Shown here in pieces: positions 1 through 42,926 of a stretch of DNA of 42,926 nucleotides. Source of the DNA: an uncultured Clostridium sp. (GTDB lineage Bacteria; Bacillota; Clostridia; TANB77; CAG-508); assembly GCA_947061115.1 (NCBI GenBank), contig CAMSMU010000006.1, positions 1 to 42,926 on the forward strand. The letters run 5' to 3'. Position numbers and translations under genes: made by a program. Below the pieces are notes generated by a model that had not been told where the DNA came from, searched no databases, and saw only the letters and a list, made by a program, of their open reading frames with translations. Every line of letters begins with the position of its first letter. The stretch's first letter is position 1.

Positions 1-151
1 GGCTGAACTCTATCTATTAAAATTAATAACATATTAATCAGCCCACTATTGTTCTGCTATAGAAAATTTTCTGAATTTGCTTATAGCTTATGAGTAGCAA
101 AATAGAAAATTATATAAAAATATACCTCAAAAATCAAATTAATTATTAAAC

Positions 152-179
152 TTGAAAATTATGTAAAATGTGATATAAT
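152..179 (+). promoter_or_regulatory. Vegetative-type promoter for the nucleotidyltransferase gene
   Basis: TTGAAA at 152-157 and TATAAT at 174-179 are separated by 16 bases, with a TG just upstream of the -10 box. The start codon follows at 202. This is a motif match only. Confidence 0.55.
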
Positions 180-201
180 TAATATAATGAGGTAAAAATA
201 A

Positions 202-1029
202 ATGGAAAATAAGGGTAAAATTGTAGAAATTTCAGGAAAAAAGGTTTATTTAGTAAAGGGAATTTATTATTTTTTTAACGAAAGTAATTTTGAAAGATTA
301 TTACAAGAACATAGACAAGCTTCTAATTATAATGTACCATTTTATGTAGGATTATATTCAAATGAGTTAGTTGAAAGAGTAACAGGAATGAAGGAATATA
401 GAAAAAAGATTTCAGACAATGACAGAGTTAATATGCTAGAAGCATTAGATTTTGTAGATGGAGCATTTATAATAAATTCTTTAGATAAAGATTATATAAC
501 TTCTAGTTTAGCACTTAGATTATTAAAAGATAGAGAACAAGGAAGTAATATTCATGAGGTAAAAACAAAAAAATATAATATAGGGTATGCTTCAGGAGCA
601 TTTAGCAATTTGCATAAAGGGCATATAGAACATTTAAAAGAGATGAAGAAACAATGCAAAACTACTATAGTTGCAGCGAATTCAGATGAATTAATACAAA
701 AATATAAAAATAAAACTTCTTCAGTAAATGAAAAAGCAAGAAGAAAAATATTATCACATATAAAATATGTAGATGTAGCAATTATAACCCATGAATATGA
801 TAAATTAAAAGCATTAGAAAAAGTAAAGGAATTATGTGGAAGCTATTTTGATGCTATATTTGTAGGTAGTGATTGGAAGGGAAATTCTAATTGGGAACAA
901 TTTGAAAAAAAACTTAATACTATGGGAATAGATGTAGTATTTACAGATAGACCAGAGAAGGGAATATCAACAACAGATATAGATAAAGGAAATAGAAAAA
1001 GAACAGTAATAGATAATGCAGATCGTTAA
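202..1029 (+). CDS. Two-domain cytidylyltransferase-like nucleotidyltransferase
   Basis: 275 residues. The C-terminal half (about residues 125-270) is a cytidylyltransferase-like domain: it opens with GYASGAFSNLHKGHIEHL, which contains the HxGH nucleotide-binding motif (HKGH), and ends with ISTTDI, the second signature of this superfamily. Such enzymes transfer a CMP or AMP group to a phosphorylated alcohol or sugar. The N-terminal half (about residues 12-100) looks like a diverged copy of the same fold: FYVGLYSNELVERV matches TIVAANSDELIQKY in the second half, and ALDFVDGAFI matches HIKYVDVAII, but the HxGH motif is missing. This resembles the catalytic/degenerate double-domain layout of ethanolamine-phosphate cytidylyltransferase. 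The substrate cannot be told. The next gene starts 19 bases downstream, so the two are probably co-transcribed. Confidence 0.75.
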   Translation: MENKGKIVEISGKKVYLVKGIYYFFNESNFERLLQEHRQASNYNVPFYVGLYSNELVERVTGMKEYRKKISDNDRVNMLEALDFVDGAFIINSLDKDYITSSLALRLLKDREQGSNIHEVKTKKYNIGYASGAFSNLHKGHIEHLKEMKKQCKTTIVAANSDELIQKYKNKTSSVNEKARRKILSHIKYVDVAIITHEYDKLKALEKVKELCGSYFDAIFVGSDWKGNSNWEQFEKKLNTMGIDVVFTDRPEKGISTTDIDKGNRKRTVIDNADR

Positions 1030-1048
1030 GCGATAGAAAGGAATTTAG

Positions 1049-1582
1049 ATGGCAGGATATGTTATTCATTTAGCTGTTGCGCAAGAATATTTAAAAAATA
1101 ATAAAAATGTAGAGGAAGATTATAATGAGTTTATAAATGGAGTTATATATCCAGATAGTGTAAAAGATAAATCGCAAACACATTATGGTGAAAAAAGCTG
1201 TAAAACCAATTTATATAAATTTTTAGTAGACAAGAAAATAGATAATAGTTTTAATAGAGGTTACTTTTTACATTTACTAACCGATTATCTATTTTATAAT
1301 AAATATATAGGGGATTTTACAAGGGATACACTACTTAATGACTATGATATTTTAAATAAAAAATTGATAGATGAATATAATATAGTATTACCAAATGGAA
1401 TTGAAAAAAAAGTATTTTTAAAAGAAGGCACACCTCAAATATTATCATTAGAAATAATAGAAAAAATGATTAAAGATATATCTAATATGCCTATAGATAA
1501 TGTATCAAATGAGATAATGGAAAATCCAGAAAAATGGACTAAATATAGAGAATATGTAATAAATTATGTAAAAAATAGCTAA
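1049..1582 (+). CDS. Zinc-dependent phospholipase C-like protein
   Basis: 177 residues, no signal peptide. The pattern of likely metal ligands resembles the bacterial zinc-dependent phospholipase C/S1-P1 nuclease fold: His8 near the start (MAGYVIHLAVA), an Asp in FINGVIYPDSVKD, a His a few residues on (QTHYGE), and GYFLHLLTDYLFY with a His and an Asp four residues later. Many short clostridial proteins of this type are cytoplasmic and of unknown substrate, so the enzyme activity is inferred from the ligand pattern only. It follows the nucleotidyltransferase closely and is followed by a clear terminator, so these two genes form a small operon. Confidence 0.6.
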   Translation: MAGYVIHLAVAQEYLKNNKNVEEDYNEFINGVIYPDSVKDKSQTHYGEKSCKTNLYKFLVDKKIDNSFNRGYFLHLLTDYLFYNKYIGDFTRDTLLNDYDILNKKLIDEYNIVLPNGIEKKVFLKEGTPQILSLEIIEKMIKDISNMPIDNVSNEIMENPEKWTKYREYVINYVKNS

Positions 1583-1599
1583 TATAATTATATAAAGTA

Positions 1600-1629
1600 A
1601 AACTGTTAATGGTTATTAACAGTTTTTTA
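1600..1629 (+). terminator. Rho-independent terminator after the two-gene operon
   Basis: A perfect 10-bp stem (AACTGTTAAT at 1601-1610 with ATTAACAGTT at 1615-1624), a GGTT loop and a trailing T run. Confidence 0.85.
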
Positions 1630-1710
1630 TGTAATTATGGAACTTTAATATAATATATGTATTTATTCCTCATAATCTGAATAAATATAATTTACAGAGG
1701 AGGAAAAAAT

Positions 1711-3411
1711 ATGGTAGGAAAGATAAGTACAAAAAAAAGAATGAGAAATGCAATATTTCTTACATTAATAATAATAACAGCATTACTTACAAGGATAGGA
1801 TATATTCAGTTTATAAAAGGAGGAGAACTTAAAGCAAAAGCATATGCACAGCAGACATCAGATAGAACTGTAAGTGCTAAAAGAGGAACAATATATGATA
1901 GCACAGGAAAAACAGTATTAGCAGTTAGCAGTACAGTAGAAACAGTTACAGTAAATCCTACAAATATAAAAGAAGAAAATAAAGAAAAGATCGCAAAAAA
2001 GTTATCAGAATTATTTGAACTTGATTATGAGAAAGTTTTAAAAAGAGTAAAAAAGAGATCATCAATTGAGACAATAGTAAAAAAAGTAGATAAAGAAAAA
2101 ACAAATGAATTAAGAAAGTGGTTACAAGAAAATAATATATCAGAAGGTATAAATATAGATGAAGATACGAAAAGATATTATCCATTAAATAATTTAGCTT
2201 CTCAAATTATAGGTTTTTGCGGTAGTGATAATCAGGGTTTAAATGGGGTAGAGGCAAAATATGATGATTACTTAAAAGGCAAAGCTGGAGCAATAAGCAA
2301 AATAACAGATGCATCAGGTGCTAGCATAAAAGATACATATGAGGAATATACAAATCCAAAAGATGGAGACGATTTAGTATTAACAATAGATAGTACAATA
2401 CAAGGTATAGCAGAAAAATATTTAAAAGAAGCATGTATAGATAATGTATGTACAGATGGTGGAAATATAATAATAATGAGTCCAAAAACAGGTGATATAT
2501 TGGCATTAGCTAGTTATCCAGATTATAATCTAAATGATCCATTTGCAGTAGATGAAAGTTTGCCAAAAGAAGAGCAGACAAAACAAATGCAACAATTATG
2601 GAGAAATAAGGCTATATCAGATACATATGAACCAGGGTCTACATTCAAATTAGTAACAGCGTCAGCATCATTAGAAGAAGGAATAACTACTCCAGATAGA
2701 GCAGGAGAATTTTGTTGCTTTGGATATATAGAAATAGCAGGTGTAAAAATGAAATGTTGGAGACATTATAGGCCACATGGTTCAGAAAGTTTAAGAGATG
2801 CACTAATGAATTCATGTAATCCAGTATTTATAGGATTAGGGCAAAAGCTAGGAGTACATAAATATTATGAATATTTAAATAAATTTGGATTCTTTAAAAT
2901 TACAGGAATAGATATACCAGGAGAAGCAGGCTCTATATTTTTAAAAGAAGAGAAAGTAGGCCCTGTGGAATTAGGAACAATAGCATTTGGGCAGAGGTTT
3001 GAAGTTACACCAATTCAAATGGCAACAATGTTATCAAGTATTGCAAATGGTGGAACATATATAAAACCACGAGTAGTAAAGCAAATTATAAGTAATACAG
3101 AAACAGATGAAGAAGGAAATAAAAAAGTAACTAATATCGAGCCAATAAATGGAGAAAGAGTAATATCTGAAAAAACAGCAAAAGAAGTATTAAGTATGAT
3201 GCAAACGGTTGTAGATGAAGGAACAGGAAAAAATGCAAAAGTTGAAGGATATTCAATAGGAGGAAAAACAGGTACATCAGAAGATGGAGTTAATACAAAT
3301 AAATATGTTACATCGTTTATAGGTACAGCACCAACGGAAGATCCAGAGGTAGTAGTTTTAATAACTCTTTATAATCCAACTGGTGAAGGGGGACACCAAG
3401 GAGGTGAGTGA
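1711..3411 (+). CDS. spoVD: Class B penicillin-binding protein (SpoVD/FtsI type), 5' part interrupted by the 12.1-kb element
   Basis: As it stands 566 residues. There is an N-terminal membrane anchor (about residues 12-33), a PBP dimerisation domain starting with the RGTIYDSTG segment, and a transpeptidase domain with STFK (PGSTFKLV), SCN (MNSCNPVF) and KTG (GGKTGTSED). Known role of the family: septal or spore-cortex peptidoglycan cross-linking. The family's conserved C-terminal segment normally runs GEGGHQGGGVAAPVGGQ and then into the last helix. Here it breaks after GEGGHQGG and hits a stop two codons later. The missing 32 codons are at 15530-15628, so excision of the insert would restore 596 residues. 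The rebuilt protein lacks the PASTA domain of Bacillus SpoVD, so FtsI/PBP2B is an alternative name. The RBS is AGAGGAGG, 8 bases before ATG. Loss of the last helix of the transpeptidase fold probably inactivates the truncated form (inference). Confidence 0.88.
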   Translation: MVGKISTKKRMRNAIFLTLIIITALLTRIGYIQFIKGGELKAKAYAQQTSDRTVSAKRGTIYDSTGKTVLAVSSTVETVTVNPTNIKEENKEKIAKKLSELFELDYEKVLKRVKKRSSIETIVKKVDKEKTNELRKWLQENNISEGINIDEDTKRYYPLNNLASQIIGFCGSDNQGLNGVEAKYDDYLKGKAGAISKITDASGASIKDTYEEYTNPKDGDDLVLTIDSTIQGIAEKYLKEACIDNVCTDGGNIIIMSPKTGDILALASYPDYNLNDPFAVDESLPKEEQTKQMQQLWRNKAISDTYEPGSTFKLVTASASLEEGITTPDRAGEFCCFGYIEIAGVKMKCWRHYRPHGSESLRDALMNSCNPVFIGLGQKLGVHKYYEYLNKFGFFKITGIDIPGEAGSIFLKEEKVGPVELGTIAFGQRFEVTPIQMATMLSSIANGGTYIKPRVVKQIISNTETDEEGNKKVTNIEPINGERVISEKTAKEVLSMMQTVVDEGTGKNAKVEGYSIGGKTGTSEDGVNTNKYVTSFIGTAPTEDPEVVVLITLYNPTGEGGHQGGE

Positions 3412-3432
3412 TTTATTTTGTCACTGTACAAT
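3391..3432 (+). other. attL junction
   Basis: Host PBP sequence up to the GAGGTG core (3401-3406), then element sequence. Eight bases inside the core lies ATTTTGTCACT (3415-3425), the likely integrase half-site, mirrored at the other end of the element at the same distance. Confidence 0.82.
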
Positions 3433-3525
3433 ATAAAAATTTTAAATTAAATATTAGTTATGTGTTAAAACTGGTAGATTTTAAGAATATAACTTTTTTT
3501 ATTTTAATAAATATATTAGATTAAT

Positions 3526-3554
3526 TTGCTTAATAAATAATAGTATGATACAAT
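3526..3554 (+). promoter_or_regulatory. Possible promoter for the EAL-domain gene
   Basis: TTGCTT (3526-3531) and TACAAT (3549-3554) with a 17-base spacer, inside the element 50 bases before the start codon. Confidence 0.4.
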
Positions 3555-3604
3555 CATTGTAATTTAATAAATAAATAGGAGAAAGGTTCAATTACTAAGT
3601 ATTT

Positions 3605-5851
3605 ATGAAGAAAGTAAAACCAGAAAAAAAGTTTAAAAGTCAATATAAAACTAATAAAATAAGTTATATATCAATTTTTATTATATTTGTAATAGTAATT
3701 ATTTTATCGTTTTCATATATTATATATATGAAAAATTTGATTTACCAAAATGTATATCAAAATATACAAGAGCTTAGTGAGCAAACAGCAACACAACTTA
3801 ATTTAGCAATTACAGATCAAAAAAATATTATTAATTTAATGGGCGAATATGTAAACAGAGGACATTTTCATAAAGAAGAGGAAATTTTTGATAATTTTAA
3901 GGAAGAACTAGACAATTATCATTTTACTAGATTGGTTATATTAGATAAACAAGGAAATGGTATAACAAGTGATGGCTTTACAGTTAAAAATTATGCTAAT
4001 ATTGAGGAATTTTTTAATCAAGAAGATGTATATTTATCTGAGAATAGACCAAGCACAGTGTCAAATAATCAAGTAAACATATATTCAAAAACTATTACTT
4101 TAAATAATGAAGAAAAAGTATTAATGGCAACAATAAATACTTTTGACTATAAACAGCTTTTATTAAGAAGATTGTTTGGAAAAGGTGGCACATATTTAAT
4201 AAATAATACAGGTAGTGTACTGATCGATTCTTTTGATAATATTAAAGAAAGTAATGCTAATTTATATGATTATATAAAATCAAGATACAATATAACAGAT
4301 GATAAAAATATTCAAAAAATAGACAAAATGGAAGATGATATAAAAAATGGTTTAATAAATACGTTCGATATTGATGCAGATGGTACAACTTATTTTATAC
4401 ATTATGAACAGCTTGAAATTAATAATTGGTATGTTGTAACAACAGCATCTGATAATACAATTGCAAATGAACTTATAAGATTAGTTACAATAACAGCTAC
4501 AATCTGTTTGGGAGTATCTTTTGTAATAATTTCTATTACAATTTATATTAATATTTCAAATCAAAGAAAAAATGAAAAATTATATCATACAGCATATATA
4601 GATCCTGTAACATTACTTGGAAATGAACACTATTTTAGAGAAAATGGCAGGAACTATTTGTTAGAACATAATCAAAATAAAAAGTATATAATAACAGTTG
4701 ATATAAATAAATTTAAAGCATTAAATAATATTCATGGTTATCAATTTTGTAATGAAATTCTAAAATCATTAGGTGAAAAACTAAGATCATTATTACCACA
4801 AGATAATATTACATGTAGGATTTCAAATGATGTTTTTGCCAGTTTATTTAGCTATAAGCAAGATATTAATGAATTACTATATAATATATCAAACAATGCA
4901 TCTAAACTAGATATAAATGGAATTAAAATACAAATTAATTTAGCTATTGGTGCTTGTGAAATTTTACCTAGTAATTTAGACATTAATAAATTATTAGATA
5001 AAGCATATTTTGCACGTTCTAAAATAAAAGGTTTGTATCACAATAATTATTATTTATATGATGAAACATTAGAAAATAAAATGTTAGAAGAACAAGAAAT
5101 AGAATCTACAATGAAAGATGCATTAAAAAATAAAGAATTTGAAATTTTCTATCAACCTAAAATATATGTAGGAAATGAAAAAGTTTATGGAGCAGAAGCA
5201 TTAGTAAGATGGAATAAAAATGGAAATTATATACCACCTAGTAAATTTATTCCATTATTTGAAAAAAATAAATTTATAATGAAATTAGACATATATATAT
5301 TTGAACAAGTTTGTATAGATTTAGCCAATTGGCGAGATAAGTATGGATTTGTACCAAATATTTCAATAAATGTTTCAAAGGAACAGTTTGTAGATGAGAA
5401 TTTTATTAACAAATATGTTGAAATATGTAGCAAATATAATTTAGAACCGAACCAAATTGACTTAGAAATAACAGAAAGTGCGACAATTGATCCTAATATT
5501 GATATATTAACAGTCATGAATAAAATAAAAGAAAGAGGTTTTACTATTTCAATTGACGATTTCGGTACAGGAAATTCCTCTCTTAGTATGTTACAAAATA
5601 TGCCAATTGATATAATTAAGATAGATAAAATATTTGTAGATAAAGCTAATTTGGAAAGTGACGAAAATATTATAAATTATATTATGCTAATGGCAAAACA
5701 TTTAAACACAAAAACGGTTATAGAGGGAGTAGAAACGAAAGATCAGGTACAGTTTATAAGGAAAATAGGTGGAGATATTATACAAGGATATTATTATTCA
5801 AAACCAATATCAAAAGAAGAATTTGAAAAATATTTTAATGAAAACATGTAA
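3605..5851 (+). CDS. Membrane c-di-GMP phosphodiesterase (dCache-like sensor, degenerate GGDEF, EAL)
   Basis: 748 residues. A transmembrane helix (about 20-42) and a second one (about 295-318) flank an extracellular sensor region of Cache type. Next comes a GGDEF-type domain (about 330-480) whose fold motifs are recognisable (DINKFKALNN) but whose active site is RISNDVF instead of RxGGDEF, so it should not make c-di-GMP. The EAL domain (about 500-745) has the catalytic set: AEALVRW, LEITES, DDFGTG, a Lys in IIKIDK, and EGVE. It is therefore predicted to hydrolyse c-di-GMP. It is the first gene of the element and is followed by its own terminator; the downstream genes encode surface adhesion parts, so it may tune attachment. 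That link is inferred from neighbourhood and from known c-di-GMP control of adhesins. Confidence 0.9.
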   Translation: MKKVKPEKKFKSQYKTNKISYISIFIIFVIVIILSFSYIIYMKNLIYQNVYQNIQELSEQTATQLNLAITDQKNIINLMGEYVNRGHFHKEEEIFDNFKEELDNYHFTRLVILDKQGNGITSDGFTVKNYANIEEFFNQEDVYLSENRPSTVSNNQVNIYSKTITLNNEEKVLMATINTFDYKQLLLRRLFGKGGTYLINNTGSVLIDSFDNIKESNANLYDYIKSRYNITDDKNIQKIDKMEDDIKNGLINTFDIDADGTTYFIHYEQLEINNWYVVTTASDNTIANELIRLVTITATICLGVSFVIISITIYINISNQRKNEKLYHTAYIDPVTLLGNEHYFRENGRNYLLEHNQNKKYIITVDINKFKALNNIHGYQFCNEILKSLGEKLRSLLPQDNITCRISNDVFASLFSYKQDINELLYNISNNASKLDINGIKIQINLAIGACEILPSNLDINKLLDKAYFARSKIKGLYHNNYYLYDETLENKMLEEQEIESTMKDALKNKEFEIFYQPKIYVGNEKVYGAEALVRWNKNGNYIPPSKFIPLFEKNKFIMKLDIYIFEQVCIDLANWRDKYGFVPNISINVSKEQFVDENFINKYVEICSKYNLEPNQIDLEITESATIDPNIDILTVMNKIKERGFTISIDDFGTGNSSLSMLQNMPIDIIKIDKIFVDKANLESDENIINYIMLMAKHLNTKTVIEGVETKDQVQFIRKIGGDIIQGYYYSKPISKEEFEKYFNENM

Positions 5852-5870
5852 AGAATATTGGACAATTTTT

Positions 5871-5911
5871 AATAACTAAAAGTTATATAAAACGACTTTT
5901 AGTTATTTTTT
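5871..5911 (+). terminator. Terminator after the EAL gene
   Basis: A perfect 13-bp stem (5871-5883 with 5895-5907) followed by a T run. Confidence 0.85.
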
Positions 5912-6201
5912 GTATAATATTATATAAAGGTTATAAATTAAGATATAATAAACTGCATAGATGTATAAAAACTAACAATAAGTAACAAAATTGTATTAAA
6001 ATTTTAATTATTTAGTAACACAAAAATAATGATTATAATATATAATCATAAATATAAGATTTTTTAATATTATAAGTAAAAATATCACCAATATAGTTTA
6101 CATAAGAAAAGAAATATGATATAATAAAAAGAGGATTAAAAATGGTTATAGGTAAGTATTCCAAAAACCTAAATATATTATATTAAGAAAGGATTATATT
6201 T
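5912..6201 (+). promoter_or_regulatory. Intergenic leader with promoter and a 14-codon leader ORF
   Basis: The gap before the giant gene holds a promoter (TTTACA at 6098-6103, 16 bases, TATAAT at 6120-6125). After it comes a small frame at 6142-6186 (ATG preceded by GAGG, product MVIGKYSKNLNILY), ending 15 bases before the ATG of the giant gene. I see no c-di-GMP-I or -II riboswitch core here. The rest is simple AT-rich sequence. Confidence 0.45.
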
Positions 6202-9200
6202 ATGGAAGAAAATATGGAAAATAAAAAAATTAGAGATAAGTTTTTATTAAAAATGATAATTTGTCTTATTTTATTATTAATTGTGTTTTTACTACCAATA
6301 TATTCTAATAGATCTTTAGCAGCAGAGCAAGCAGAAAGTCCAGAATTTGTATATTTATCAGATATAAACTATTCTTCAGCAAAAGTAGGTTGGGGAAAAT
6401 TGCATTTAAATCAGACTGATAGTGGAGCTGCATTTTCTGTAAAAATAGAAGGTGGGGTCTATAGCTTTTCAAAAGGTATTTGGGCACATGCAACTTCTGA
6501 AATAGTATATGATTTAACAAATTATAAAGATTATGATTATTTTACTACATATATGGGAGTAAATACAACATCTGGTAATAATGGTAATGGTGTTAAATTT
6601 TATATATTTACTTCAGTTGATGGAAAACAATGGAACTTAGAAAAAGAATCATCAGTAATTAAATCAGCAAATGACGCAGTGTTTGCTAGAATAGATATAA
6701 GAAATGCAAAATTCTTAAAATTAATAGCAAATGATAATGGATCAAATGGAAATGACCATGCTGTTTATGTAGATCCAAAATTAAGAAAAGAGACATATGA
6801 AGATCCAGGAGAAGATTTAGTTCCTTCAATAGAGATATTAGATCAAAAAATAAAAGGAGAATTCGCAAATGCAGATTTGGTAACTAATAAAGAATATGAA
6901 TTAACACTTCTAAAAAGGGAACTTATTAGCAGAGTAGGAAATTACGCCTTAAAAAAGTTTTTAAGTGCAAGTCAAGAAAATAAAGAAGCATATACTTGGT
7001 TAACAAGTGATGTAGATAATATTAGATTATACATATTAGGTGGAACACCAGAAGGAGGAAGTTATTTTAATTCATTAACACAACTTTCTAGACTTTACAG
7101 TGAATATAAAGATGACTTTACTCTAACAGAAAAGTTGAATAATAAGTGGTATCCAGATTTAACTTATGGAGACTTATATAAAAAGATGGCAATTTCACTT
7201 TCTTTAACACATTCACAAAATGTAGGTTTATGGATGCAATCAGGTGCAGCAGAAAATAAATCAGATGCACTTAGACGTTATGCAATATATAAATATATGC
7301 ATAAAACTGGAAGATTAAGAGCAACTGAAAACTTTGATATTACACCTTGGTTTGAGGCACTACATGTTGAAGAAATGCGTTTTGTTATGAATAACTTAAT
7401 AGATGATGAGGAAATTTTATGGTTAAATTCATATGTTCAAGATAAATTAGATCAATATAAAACAACAAATTATTTAACACCTCATCCATATATAGCTTAT
7501 GTTTGGCCTAATTATGGTAATGGAATTTACTATGATGAAGCAAATAAACAATATTTCAATGAGCTATTTGCTGTAAAAGATAGAGAAAGTGGAGAAGAAA
7601 ATAAAAAAATTGGATTATTTGATTTAACATATACTATACCAGGAGGAAAAAACATACCAAGCTATGAATTATCTGTAACAAGAGGAACTCCACAATACAA
7701 ACTATATAAAGTATGGATGAACTTTAGAAATAAATTTGGAACAGGATGTGTTTGTGGAGGAATTTCAAAAAGTGGTTCAAATATTCGTGCAACTCATGGA
7801 ATACCTGCAACAGTTATAGGTCAACCAGGACATGCAGCACTTTTATGTTACAGCAAAAATAATGATGGAAAAGGTTATTGGGGAATAGACAATGACGTAA
7901 GTGGATGGACATTATCAGAAAAAGGTGAAAGAATGTTATTAGGTTGGGGAAATGCCGCCTATTCTAGAGGATATTCTGTAGTATATATGGTATTAGCTCA
8001 AGAAGCAATAAATGACTTTACAAATTTAGTAAAAAGTGAAGAACAAAGTATGCTTGCAAAAGTATATGCAGGAGATTTAGCAAAACAAGAACAGGCATAT
8101 GAAAAAGCAGTAGAAATACAACCTATAAATATTGATGGTTGGGTTGGCTTAATTAATGTATATAATGCAAATCCAAATAAAACAGAGAATGACTATTATA
8201 ATTTAGCAGAAAGAATAGCAGAAAATTTAAAATGTTTCCCATTACCAATGCAACATTTAACAAATTTAATAAAAACAAGATTAACAAGTGTAGAAAGTAT
8301 ATATAAATTTACACTTTTACAAACAAGAATTTTAGAAGAAGGAAGTAAACTTCCTAATACCGCAACTGATCAAGTACTTCAACCATCAGTTACAAGAACA
8401 GAAGCAAATTATTTATTAGGAAAATTAGACAAAACAATTGCAACATTTTCATTTGATGGTAATGATGCAGGAAAAATTGTATTATCAAACCGCTTTAATG
8501 GAAATGGTGTCCGTTGGGATTATTGCTTAACTGGAAAAGGCGAAAATGAAAATTGGGAAAATGCTGAGTGGCATGAAGTTTCATTTACAGCTGAAGAGGA
8601 ACATAAATTACAATTAACTCAAGAAGAGATAGCAAAAATTACACCAGAGAATGATATATATGTTCATATTGTTGGGGTAAATTATGACGAAGAAAATTTA
8701 TATAAAATTGATATAATAGAACAAGCACTTCCTAATAATTTGTATGCTAATGATTGGGAAAATAAGGTAATTGGAGCTACTGGAGCAATGGAATGGCGTT
8801 ATACAGAAAATGATAATTGGACATCATACAATGTAGCTTATCCAGACTTAACAGGAAATAAAACTGTACAAGTAAGACAATCAGCAACAGGAACAAAAAT
8901 AGCCAGTCCTACATCAGAAATATATAGATTTACCAAAGACAACTGGACAGATACAAGAAAATATATACCAATAGAACATCTATCAATACACAGTTATTCA
9001 ACACAATCAACAGACAACAAGAGACCTTATTATGCACCAAATGCAATTGATGGTAATATTAATACTATGTGGCATACAGACTTTGCACAAAATGTTTTAC
9101 AACAATCAACAAAACCTTTTATTGCTATAGAATTAGACGAACCAAGAAATATATCAGCTTTAGAATTTGTGCAAGGTAAATGGAGAGATAATGATCCAGT

Positions 9201-12200
9201 GTATATTAAAAATGCAATTATATATATAAGTAATGATGGAGAAACTTGGATAGAGGTAGGAAGAACAGAAAATTGTGAACAAAATTTAGAATTCAAGTCA
9301 GTTGAATTTGATGAAAGTATTTATGGAAAATATATAAAATTTGAAATGGATACATACAATATGTTTTCATCTTTAGCAATGGTAAATTTATATGAAGACA
9401 AAACAAAATTAACAATAGCAAATTTCTCATTTAATGGCGAAGATGCTGGAAAAATAGTTTTATTAGATGAATTTAAGGGGTCAAATTGGGAATATAGCAT
9501 AGATGGTGGAAGAACATGGAAAAAAGGAAAAAATAATTCTCATGAATTAACACAAATAGAATTACAACAAATAAATTCTAATGATAACATAAAAGTACGT
9601 TTAAATGGAAAAGAATCTACTATTATAATTAAAGAACAAGATATTCCTAATATTTCAGCATATTTAAATGACTTAGAAAACAGACTAATAGGTATAAGTA
9701 ATGCAGAAAATCTTGAATGGAAAATAGAAGGAAATAGTAATTGGATTTCTTATTCAGAAAAAGAACCAATAGTATTAGGAAATAAAAAACTTTTCATTAG
9801 AAAAAAGGCAGCAGGTACATTAATGGCAAGTGATGCAGTAGAATTTCAATTCACAGAAGATAACCAACCAGATACAGCAAAATATGTACCAATAAAACAT
9901 TTATCAATAGAAAGTTTTTCAAGTACAACGCCAAATAGAGGGGAACCAGCAACAAATGCTATAGATGGACTTCCTAGCACAATGTGGCACACAAATCGTA
10001 CTACTACAACAATGAAAGATCCAAGATGGATCGTAATAGAATTAGATGAACCAAGGTATATATCAAAAATTGAATATGTAAGAAAAGAAGCATATGCATA
10101 TGGAATATTAAAAAATGGAAAAGTATCTGTAAGTATGGATGGGGAAAATTGGGAAGTAGCACATAATATTAAAAATCTATATAACCCAACAACAGTAACA
10201 GAACTTACAACAAGCGAAAGTAGTAAAGACATTATATTTGCAGAATCTAAACAAGCAAAATACATAAAAATAGAATGTACAGAATCTTGTGACTATGTTT
10301 ATGGAAACAGAGATGGAGTCCCAATGGACTATTTCTTCTCAGCAACAATGTTTAATGTATTTGAAGATATAACAAAAGCAGAATATCCAACAGCAGAAGT
10401 TGAATATAGTACAACAAAATTAACAAATCAAAATGTAATAGCTACTTTAGTGAATGAAAATATGGACATTAGAGTAACAAACAATAACGGAAGTAAAACA
10501 TATACATTCACTGAAAATGGAACATTCACATTTGAATTTGTAAATAGCAAAGGTATAAAAGGAACAGCAACAGCAGTGGTAAACAATATTGATAAAACAA
10601 TGCCGAATGCTAAGATAGAATATAGTACAACAGAACCAACAAATAGATCAGTAACAGCAACAATAGTATTTGATAAAGAAAATGTAAGGATAATAAACAA
10701 CGAAGGAAATAATACATATACATTTACAGAGAATGGTACATTTGAATTTGAATTCATAGGACCAGCAGGAAACACAGGAAAAGCAACAGCTAAAGTGAAT
10801 TGGATAGATAAAGTTGCACCAGTAGCAACTATAACATATAGTGCAGAATATAAAACAAACCAAGATATAGTAGCTACTATCTCATTTAATGAAAAAGATG
10901 TTACAATAACAAATAATGGAGGAAAAAATACATATACATTTACTAATAATGGAACATTTACATTCAATTTCACAGATAAAGCAGGAAACGTAGGAACAGC
11001 AACAGCAGTAGTTGAAAACATAGATAAAACTTTACCAAAAGCAACTATAATCTATGATATAAATAAATTAACAAATCAAAATGTAATAGCAACAATAACA
11101 TTCGATAAAGAAAATGTTACAATAACAAATAATAATGGAAGTGATACATATACATTTATAGAAAATGATACATTTACATTTGAATTTGTAGGACCTGCAG
11201 GAAATGCAGGAATAGCAGTAGCAGAAGTAAACTGGATAGACAAAAAAGCTCCAGTTGCAACAATAACATATGATATAGATAACAAGTTAACTAATCAAGA
11301 TGTAACAGCTACAATAACTTTCAATGAAGAAGATGTAACAATAACAAATAATAAAGGAAGTAATACTTATACATTTGTACAAAATGGAGAATTTACATTT
11401 GAATTCAAAGACAAAGCTGGAAATATAGGAAAAGCGACAGCTAATGTTGAATGGATAGATAAAATACAAATAGTACCAACAATCACATATAGTATAAACA
11501 ATATAACAAATCAAGATGTAATAGCAACAATAACTTTTGATAAAGCAGGTGTAAAAGTAGTAGACGACAATGGTAAAGAAATTGAAAATGGAGAAACATA
11601 TGTATTTACAGAAAATGGAACACATGAATTCAAATATAGAGGGCCAGCAGGAAATACAGGAACAGCTATTGCAGAAGTAACTTGGATAGATAAAACACCA
11701 CCAGCAGCAATTATTACATATGATATAGTAGAACCAACTAATAAAAATGTAACAGCAACAGTAAAATTTGACGAAGGTGGAGTAAAAATAGTAAATGACA
11801 AGGGAGAAGAGATTAAAAATGGAGATACATATGTATTTAAACAAAATGGAAGATATACATTTAATTATGTAGGCCCATTAGGAAATAAAGGAAAAGCAAT
11901 AGCAGTAGTTAATTGGATAGATAAAACAGCTCCAACAGCACAAATTAAGTACAGTACTACAGAGTTAACAAATAAGGATGTAACAGTAACATTAGTAAAT
12001 GCAAGTGAAGAAATAAAAATTACAAACAATAATGGAAGTAATATGTATACATTTAAAGAAAATGGAAAATTCACATTTGAATTTGAAGACAAAGTAGGAA
12101 ATAAAGGAACAGCTACAGCAACAGTAGAAAACATAGATAAAAAATTACCAAAAGCAACAATTATATACAGTACAACAGAACCAACAAGTGGAGAAGTAAC

Positions 12201-12579
12201 AGCAACAATAACATTTGATAAAAATGATGTTACTGTAGAAGGTGGAAATACACATACATTTAAAGAAAATGGAGAATTTATATTTAAATTTAGAGATAAA
12301 GCTGGAAATAGTGGAAATATAACAGCGAAAGTAGATTGGATAAAAAAAGAACAAGAAATTCCAGATAAAAATAAAACAGGAGATATTAACAACGATGGCA
12401 AAATAACAGCTACAGACCTTATATTATTAAAAAGACATTTAGTAGCAGGACAAAAACAAGAATGGATATTGGAAAAAGAAAAATTTGAGGCAGGAGACAT
12501 TAATAACGATGGCAAAATAACAGCTACAGACTTAATATTAATGAAAAGGCTAGTATTGAGCCAAATAAAAGTCCAATAA
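6202..12579 (+). CDS. Giant secreted dockerin-bearing surface protein (NPCBM, transglutaminase-like, two discoidin domains, nine Ig-like repeats, dockerin)
   Basis: 2125 residues. A signal peptide (hydrophobic core about 17-36, cleavage near SLAAEQ) is followed by an NPCBM-type carbohydrate-binding module (about 50-195). A transglutaminase-like/papain-like region comes next, with candidate Cys in GTGCVCGG (about 514), His in GQPGHAALL (about 540) and Asp in WGIDNDVSGW (about 562). Two copies of a composite unit follow, each a module with a F-SF-G-DAGKIVL motif followed by a discoidin/F5-8C domain (NAIDGNINTMWHTDF; NAIDGLPSTMWHTN). Nine Ig-like repeats of about 72 residues run from 1395 to 2050. 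A C-terminal type I dockerin (2059-2125) has two calcium loops, both GDINNDGKITATDL. Dockerins bind cohesins, and the next gene encodes one. Predicted role: a cell-surface, glycan-binding, possibly proteolytic or cross-linking protein held on the wall through cohesin. The start is the ATG 8 bases after AAAGGA; ATG at 6214 is also possible. Confidence 0.9.
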   Translation: MEENMENKKIRDKFLLKMIICLILLLIVFLLPIYSNRSLAAEQAESPEFVYLSDINYSSAKVGWGKLHLNQTDSGAAFSVKIEGGVYSFSKGIWAHATSEIVYDLTNYKDYDYFTTYMGVNTTSGNNGNGVKFYIFTSVDGKQWNLEKESSVIKSANDAVFARIDIRNAKFLKLIANDNGSNGNDHAVYVDPKLRKETYEDPGEDLVPSIEILDQKIKGEFANADLVTNKEYELTLLKRELISRVGNYALKKFLSASQENKEAYTWLTSDVDNIRLYILGGTPEGGSYFNSLTQLSRLYSEYKDDFTLTEKLNNKWYPDLTYGDLYKKMAISLSLTHSQNVGLWMQSGAAENKSDALRRYAIYKYMHKTGRLRATENFDITPWFEALHVEEMRFVMNNLIDDEEILWLNSYVQDKLDQYKTTNYLTPHPYIAYVWPNYGNGIYYDEANKQYFNELFAVKDRESGEENKKIGLFDLTYTIPGGKNIPSYELSVTRGTPQYKLYKVWMNFRNKFGTGCVCGGISKSGSNIRATHGIPATVIGQPGHAALLCYSKNNDGKGYWGIDNDVSGWTLSEKGERMLLGWGNAAYSRGYSVVYMVLAQEAINDFTNLVKSEEQSMLAKVYAGDLAKQEQAYEKAVEIQPINIDGWVGLINVYNANPNKTENDYYNLAERIAENLKCFPLPMQHLTNLIKTRLTSVESIYKFTLLQTRILEEGSKLPNTATDQVLQPSVTRTEANYLLGKLDKTIATFSFDGNDAGKIVLSNRFNGNGVRWDYCLTGKGENENWENAEWHEVSFTAEEEHKLQLTQEEIAKITPENDIYVHIVGVNYDEENLYKIDIIEQALPNNLYANDWENKVIGATGAMEWRYTENDNWTSYNVAYPDLTGNKTVQVRQSATGTKIASPTSEIYRFTKDNWTDTRKYIPIEHLSIHSYSTQSTDNKRPYYAPNAIDGNINTMWHTDFAQNVLQQSTKPFIAIELDEPRNISALEFVQGKWRDNDPVYIKNAIIYISNDGETWIEVGRTENCEQNLEFKSVEFDESIYGKYIKFEMDTYNMFSSLAMVNLYEDKTKLTIANFSFNGEDAGKIVLLDEFKGSNWEYSIDGGRTWKKGKNNSHELTQIELQQINSNDNIKVRLNGKESTIIIKEQDIPNISAYLNDLENRLIGISNAENLEWKIEGNSNWISYSEKEPIVLGNKKLFIRKKAAGTLMASDAVEFQFTEDNQPDTAKYVPIKHLSIESFSSTTPNRGEPATNAIDGLPSTMWHTNRTTTTMKDPRWIVIELDEPRYISKIEYVRKEAYAYGILKNGKVSVSMDGENWEVAHNIKNLYNPTTVTELTTSESSKDIIFAESKQAKYIKIECTESCDYVYGNRDGVPMDYFFSATMFNVFEDITKAEYPTAEVEYSTTKLTNQNVIATLVNENMDIRVTNNNGSKTYTFTENGTFTFEFVNSKGIKGTATAVVNNIDKTMPNAKIEYSTTEPTNRSVTATIVFDKENVRIINNEGNNTYTFTENGTFEFEFIGPAGNTGKATAKVNWIDKVAPVATITYSAEYKTNQDIVATISFNEKDVTITNNGGKNTYTFTNNGTFTFNFTDKAGNVGTATAVVENIDKTLPKATIIYDINKLTNQNVIATITFDKENVTITNNNGSDTYTFIENDTFTFEFVGPAGNAGIAVAEVNWIDKKAPVATITYDIDNKLTNQDVTATITFNEEDVTITNNKGSNTYTFVQNGEFTFEFKDKAGNIGKATANVEWIDKIQIVPTITYSINNITNQDVIATITFDKAGVKVVDDNGKEIENGETYVFTENGTHEFKYRGPAGNTGTAIAEVTWIDKTPPAAIITYDIVEPTNKNVTATVKFDEGGVKIVNDKGEEIKNGDTYVFKQNGRYTFNYVGPLGNKGKAIAVVNWIDKTAPTAQIKYSTTELTNKDVTVTLVNASEEIKITNNNGSNMYTFKENGKFTFEFEDKVGNKGTATATVENIDKKLPKATIIYSTTEPTSGEVTATITFDKNDVTVEGGNTHTFKENGEFIFKFRDKAGNSGNITAKVDWIKKEQEIPDKNKTGDINNDGKITATDLILLKRHLVAGQKQEWILEKEKFEAGDINNDGKITATDLILMKRLVLSQIKVQ
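10384..12342 (+). repeat. Nine tandem Ig-like repeat units in the coding sequence
   Basis: Units start near 10384, 10603, 10819, 11035, 11250, 11473, 11698, 11932 and 12148, about 216-234 bp each. Each encodes a version of ATITYS..-TNQDV-ATITF, then NTYTF-ENG-FTFEF, and ends in a WIDK or NIDK linker. Units are similar but not identical, so they are old duplications that could still recombine. Confidence 0.85.
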
Positions 12580-12615
12580 AATTAGTATTAAAAAATGTGA
12601 TAAGGAGTAAAGAAA

Positions 12616-13371
12616 ATGAAAAGCAAATTAATGAGTAAAAAAATAATTAATCTAATTATAATAACAATATTACTATTAACTACAAAAGTATTTGCTGCAA
12701 ATGATAAATTTGGCACAACATTAAGTGTAAATAATCTTCAAGTAAAAAGAGAAAATAATGTTATAATTACAATAGGAATAAAAGACATTGATATTGAAAG
12801 TGGAGAAGAAGGCATAGCAGGTTATACAGCTACAGTAAAATTTGATCCAACTGTTTTAGAATATGTATCAACAGATGGTACAGATAAATGGGAAGCTCCA
12901 TTTTACCAAGGTGGATTAATTACAGGTAATACAGGAGATGGAGAAGTTATAAAAACTACACAAAATATAGGAACTATTACCTTTAAAGTGAAGAAAGATG
13001 CAAAATTAGGAAAAACTAAAATTGAATTAACTAACTTTTCAGGTTCAACAGTAGAAAATGATGTTTATGCTAATAGAGATGAATCAGTTGAAATAACAAT
13101 AGTAGATAGTAACAACAATAACGGTGGAAATAACGATAGCAACAATAATAATAACAATAATGGAAACAACAATAACAATAGTAATAATAATGGCAATAAC
13201 AACAATAATAGTAATAATAACACAAATAAAGTTGGCGGTAGCATTACAGAAATCGATGAAGCTACTGATGGAAAAATACCACAAACAGGAGAAGGAAACA
13301 TCATATTAATAGCATGTATAGGAGTAGCTATAATATGTTCAGTAATTTCATATATAAAGATGAATAAATAG
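12616..13371 (+). CDS. Cell-wall-anchored cohesin protein
   Basis: 251 residues: a signal peptide (about 1-28, cleavage near VFAAN), one cohesin domain (about 30-165; GIAGYTATVKFDPTVLEYV is the typical cohesin strand pair), an Asn/Ser/Gly linker of about 40 residues, then IPQTGE, a hydrophobic helix and a short Lys tail. The last three form a sortase sorting signal with Ile in place of the usual Leu. It lies 36 bases after the dockerin gene with an AAGGAG RBS, so the two are probably one operon and the products a matching pair: the cohesin is fixed on peptidoglycan and captures the giant dockerin protein. The pairing is inferred from adjacency. No sortase gene lies in the window. Confidence 0.88.
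   Translation: MKSKLMSKKIINLIIITILLLTTKVFAANDKFGTTLSVNNLQVKRENNVIITIGIKDIDIESGEEGIAGYTATVKFDPTVLEYVSTDGTDKWEAPFYQGGLITGNTGDGEVIKTTQNIGTITFKVKKDAKLGKTKIELTNFSGSTVENDVYANRDESVEITIVDSNNNNGGNNDSNNNNNNNGNNNNNSNNNGNNNNNSNNNTNKVGGSITEIDEATDGKIPQTGEGNIILIACIGVAIICSVISYIKMNK
13108..13230 (+). repeat. AAT/AAC low-complexity tract encoding the Asn-rich linker
   Basis: Simple-sequence stretch of AAC and AAT codons with interspersed GGN and AGT. Such tracts are prone to slippage in multiples of three, which would change linker length. Confidence 0.75.
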
Positions 13372-13474
13372 TTACGAATATTAACGAACAAGCAAACAAG
13401 GGAGAACAATGGGATGTACCTTTTGTTCAAACTAAAACAATGAAAAAAATATAAAGCATTCTTAAATAATATAT

Positions 13475-13508
13475 AAAAACTACTATATTAAAAGTATAGT
13501 AGTTTTTA
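13475..13508 (+). terminator. Terminator after the cohesin gene
   Basis: Stem of 13 bp (13475-13487 with 13495-13507), short loop and T run. It works in both directions by sequence. Confidence 0.8.
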
Positions 13509-13627
13509 TATTGTAGGAAAACCATATTATATAATTACAATTCTGAATAAAAAACATATGGACAAATTAGGAATAAAAATATTTCTATATAATAAAATTG
13601 AAAGAGAAAAAATGAGGTGATATTAAT

Positions 13628-13786
13628 TTGCAAGAAAATTATAGAATCGAAAAACATATGTTAAATAAAGAAAAAATACACGAATTAAAAGTTGGAAATA
13701 TAAATATAGAAATGTGTTATTCAAAAAATAATAAGAAAATCTATGAGTGTATGCTAAATGTTTTGAATGATAAAGTAAGAAAGTAG
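13628..13786 (+). CDS. 52-residue small protein next to the recombinase
   Basis: A TTG start with a good GAGGTGA RBS 8 bases upstream. The product is 52 residues, charged, with the central stretch KVGNINIEMCYSKNNKKIYE. It ends 25 bases before the recombinase start, so the two are probably co-transcribed. Small proteins at this position in clostridial serine-recombinase elements include TnpW-like proteins and recombination directionality factors. The KVGNxxIEMxYS segment is loosely like the IGNTTYxVxxxF segment of TnpW-type proteins. I do not recognise it firmly. A directionality factor would be required for excision, which makes it the best candidate in the element. Confidence 0.6.
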   Translation: MQENYRIEKHMLNKEKIHELKVGNINIEMCYSKNNKKIYECMLNVLNDKVRK

Positions 13787-13811
13787 AAAGTTATATTATA
13801 GGAGGATATAA

Positions 13812-15495
13812 TTGACAGCTGGAAGAAAATCGAAAAATGTATTGGGTAATTTAAATACAAATAAAAAGATATGGTCTGTTGCGATATATATAAGGCTTTC
13901 ACAAGAAGACAATAATAATGGCGAAGAAAAAAGTGAAAGCAATAGTATAACAAGCCAAAGGGCGCTATTAAATGAATTCGCCAATACACATAATGATTTA
14001 ATTGTTTATGATACTTATGTTGATGATGGATACACAGGAACAGATTTTAATAGACCTGGATTTCAAAAATTATTAGAAGATATGAGAAAAGGAAATGTAA
14101 ATTGTGTTCTAGTAAAAGATTTATCAAGGCTTGGAAGAAACTATATAGAAGTAGGAAATTATATAGAGCAAATATTTCCACTATTTAATATCAGATTTAT
14201 TGCTGTAAATGATAATGTAGATAGCTTTAAAAATCCTGCAAGTACAAATACAATATTAGTACCATTTAAAAACTTAATAAATGATGAATATGCAAGAGAT
14301 ACATCAATAAAGATAAGGTCAGCTTTAAATGGAAGAAAAAAGAAGCGGGGAGTTTGTAGGATCATTTACAGCGTATGGATATATAAAAGATCCCAAAGAC
14401 AAGCACAAGTTAATTATTGATGAAGAATCAGCTAAAATTGTAAGAAACATTTTTAATTGGAAAGTGAATGAGGGTTTAGGAAATTTAAGTATATGTCATA
14501 GACTAAATGATATGGGAATTTTAAATCCTACAGGCTATAAAAAGAAAAAATTAAATCAGAATTACAATAATTTTTCAATAATACAGGAAGACTATTCATG
14601 GAGTCCTTCAACTGTTAGAAATATATTAAAAAATGATATATATATAGGAAATATTACACAAGGAAAAAGGAGAGTCAAAAGTTATAAACTACATAAGATA
14701 GAACAAGTACCAGAAGATGAATGGATTACAGTAGAAAATATGCATGAAGCTATTATAGATAAAGAAATATTTGTAAAGGCACAAGAATTAAGAAAAATTG
14801 ATACAAGAGTAGAAAACACAGGTAAATTAAGCATGTGGGCAGGAGTATTAAAATGTGCAGACTGCAAACGAGCAATGCACAAAAAATACTGTAAAAACAA
14901 GAGTGGTACTGTTTATGAATACTACATATGTGGTACATATAGAAAGAAATCAAATAAACTATGTACAAAACATACTGTAAAAGTAGAAGAATTAGAAAAG
15001 GCAGTATTGGAAGCTATAAAACTACATATAGAATTATTTATTAATATAGAAAAATTATTAAAACAATTTGAAAATACAGGGGATTATAGAAACAATCATT
15101 GGTCTATAGGTGCTCGTACATTTGAAATAAAAAACATAAAACAAAGTAAAGAAAAAGAAATAGAAAAATTAAATAATTTAAAAAGGTACTTATACGAAGA
15201 TTGGAAAAATAAATATATAACAAAAGAAGAGTATTTAGAATATAAGCAGAAATATGAACAAGATATAAGAAAAATAGAGGAGAGTATTATAAACTTAAAT
15301 GAGCATAAAGAGAAACAAGAAGAAAAAATAAGCCAAAATAGCTTATGGATAGAAAACTTTAAATTACATAAAAATATAACAGAACTCGATAGAGATATTA
15401 TAACTGAATTAATAGATTATATAGAAGTTCATGAGAATAAAAAGATAACAATTCATTTTAAATTTATGAATGAATTAGATTTAATAAATAGTTAA
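13812..15495 (+). pseudogene. Large serine recombinase of the element, split by a one-base frameshift
   Basis: TTG start 6 bases after AGGAGG. The first frame (13812 to 14420) holds the catalytic resolvase domain: AIYIRLSQED with the nucleophile Ser, YVDDGYTGTDFNRPGFQ and the LSRLGRNYIE helix. The second frame (14329-15495, +1 relative to the first) holds the recombinase domain (GEFVGSFTAYGYIKDP), a zinc ribbon (CADCKRAMHKKYC and a later pair of Cys around YICGTYRKKSNKLC) and a coiled coil rich in Lys/Glu. Removing one base within about 14336-14350 (an A6 and a G4 run) joins NGRK to RSGEFVGS and gives one protein of about 560 residues, normal for TnpX/skin-type integrases. The gene sits 33 bases from the right core. 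Its expected job is integration into, and with a helper excision from, the PBP gene. Natural decay, programmed frameshifting and sequencing error remain open. Confidence 0.88.
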
Positions 15496-15500
15496 TAATT

Positions 15501-15545
15501 AATTTTGTAGCGACAAAATTAAACAATGAGGTGGTGTTGCAGCAC
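15501..15545 (+). other. attR junction
   Basis: Element sequence up to the GAGGTG core (15528-15533), then PBP sequence. A palindrome AATTTTGT-AGCG-ACAAAATT lies at 15501-15520. Within it, the reverse complement of 15509-15519 reads ATTTTGTCGCT, matching the attL half-site in 10 of 11 positions at the same 8-base distance from the core. Confidence 0.82.
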
Positions 15546-15628
15546 CAGTAGGAGGTCAAATATTTAATGAAATATTGCCTTATTTAGAAATAGAAAATAA
15601 AGCTAATATAGAAAAAAAGGAAGAGTAA
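15530..15628 (+). pseudogene. spoVD: 3' tail of the interrupted PBP gene
   Basis: 32 codons plus TAA, with no start codon or RBS of their own. The product begins GGVAAPVGGQIFNEILPYLE, exactly the segment expected after GEGGHQGG in class B PBPs, followed by a short charged tail. The reading phase relative to the GAGGTG core is the same as in the 5' part (GGT at 3403 and at 15530), so a crossover anywhere in the core restores the frame. It is untranslated as it stands. Confidence 0.9.
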
Positions 15629-15666
15629 TCATATTAATTTTTTAAGAAACTTAGGTTTAAAAAAGC

Positions 15667-15695
15667 TTGATTTGGGGTAAAATATGGTATATAAT
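15667..15695 (+). promoter_or_regulatory. Promoter of the D-lactate dehydrogenase gene
   Basis: TTGATT (15667-15672) and TATAAT (15690-15695), spacer 17. Confidence 0.6.
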
Positions 15696-15734
15696 TAGGT
15701 GTGGTAAAATTAGCCATATAAAGGGAGGAATATT

Positions 15735-16727
15735 ATGATAAAAATAGCTTTTTTTGCAACAAAAGAATATGATAAAAAAATATTCAATAAATACAATAAA
15801 GAATATAAATACGAAATAACATATTTTGATTCAAACTTAAACAAAGAAACAGCCCCACTTGCAAAAGGGTATGATGTTATATGTATATTTGTAAATGATA
15901 TAGTAGATAAAGAAACAATAGAAATATTAAAAGAAAATGGAGTAAAATTAATAGCATTACGTTGCGCAGGATTTAATAATGTTGCACTTAATAGCTTAAA
16001 TGGTGATATAAAAGTAGTTAGAGTACCATCATATTCTCCACATGCAGTAGCAGAACATGCAACAGCATTATTGTTAGAAATAAATAGAAAAATATATAAA
16101 GCATATCAAAGAACAAAAAAATATAATTTTACTTTAGATGGGTTATTAGGATTTGATATATATGGTAAAACAGTAGGAGTAGTAGGGACAGGAAAAATAG
16201 GAAAAGAATTTTGCAAAATAATGAAAGGATTTGGAGCAAATATTATAGCATATGATGTATATCATGATGACGAAGCAGCAAAAGAAATTGGTTTCAAATA
16301 TGTAGAACTAGATGAATTATTATCAAAATCAGATATAATTTCTATACATTGCCCATTAACAAAGGAAAATGAGAAACTAATAAATAGCACTACAATAGAA
16401 AAAATGAAAAATGGAGTTATAATTATAAACACAAGTAGAGGAAAATTAATAGATAGTAATAGCTTAATAGAAGAATTAGAAAAAGGAAAAATTGGCGGAG
16501 TAGGATTAGACGTATTTGATGAAGAAAGTGAATTCTTCTTAAATGATATGTCAAGAGAATATAAAAGAAATAGAAATTTATCAGTACTTTTATCAATGCC
16601 AAATGTTATAATAACATCACATCAAGCATTTTTTACAAGAGAAGCATTAAATAAAATAGCACAAGACACATGTGAAAATATAAAGGAATATTTTGAGACA
16701 GGAACATGTGTTAATGAGGTAAAATAG
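15735..16727 (+). CDS. ldhA: D-lactate dehydrogenase (D-2-hydroxyacid dehydrogenase family)
   Basis: 330 residues, the usual length. NAD-dependent reduction of pyruvate to D-lactate in the cytoplasm. The Rossmann loop is VGVVGTGKIGKEF; the substrate-binding and catalytic set is visible as LRCAGFNNVAL, INTSRGKLID (catalytic Arg), GLDVFDEE (Glu) and SHQAFFTREAL (His). The last form, with SHQAF and FT, is typical of LdhA rather than phosphoglycerate or hydroxypyruvate enzymes. The RBS is GGGAGG. It stands alone with its own promoter and a hairpin just after it, so it is probably a fermentation gene. It follows the restored end of the PBP gene by about 100 bases. No Rex-type operator was recognised upstream. 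Confidence 0.9.
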   Translation: MIKIAFFATKEYDKKIFNKYNKEYKYEITYFDSNLNKETAPLAKGYDVICIFVNDIVDKETIEILKENGVKLIALRCAGFNNVALNSLNGDIKVVRVPSYSPHAVAEHATALLLEINRKIYKAYQRTKKYNFTLDGLLGFDIYGKTVGVVGTGKIGKEFCKIMKGFGANIIAYDVYHDDEAAKEIGFKYVELDELLSKSDIISIHCPLTKENEKLINSTTIEKMKNGVIIINTSRGKLIDSNSLIEELEKGKIGGVGLDVFDEESEFFLNDMSREYKRNRNLSVLLSMPNVIITSHQAFFTREALNKIAQDTCENIKEYFETGTCVNEVK

Positions 16728-16755
16728 GAGAGTAACATACCCTCCTATTTATATT
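16722..16755 (+). terminator. Hairpin after ldhA
   Basis: Stem AAATAGGAG (16722-16730) with CTCCTATTT (16742-16750). The T run is poor, so this is a weak terminator. Confidence 0.55.
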
Positions 16756-16827
16756 GTATTAGTTTTAAAATATGTAAACTTCATTATAAGAAAAAATAGT
16801 TGTAGATATTCAAGAATATTAAAAATA

Positions 16828-16856
16828 TTGATAAATAAAGACGATTATGATATAAT
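16828..16856 (+). promoter_or_regulatory. Promoter of the GT8 gene
   Basis: TTGATA (16828-16833) and TATAAT (16851-16856), spacer 17. Confidence 0.6.
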
Positions 16857-16876
16857 TAATAATGGAGGGATTAGAA

Positions 16877-17641
16877 ATGATCATAGGAATGAGTTGTGCT
16901 AGAGATTGGTACCAATATTTATTGACTAATTTATTTGCTATATTATCTAATAATAAAGTAGAAAAAGCCTATCTTTTTATAGATGATGATTATATAGAGG
17001 GTTTAAATTTATTGAAAGAAAAATTTCAAACAGAGTTTATATGCAAAAACATTAATGATACTTTTAATAAATATATTAGAAATGATAGCCCAAATGCAAA
17101 TACACGTTATACAAAATGTTCAATGTGTAGACTATATTTTTCTAAAGAAATAAATGAAGAAAAAATATTATATATAGATGTTGATGCATTAGTTGTTTCA
17201 AATATAGATGAATTGTGGAACATTAATTTAGAAGAATATTATGTTGCTGGAACAACAGATACAGGAATGATGAGGGATGGAGTAGTTTATTTAAAATTTA
17301 TTGATTCTAATGTTCCATATATTAATTCAGGAGTTTTATTAATGAATTTAGATCTTATCAGAAAAGAAAAAATAGATGATAAGTGGCTAAATCTTATTAA
17401 TAATGAGAGATTTATGTATCCAGATCAAGACGCTATTAATATAGCGTGTAAAGAACATATATATCTTTTTTCAGTGGAATTTAACTCTTCTACAAGTACA
17501 AGCTTATTAGAAAACAAAAAAGACATAAAAATAATGCATTATACTATGAAAAAAACAAATTGGGTTAGCCAACACAAATATTCTGAACTTTGGTATGATT
17601 ATGAAAAGTTATATGAAGAATTTAGAGCAAAGAATAAGTAA
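16877..17641 (+). CDS. Family 8 glycosyltransferase
   Basis: 254 residues from the ATG at 16877, chosen because GGAGGG (16864-16869) sits 7 bases upstream. The in-frame ATG at 16862 overlaps that RBS. GT8 features: N-terminal IGMSCARDWYQYLLTNLFAI, the metal-binding DxD motif (YIDVDALVV), PYINSGVLLMNLDLIR, YPDQDAIN and a C-terminal IMHYTMKKTNW with the conserved His. Such enzymes are retaining transferases that move galactose or glucose from UDP-sugars, typically onto lipopolysaccharide-like or wall glycans. No membrane segment. It has its own promoter. The neighbouring GT4 gene suggests a role in a surface glycan or glycolipid; the acceptor is unknown. Confidence 0.85.
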   Translation: MIIGMSCARDWYQYLLTNLFAILSNNKVEKAYLFIDDDYIEGLNLLKEKFQTEFICKNINDTFNKYIRNDSPNANTRYTKCSMCRLYFSKEINEEKILYIDVDALVVSNIDELWNINLEEYYVAGTTDTGMMRDGVVYLKFIDSNVPYINSGVLLMNLDLIRKEKIDDKWLNLINNERFMYPDQDAINIACKEHIYLFSVEFNSSTSTSLLENKKDIKIMHYTMKKTNWVSQHKYSELWYDYEKLYEEFRAKNK

Positions 17642-17686
17642 AATAATTGCAAATCTTAAATTAATATTAAGATGAATATAGTATTA

Positions 17687-17715
17687 TTGAAAAAAATGTA
17701 AAAATATAGTATAAT
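17687..17715 (+). promoter_or_regulatory. Promoter of the GT4 gene
   Basis: TTGAAA (17687-17692) and TATAAT (17710-17715), spacer 17. Confidence 0.6.
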
Positions 17716-17752
17716 TATATTTAAATGAATTTTAAGAAGGGAAGTTTACTAT

Positions 17753-18928
17753 ATGAAAGTAACGTTTTACTCTATTTTTTTGACACACCATCAAGTACCA
17801 TTTTGTTTAGAAATGCAAAAAAGATTAGGAGATGACTTTAAATTTGTGTCAACTACAAAGATATTTAAGTGGCGTTTAGATATGGGATTTAAAGATTTAG
17901 ATCAAGAATATGATTTTGTGATTAAGGCATATGAGAGCGATAAAGAATATGAAAAAGCTAAAAAATTAGCATTAGATAGTGATATTGTTATAATAGGATC
18001 AACAACTGATGATTTAATAGAAGAAAGACTAAAACAAGATAAAATAACATTTAGATATAGATCAAGAATTTTCTTGTTTTTAGATGGAGTTATAAAAACA
18101 ATATTCAATAAAGAAAAAATAAATTTACTTTATACAAGGCATATAAAATATAGAAAAAATAAAAATCTATATTTATTATGTGCTAGTGCTTATGGAGCAA
18201 ATGATTTTAATATGTTGGGTTTATATAAAAATAAGATATATAAATGGGGATATTTTTTAGACACAAAAAAATATAATATAGATGAGTTAATAGATAAGAA
18301 AGAGAAAAATGGGAAAATAAAAATAGTATGGGTTGCTAGATTAATAAATTGGAAACATCCTGAAATACCTATAAGACTTGCTAAAAATTTAAAAAAAGAA
18401 AATATAAATTTTAGTATAAAAATGTTAGGTGTAGGAAAATTAGAAAGTAAGCTTAAAGATGAAATAAAAAGAGAAGGATTAGAAGATGTAGTAGAACTTA
18501 TTGGACAAGTACCTAGTAATGAAGTTGCATCTTACTATGAAGAGGCGAATATATTCATTGGAACGAGTGATAGTAGAGAAGGATGGGGAGCTGTTGTTAA
18601 TGAAGCAATGAATGGTGGATGTGCAATTATTGCAAATCAAAAAATGGGTTCGGTACCATTTTTAATAAAACATAAAGAAAATGGACTAATGTATAACACA
18701 TATAGTGAATTAGAAAGAGAAGTTAAAGAAGTAATAAACAACAAGGAACTAAGAAGAAAATTAGGCAAAAATGCCTATAAAACAATTACAGAAGAATGGA
18801 CAAGTGATGTAGCAACAAAGAACTTATTAGATTTATTTGAGTTAGTAGTAAAAAACAAATCAAATGAATTTAAACTACAAGAAGGTCCAGCAAGTATAGC
18901 AAAAAATTATAAAAAAATAAAAATATAA
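17753..18928 (+). CDS. Family 4 glycosyltransferase
   Basis: 391 residues, GT-B fold. The nucleotide-sugar-binding C-terminal half is clear: IVWVARLINWKHPE, VELIGQVPSNEVASYYEEAN, then the EX7E-type region SREGWGAVVNEAMNGGCAII and the VPFLIKHKENGLMY loop. The N-terminal acceptor half starts VTFYSIFLTHHQVPFCLEMQ. It transfers a sugar from a nucleotide donor to a surface glycan or lipid; neither can be named. It has its own promoter and a downstream terminator and so is a single transcription unit beside GT8. The very C-terminus (from about residue 370) is a Lys-rich tail without recognisable domain. Confidence 0.85.
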   Translation: MKVTFYSIFLTHHQVPFCLEMQKRLGDDFKFVSTTKIFKWRLDMGFKDLDQEYDFVIKAYESDKEYEKAKKLALDSDIVIIGSTTDDLIEERLKQDKITFRYRSRIFLFLDGVIKTIFNKEKINLLYTRHIKYRKNKNLYLLCASAYGANDFNMLGLYKNKIYKWGYFLDTKKYNIDELIDKKEKNGKIKIVWVARLINWKHPEIPIRLAKNLKKENINFSIKMLGVGKLESKLKDEIKREGLEDVVELIGQVPSNEVASYYEEANIFIGTSDSREGWGAVVNEAMNGGCAIIANQKMGSVPFLIKHKENGLMYNTYSELEREVKEVINNKELRRKLGKNAYKTITEEWTSDVATKNLLDLFELVVKNKSNEFKLQEGPASIAKNYKKIKI

Positions 18929-18932
18929 GAAT

Positions 18933-18978
18933 AAATAAAGTATGTTAAAGTTAACTTAATGTACTTTATTTTTACTTT
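18933..18978 (+). terminator. Terminator after the GT4 gene
   Basis: Outer stem AAATAAAGTA (18933-18942) with TACTTTATTT (18962-18971), an inner GTTAA/TTAAC helix, and T-rich sequence after it. Confidence 0.75.
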
Positions 18979-19033
18979 TTTTATAGTATAATTGATATAA
19001 GTAAGAATAAAAATTTTATAAAAGGAGTAAAAA

Positions 19034-20074
19034 ATGTCAAAACAATATAAAATATCACAATTAATAATGAATAACGAAACACCATATTATCGACATGGTG
19101 AAGAGGTTGAAAAGTATGACAGAGTAAGAGAAGTTTCTGATGCAGATAAAACAAGATACTTAACATGGGTGGATGATAAACATATGGAAAGTATTGCTAC
19201 TCCAGAAGGTAGAGAGCTAACAAAAGAAGAACTTTTTGACTTTATAATAGGAAATGATATAACAGATTTTGCAAGAGATAAAAATATTAGTAAAAACTCA
19301 GCAGATATAGCCATAGTTTTGGGAAATATTGGACTACCAACTACTAGAGAAAGAGCAATAAAAGCTTTTGAATTATATAAAAAGGGAATTGTAAAGAAAA
19401 TAATATTTACAGGTGGTATACCTAAATCAAGAGATGTAAATGGATATATGCATCCTACATCAATAGAGGAATATAAGGATAACAATGAAATAAATAAAGA
19501 ATGGTCAGATCTTGCAGAAGCAGATTGGGGATCAGAAACCTTTATTCCAGATATGTTTGATGAAAACTATCAAGAACATGTAAAAAAATTAACAGATAAA
19601 TTTCTTGAAGATACAGGAATAAATCCAGAAGATGTCTTAACAGAAGCAATGTCATCTTCAACACAGGAAAATGCTGAATTTTGTAAAAATATTTTTGAAT
19701 CAGAAGAAATGGAAACAGGATTAAAAATTAGATCAGCAATAGTGGTAACAACATGTACTCATGGAAGTAGAGCAATGAGACAATTTAAAAAAGTATTTGG
19801 GGATAAGGTTAGTTTGAAGTGGTGTCCTTCTACTCTTGATTTAGAAAAAGATGAAAGTTTAAAGGAAATTTTAAATGCTCAAGACTTTGATCAGGTAGCA
19901 TTTAGACAAGAATTAAAAAGGATATATTGTACTGTTCCAGAGTTAACACAAAAACTTAGAGAAGAAACTGCAAACCATAGAAATGCATTTATATTAGGAG
20001 ATATCGATGATGCAACAATAACAACAATTGATAATGAAAAAGAGAGCAGCCATGATGATGACTTGGAACAGTAA
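19034..20074 (+). CDS. DUF218 (YdcF/SanA-ElyC family) protein
   Basis: 346 residues with no membrane segment. The DUF218 core begins at about residue 92: ADIAIVLGNIGLPTTRERAI, KIIFTGGIPK, EAMSSSTQENAEFCK (the acid-Ser/Thr-rich motif), and IVVTTCTHGSRAMRQFKKVF. Relatives with known effects (SanA, ElyC) influence cell-envelope integrity, while YdcF binds S-adenosylmethionine; the reaction is unknown. The first 90 residues are acidic and without similarity I can name. There is a large insertion between the GG motif and the SSSTQEN motif (about residues 140-200). The glycosyltransferases upstream fit an envelope role, but this is only context. Confidence 0.8.
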   Translation: MSKQYKISQLIMNNETPYYRHGEEVEKYDRVREVSDADKTRYLTWVDDKHMESIATPEGRELTKEELFDFIIGNDITDFARDKNISKNSADIAIVLGNIGLPTTRERAIKAFELYKKGIVKKIIFTGGIPKSRDVNGYMHPTSIEEYKDNNEINKEWSDLAEADWGSETFIPDMFDENYQEHVKKLTDKFLEDTGINPEDVLTEAMSSSTQENAEFCKNIFESEEMETGLKIRSAIVVTTCTHGSRAMRQFKKVFGDKVSLKWCPSTLDLEKDESLKEILNAQDFDQVAFRQELKRIYCTVPELTQKLREETANHRNAFILGDIDDATITTIDNEKESSHDDDLEQ

Positions 20075-20097
20075 TAAAATTAAAGATAATAAAAAAG

Positions 20098-20125
20098 TGT
20101 AGAGGCGACTATTAGTCGTCTTTTA
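20098..20125 (+). terminator. Hairpin terminator, copy 1 of a dispersed GGCGACT repeat
   Basis: AGGCGACT (20103-20110), ATT loop, AGTCGTCT (20114-20121), then TTTAT. The stem is much more GC-rich than its surroundings and nearly identical to a hairpin at 39461-39479 after guaA. Confidence 0.7.
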
Positions 20126-20267
20126 TAATAGAAAAATAATTGAATAAGAGAAAATTATATGCAAAAAAAACTGTAAAAATTTGTTAAAAATACTTGCAAA
20201 ATGTAAAAAAATATATTATTATAGTGCTTATGGAAAATGTTGGAAGATAGCAAAGGAAGAGAAGATT

Positions 20268-21569
20268 ATGGAAACAATATTATTTAAGCCAAATTTATTA
20301 GCACTATGTATAATTATATTAATATTTACAACAATAGAAACAATTTTACAAACTAAAATTTTAAAGAGAATTTTTAAAATAGAAAATATTAAAAAAATAT
20401 ATTTTGTACAAACAGCACTTATATTGGTAATAAGAATATTATTACCAATTAAATATTGTAGGATAGCTGAAGTAATAGCTCAAATAATAATTTATAAAAA
20501 ATATCTAAATCTTAGCTTAGAAAAAGCTTTATTTTCTGAACAAGTCAATATAATCAATTTTAGTATAATAGAGTTAGTTTTAATAAAAATATTTAAGGTA
20601 AATATAGATCAAATTGTAACTATAATTTATTTTGCATTTATGAGTAATTTACTTCAATATTCTATATATTTTATAGTAAAGAAATTTAATATTAATGTGG
20701 ATATATCAGAATACATAAGCAAAGAGAATAAAAAACAAATTTGCATTATATGCTTAATCTCAATAATATTATTAACAATTGACACAATAGAAATTATAAA
20801 TTACATAAATATAATTCCTAATGCAATTTATGTAGTAAATATCTTAGTTATACTTTTATATAGTGCTATATGTATAAAAAGTTTAATGAATATTATAAAA
20901 ATAGAAGAAGATAACAGTAAAATAAATGAATTAGAAGGGAATAATGATAGACTTTTAAAACAATATGATAATATATCATCTTTTGATCATGATTTCAAAA
21001 ATATTATGAATGGTATGGGTGGATTTATTAAAACCAAAAATTTAGAAGGCTTAGAAAAAATGTATAATGATATTATTAGTGAATATAAATCTACAGAAAA
21101 TATAAAAGAATTTAGTAAAGAAACAATAAATAATCCAGCAATATATAATTTGATAACAAATAAATATATGGATGCAAAAAAATACAATATTAAATTCAAT
21201 TTAGATGTATATATAGATTTTAGTACATTAAAAATTAAAACATATGAATTATGTAGGATATTAGGGATACTTATAGATAATGCAATAGAGTCAGCAAAAG
21301 AATGTGATCAAAAAGTAATAAATGTAAAATTTATAAAGGACAATTATAATAATAGAAATTTAATAGTAGTAGAAAACTCATGTAAAAACTACCTTATAGA
21401 TATAAATAAGATTAAGGAAAAAGGATTTACAACTAAGAAAAACAAGTTGCTTCATGGAATAGGATTGTGGAAAGTTAATCAAATAGTTAAGAAGTATGAA
21501 AATGTAATGTTATATACTACTAGAGATAAAATGTTTAAGCAACAATTAGAAATATACACTTGGGAATAA
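20268..21569 (+). CDS. AgrC-like (GHKL) sensor histidine kinase, orphan
   Basis: 433 residues from ATG at 20268 (AAGGAAGAG RBS). An upstream in-frame start at 20181 has no RBS. The N-terminal half (1 to about 205) is hydrophobic with about six membrane helices, as in AgrC. The dimerisation helix carries the phosphorylatable His in SSFDHDFKNIMNG (about residue 240), and the ATPase part has the N box (LGILIDNAIESAKE) and G box (HGIGLWKVNQI). AgrC-type kinases usually sense a cyclic peptide made by AgrB/AgrD and phosphorylate a LytTR regulator. None of these genes is adjacent, so signal and partner are unknown. It is a single transcription unit between two terminators. Confidence 0.82.
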   Translation: METILFKPNLLALCIIILIFTTIETILQTKILKRIFKIENIKKIYFVQTALILVIRILLPIKYCRIAEVIAQIIIYKKYLNLSLEKALFSEQVNIINFSIIELVLIKIFKVNIDQIVTIIYFAFMSNLLQYSIYFIVKKFNINVDISEYISKENKKQICIICLISIILLTIDTIEIINYINIIPNAIYVVNILVILLYSAICIKSLMNIIKIEEDNSKINELEGNNDRLLKQYDNISSFDHDFKNIMNGMGGFIKTKNLEGLEKMYNDIISEYKSTENIKEFSKETINNPAIYNLITNKYMDAKKYNIKFNLDVYIDFSTLKIKTYELCRILGILIDNAIESAKECDQKVINVKFIKDNYNNRNLIVVENSCKNYLIDINKIKEKGFTTKKNKLLHGIGLWKVNQIVKKYENVMLYTTRDKMFKQQLEIYTWE

Positions 21570-21615
21570 ACAATTTTTTATATTATAAGAAGTTTTAAAT
21601 AATTTCTAATAATAT

Positions 21616-21654
21616 AAAAAAACAAGATTATTTATCATATAATCTTGTTTTTTT
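21616..21654 (+). terminator. Terminator after the sensor kinase
   Basis: Stem AAAAACAAGATTA with TAATCTTGTTTTT (about 21618-21630 and 21640-21652) and a T run. Confidence 0.85.
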
Positions 21655-21674
21655 AATAATATTAGTTATATAAT
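21645..21674 (+). promoter_or_regulatory. Promoter of the murE-murG cluster
   Basis: TTGTTT (21645-21650), 18 bases, TATAAT (21669-21674). It overlaps the end of the preceding terminator. Confidence 0.5.
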
Positions 21675-21708
21675 ATAAAATGATAGCTTATCTAAAAAGG
21701 AGATTTAT

Positions 21709-23190
21709 ATGGAACTAAAAAAAATACTAGCAGGAATAGAAGGATTAAAAGCAAGAGGAAACTTAGATATAAATATAAATAAAATAACTAATAACTCAAA
21801 GGAAATAGAAAAAGGAGATATGTTTATTGCAATAAAAGGATTTGAAGTAGATGGACATAAATATATTTCTGATGCAATTGAAAAAGGGGCAAAGGTAGTA
21901 TTAGTACAAGAAGACATGTTAAAAGAAGTAATGCAACAAATTCCACAAGAAATTGTATTAGTTACAGCCAAAGATACTAGAATGGCAACATCAATCTGTG
22001 CATGTAACTTTTATGATAATCCATCAAGAAAGATCTGGCTTATAGGTATAACAGGAACAAAAGGAAAAACAACTACAACATTTATGATAAAATCAATTTT
22101 AGAAAAACAAGGAATAAAAACAGGCTTAATAGGTACAATAGCAACATATATCGGAGAAAAGAAGTTAGAAGATAGTGATAGAACAACACCAGATAGCATT
22201 AAATTACAAAGCACTTTTGCTAAAATGGTAGAAGAAGGATGCAAAGCATGTGTTATGGAAGTGTCATCACAAAGTTTAAAACTTCATAGAGTAGATGGAT
22301 GTGATTTTAATATAGGGGTATTTACGAACTTCTCAGAAGATCATATAAGTCCTAAAGAACACCCAAATATGGAAGATTATTTTGAATCAAAATTACAATT
22401 ATTCAAAATGTGTAAATATGGTTATATAAATGTAGATGATATAAATACAATAAGAGTTCCAGATTTAGCACCAAACTGTATGATAAAAACATACGGTATA
22501 GATAATGAGTCAGATATGTTAGCAAAAGATATAACAATAACAAATTCGTATGTAGACTTTAGAGTAAAAGTAAATGGAAAAAATGATAGAATGAAAGTGG
22601 ACATTCCAGGTAGATTCAGCGTATATAACAGTTTAGCAGCAATATCTGTTACAGAAAGATTAGGGACATCTACAGAAAATATAAAAGAAGCATTAGAAAC
22701 AGTAAAAGTTCCAGGAAGAAGTGAGTTAGTAGAAAATAAATTAGGATTAACAATAATGATAGATTATGCACATTCACCAGAAAGTTTAGAGAACATATTA
22801 CAAGCAGTAAAATCATATACTAGAGGTAGAGTGATATCTGTATTTGGATGTGGTGGAGATAGAGATAGTGCTAAAAGACCAATAATGGGAGAAATATCTG
22901 GAAAAATTGCAAGTTATACAATAATTACTTCAGATAATCCAAGAACAGAAGATCCAGAAAAAATAGTAGAACAAATAGAAGAAGGAATAAAAAAGACTAA
23001 ATCACAATATGAATGTATAGTAGATAGAACAGAAGCAATAAAAAGAGCAATAAAAATGGCAAATAAAAATGATATAATAGTTCTTGCAGGAAAAGGTCAT
23101 GAAACATACCAAGAAATAAATCATGAAAAACATCATTATGATGAAAGAGAAATAATAAAGCAAATTATCGAAGATATGGAAAACGCTTAG
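21709..23190 (+). CDS. murE: UDP-N-acetylmuramoyl-tripeptide synthetase
   Basis: 493 residues, normal length. Adds the third amino acid to UDP-MurNAc-L-Ala-D-Glu in the cytoplasm. The ATP-binding loop is ITGTKGKTTTTFM; the substrate region TTPDS, EVSSQSLKLHRV and a central-domain CGGDRDSAKRP are all present. The C-terminal DNPRTEDP contains DNPR, the motif of enzymes that add meso-diaminopimelate, so DAP-type peptidoglycan is predicted. RBS AAGGAG. It starts the cluster murE-mraY-ftsW-murG; the next gene begins 13 bases on. murF and murD, often in between in relatives, are not here. Confidence 0.96.
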   Translation: MELKKILAGIEGLKARGNLDININKITNNSKEIEKGDMFIAIKGFEVDGHKYISDAIEKGAKVVLVQEDMLKEVMQQIPQEIVLVTAKDTRMATSICACNFYDNPSRKIWLIGITGTKGKTTTTFMIKSILEKQGIKTGLIGTIATYIGEKKLEDSDRTTPDSIKLQSTFAKMVEEGCKACVMEVSSQSLKLHRVDGCDFNIGVFTNFSEDHISPKEHPNMEDYFESKLQLFKMCKYGYINVDDINTIRVPDLAPNCMIKTYGIDNESDMLAKDITITNSYVDFRVKVNGKNDRMKVDIPGRFSVYNSLAAISVTERLGTSTENIKEALETVKVPGRSELVENKLGLTIMIDYAHSPESLENILQAVKSYTRGRVISVFGCGGDRDSAKRPIMGEISGKIASYTIITSDNPRTEDPEKIVEQIEEGIKKTKSQYECIVDRTEAIKRAIKMANKNDIIVLAGKGHETYQEINHEKHHYDEREIIKQIIEDMENA

Positions 23191-23203
23191 GGGGAAATTA
23201 CGA

Positions 23204-24184
23204 ATGAGTTTTCAAATAAAGATATTATTATTATCGTTTGCATTAAGTGTAGCAGTATCGATAGTAATAATACCTATACTGAAAAAATTGAAAGTTGGGC
23301 AATCTGAGAGAGAAGATGGACCACAATCTCATTTAAATAAAAAAGGCACAATAACTATGGGTGGAATTATATTAATTGTAACTACTCTGCTATTAAGTGC
23401 ATTTTTATATATGGATTACTCTTTAGAAGATACAAATATTGCGACGAGATTATTGCCAATGATATTTGTAACTATTGGTTTTGGATTAGTAGGTTTTGTA
23501 GATGATTTTAAAAAAGTAATACTACATAATACAGATGGTTTAAGTCCAAAACTAAAAATGTTAGGTCTTATGATAATAGCAATTGCATATGTAGTAATGT
23601 TAGTATTTAATTTTAATAATGGAACAGATATATATATACCATTTGTAAAGCAATATATAAACCTTCCACTATGGATATATATTCCATTTGCAGTTATGGT
23701 AATACTTGCAGCAACAAATGCAGTTAATCTTACAGATGGTATAGATGGGTTATCTACAAGTGTAACAACTATAATACTAACTTGCTTAACAGTAATTTCA
23801 ATTATATGGGGAGTAAAAGAAACTACAATATTTGGATGCATTGTAATTGGAGCCGCATTAGGTTTTTTACTATTTAACTTAAATCCAGCACAAGTGTTTA
23901 TGGGAGATACAGGCTCACTATTATTAGGTGGAGCTATTGCAGGTATAGCTTTATATTTAAAATTACCATTATTATTAATAATAATAGCAATTGTACCAGT
24001 AATTGAAACTGTATCTGTAATATTACAAATAGCATACTTTAAAAAAACAGGTGGAAAAAGATTATTTAAAATGGCACCAATACATCATCATTTAGAATTA
24101 TCAGGATGGAGAGAAAACAAAATAGTATCAATATTTAGCTTAATAACATTAATTATGTGTATGATAGGAATTATGGCAATATAA
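23204..24184 (+). CDS. mraY: Phospho-N-acetylmuramoyl-pentapeptide transferase
   Basis: 326 residues, about ten membrane helices. Makes lipid I by moving phospho-MurNAc-pentapeptide to undecaprenyl phosphate on the inner face of the membrane. Signature segments: GPQSHLNKKGTITMGG near the start, GFVDDFKKV, NAVNLTDGIDGL (catalytic Asp region), FMGDTGSLLLGG and APIHHHLELSGW. All key Asp and His residues are present. RBS GGGGGAA; 13 bases after murE and 18 bases before ftsW. Confidence 0.96.
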   Translation: MSFQIKILLLSFALSVAVSIVIIPILKKLKVGQSEREDGPQSHLNKKGTITMGGIILIVTTLLLSAFLYMDYSLEDTNIATRLLPMIFVTIGFGLVGFVDDFKKVILHNTDGLSPKLKMLGLMIIAIAYVVMLVFNFNNGTDIYIPFVKQYINLPLWIYIPFAVMVILAATNAVNLTDGIDGLSTSVTTIILTCLTVISIIWGVKETTIFGCIVIGAALGFLLFNLNPAQVFMGDTGSLLLGGAIAGIALYLKLPLLLIIIAIVPVIETVSVILQIAYFKKTGGKRLFKMAPIHHHLELSGWRENKIVSIFSLITLIMCMIGIMAI

Positions 24185-24202
24185 AATAGAAAGGAAGTAA
24201 AT

Positions 24203-25375
24203 ATGCAAACTACTAAGAAAAAAGCAGTAAAAACTAATTCAAAAATATCACAAATTAAATCTAGTAACAGGGTAGATTTCCCTTTATTAATCGTGATTTT
24301 AATATTAGTTGCATTAGGATTAGTAATGGTGCTTTCTGCTAGTAGTCCTTCTGCACTTGCAGAAAGTGCAGATAGTTATGCATATTTTAAAAAACAAGCA
24401 ATAGCGATTATTATTGGATTTATTGGAATGTATGTACTATCAAAATTTAATTACGATTTTTATAAAAAATTTTATAAAATTATATATATATTATCAGTAT
24501 TAATATTATTTTTAGTATTATTACCAAAGCCAATAGGTGTTGCATCAAATGGTGCAAGAAGATGGATAAATTTAGGTATGCAGATACAGCCATCAGAAAT
24601 AACAAAATTAGGATTAATAATATGGGTAGCAGGTTATTATAGTGATCCTAAAAATAAAATAGAAGGATTATGGGGAGCTTGTTTAAAACCAGTTATAGCA
24701 GTTTTAATACCAATAGCAATATTATATTTTGTACAAAATCATTTAAGTGCAGGTATAGTAATTGCGGGTATAACAGCAATAATGATAGTAATGAGTGGTT
24801 GTCAGTTAAAATATATTGCACAATTGTTAGGATTAGGAATAGTTGGAGTTGCAGCAGTATTTCCATTTATACAAAATAAATTGGCAGGTGGATTTAGAGG
24901 AGGAAGAGTATCAGCGTGGCTTAATCCATGGGAAAATCCAACAGGAACAGCATATCAAACAATACAAGGATTATATGCAATTGGTTCGGGTGGACTTTTT
25001 GGAGTAGGTTTAGGAGAAAGTAAACAAAAATATTTATATATACCAGAAGCACACAATGACTTTATATTTGCAATAATAGCAGAAGAGTTAGGATTTATAG
25101 GGTGTGCAATAGTATTAGCATTATTTGGAGCATTAATAGTGAGAGGTGTAGTAATTGCAATAAGATCTAAAGATACATTTGGAAGTTTAATTGCAATAGG
25201 AATTACATCATTAATAGCAATACAAGTAATACTAAATATTGCAGTTGTAACAAACTCTATACCAAATACAGGAATTTCGCTTCCATTCTTTAGTTATGGA
25301 GGAAGTTCAATGGTTATTCTATTAGCATCAATGGGGGTTTTACTGAATATATCAAAAACAGCTAAGAAAGTTTAA
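24203..25375 (+). CDS. ftsW: SEDS lipid II polymerase (FtsW/SpoVE/RodA family)
   Basis: 390 residues with about ten membrane helices after a 25-residue basic cytoplasmic tail. Family motifs: GARRWINLG, QPSEITKLGLI, SGGLFGVGLGESKQKYLYIP, AHNDFIFAIIAEELG and LPFFSYGGSS. SEDS proteins polymerise lipid II together with a class B PBP; the interrupted PBP upstream would be the natural partner. Between mraY and murG this position is held by FtsW or its sporulation counterpart SpoVE, which sequence alone does not separate. The gene ends 11 bases before murG. Confidence 0.92.
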   Translation: MQTTKKKAVKTNSKISQIKSSNRVDFPLLIVILILVALGLVMVLSASSPSALAESADSYAYFKKQAIAIIIGFIGMYVLSKFNYDFYKKFYKIIYILSVLILFLVLLPKPIGVASNGARRWINLGMQIQPSEITKLGLIIWVAGYYSDPKNKIEGLWGACLKPVIAVLIPIAILYFVQNHLSAGIVIAGITAIMIVMSGCQLKYIAQLLGLGIVGVAAVFPFIQNKLAGGFRGGRVSAWLNPWENPTGTAYQTIQGLYAIGSGGLFGVGLGESKQKYLYIPEAHNDFIFAIIAEELGFIGCAIVLALFGALIVRGVVIAIRSKDTFGSLIAIGITSLIAIQVILNIAVVTNSIPNTGISLPFFSYGGSSMVILLASMGVLLNISKTAKKV

Positions 25376-25386
25376 ATGGAGGTTTT

Positions 25387-26502
25387 ATGAAAGTAGTAAT
25401 AGCAGCAGCAGGAACAGGAGGACACATAAATCCAGGAATAGCAATAGCTAATAAAATAATGAGTAAAAACCCTAAATCACAGATTCTATTTATAGGTGCA
25501 AAAATAGGGTTAGAAAGTGATTTAGTACCACGAGCAGGATATAAGTTAAAAACAATAAATTCATATGGAATATCTAGAAGTTTAAGTCCTAAAAATATAA
25601 AAAGATTAATAAAAACAATAAGATCTATTGGAGAAGCAAAGAAAATACTACAGAATTTTAAACCAGATTTGGTAATAGGAACAGGTGGGTATATATGCAT
25701 TTCTGTATGTAATGCAGCAAAAAAACTAAAAATACCATACATAATACATGAGAGTAATGTACTTCCAGGTGTAGCAACTAAAATGCTATCAGAAAGTGCA
25801 GAAAAAATATTAGTAGGATTTGAAGAAGCAAAACAAAGACTTCCAAAGGCAAAAAAGATAGTAGTAACAGGTACACCAACAAAAGTAAAAAATATAAATA
25901 TGGATATAAATGAATTAAATCTAAAAAAGAGAAAATTAGGATTTACAGAAGATAAACCATTAGTATTAGTTTTTGGTGGAAGCCAAGGTGCAGAAAGTAT
26001 AAATAAAAGTATTACAGAAATAATAAAAAACAGTAAAAATAAAGAATATCAAATAATATGGGCTGCTGGTCCAGAACAATATCAAAAAGTAAAAAAAGAA
26101 TTATTAGATAAAAATATAAATATAGATAATATAAATGGTACTAAAGTATTGCCATATATATATGAAATGCAAGAAGTGATGAATATAGCAGATTTAATAG
26201 TATCAAGAAGCGGAGCAATGACAGTAACAGAAATTGAAAATGTGGGAAAACCAGCTATATTTATACCTTTTCCATATGCAGCAGAAAATCACCAAGAATA
26301 TAACGCAAGAACATTAGAAAAACAAGGTGTAGCAAAAGTAATTTTAAATAAAGATTTGACATCAGAAGTTTTACATGATAATATAATGAACTTGATAAGT
26401 GATAGATCTAAATTATTACAAATGGGAAAAAAAGCAAGAAGCATGGCAATAGATAATGTAGAGGAAAGAATTTATAAAGAGATAATAAGTATAGATAAAT
26501 AG
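25387..26502 (+). CDS. murG: UDP-GlcNAc:lipid I N-acetylglucosaminyltransferase
   Basis: 371 residues, normal length. Makes lipid II at the inner membrane face. Motifs: AGTGGHINPGIAIA (donor/diphosphate loop), IGTGGYICI, IIHESNVLPG, FGGSQGAESIN, VSRSGAMTVTEI and FPYAAENHQEYNA. The GT-B fold has the usual membrane-association patch near the N-terminal domain. RBS TGGAGG 7 bases before ATG. It is the last gene of the cluster. Its stop codon touches a long inverted-repeat element that probably also ends the transcript. Confidence 0.96.
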   Translation: MKVVIAAAGTGGHINPGIAIANKIMSKNPKSQILFIGAKIGLESDLVPRAGYKLKTINSYGISRSLSPKNIKRLIKTIRSIGEAKKILQNFKPDLVIGTGGYICISVCNAAKKLKIPYIIHESNVLPGVATKMLSESAEKILVGFEEAKQRLPKAKKIVVTGTPTKVKNINMDINELNLKKRKLGFTEDKPLVLVFGGSQGAESINKSITEIIKNSKNKEYQIIWAAGPEQYQKVKKELLDKNINIDNINGTKVLPYIYEMQEVMNIADLIVSRSGAMTVTEIENVGKPAIFIPFPYAAENHQEYNARTLEKQGVAKVILNKDLTSEVLHDNIMNLISDRSKLLQMGKKARSMAIDNVEERIYKEIISIDK

Positions 26503-26646
26503 TTTAGATTATTATATAATTCGCTTTTCTTGCTGTCGATTTCCATATGCACTAAAATGTCTTTGACATTTTGTGCGAGTAGGAAATCTCCAAGCGTTCC
26601 ATTTCATTACACCTGCGCGAAAAGCTTTATATATAATAATCTAAAC
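26502..26646 (+). repeat. 145-bp nested inverted-repeat element (MITE-like or structured RNA)
   Basis: Outer arms of 17 perfectly paired bases (26502-26518 and 26630-26646, starting GTTTAGATTATT). Inside are further matched arms: GCTTTTC (26523-26529) with GAAAAGC (26619-26625), GATTTCC (26538-26544) with GGAAATC (26582-26588), and a central hairpin AAAATGTC-TTT-GACATTTT (26554-26572) extended by GCAC/GTGC. The inner part is richer in G and C than the surroundings. It has no coding frame. It fits either a MITE-like insertion right at the murG stop or a folded RNA; no target duplication could be assigned. Confidence 0.7.
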
Positions 26647-26676
26647 CATTAGTATATTTTTTAGAAAGGAAATTAA

Positions 26677-28746
26677 ATGGCAGACAAATTAATAATAGTG
26701 GAATCTCCATCAAAGGCTAATACAATAAAAAAATTCTTAGGTGGGAATGTAAAAGTAGTTGCATCAATGGGACATGTTAGGGACTTACCGAAATCTAAAT
26801 TAGGAGTAGATGTAGATAATAACTTTGAACCACAATATATAAATATAAGAGGAAAAGCAAGCTTAATAAATAGCTTAAAAAAGGAAGCTAAAAATGCTAA
26901 AATAGTATACTTAGCAACTGACCCTGACCGTGAAGGAGAAGCAATTGCATGGCATTTAGCGTATCTTTTAGATATACCAGAAGATAGTATTTGCAGAGTT
27001 ACATTTAATGAAATAACGAAAGAGACTGTAAAAGAATCAATAAAAAATCCAAGAAAAATAGATAAAAACTTAACAGATGCGCAACAAGCAAGAAGAGTAT
27101 TAGATAGAATAGTAGGATATAAAATAAGTCCAGTATTATGGAAAAAAGTTAAAAGAGGATTATCAGCAGGACGTGTACAATCAGTTGCAGTAAAACTCAT
27201 AGTAGATAGGGAAAACGAAATAATTGCATTTATTCCAGAAGAATATTGGAATATATATGTGGGCCTATCAAAGAATGAAGAAAAATTTATTGCCAAATTT
27301 TATGGACTAGATGGAAAAAAAGTAGAACTACACAAAAAAGAAGAAGTAGATGGAATATTAGAAAATATAAAGAATGGCAAATATATAGTAAAAGATGTAA
27401 AAAAAGGAGAAAAGAAAAGAACACCAGCGCCGCCGTTTACAACCAGTACAATGCAACAAGAGGCATCTAGAAAATTAGGTTTTTCAATCAAAAAAACTAT
27501 GCAAGTAGCACAAGGACTTTATGAAGGGGTAAAAGTAGAAGAAAAAGGAACAGTTGGACTTATAACATATATGAGAACAGATTCAACTAGAATATCTGAA
27601 GAGGCAAGAGCATCTGCTAAAAATCATATTACACAAAAATATGGAACTGAATATTACGAGAATAGATATTATAAAACAAAATCAGGAGCACAAGATGCAC
27701 ACGAAGGTATAAGACCAACATATATTGATTTAGAACCAGAAAAAATTAAGGACTCATTAACACCAGATCAATTTAAATTATATAGACTTATATATAATAG
27801 ATTTATAGCAAGCCAAATGTCAGCAGCAATATATGATACAATTGCAGCTAATATTGATGTAAATAATTATATATTTAAAGCTAATGGACAGACTTTAAAA
27901 TTTAAAGGATTTATGACTTTATATGTAGAAGATAAAGATGAAAAAACAAACGAAGATGAAGAAAGCAAAATGCCAGAATTAGTAGCAGGCGAAGAAGTCA
28001 AAAAAGAAAAAATAGATCCAAAACAAAGTTTTACAGAACCACCACCAAGATATACAGAAGCAAGTTTAGTAAAAGCATTAGAAGAAAAAGGTATAGGTAG
28101 GCCAAGTACATATGCAACAATAATATCTACAATATTAGATAGAAGATATATACAAAAAGAACAAAAACAACTTGTACCTACGGAATTAGGAAAAGTAGTA
28201 AATAATCTATTAGTTGAAAATTTTAAAGATATAATAAATGTAGAATTTACAGCAGGCATAGAAAATCAATTTGATGAAATTGCAGAAGGAAAAGAGCCAT
28301 GGAAAGAAGTTGTAAAAGAGTTTTACACACCTTTTGCAAAAATAGTGGAAAAAGTAGACAAAGAATTAGAACATGTAAAATTAGAAGAAGAAGTAACAGA
28401 TATAATATGTGACAAATGTGGAAGAAACATGGTTGTAAAATATGGAAGATATGGGAAGTTTTTAGCTTGTCCTGGATATCCAGAATGTAAAAATGTAAAA
28501 CCATTTGTAGAAAAAATAGATGTACCTTGTCCAGTATGTAAAGGAGAAGTTCACATTAGAAAAACTAAAAGAGGAAAAAACTATTATATTTGTGAAAACA
28601 ATCCAAAATCATGTAACTATATATCATGGAATAAACCAAAAGAAGGAGAAAAATGGTCTCCAGAAGATAATGAGAAACAGATAAAAAAGACTACTGCTAA
28701 AAGAAAAACAAAGAAAAGTGTGGCTAAGCAGAAAAAGAAATCTTAA
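26677..28746 (+). CDS. topA: DNA topoisomerase I
   Basis: 689 residues, normal for Gram-positive TopA. Type IA enzyme relaxing negative supercoils. The TOPRIM domain opens with LIIVESPSKANTIKKFLG and has ATDPDREGEAIAWH. The catalytic Tyr lies in LITYMRTDSTRISEEA; SAGRVQSVAVKLI and GIGRPSTYATII are further family motifs. Two C-terminal zinc ribbons follow (CDKCGRNM...CPGYPEC and CPVCKGEV...CENNPKSC). A Lys-rich tail ends the protein. The last 22 bases form one arm of a perfect inverted repeat. Confidence 0.96.
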   Translation: MADKLIIVESPSKANTIKKFLGGNVKVVASMGHVRDLPKSKLGVDVDNNFEPQYINIRGKASLINSLKKEAKNAKIVYLATDPDREGEAIAWHLAYLLDIPEDSICRVTFNEITKETVKESIKNPRKIDKNLTDAQQARRVLDRIVGYKISPVLWKKVKRGLSAGRVQSVAVKLIVDRENEIIAFIPEEYWNIYVGLSKNEEKFIAKFYGLDGKKVELHKKEEVDGILENIKNGKYIVKDVKKGEKKRTPAPPFTTSTMQQEASRKLGFSIKKTMQVAQGLYEGVKVEEKGTVGLITYMRTDSTRISEEARASAKNHITQKYGTEYYENRYYKTKSGAQDAHEGIRPTYIDLEPEKIKDSLTPDQFKLYRLIYNRFIASQMSAAIYDTIAANIDVNNYIFKANGQTLKFKGFMTLYVEDKDEKTNEDEESKMPELVAGEEVKKEKIDPKQSFTEPPPRYTEASLVKALEEKGIGRPSTYATIISTILDRRYIQKEQKQLVPTELGKVVNNLLVENFKDIINVEFTAGIENQFDEIAEGKEPWKEVVKEFYTPFAKIVEKVDKELEHVKLEEEVTDIICDKCGRNMVVKYGRYGKFLACPGYPECKNVKPFVEKIDVPCPVCKGEVHIRKTKRGKNYYICENNPKSCNYISWNKPKEGEKWSPEDNEKQIKKTTAKRKTKKSVAKQKKKS

Positions 28747-28773
28747 TATATTTAAGATTTCTTTTTCTGCTTA
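28725..28773 (+). terminator. 22-bp perfect inverted repeat across the topA stop
   Basis: Arms 28725-28746 and 28752-28773 with a 5-base loop. The right arm contains CTTTTT. It begins inside the last codons of topA. It probably acts as terminator, though its T run lies within the arm, not after it. Confidence 0.65.
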
Positions 28774-28836
28774 GGTGCCAAGGGTAGAACGATTTGCCAA
28801 GGGGTGCCAATGGGGACGTAGCATTTTGGCAATATA
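28774..28836 (+). repeat. TGCCAA direct and inverted repeats
   Basis: Three direct TGCCAA copies (two followed by GGG and one by TGGGG) and an inverted TTGGCA near 28826. The last TGCCAA and TTGGCA can pair. Much more GC-rich than its surroundings. No coding frame; possibly a remnant of a small dispersed repeat. Confidence 0.45.
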
Positions 28837-28939
28837 ATGAGGTAATAGTAGAGAAAACAGATGTACAATTAATTATCGAACACTACAAGATAGAAATTTT
28901 ATGAATTAAAATTTATTAATTAGAGTAACAAAAAATATA

Positions 28940-28969
28940 TTGACTGCATTATGTAAAATATGATATAAT
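28940..28969 (+). promoter_or_regulatory. Promoter of the Cys-rich small gene
   Basis: TTGACT (28940-28945), 18 bases, TATAAT (28964-28969). Confidence 0.55.
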
Positions 28970-29000
28970 TATTTTATTAAATATACAGGAGGTACTACTA

Positions 29001-29309
29001 ATGTTATACGAAACCAAAAAAATGTCATGTTCTGATTGCGATCGGTATGAGGTAGGATGTGAGGAAACATGTCCTTACATGCTTCGGGACGATGAAGAAA
29101 GAGAAAGCCTTTTAAAAAAGAGAAAGGCGATGAAAGCAGAAAAATCCAAAGCAGTTGGAAAAGCCGAAATATTAAGTAGATCAGCGGCAAAGTCAAAAGG
29201 GCAGAAAAATCTGTATGAGACTCCCAAAAAAGGTTATCAGCAGGCAGAGGCTAATCTGGATAAGCAGAGGGAGCGCAGAGAAAAGCGAATAAAAAAGAAT
29301 GAAAAATAA
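29001..29309 (+). CDS. 102-residue Cys-rich, highly charged protein of unknown function
   Basis: I do not recognise the family. The start has a clustered Cys pattern, SCSDCDRYEVGCEETC (CxxC, then Cys, then Cys), which could bind a metal. The rest is strongly charged, rich in Lys, Arg, Glu and Ala, and probably helical, with no membrane segment. RBS AGGAGG. Base and codon use differ from all neighbours (codons such as CGG, GAC, GCG, CTG; clearly higher GC), which suggests recent transfer. It converges with the zinc-ribbon gene on the other strand, sharing a terminator. Confidence 0.75.
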   Translation: MLYETKKMSCSDCDRYEVGCEETCPYMLRDDEERESLLKKRKAMKAEKSKAVGKAEILSRSAAKSKGQKNLYETPKKGYQQAEANLDKQRERREKRIKKNEK

Positions 29310-29340
29310 GTAGTACAAATCTCTATATGTAGAGAAAGTA

Positions 29341-29367
29341 AAACATCGGGTTATAAGCCCGATGTTT
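29341..29367. terminator. Bidirectional terminator between convergent genes
   Basis: Stem AAACATCGGG (29341-29350) with CCCGATGTTT (29358-29367), GC-rich at the centre. Confidence 0.85.
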
Positions 29368-29379
29368 TGCATTAATATT

Positions 29380-29649
29380 TTATAATTTTATTTTTACATT
29401 ATCGAAATCGTCATTTACAAATGCTTTTTTATAATCTGCAAATTCCTTACTTTTCATATATCTGTTAATATTTTTTAAATCAACACCAGAATTAAAAGCT
29501 AAAGAATCAAGAGACATAGGTACATCATTATTATCTAAATAATTTTTTAAAGTGTTTTTATCTATTTCATCTTTAGAAACACAATTTGGACAAACATCAT
29601 CATCTGATGAAAAAAAGCATCCACAACGAAAGCATTTATTGAATTTCAT
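29380..29649 (-). CDS. Zinc-ribbon plus helix-turn-helix-like small protein (YvyF-like architecture)
   Basis: 89 residues. The N-terminal zinc ribbon has two Cys pairs (CFRCGCFF and CPNC). The second half (about 35-75) looks like a small helical DNA-binding-type domain (MSLDSLAFNSGVDLKNINRYM, reminiscent of a MerR/HTH turn). This is the layout of the YvyF/TIGR03826 family, found near flagellar genes elsewhere, but no flagellar gene is near here. RBS AGGAGG on the minus strand. Regulatory role is only inferred. Confidence 0.6.
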   Translation of the reverse strand: MKFNKCFRCGCFFSSDDDVCPNCVSKDEIDKNTLKNYLDNNDVPMSLDSLAFNSGVDLKNINRYMKSKEFADYKKAFVNDDFDNVKIKL

Positions 29650-29719
29650 AATTTTCCTCCTATGTTAAACAAACTTCGACAATATATTATCATAAATAAA
29701 ACAAAAATGAAAGGGGATA

Positions 29720-29748
29720 TTGAAAAAAATATATAAAAATTGTATAAT
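29720..29748 (+). promoter_or_regulatory. Promoter of the PF06541-type gene
   Basis: TTGAAA (29720-29725) and TATAAT (29743-29748), spacer 17. Confidence 0.6.
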
Positions 29749-29771
29749 TTAAAAATCAAAGGAGAATAATT

Positions 29772-30533
29772 ATGGAAAAACTATCAATGTATTTTATAAT
29801 TTTTATAATTTATTCATTCTTAGGATGGGTAATGGAGACTATACTATGTTCCTTCCAGGAAAAAAAATTAGTAAATAGAGGATTTTTAATAGGACCAACT
29901 TGCCCTATATATGGTTGGGGGGCAATTATTATATCATTATTCCTTACAAATTACAAAAACGATTATGTTGTAGTATTTTGTTTAGCAACAATATTAGCAG
30001 GTATATTAGAATATTTTACAAGCTTTGCAATGGAAAAAATATTCCATGCAAGATGGTGGGACTATAGTAAAAATAAATTTAATATAAATGGAAGAATATG
30101 CTTAGAAACAATGATACCATTTGGAATATTAGGGTTAATAATAATATATATACTAAATCCATTTTTTAAAAATGTTTTAACTATGATACCACAAAATGTA
30201 GTTATAATAATAGCAATAATATTATTAGTACTATTAATATTAGATACAGTAATATCATTAAATGTAGTATCAAAAGTTACAAAAGCAGTTAAAAATATTA
30301 ATAAAGAAGAAAGAAAAGATAATACAAATGAAATAACAGAAAAGGTAAAAACAATATTGAGAGATACATGGAGTGGAAAAAGACTTTTGGATGCATTCCC
30401 TAAATTTCAAACTATAGCAAAAAAAGTAAAAAAAGTAGCAAATGTTACAGTTGAAAAAGGAAGAAAAGCTGTAGAAAAAGGAAAACAAGTTATTGCAAAA
30501 GAGAAGAAAGAATTAAAAGATAGAAAGGATTAA
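29772..30533 (+). CDS. Membrane protein of the putative ABC-transporter type IV family (PF06541)
   Basis: 253 residues. About five membrane helices in residues 1-160. The first segment FIIYSFLGWVMETILCS, then NRGFLIGPTCPIYGWGA and RWWDYS, are characteristic of this family, which is called CmpB-like but has no proven transport function. The last 90 residues are cytoplasmic, Lys-rich and helical, longer than in many members. Single gene with its own promoter and terminator; no ATPase subunit is nearby. Confidence 0.8.
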   Translation: MEKLSMYFIIFIIYSFLGWVMETILCSFQEKKLVNRGFLIGPTCPIYGWGAIIISLFLTNYKNDYVVVFCLATILAGILEYFTSFAMEKIFHARWWDYSKNKFNINGRICLETMIPFGILGLIIIYILNPFFKNVLTMIPQNVVIIIAIILLVLLILDTVISLNVVSKVTKAVKNINKEERKDNTNEITEKVKTILRDTWSGKRLLDAFPKFQTIAKKVKKVANVTVEKGRKAVEKGKQVIAKEKKELKDRKD

Positions 30534-30563
30534 TAATAGAAGTTTATAATACACAAAATAAGG

Positions 30564-30590
30564 GATAATACTTGAAAAGTATTATCTTTT
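30564..30590 (+). terminator. Terminator after the PF06541 gene
   Basis: Stem GATAATACTT (30564-30573) with AAGTATTATC (30577-30586), GAA loop, TTTT. It covers a TTG that would otherwise extend mntA upstream, which argues for the later start. Confidence 0.8.
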
Positions 30591-30628
30591 GTTATAGAAT
30601 AAATCTGAGTAAAGATGAGGAAATAGAA

Positions 30629-31024
30629 ATGTTGTTAGAAGATATTAAAAATAAAATTATACAAATTATAAACAAAAATATAGAGTGTGAAGCAATACTT
30701 ATTTTTGGAAGTTATATAAGAGGAAGTCAAAGAGAAGATAGCGATATAGATATAGCAATAAAATCTAAAGAGAATTTTAATAAAAAGAAAATAATTGATA
30801 TTAGTAATGAATTAGAAGAACAATTAAAAATAGATGTAGATTTAGTAGATTTAGATTTAATAGAAAATGATGGCTTTAAATATGAAATATTAATAAGCGG
30901 AGAACTAATATATTGTGAAGATAGATACAATTTTGATATGTATAAATTAGATGCATTTAGAGAATATCTTGAATTGAATGAAAGCAGAAAATATATAATC
31001 AATGAATTAAAAAGGAGGGATTAG
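30629..31024 (+). CDS. mntA: MntA-type antitoxin (minimal nucleotidyltransferase)
   Basis: 131 residues from ATG at 30629 with GAGG upstream; an earlier TTG at 30572 lies in the preceding terminator hairpin. The motif GSYIRGSQREDSDID fits GSX10DXD exactly, the catalytic signature of MNT-domain nucleotidyltransferases. In characterised HepT/MntA systems this protein AMPylates the toxin on a Tyr and so neutralises it. It is followed after 3 bases by a HEPN toxin gene. Antitoxin first is the less common but known order. Confidence 0.85.
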   Translation: MLLEDIKNKIIQIINKNIECEAILIFGSYIRGSQREDSDIDIAIKSKENFNKKKIIDISNELEEQLKIDVDLVDLDLIENDGFKYEILISGELIYCEDRYNFDMYKLDAFREYLELNESRKYIINELKRRD

Positions 31025-31027
31025 ATT

Positions 31028-31441
31028 ATGGAAAATGAAGCTGTTATTATAAATAAATATGCAAGTATAGAAAAATGTATTAAAAGAATAGAAGAAGAAT
31101 ACGAAGACAATATTGAGAATTTATATAATTATAGAAAGCTAGATCCAATAGTTTTAAATTTACAAAGAGCGTGTGAAGCATCAATAGATATAGCAATGTA
31201 TATAGTATCTACCAGAAAATTAGGAATTCCACAAACTAAAAAAGAAGCATTTATCAAGTTAGAGGAAAATAAATTAATATCAAAACAAATCAGTGAAAAT
31301 ATGCAAAAGATGATAGGATTTAGAAATATTGCAATACATGACTATAAACAAATAGATGAGGAGATATTAGAAGATGTATTAAAAAATCATTTAAATGATT
31401 TTTTAGATTTTGCAAAAGAGATATTAAATTTAGAAAGATAG
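31028..31441 (+). CDS. hepT: HepT-type HEPN toxin
   Basis: 137 residues, all helical. RNIAIHDY matches RX4HXY, the HEPN RNase active site plus the Tyr that the MntA partner modifies. HepT toxins cleave RNA in the cytoplasm. It is translationally coupled to mntA. Length and position fit the family. A terminator follows immediately. Confidence 0.87.
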   Translation: MENEAVIINKYASIEKCIKRIEEEYEDNIENLYNYRKLDPIVLNLQRACEASIDIAMYIVSTRKLGIPQTKKEAFIKLEENKLISKQISENMQKMIGFRNIAIHDYKQIDEEILEDVLKNHLNDFLDFAKEILNLER

Positions 31442-31470
31442 TCTCCATATAAAGGGAAAAATAAAATTGA

Positions 31471-31497
31471 AAAAAGCCTTGCAAAGAGGCTTTTTTT
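31471..31497 (+). terminator. Terminator after hepT
   Basis: Stem AAAAAGCCT (31471-31479) with AGGCTTTTT (31487-31495) and T run. Confidence 0.88.
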
Positions 31498-31507
31498 CTG
31501 ATATAAT
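31479..31507 (+). promoter_or_regulatory. Promoter of rpsB-tsf
   Basis: TTGCAA (31479-31484), 17 bases, TATAAT (31502-31507), overlapping the hepT terminator. An untranslated leader of about 100 bases follows; I see no known motif in it. Confidence 0.55.
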
Positions 31508-31615
31508 ATAATCCGTTGAAAAATACACACATAAATGGAGTTTTAAATAGTGCCTTAAGGGTAATTTAAAATGTAGAAGTTTGTGGAGGAATAAAACTAA
31601 AAGGAGGAACTAAAA

Positions 31616-32398
31616 ATGGCAGTAGTTGCAATGAAACAATTACTAGAAGCAGGTGTTCATTTTGGACATCAAACAAGAAGATGGGATCCTAGAATGGCTG
31701 AATATATATTTCAAGCTAGAAATGGTATCCATATCATCGATTTACAAAAGACATCTAAAAAATTAGATGAGGCGTATGCATTTATGAAAGAACAAGCAGA
31801 GGAAGGAAAAACAATTCTATTTGTAGGAACAAAGAAACAAGCTCAAGAATGTGTTAAAGAAGCAGCAGAAAAAAGTGGAATGTTCTATGTAGATGAAAGA
31901 TGGTTAGGAGGAACTTTAACTAATTTCAAAACTATAAGAAAGAGAATTGAGAGACTAAAAGAACTTGAAAAAATGCAAGAAGATGGAACTTTTGAAGTTT
32001 TACCTAAAAAGGAAGTAATATTACTAAAAAAGGAAATGGAAAAATTACAAAGAAACTTAGGTGGAATAAAAGAAATGACAGAAATTCCAGATGTATTATT
32101 TGTAGTAGATCCAAAAAAGGAACATATAGCTATACAAGAAGCTAGAAAATTAGGTTTACCAATAGTAGGATTAGTAGATACTAACTGTGACCCAAATGAT
32201 GTAGACTATGTAATTCCAGGTAATGATGATGCTATTCGTGCTGTTAAGTTAGTAACAGATGTATTAGCAAATGCAGTTATTGAAGGAAAACAAGGAGAAA
32301 TATTAGAACTTGAAGATCAAGAAGAGCAATCATCTGAAGAAGAAATGAGTATGGAAGAAATAGTTGCAAGCTCAGAAGATTCAGAGGAAAATAAATAA
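31616..32398 (+). CDS. rpsB: 30S ribosomal protein S2
   Basis: 260 residues. Starts with the typical [20 protein letters not shown] and continues with [48 protein letters not shown] and [20 protein letters not shown]. Strong AAAGGAGG RBS. The acidic tail (many Glu and Ser) is normal. Followed after 25 bases by tsf, the almost universal partner. Confidence 0.98.
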
Positions 32399-32423
32399 TT
32401 TTAATAAAAGGGAGGAAATTATT

Positions 32424-33302
32424 ATGATTACTGCAGCTCAAGTAAAAGAGTTAAGAGAAAAAACAGGTGCAGGTATGATGGACTGCAAAAAAGTTTTAAC
32501 AGAAACTGATGGAAACGAAGAAAAGGCAATAGAATTATTACGTGAAAGAGGAATAATGAAAGCAGCTAAAAAGTCTGATAGAATAGCAGCAGAAGGAATA
32601 GTAGAAACATATATATCAGAAGATAATAAAGTAGGTGCAATTGTTGAAGTAAACGCTGAAACAGATTTTGTTGCTAAAAATGCAGACTTCCAATCTTTTG
32701 TTAAAGATGTTGTAAAACAAATAGCATTAAATAATCCATCAAGTGTAGAAGACTTATTATCTCAAAAATGTATAGCTAATGAAGCACATACAGTTCAAGA
32801 AGAATTAACAGATAAAGTTGCTACAATAGGTGAAAACATGACAATAAGAAGATTTGAAAGATTTGAAACACAAGGAACAGTATCAAGCTATATTCATGGT
32901 GATGGAAAAATAGGTGTTCTAGTAGATATGGAAAATGCAAATGAAGAATTAGCAAAAGATGTTTGCATGCATATAGCAGCTGCAAAACCAGAATTTTTAT
33001 CAGAAGCTGATGTTCCAGCAGAAAGAGTAAGTAAAGAAAAAGAAATTTTAAAAGCGCAAGTTATAAATGAAGGTAGACCAGAAGCAGTTGCAGATAAAAT
33101 AGTAGCTGGAAGATTAGGAAAATTCTATAGTGAAATATGTTTATTAAATCAAGAATTTGTTAAAGATCCAAATCAAAAAATAAGCAACTTAGTATCATCA
33201 AAAAATGCTAAAATTAACAGATTTGTAAGATTTGAAAAAGGCGAAGGAATAGAGAAAAAAGAAGAAAACTTTGCAGAAGAAGTTGCAAAGCAATTAAAAT
33301 AA
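32424..33302 (+). CDS. tsf: Translation elongation factor Ts
   Basis: 292 residues from the ATG at 32424 (GGGAGG 9 bases upstream; a longer in-frame reading back into rpsB has no RBS). Recycles EF-Tu-GDP. The N-terminal UBA-like domain ([30 protein letters not shown]) and the TDFVAKN motif are standard. Confidence 0.98.
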
Positions 33303-33310
33303 AATAATAA

Positions 33311-33343
33311 AAAAAGAATTTAGAGAATCTAAATTCTTTTTAT
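33311..33343. terminator. Bidirectional terminator after tsf
   Basis: Stem of 14 bp (33311-33324 with 33328-33341), T run on the plus strand, A run on the other side. It also serves the convergent APH-like gene. Confidence 0.85.
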
Positions 33344-34173
33344 TTGTATATCCCAATACTTCTCATGTAATTAATATATGCATTATCAATATTATTCCAA
33401 ATATCAATTTCATTATTTAATACAGTAAGATTTAACTTCTCATTGGAAAGCATCTCATAATTTTTAATAATTTCTTCTTTGAAATTTTCATGACATCTTC
33501 CAATAATACGTGAAATGTCAAAATATTTATTTCCAAATCCACCAAAACCAAAATCAATTACAGCAGAAATATGATTATTATCATCTAATATAATATTACT
33601 AGAATTTAAATCCCCATGTACTAAAATTGAATGATCTTTATTAATAAATTCATTATAAGTCCAAAATTCCATATCTTCTTTTGCAACATGAATATTTAGT
33701 AATTCATCTAAAAAGTCTACTAGCTTTAATCCAACATTTTGAGTATTAAAAATACTATTAAAATCATATTCTAAACTATGTAATTGAAACATAAATTTTG
33801 CAATATCAGCTGAAATAATCTTAATTTCATCCAAAGTCATAGTATTCATTTTACTTGCAAGAACTGTCCCTTCAATCTTTTTATGTACACTAAAAGGACG
33901 GTTGTTATCATACAGTAATTCAAGCTTAACTGTATTAAAATCAGTTTTGCCATAAATAAATTTTGCGAATTCATAATCTTTTACTATTGTTCTGATCCAA
34001 AAGTCATCTCTTGGAAATCTAAAAAAGAAATTACCACAATTTGTACATACTTCAAAAACAATATTAGTCCATCATGTTGTAATAGAAGTAATAGAGTTAA
34101 TTGCTTTATCAGGTAACGACTTTTTTATAATTCTTTCAAAATTTTCATCTAAAGTGAAGTAATCTTTTTTCAT
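33340..34173 (-). pseudogene. Aminoglycoside phosphotransferase-like kinase with an internal stop
   Basis: Read on the minus strand from ATG at 34171-34173 to the stop at 33340, a single frame of 277 codons with one TGA at 34072-34074 (codon 34). The part after it is a clear APH-family kinase: GWTNIVFEV-like opening, RFPRDDFW, ILVHGDLNSSNIILD (catalytic HxDxxxxN) and VIDFGFGG (DFG). The codon before TGG would be GGA in relatives (GW-N-VF), so TGA is a one-base change. A shorter protein from an ATG at 33849 would lack the ATP-binding half. It lies 12 bases after the guanylate-kinase-like gene and is probably its operon partner. Resistance function is not established. Confidence 0.8.
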
Positions 34174-34185
34174 ATTAAATAAACC

Positions 34186-34743
34186 TCAATTTTTATTTAT
34201 TAACCTGTTTACTAAATTTATAAGTTCATCTTCAGAATCTTTGTCGTAATTGTTATAAATTGTATAATCAAACATATTTCTCAAATTTTCATCAGACTTA
34301 ATTCTTCTATAATGTTCATCAATTTCCAAAAGCCTATCGTGTTCTACTTTAAAATCCAAGTGTCTTTCATGTGTTTTTGCTTTGGCAATATAAATGTCAT
34401 TTGGAAAAATATAAATAGCACATAAGTGAGGGCAAACTTTTTTAAAATCAAATATTGTATCATAATGCAATTCAAATACTGTATTTTTATTTGAGTTAAG
34501 TGCTTCGTAAGTATATGCATAAGTGTTTCCTAATAAATCGAATTCATATGCAATTTGATTTTTATCTCTTAGATCTTGTAATTCATTAACCGTTACAAAT
34601 ATTTTATCATCATTATTTTTCTCACCAATTCGAGGCTTACGTGTAGTTATGATTTTTATTTTTTCAAAGCCTAAATTTTCTACTAATTTATCTTTATAAT
34701 ACGACTTTCCAACTCCAGTAACACCAGCAAGTGCAAGTAACAT
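34186..34743 (-). CDS. Guanylate kinase-like P-loop protein
   Basis: 185 residues. ATP-binding loop GVTGVGKS at residues 7-14, then ITTRKPRIGEK (the TTR-P-R-GE guanylate kinase signature), a YEFDLLGNTYAY region and a C-terminal helical end. It is not the housekeeping gmk by its context and divergence, so nucleotide specificity is unsure. RBS GGGAGG. It ends with TGA overlapping the GAGG of the following APH-like gene. A promoter is visible upstream. Confidence 0.75.
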   Translation of the reverse strand: MLLALAGVTGVGKSYYKDKLVENLGFEKIKIITTRKPRIGEKNNDDKIFVTVNELQDLRDKNQIAYEFDLLGNTYAYTYEALNSNKNTVFELHYDTIFDFKKVCPHLCAIYIFPNDIYIAKAKTHERHLDFKVEHDRLLEIDEHYRRIKSDENLRNMFDYTIYNNYDKDSEDELINLVNRLINKN

Positions 34744-34771
34744 ATAATTCCTCCCATAAGTTTACTTTTTT

Positions 34772-34800
34772 ATTATAGTTCATATAATAGAAAATTACAA
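34772..34800 (-). promoter_or_regulatory. Promoter of the guanylate kinase-like gene
   Basis: On the minus strand TTGTAA (34800-34795), 17 bases, TATAAT (34777-34772). Confidence 0.6.
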
Positions 34801-34895
34801 GTTACAAAAATAGTTAGTAACTTTAACGAATGAACAAACTATGCGAGTTTAAAGCTAAATTAAATGATCTGACATAAAATAAAATTAAAAAAATA

Positions 34896-34945
34896 TTGAC
34901 AAAATCAAAAAGTAGGTATAATATATGAACAAATGATCATATATT
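34896..34945 (+). promoter_or_regulatory. Promoter and ArsR/SmtB-type operator of the metal operon
   Basis: TTGACA (34896-34901), a short 15-base spacer, TATAAT (34917-34922). Overlapping the -10 box is an inverted repeat AATATATGA (34920-34928), 8 bases, TCATATATT (34937-34945), with TGAACAAATGATCA in its middle as in ArsR/SmtB operators. Binding there would block RNA polymerase. Confidence 0.75.
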
Positions 34946-34963
34946 AATATAAAGGAGGAGTAT

Positions 34964-35332
34964 ATGGAAGAAGAATGTGTATGCAAAGAGAAAAGAATAC
35001 ATGAAGAAGAAGTAAAACATGTGAAAAAGAAAGAGATTTCTTTAGAAACTAATAGAAGTTTAGCGGAAATGTTTAAAGTATTTGCTGATGAAAATAGATT
35101 AAGAATAATATATAGTTTATTAAATGAAGAATTATGTGTATGTGATTTGTGTGAATTATTAAACTTAAATCAATCAGCAGTATCACATCAATTGCAAACA
35201 CTTAAAGCATCAAAACTTGTAAAATATAGGAAAGATGGAAAACAAGTTTATTATACTTTAGAAGATGAGCATGTTGACGCAATTTTGCGTATGGCATTAG
35301 CACATATTAATGAAGAAAAAAGTAAAATATAG
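34964..35332 (+). CDS. cadC: CadC/SmtB-type metal-sensing repressor
   Basis: 122 residues, winged helix. Two metal sites can be read: the CadC alpha-3N type with N-terminal CVCK plus ELCVCDL before the recognition helix, and the SmtB alpha-5 type with DEH near residue 107, a His 11 residues after that His, and a Glu 3 further on (spacing 2-11-3 exactly as in SmtB). DNA recognition helix around NLNQSAVSHQLQTLKAS. It should release its operator on binding cadmium, lead or zinc. RBS AAAGGAGG. It is followed by the ATPase gene after 16 bases. Confidence 0.85.
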   Translation: MEEECVCKEKRIHEEEVKHVKKKEISLETNRSLAEMFKVFADENRLRIIYSLLNEELCVCDLCELLNLNQSAVSHQLQTLKASKLVKYRKDGKQVYYTLEDEHVDAILRMALAHINEEKSKI

Positions 35333-35348
35333 AGAAAGGAAAATAAAA

Positions 35349-37167
35349 ATGAAAAAGGATGGTATAAAAAAGATATTATATATAATTAGCATAATACTAT
35401 TTATAATAGGTTTTATTCCAATATTTCAAAGCTGTAAATTAGTTATATATCTTTTAGCTATAATTTTATCAGGATATGATTTAATAATCGAAGGAATAAA
35501 AAATATAATTCATCTTGATTTTGAAGAAGATACTTTAATGTCAATAGCTATAATAGCAGCATTTATAATAGGTGAATATCCAGAAAGTGTAGCAATTGTT
35601 CTTTTATTTAAATTAGGAGAATTTATAGAAGAAAAAGCAGTAGAAAGAACAAATAAAAATATTAATGCAATATCCTCAATGCATGTAAAAACAGCTAACC
35701 TAATACTAAATGATAAAATTGAATTAGTAGAAGCAAAAATACTCAAACCAGATATGAAGATATTAATAAAACCAGGGGAAATTGTTCCAGCAGATTGTAA
35801 AATAGTATCAGGAAATTCTGCAATAGATACATCTAGTTTAACAGGAGAAAGTATGCCATTAGAAGTGGAAACACGGAAATGAAATATTTTCAGGCAGTAT
35901 AAATTTAAGTGGAACATTAACTGCTATAGTAATAAGAAGCTATGAAGATTCAGCAATATCTAAAATCGTAGATTTAGTGTATGAAGCAACAAACAATAAA
36001 GGAAAAAGAGAAGAATATATAACAAAATTTTCAAAAATATATACACCAATAGTTATAATTATAGCAATATTGCTTGTAATAATTCCAATAATACTAAAAT
36101 TAGATTTTATCACATGCTTTAATAGAGCATTAGTATTTTTAGTTGCATCATGTCCATGTAGTATTATAGTATCAATTCCATTAGCATATTTTTCTTGTAT
36201 AGGATCAATATCTAAAAAAGGAATGTTAGTAAAAGGAACTAAACATATAGAATCACTTGCAAAAGCAAAAATAGTAGCGTTGGATAAAACAGGTACAATT
36301 ACAACAGGAAAAATGACAGTAAGTAAAGTGGAAGTAATTGATCAAGATATAAGTAAAAAAGAAATAATGCAATATGCGTATAGTTTAGAAAAAAATTCTA
36401 TACATCCAATTTCTACAGCTATTACAAGATATGCTGAAGAAGAAGGAATAAAAGAATTACAGGTTCAAAATCAAAAAGAATATGCAGGTATGGGCATAAG
36501 TGGAGAAATTAATAATGATTATATACTTATTGGAAATGAAAAAATCATGAGAGAAAATAATATACAATGCGAAGGAATTAAAGAAAATGGATTATTAATT
36601 TCTAAAAATGGAAAAATAATAGGATATATTATTTTAGAAGAAAAAGTAAGAAACGGAATAAGAGAAACAATAAGCAAACTAAAAGATATTGGAATTAAGA
36701 GAATAGTTATGCTTACAGGAGATAGCAAAGATAATGCAGAAAAAATGGCAAAAAATTGTGATGGGTTAGAGTATAGAGCAAAACTATTACCAGAGGATAA
36801 AGTAAATGAAATAAATAAATTAAAAGAGGAAGGAAAAGTAATATTTATTGGAGACGGAATAAATGATAGTCCTGTTCTAGCTACATCAGATTTTGGAATA
36901 GCAATGGGAGAAGGAACAGAAATGGCAAGTGAATCAGCAGACAGTATATTAATATCGAATAATATAAATACATTACCAGAAATTATAAAATCAGCAAGAA
37001 AAACAATAAAAATAGTTAATGAAAATATAATAATATCACTACTTGCAAAATTGATAGTATTATTATTAGGAATATTAGGAATTGCACCAATATGGTTAGC
37101 AGTAGCAGCAGATACAGGAATAACACTCATAACAGTAATAAATTCTATAAGAATATTTAATAAATAA
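35349..37167 (+). pseudogene. cadA: Heavy-metal P1B-type ATPase (CadA/ZntA-like), frameshifted
   Basis: ATG at 35349 (AGAAAGGAAA RBS). The first frame runs to a TGA at 35880-35882 with two or three membrane helices and the actuator loop through TGESMPLEVE. The same protein resumes in another frame at about 35876 with GNEIFSGSINLSG and goes on to 37167. Removing one base in about 35868-35876 (ACACGG) gives one protein of about 605 residues. Motifs: SCPCSII (the CPC metal site of zinc/cadmium/lead pumps), DKTGTITTG (phosphorylated Asp), SIHPISTA (HP motif) and GDGINDSPVL. There is no N-terminal heavy-metal-associated domain. It should export the metal sensed by the repressor upstream. As read here the pump is broken. 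Confidence 0.87.
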
Positions 37168-37194
37168 AATAAGTTATATTTATATAATAGAACG

Positions 37195-37228
37195 AAACAG
37201 ACCATTGTTTTACCAATGGTCTGTTTTA
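37195..37228. terminator. Bidirectional terminator after the ATPase
   Basis: Perfect 13-bp stem (37195-37207 with 37214-37226), GC-rich in the middle, TTTT after. Confidence 0.88.
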
Positions 37229-37270
37229 GGATCTTACTTAAGAATTTCCTCCTTTGCTTTTAGAAACTTT

Positions 37271-37783
37271 TTAAGGTCTGCTAATTGCAAAGAGTGCTGA
37301 CGGGGCTCTGAGATCAACTCCATCTTCTTCTAAAATCACATCATGTATCTCCTTAAAGTTAGTAATAGAAGGTTTATCATGCCATCCAAATTTGTGTACC
37401 CATGTTCCATCAGGTTCTACTCGAACAAAATGAATTTCATGTTTAGTCACTTCACACACCTGAAATGTATCATATTCCATATAATCATATGCAAATACTA
37501 TGATTGCATATTCATCTGATGCTTTTTCAGATATGGATGAGATCCTCCGGCATTTAAAACCAATTGAATTTAAGAGATCTGATGAATCTTTTATGGTATC
37601 CTGTTCATGATTTAAATAACTAAAAATGTTACGAAATAAAGTAGCATTATCAAGAGGAATACCAAGAGAAAAGGATATGCAGTTTGTTTTATATTCTGTA
37701 GGCCAATTTTCTTTGAATGGCCAATTTGGATGATTCACGAACTCCCGCATTTGTTGTAAATCTTCATTTGTTGTATTGAGCAT
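37271..37783 (-). CDS. Orphan protein with an NC...H papain-fold-like pattern
   Basis: 170 residues, no signal peptide, RBS GGAGG. I do not recognise a named family. The order of residues resembles a group of small NlpC/papain-like orphans: an NC pair in TNCISFSLGI, later HFVRVEPDGTWVHKFGW, which lines up with the HWYRQDSDGxWSHKPG segment of that group. Catalytic Cys (about 34) and His (about 131) are therefore candidates. Base composition is less AT-rich than that of the neighbours, suggesting transfer. It stands alone, convergent with the metal operon. Confidence 0.65.
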   Translation of the reverse strand: MLNTTNEDLQQMREFVNHPNWPFKENWPTEYKTNCISFSLGIPLDNATLFRNIFSYLNHEQDTIKDSSDLLNSIGFKCRRISSISEKASDEYAIIVFAYDYMEYDTFQVCEVTKHEIHFVRVEPDGTWVHKFGWHDKPSITNFKEIHDVILEEDGVDLRAPSALFAISRP

Positions 37784-37844
37784 ATAGCACCTCCAAAATC
37801 TTATATAACTTAATTATACAAAAAAATCACAAATAAATCAACTT

Positions 37845-37874
37845 TTGACATAAATACATAAAACGTGCTATACT
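37845..37874 (+). promoter_or_regulatory. Promoter of guaA
   Basis: TTGACA (37845-37850), 18 bases, TATACT (37869-37874). The leader is only about 30 bases, too short for a purine riboswitch. Confidence 0.65.
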
Positions 37875-37906
37875 TATTAAAATTAAAAATAATAGGAGGA
37901 ATAATT

Positions 37907-39445
37907 TTGAAAGAAAAAGAACTTATCTTAATTATTGATTTTTATGGACAATATAATCAATTAATAGCAAGAAGAGTAAGAGAATGTAATGTATATTCAG
38001 AAATAGTACCATATAAAATATCTATAGAAAAGATAAAAGAAAAAAATCCTAAAGGAATTATATTTACAGGAGGTCCAGCAAGTGTTTATGAAAAAGATGC
38101 GCCAAAATGTGATAAAGAAATATTTAATTTAGGTATTCCAATTTTAGGTATTTGTTATGGAATGCAATTTATGACATATTCACTGAATGGAGAAGTATCT
38201 AGAGCAGAAAAAAGAGAATATGGAGAAACTACTGTTAATATAAACAATAAATCAAAATTATTTGAAGGTATAGAAGATAAAAACGTATGTTTAATGAGTC
38301 ATACAGACTTTGTATCAGAAGTTCCAGAGGGATTTTCTAAAATTGCCTATACAGATAGCTGCCCAATTGCAGCGATTGAAAATGAAGAAAAAGGTTTTTA
38401 TGGAATACAATTTCATCCAGAAGTAAATAATACAGTAAACGGTACAAAAATAATTAAAAACTTTTTATTTAATGTTTGCAAATGCAATGGAAGTTGGAAA
38501 ATGGATTCTTTTGTTGAAGAACAAGTAGAATATTTAAAAAACAAAATAAAAGATGGAAAAGCTCTATGTGCTTTATCAGGAGGAGTAGATTCATCTGTAG
38601 CAGCAGTACTATTACACAAAGCAATAGGTAAAAATTTAACATGTATATTTGTAGATCATGGATTACTTAGAAAAAATGAAGGCGATGAAGTAGAAAAAGT
38701 ATTTAGGGAACAATATGATATTAATTTAATAAGAGTAAACGCAGAAGAACAGTTTTTAGAAAAATTAAAAAATGTAACTGATCCAGAACAAAAAAGAAAA
38801 ATTATAGGTGAAGAATTTATAAGAGTATTTGAAAAAGAGGCTAAAAAAATAGGAAAAGTAGACTATTTAGTACAAGGTACAATATATCCAGATGTTATAG
38901 AAAGTGGTTTAGGAGAATCAGCAACTATTAAGAGTCATCATAATGTTGGAGGATTACCAGACTATGTAGATTTTAAAGAAATTATAGAACCATTGAGAGA
39001 TCTATTTAAAGATGAGGTAAGAAAAACAGGATTAGAACTTGGAATACCAGAAAAATTAGTATATAGACAACCATTTCCAGGTCCAGGATTAGGAATAAGA
39101 GTAATAGGAGATATTACTAAACAAAAACTAGATATATTAAGAGAAGCTGATTACATTTTTAGAGAAGAAATAAGAAATGCAAATTTAGAAAAAGAACTAA
39201 ATCAATATTTTGCAGTATTAACAAATATAAGAAGTGTTGGTGTAATGGGGGATGGAAGAACTTATGATTATACTATAGCACTAAGAAGTGTAAAAACAAC
39301 TGACTTTATGACTGCAACATGGTCAAAGATACCATATAATGTATTAGAAAAAGTTTCAAATAGGATTGTAAATGAAGTAGAACATGTTAATAGAGTAGTT
39401 TATGATATAACAAGTAAACCACCAGCAACAATAGAGTGGGAATAA
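37907..39445 (+). CDS. guaA: GMP synthase (glutamine-hydrolysing)
   Basis: 512 residues from TTG at 37907, chosen because TAGGAGG lies 8 bases upstream; a GTG 42 bases earlier lies in the -10 region. XMP to GMP using glutamine and ATP. Glutaminase domain: [27 protein letters not shown] (catalytic Cys), FHPEV (His). ATP-pyrophosphatase domain: [15 protein letters not shown]. Dimerisation domain ends in KPPATIEWE, the standard C-terminus. The normal DFGGQY is DFYGQY here, a mild change. Confidence 0.96.
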
Positions 39446-39454
39446 TAGAATATT

Positions 39455-39480
39455 TGTAGGGGGCGACTATCAGTCGCCTA
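39455..39480 (+). repeat. Hairpin after guaA, copy 2 of the dispersed GGCGACT repeat
   Basis: GGCGACT (39462-39468), ATC, AGTCGCC (39472-39478), preceded by TGTAGGG. Near-identical to 20098-20121. It lacks a T run, so it is not a good terminator by itself. Confidence 0.6.
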
Positions 39481-39578
39481 AAGTGTAAGTAATAAAGAAA
39501 TATATTACCTTTTACGGACTTTTAATATTATTTACCTTTAAATATTTACAAAAAAGCTTACGGATTCCCAAAAAAAAG

Positions 39579-39607
39579 TTGACACTAATCAAAAATTGTG
39601 ATAGAAT
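39579..39607 (+). promoter_or_regulatory. Promoter of rpmG-secE-nusG
   Basis: TTGACA (39579-39584), 17 bases, TAGAAT (39602-39607), the best promoter match in the window. Confidence 0.75.
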
Positions 39608-39611
39608 AATT

Positions 39612-39639
39612 TAGCGTATGCAAATTTAAGCATACGCTA
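39612..39639 (+). promoter_or_regulatory. Leader hairpin before rpmG
   Basis: Perfect 10-bp stem TAGCGTATGC (39612-39621) with GCATACGCTA (39630-39639), 8-base loop, right at the predicted transcript start. It could stabilise the messenger's 5' end or bind a regulator. No T run follows. Confidence 0.55.
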
Positions 39640-39671
39640 GTAAAAGTTGAACTTAGCTGGAGGTGTATAAA

Positions 39672-39836
39672 ATGGCTACAAAAGGAGCAAGAGAGCATAT
39701 AACACTAGAGTGCACAGAGTGCCACAACAGAACATATGTTACAGATAAAAATAAAAAAAATAATGCAGAAAGATTAGAAATAAAAAAATACTGCAAGTTC
39801 TGCAAAAAGCACACAATGCATAAAGAAACAAAATAA
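39672..39836 (+). CDS. rpmG: 50S ribosomal protein L33
   Basis: 54 residues. Begins [17 protein letters not shown] and ends [16 protein letters not shown]. Two CxxC pairs form the zinc ribbon, so this is the zinc-binding (C+) form. RBS TGGAGG. It sits before secE as in most Gram-positive bacteria. Confidence 0.96.
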
Positions 39837-39858
39837 GCCTTTTTAAGGGGGAATAAAA

Positions 39859-40344
39859 ATGCCTAAAAATAATAAGAAAAAAAATAATAAAGGTCAAATA
39901 AACAAAAAAAATATTCAAACTTCTGAAGTAAATGAAAATGAAATAGTAGAAAATGAAGTAGTTGAACCAATAAAAGAAGAAACTAAAAAAGATAAAGTAG
40001 GAACACAAAAAGTAAAAACTGATAAAAAGGAAAAAGCAAATAAAAAAAGTTGGTTCAAAGATTTTAAGGCTGAACTAAAAAAAATGTCTTGGCCAAAAGG
40101 AAAAGAATTATTTACAAATACTTTAATAGTTATTGTTATGGTAATTATTGTTTCAGCATTTATATTTATACTAGACTTAGCTTTTGACTTTTTAAATAAA
40201 GTAGAAGTAGATCAAGTAAAGAAAATACAAAATAGTATATCTGTAAATGAAACAGTAGATAATACAGTAAATAATACACAAACTAACAATTCAGAAGAAG
40301 GAAATAACTCAACACAGAATACAGAAAATAATGTAGAAGAATAG
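39859..40344 (+). CDS. secE: Preprotein translocase subunit SecE with long extensions
   Basis: 161 residues, about twice the usual bacterial SecE. The core lies at about residues 67-115: WFKDFKAELKKMSWPKGKEL, then one membrane helix (LIVIVMVIIVSAFIFILDLAF). The first 65 residues are charged (Lys, Asn, Glu); the last 45 form an Asn/Thr/Glu tail that would face outside. Membrane part of SecYEG. RBS AAGGGGG. nusG starts 12 bases on. Confidence 0.92.
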   Translation: MPKNNKKKNNKGQINKKNIQTSEVNENEIVENEVVEPIKEETKKDKVGTQKVKTDKKEKANKKSWFKDFKAELKKMSWPKGKELFTNTLIVIVMVIIVSAFIFILDLAFDFLNKVEVDQVKKIQNSISVNETVDNTVNNTQTNNSEEGNNSTQNTENNVEE

Positions 40345-40356
40345 GAGGCTTACAAT

Positions 40357-40893
40357 ATGTCTCAAAAAGATTATGACTTAGAACCAAGATGGTATGTAGT
40401 TCATACATATTCAGGCTATGAAAATAAAGTAAAAACTGACTTAGAAAAAACTATAAAAAATAGAGAATTGCAAGAATACTTTTTTGATATTGTAGTTCCA
40501 ATGGAAGAACAAATAGAAATCAAAGAAGGACAAAGAAGAACAAATCTAAAAAAAGTATTTCCAGGTTATGTTTTAGTAAAAATGATTGTAACAGAGCAAA
40601 CATGGTATATTGTTAGAAATACAAGAGGTGTTACAGGATTTGTTGGTTCAGGAACTGATCCAATTCCATTAACAGAAAGCGAAATTAGAAAAATGGGATT
40701 TGATATTCAGTCTATTAATGTAGATTATGAAATAAATGATCAAGTCAGAGTTATAAATGGACCATTTGCAGATTTTATAGGTTCAGTTACAGAAATAAAT
40801 AAAGAAAAACATAAAGTAAAAGTATTAGTTTCAATGTTCGGAAGGGAAACACCAGTAGAGTTAGACTTCGCAGAAGTTGAAAAAGTAAATTAG
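40357..40893 (+). CDS. nusG: Transcription termination/antitermination factor NusG
   Basis: 178 residues. The NGN domain begins PRWYVVHTYSGYENKVK and includes KVFPGYVLVKM and VRNTRGVTGFVG; the KOW domain is at the end (DQVRVINGPFADFIGSV). Binds RNA polymerase and influences pausing. RBS AGGAGG. Confidence 0.97.
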   Translation: MSQKDYDLEPRWYVVHTYSGYENKVKTDLEKTIKNRELQEYFFDIVVPMEEQIEIKEGQRRTNLKKVFPGYVLVKMIVTEQTWYIVRNTRGVTGFVGSGTDPIPLTESEIRKMGFDIQSINVDYEINDQVRVINGPFADFIGSVTEINKEKHKVKVLVSMFGRETPVELDFAEVEKVN

Positions 40894-40900
40894 GTAAAAT

Positions 40901-40924
40901 GAATTAGTATAACTAATTCTTTTC
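40901..40924 (+). terminator. Weak terminator or attenuator between nusG and rplK
   Basis: GAATTAGT (40901-40908) with ACTAATTC (40912-40919), then TTTTC. Probably partial, as the ribosomal genes follow closely. Confidence 0.6.
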
Positions 40925-40966
40925 ATAAATTATTTTTTATATACAAACTAAAGGAGGTGCTAAAAA

Positions 40967-41413
40967 ATGGCAGGGAAAGATTCTAAAAAAGAGGAAGCAA
41001 AAGATATTATCATTAAATTACAAATACCAGCAGGAAAAGCAACACCAGCTCCACCAGTTGGACCAGCATTAGGTGGTAGTGGAGTAAATATTATGGACTT
41101 TGTAAAACAATTTAATGATAGAACAGCAAAACAAGCAGGGTTAATCATACCAGTTGTTATTACAGTTCATAAAGATAAATCTTTTGACTTTATAACAAAA
41201 GAACCACCAATGGCTGTATTAATTAAAAAATCAGCTAAAATTGAAAAAGGTTCTGGAAAACCAAATCAAGAAAAAGTAGCAAAACTTTCAAAAGCACAAG
41301 TTGAAGAAATTGCTAAAAGCAAAATGCCAGACTTGAATGCAGGATCATTAGAAGCTGCAATGAGTATGGTTAAAGGAACAGCTCGTTCAATGGGCGTAAC
41401 TGTAGAAGAATAA
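40967..41413 (+). CDS. rplK: 50S ribosomal protein L11
   Basis: 148 residues. [32 protein letters not shown] and [16 protein letters not shown] are the standard L11 segments. RBS AAAGGAGGTG. A short extra N-terminal stretch of charged residues makes it slightly longer than usual. Followed by rplA. Confidence 0.98.
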
Positions 41414-41461
41414 AAACAAATTGGGAGAGAGTAAATCTCGATAAAACCAAAGGAGGTAAAA

Positions 41462-42145
41462 ATGAGAAGAGGAAAAAGATATCAAGAAAGTGCAAAACTT
41501 GTTGATTCAAAAAAATTATATTCAGCAAAAGAAGCTATTGAAATAATTGAAAAAATGCCTAAAACAAAATTTGATCAAACAGTTGAATTACATGTAAAAT
41601 TAGGTGTAGATTCAAAACATGCTGACCAACAAGTAAGAGGAACAGTAGTTCTTCCAAATGGAACAGGAAAAACACAAAGAGTATTAGTATTTGCAAAAGG
41701 ACCAAAAGCTGACGAAGCAAAAGCAGCAGGAGCAGATTTTGTTGGAGGAGAAGAGCTAATACCAAAAATCCAAAAAGAAAATTGGTTTGAATATGACGTT
41801 GTAGTTGCAACACCAGATATGATGGGGGTTGTAGGAAGATTAGGAAAGGTATTAGGACCAAAAGGATTAATGCCAAACCCTAAATCAGGAACTGTAACAA
41901 TGGATGTTACAAAAGCAATTAGTGAAATCAAATCAGGTAAAGTAGAATATAGATTAGACAAAAATAACATTATTCACTTAGGATTTGGAAAAGTTTCATT
42001 TGGTGCTGAAAAGTTAGTAGAAAATTATAATGTAATTATGGAAGCTATAATAAAAGCTAAACCAACAGCAGCAAAAGGACAATACATTAGAAGCACATCA
42101 ATATCTACAACAATGGGACCAGGTTTGTATATAGACCAAAAATAA
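41462..42145 (+). CDS. rplA: 50S ribosomal protein L1
   Basis: 227 residues, normal. [52 protein letters not shown] and PKSGTV are L1 hallmarks. RBS AAAGGAGG. In relatives L1 can bind its own messenger; I see no specific site here. Confidence 0.98.
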
Positions 42146-42149
42146 TTTA

Positions 42150-42245
42150 ATAATAGCCATAGACAGTAGGCAAAATGTAAGTCCTACCGAGGCTAATAAG
42201 GAGATTAAGTTCGACCTATTAGTCTTTATGGCTATAGGTCGAATT
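42150..42245 (+). promoter_or_regulatory. Ribosomal protein L10 leader (autoregulatory mRNA element)
   Basis: The conserved pair AGACAGTAGG (about 42161-42170) and TCCTACCGAGG (about 42182-42192) form the kink-turn arm that L10-L7/L12 binds. Outer pairing TAGCCATA with TATGGCTA closes the structure. It ends in TTCGACCTAT (42210-42219) with ATAGGTCGAA (42234-42243) plus TTTT, a terminator-like helix. Excess L10 is expected to reduce rplJ-rplL transcription. Confidence 0.9.
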
Positions 42246-42302
42246 TTAAATGAAAAAATTTAATATTAATTTAAATATTAATAAAAAATAGGAGGTGAAG
42301 AA

Positions 42303-42806
42303 ATGGCAAATAAAGATGTTATTGCACTAAAACAATCTAAGGTTAATGAATTATCAGAACACATTAAGGATGCTAAATTAGTTCTTTTAGTAGACTATAG
42401 AGGAATAACAGTTTCAGATGATACAAAACTAAGAAAAGACTTAAGAGAATCAAATGGAGAACTAAAAGTTATTAAAAATAACATAATTAAAAGAGCATTA
42501 GAAGCAAACAGTGAAAGTGGATTAGATAGTTTATTAGAAGGACCAACAGCGATGGTATCAGCTAAAGAAGATTATTTAGGACCTTTAAAGACAGTTTACA
42601 AATTTACAAATGAACATGATAACTATAAAATTAAAGGTGGAATAGTTGACGGAAAAGTAATGACTGTTGAAGAAATAGTAACACTTGCAAAATTACCATC
42701 AAGAGAAGAACTATTATCAAAACTTGCAGGATCATTATTACAAACTATTTCAAAACTTGCAGTTGCAATTGATCAAGTACGTGTTCAAAAAGAAGCTAAT
42801 GCTTAA
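42303..42806 (+). CDS. rplJ: 50S ribosomal protein L10
   Basis: 167 residues, normal. LVDYRGITVSDDTKLRKDLR, KVIKNNIIKRAL and EGPTAMV are characteristic. Its C-terminal helix carries L7/L12 dimers. RBS AGGAGGTGA; preceded by its own leader. Confidence 0.97.
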   Translation: MANKDVIALKQSKVNELSEHIKDAKLVLLVDYRGITVSDDTKLRKDLRESNGELKVIKNNIIKRALEANSESGLDSLLEGPTAMVSAKEDYLGPLKTVYKFTNEHDNYKIKGGIVDGKVMTVEEIVTLAKLPSREELLSKLAGSLLQTISKLAVAIDQVRVQKEANA

Positions 42807-42883
42807 AACAAATGAGGCATTAAGTTGCTAATAAATAAATAGTAGATTAAAGCTACAAAATAAAAAATTAGGAGGAAATAAAA

Positions 42884-42926
42884 ATGAGTAAAGAAGAAAT
42901 GATTGAAGAAATCAAAAAAATGACAG
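42884..42926 (+). CDS. rplL: 50S ribosomal protein L7/L12 (5' end only)
   Basis: Only the first 14 codons (MSKEEMIEEIKKMT) are in the window. AGGAGG precedes the ATG by 8 bases. Identity is supported mainly by position after rplJ and the acidic start typical of L7/L12. Confidence 0.85.
   Translation, partial: MSKEEMIEEIKKMT

What the first reader, a model, noticed from the sequence alone, without database searches (positions are those of the whole stretch)
6202..13371. A mobile, self-contained cohesin-dockerin surface display pair
The 2125-residue dockerin protein and the 251-residue cohesin protein with IPQTGE anchor are adjacent and inside the element. Together they would display a giant glycan-binding protein on the wall without covalent anchoring of the large partner. 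Cohesin-dockerin pairs are known from cellulosomes; finding one as cargo of a gene-intervening element, with no glycoside hydrolase, looks new.
Basis: partly seen in the sequence, partly recalled or inferred. Interest (0 to 1): 0.75.

Follow-up and report, generated by a model that had tools for sequence, protein, structure and literature searches.

The report
Cell-wall docking pair on spoVD element
A gut bacterium carries, on a DNA element that splits its sporulation gene spoVD, two adjacent genes for a giant secreted sugar-binding, probably enzymatic protein and the wall-anchored socket it plugs into; the socket-and-plug design is known from cellulosomes, but its recurrent carriage by gene-splitting elements appears undescribed.

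Summary
Window 6202-13371 encodes a 2125-aa secreted protein ending in a type I dockerin and, 36 nt downstream, a 251-aa cohesin with an IPQTGE sorting signal. Both lie in a 12.1-kb serine-recombinase element inserted precisely in spoVD; joining the flanks restores the reading frame seen in intact relatives. Across 36 related loci, dockerin and neighbouring cohesin change class together (partial rank correlation 0.71) independently of the rest of the large protein, so they are very probably cognate. The interpretation needs three corrections. (1) The large protein is not only glycan-binding: it holds an uncharacterised domain with an invariant Cys-His-Asp/Asn set, transglutaminase-like. (2) The pair is recurrent cargo of spoVD elements (about 14 loci), but also sits beside intact spoVD or at unrelated chromosomal sites without a recombinase, and the host has a second cohesin of the same class. 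(3) Wall-anchored single cohesins holding dockerin-bearing binding proteins are already known (ScaE/CttA). Unexpectedly, the apparently broken recombinase carries a one-base shift conserved in 20 elements at an invariant, very rare CGG codon, which looks like programmed +1 frameshifting. Binding, display and excision were not tested.

The parts
1711..3411 (+). 5' part of spoVD (class B PBP), truncated by the element
   Evidence: best NCBIfam model spoVD_pbp E 7.6e-159, below its equivalog cut-off; intact relatives L204 and L063 continue GHQGGGVAAP
3397..3406 (+). attL core CAAGGAGGTG
   Evidence: same core at the spoVD junction of the other elements
3416..3428 (+). left terminal inverted-repeat arm TTTTGTCACTGTA
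   Evidence: pairs imperfectly with TGTAGCGACAAAA at 15506-15518; the same arms occur in related elements
3605..5851 (+). GGDEF/EAL protein, 748 aa, further cargo
   Evidence: Pfam; no match to it in the other pair-carrying loci examined
6202..12579 (+). 2125-aa secreted protein: signal sequence, NPCBM/CBM51 (50-194), transglutaminase-like region (about 195-610; C518, H544, D563/N564), TPR-like helices, two F5/8C (CBM32-like) domains, Ig-like repeats (about 1420-2055), type I dockerin 2060-2118
12616..13371 (+). 251-aa cohesin (about 30-165), Asn-rich linker, IPQTGE sorting signal, C-terminal hydrophobic stretch
13628..13786 (+). 52-residue ORF (from a TTG) conserved just upstream of the recombinase; candidate directionality factor (inference)
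   Evidence: 41 upstream matches in about 40 of 49 related loci, some weak; no Pfam match
13812..14420 (+). serine recombinase, N-terminal catalytic domain (zero frame)
   Evidence: PF00239 E 8e-20; phrog_95 integrase
14329..15495 (+). serine recombinase, C-terminal part in the +1 frame; conserved shift at AAG-CGG near 14345
   Evidence: PF07508, PF13408 and PF14287; shift conserved in 20 loci
15506..15533 (+). attR: inverted-repeat arm TGTAGCGACAAAA (15506-15518) and core CAATGAGGTG (15524-15533)
15530..15628 (+). 3' end of spoVD (GGVAAPVGGQIFNEILPYLEIENKANIEKKEE, stop)
   Evidence: same C-terminus in intact relatives

Best explanation
The two genes form a display operon. The 251-aa cohesin is secreted and fixed to peptidoglycan by a host sortase through IPQTG. 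The 2125-aa protein is secreted and held on the cell non-covalently when its C-terminal dockerin plugs into that cohesin. The Ig-like repeats act as a stalk, presenting CBM51 and CBM32-like sugar-binding domains and a transglutaminase-like cysteine domain that probably acts on glycoprotein or cell-wall peptide substrates. The operon is one of several alternative cargoes of a family of integrative elements that insert in spoVD using a large serine recombinase; precise excision would restore spoVD. Shown by sequence: domains, sorting signal, element ends, restored frame, recurrence, co-variation of dockerin and cohesin. Inferred: binding, surface location, enzymatic activity, and excision during sporulation.
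For: Domain matches above cut-off and a cohesin fold; the closest solved dockerins are type I cellulosomal. Partial rank correlation of dockerin with neighbouring cohesin given the core domain is 0.71 (36 loci; none of 2000 permutations above 0.34), while core versus cohesin is 0.16. The co-variation includes loci where the cohesin gene lies upstream of the large gene, away from its dockerin end (L066, L152). Most aligned cohesin partners keep an LPxTG/LPxAG-like signal; four sortases in the genome. C518, H544, Q541 and the D563-N564 region are invariant or nearly so in 58 homologues; Cys at a helix start, His at a strand start and Asp-Asn at a strand end in a pLDDT 92 model; hhalign to a transglutaminase set aligns Cys to Cys and GIPA to GIPA. 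att sites and frame. Pair plus recombinase at spoVD in other genera: L059, L061, L180, L183, L184, L187. SpoIVA in 32 of 38 relatives. The closest homologue (84%) is in another genus whose SpoVD is 69% identical, whereas same-genus homologues are 47-50% with SpoVD 78-79%, which points to horizontal transfer.
Against: No binding, secretion or excision data. The hhalign probability for the transglutaminase match is only 25%, no Pfam model covers the domain, and the structure searches covered only its CBM51 part. The dockerin end and the cohesin gene are adjacent in many loci, so linkage explains part of their co-variation. No SpoIVA was found in this 76%-complete genome. The attR core has one mismatch. 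Truncated SpoVD keeps nearly all of its transpeptidase domain and might work without excision.
Confidence: 0.74

Rival explanations
1. The pair is an ordinary chromosomal display operon of this family that now and then lies near spoVD; its place inside the element is incidental and it does not move with it.
For: Relatives without a recombinase beside intact spoVD (L062, L063, L204) and between housekeeping genes (L057, L060); the core domain occurs in 100 of 292 family genomes.
Against: At least 13 further loci combine pair and recombinase, several with both spoVD ends in view, in several genera; the closest homologue is in another genus. Copies beside intact spoVD are also explained as element remnants.
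Confidence: 0.2
2. The dockerin protein docks mainly on a host cohesin (the orphan on contig C29), and the element's own cohesin is redundant.
For: The C29 cohesin is 61% identical and scores 164 bits with the cohesin profile built from these partners.
Against: The co-varying partner is the neighbouring cohesin, which alone has the sortase signal; the C29 protein has only a C-terminal hydrophobic stretch.
Confidence: 0.15
3. The recombinase is dead because of its frameshift, so the element and its pair are fixed.
For: The window reads two overlapping ORFs.
Against: The same one-base shift at the same CGG codon occurs in 20 of 46 related recombinases from separate assemblies, with both halves conserved.
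Confidence: 0.1

Closest known systems
Ruminococcus flavefaciens ScaE with CttA or ScaB (PMC2930009)
   Same: A single cohesin with a C-terminal LPXTG anchor holds dockerin-bearing proteins, including the carbohydrate-binding CttA; this species also has dockerin proteins annotated transglutaminase-like.
   Different: Part of a large cellulosome in the sca cluster; the source read does not describe carriage on an integrative element.
Limousia mucinolysome, cSca5 (PMC12997984)
   Same: Gut bacterium; an LPxTG-anchored cohesin is predicted to hold dockerin scaffoldins.
   Different: Many cohesins and many dockerin glycoside hydrolases; here one cohesin and one dockerin protein without a glycoside hydrolase.
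Clostridium perfringens cohesin/dockerin glycoside hydrolases
   Same: Non-cellulosomal; their cohesins are among the closest solved folds (2jh2, 2vo8) and CBM51 is the closest fold to the N-terminal domain.
   Different: There the dockerin proteins are glycoside hydrolases (PMC12997984); not element cargo as far as was read.
Gene-intervening elements of spore formers: skin (sigK), gin (gerE), SP-beta (spsM), yin (yabG)
   Same: Insertion in a sporulation gene, serine recombinase, short direct-repeat core, excision restores the gene.
   Different: Target is spoVD; short phage-free element with interchangeable cargo; excision during sporulation not shown; recombinase often needs a frameshift.

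Membership tests
Cohesin (PF00963) | Profile match above the curated cut-off and cohesin fold | tested here: met
   34.5 bits vs 24.1; top PDB folds are cohesins, TMt up to 0.82
Type I dockerin (PF00404) | Duplicated Ca-binding loop-helix motif above cut-off | tested here: met
   52.8 bits vs 22.9; DINNDGKITATDL twice; closest solved dockerins are type I
Cohesin-dockerin cognate pair | The two modules bind each other | not testable with these tools
   Only indirect: dockerin and cohesin co-vary given the core domain
Cellulosome | Multi-cohesin scaffoldin with dockerin-bearing glycoside hydrolases | tested here: not met
   Single cohesin, no glycoside hydrolase in the pair. Whole genome (76% complete): two cohesin and four dockerin matches; the other dockerin genes read as an amidase, an SH3 protein and an adhesin-like protein
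Sortase substrate | LPxTG-like motif, hydrophobic stretch, basic tail, sortase in host | tested here: met
   IPQTGE plus tail; partners have LPxTG/LPxAG; four sortases. Anchoring itself untested
Sporulation gene-intervening element | Serine-recombinase element splitting a sporulation gene, with att cores that rejoin the frame | tested here: met
Sporulation gene-intervening element | Excision during sporulation in the mother cell | not testable with these tools
   No reads or culture; SpoIVA in 32 of 38 relatives
Transglutaminase-like superfamily | Papain-like core with Cys-His-Asp/Asn triad | tested here: inconclusive
   Invariant residues in suitable secondary structure; hhalign probability 25%; no Pfam match
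Programmed +1 frameshift gene | Conserved shift site with both frames conserved | tested here: met
   20 recombinases with CGG at the same codon; 26 unshifted relatives have none there
Programmed +1 frameshift gene | Full-length fusion product made | not testable with these tools
   Needs expression or peptide data

The most novel reading that the evidence does not exclude
A family of spoVD-splitting elements swaps cargo, including a matched dockerin/wall-cohesin display kit, and controls its recombinase by programmed +1 frameshifting at an almost unused CGG codon (37 of 180,404 codons) for which no tRNA with anticodon CCG was found. Integration or excision, and hence spore-cortex formation and surface coat, would then depend on a translation event sensitive to tRNA supply.
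Probability: 0.5. Interest if true: 0.78.

Novelty: new variant of a known kind. Interest (0 to 1): 0.6.

Why it matters
It shows cohesin-dockerin display being carried between genera as a matched plug and socket, outside cellulosomes, by elements that split a sporulation gene. That links surface coat, horizontal transfer and sporulation in uncultivated gut bacteria, offers new orthogonal binding pairs, and points to a bacterial recombinase that seems to rely on a programmed +1 frameshift, a device a review reports at the same codon type in glass-sponge mitochondria.

Tried and rejected
Broken recombinase: rejected because the shift is conserved. Separate translation of the C-terminal half from its ATG: not excluded, but less likely because 2 of 20 members lack that ATG while all keep the CGG. 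Canonical -1 slippage at A-AAA-AAG: the -1 frame ends within a few codons. Cellulosome: not met. Phage origin of the cargo: PHROGs has no match for either protein of the pair. Known family for the core domain: none in Pfam, NCBIfam or by PDB sequence beyond CBM51 and weak TPR; Foldseek and VIA-align rows were filled by CBM51, so they say nothing about the core. Literature: no paper found for spoVD intervening elements, for cohesin-dockerin pairs as element cargo, or for frameshifting serine recombinases, in an open-access library only.

Full report
What is there. Window 6202-12579 encodes a 2125-residue protein with a signal sequence, an NPCBM/CBM51 domain, a roughly 400-residue region without a Pfam family, two F5/8 type C domains, Ig-like repeats and a C-terminal Dockerin_1 domain of 52.8 bits. 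After 36 bases comes a 251-residue protein with a cohesin domain, an Asn-rich linker, IPQTGE and a hydrophobic C-terminus. AlphaFold gives the cohesin high confidence, and its best PDB matches are cohesins, including the non-cellulosomal C. perfringens ones. Four sortases are encoded in the genome.

The element. The pair lies in a 12.1-kb insertion in a spoVD-like gene (best NCBIfam model spoVD_pbp, though below its equivalog cut-off). The 5' part ends ...GHQGG and the 3' part resumes GGVAAPVGG...; intact relatives read GHQGGGVAAPVGG. The core CAAGGAGGTG and the inverted end TGTAGCGACAAAA (or a close variant) recur at this place in dozens of relatives in many genera, with a related serine recombinase, but with varying cargo: a decarboxylase, GNAT enzymes, a glycosyltransferase, a GH10-like protein, dockerin proteins and others. 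A 52-residue protein just upstream of the recombinase is conserved in about 40 of 49 loci, weakly in some, and may be the directionality factor (inference). SpoIVA in 32 of 38 relatives indicates a spore-forming lineage. This fits the known class of sporulation gene-intervening elements (PMC5595907, PMC4191935, PMC5025042, PMC10747680), with spoVD as target.

Is the pair cognate? Among 36 non-redundant loci, dockerin identity tracks neighbouring cohesin identity (rank correlation 0.72; 0.71 after removing core-domain identity; highest of 2000 permutations 0.34), whereas core identity hardly tracks the cohesin (0.16). For example, L066 has a 79% identical core but a 37% identical dockerin and a 28% identical cohesin; L146 has a 56% core but a 71% dockerin and a 57% cohesin. 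Linkage contributes where the genes abut, but the match persists where the cohesin gene is upstream (L066, L152). This supports pairing and is not a binding test.

Is the pair mobile? Fourteen loci, the window included, combine pair and recombinase; not all show both spoVD ends, because contigs end. Nine lie beside an intact or rejoined spoVD without a recombinase, and roughly twenty elsewhere. Two of the latter are placed among housekeeping genes: L057 before fabH-D-G-F and L060 between pheT and ribosomal protein genes. The closest homologue (84% core, 61% cohesin) is in another genus whose SpoVD is 69% identical, while same-genus homologues have 47-50% cores and 78-79% SpoVD. Horizontal transfer is therefore likely, and the element is one carrier, not the only home.

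What the large protein does. In 58 homologues C518, H544 and Q541 are invariant and D563-N564 nearly so. In a pLDDT 92 model the Cys starts a helix, the His starts a strand and the Asp-Asn ends one, the order of a transglutaminase or papain-like core. Profile comparison with a transglutaminase set aligns VCGGISKSGSNIRATHGIPATVIG with VCEEYASLFVALCRASNIPARVIT, in register but with a probability of only 25%. I infer a cysteine enzyme acting on protein or peptide near sugars bound by CBM51 and the CBM32-like domains. R. flavefaciens has dockerin proteins annotated transglutaminase-like (PMC2930009).

An unexpected result. The recombinase is split into two overlapping frames. The same one-base shift occurs in 20 of 46 related recombinases and is absent in 26. 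In all 20 the zero-frame codon at the joint is CGG, the inserted C standing before a GGA or GGG codon of the +1 frame (GEFVG/GEFIG); none of the 26 has a CGG in this stretch. CGG makes up 37 of 180,404 codons in the loci examined (the ORF set includes some spurious frames). In two relatives with this recombinase, G004 and G142, the Arg tRNAs found have anticodons TCT, CCT and ACG, never CCG, though the tRNA sets recovered (29 and 24) are incomplete. The tree needs about five changes, compatible with one gain and several losses, with many weak branches. A review reports +1 frameshifting at rare UGG/CGG codons before GGA in glass-sponge mitochondria (PMC5009743). I take this as a probable programmed +1 frameshift; no product has been seen.

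Known or new. A wall-anchored single cohesin holding a dockerin-bearing binding protein works like ScaE/CttA and resembles cSca5 of the mucinolysome. The modules are members of known families. What appears new is their recurrent carriage by spoVD-splitting elements, the conserved enzyme-like core, and the frameshifting recombinase. The literature check covers an open-access library only.

Noticed in passing
window 13812-15495, shift near 14345: Serine recombinase in two overlapping frames; the same one-base shift at an invariant CGG codon in 20 related elements: probable programmed +1 frameshift.
   Followed up: yes
window 13628-13786: 52-residue ORF conserved upstream of the recombinase in most related elements; candidate recombination directionality factor.
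   Followed up: partly
G000 contig C29, L202 9856-10842: Orphan cohesin, 61% identical to the element's, with a C-terminal hydrophobic stretch but no LPxTG; no dockerin gene nearby.
   Followed up: partly
L212 4208-6884, L213 5808-9424, L211 2669-7308: Three other host dockerin proteins (amidase, SH3 protein, adhesin-like), each followed by a membrane-anchored beta-rich protein; only the L211 one scores weakly as a cohesin. Possibly diverged plug-and-socket pairs.
   Followed up: partly
L105 37-14187: Two related recombinases flank one dockerin/cohesin pair: possible tandem elements at spoVD.
   Followed up: no
L091 14217-15206, L153 16727-17716; window 15735-16727: A 2-hydroxyacid dehydrogenase about 70% identical to the one just outside the element lies next to related large dockerin proteins in other genomes.
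   Followed up: no
window 15735-21569: About 6 kb between the spoVD 3' end and murE (dehydrogenase, two glycosyltransferases, YdcF-like protein, AgrC-like kinase), a place where many relatives have spoVD close to murE.
   Followed up: no
L106, L110, L121-L124, L131: Large proteins with the same core (57-68% identical) on contigs labelled Bacilli, Tenericutes or Erysipelotrichaceae: wide transfer or mislabelled MAGs.
   Followed up: no
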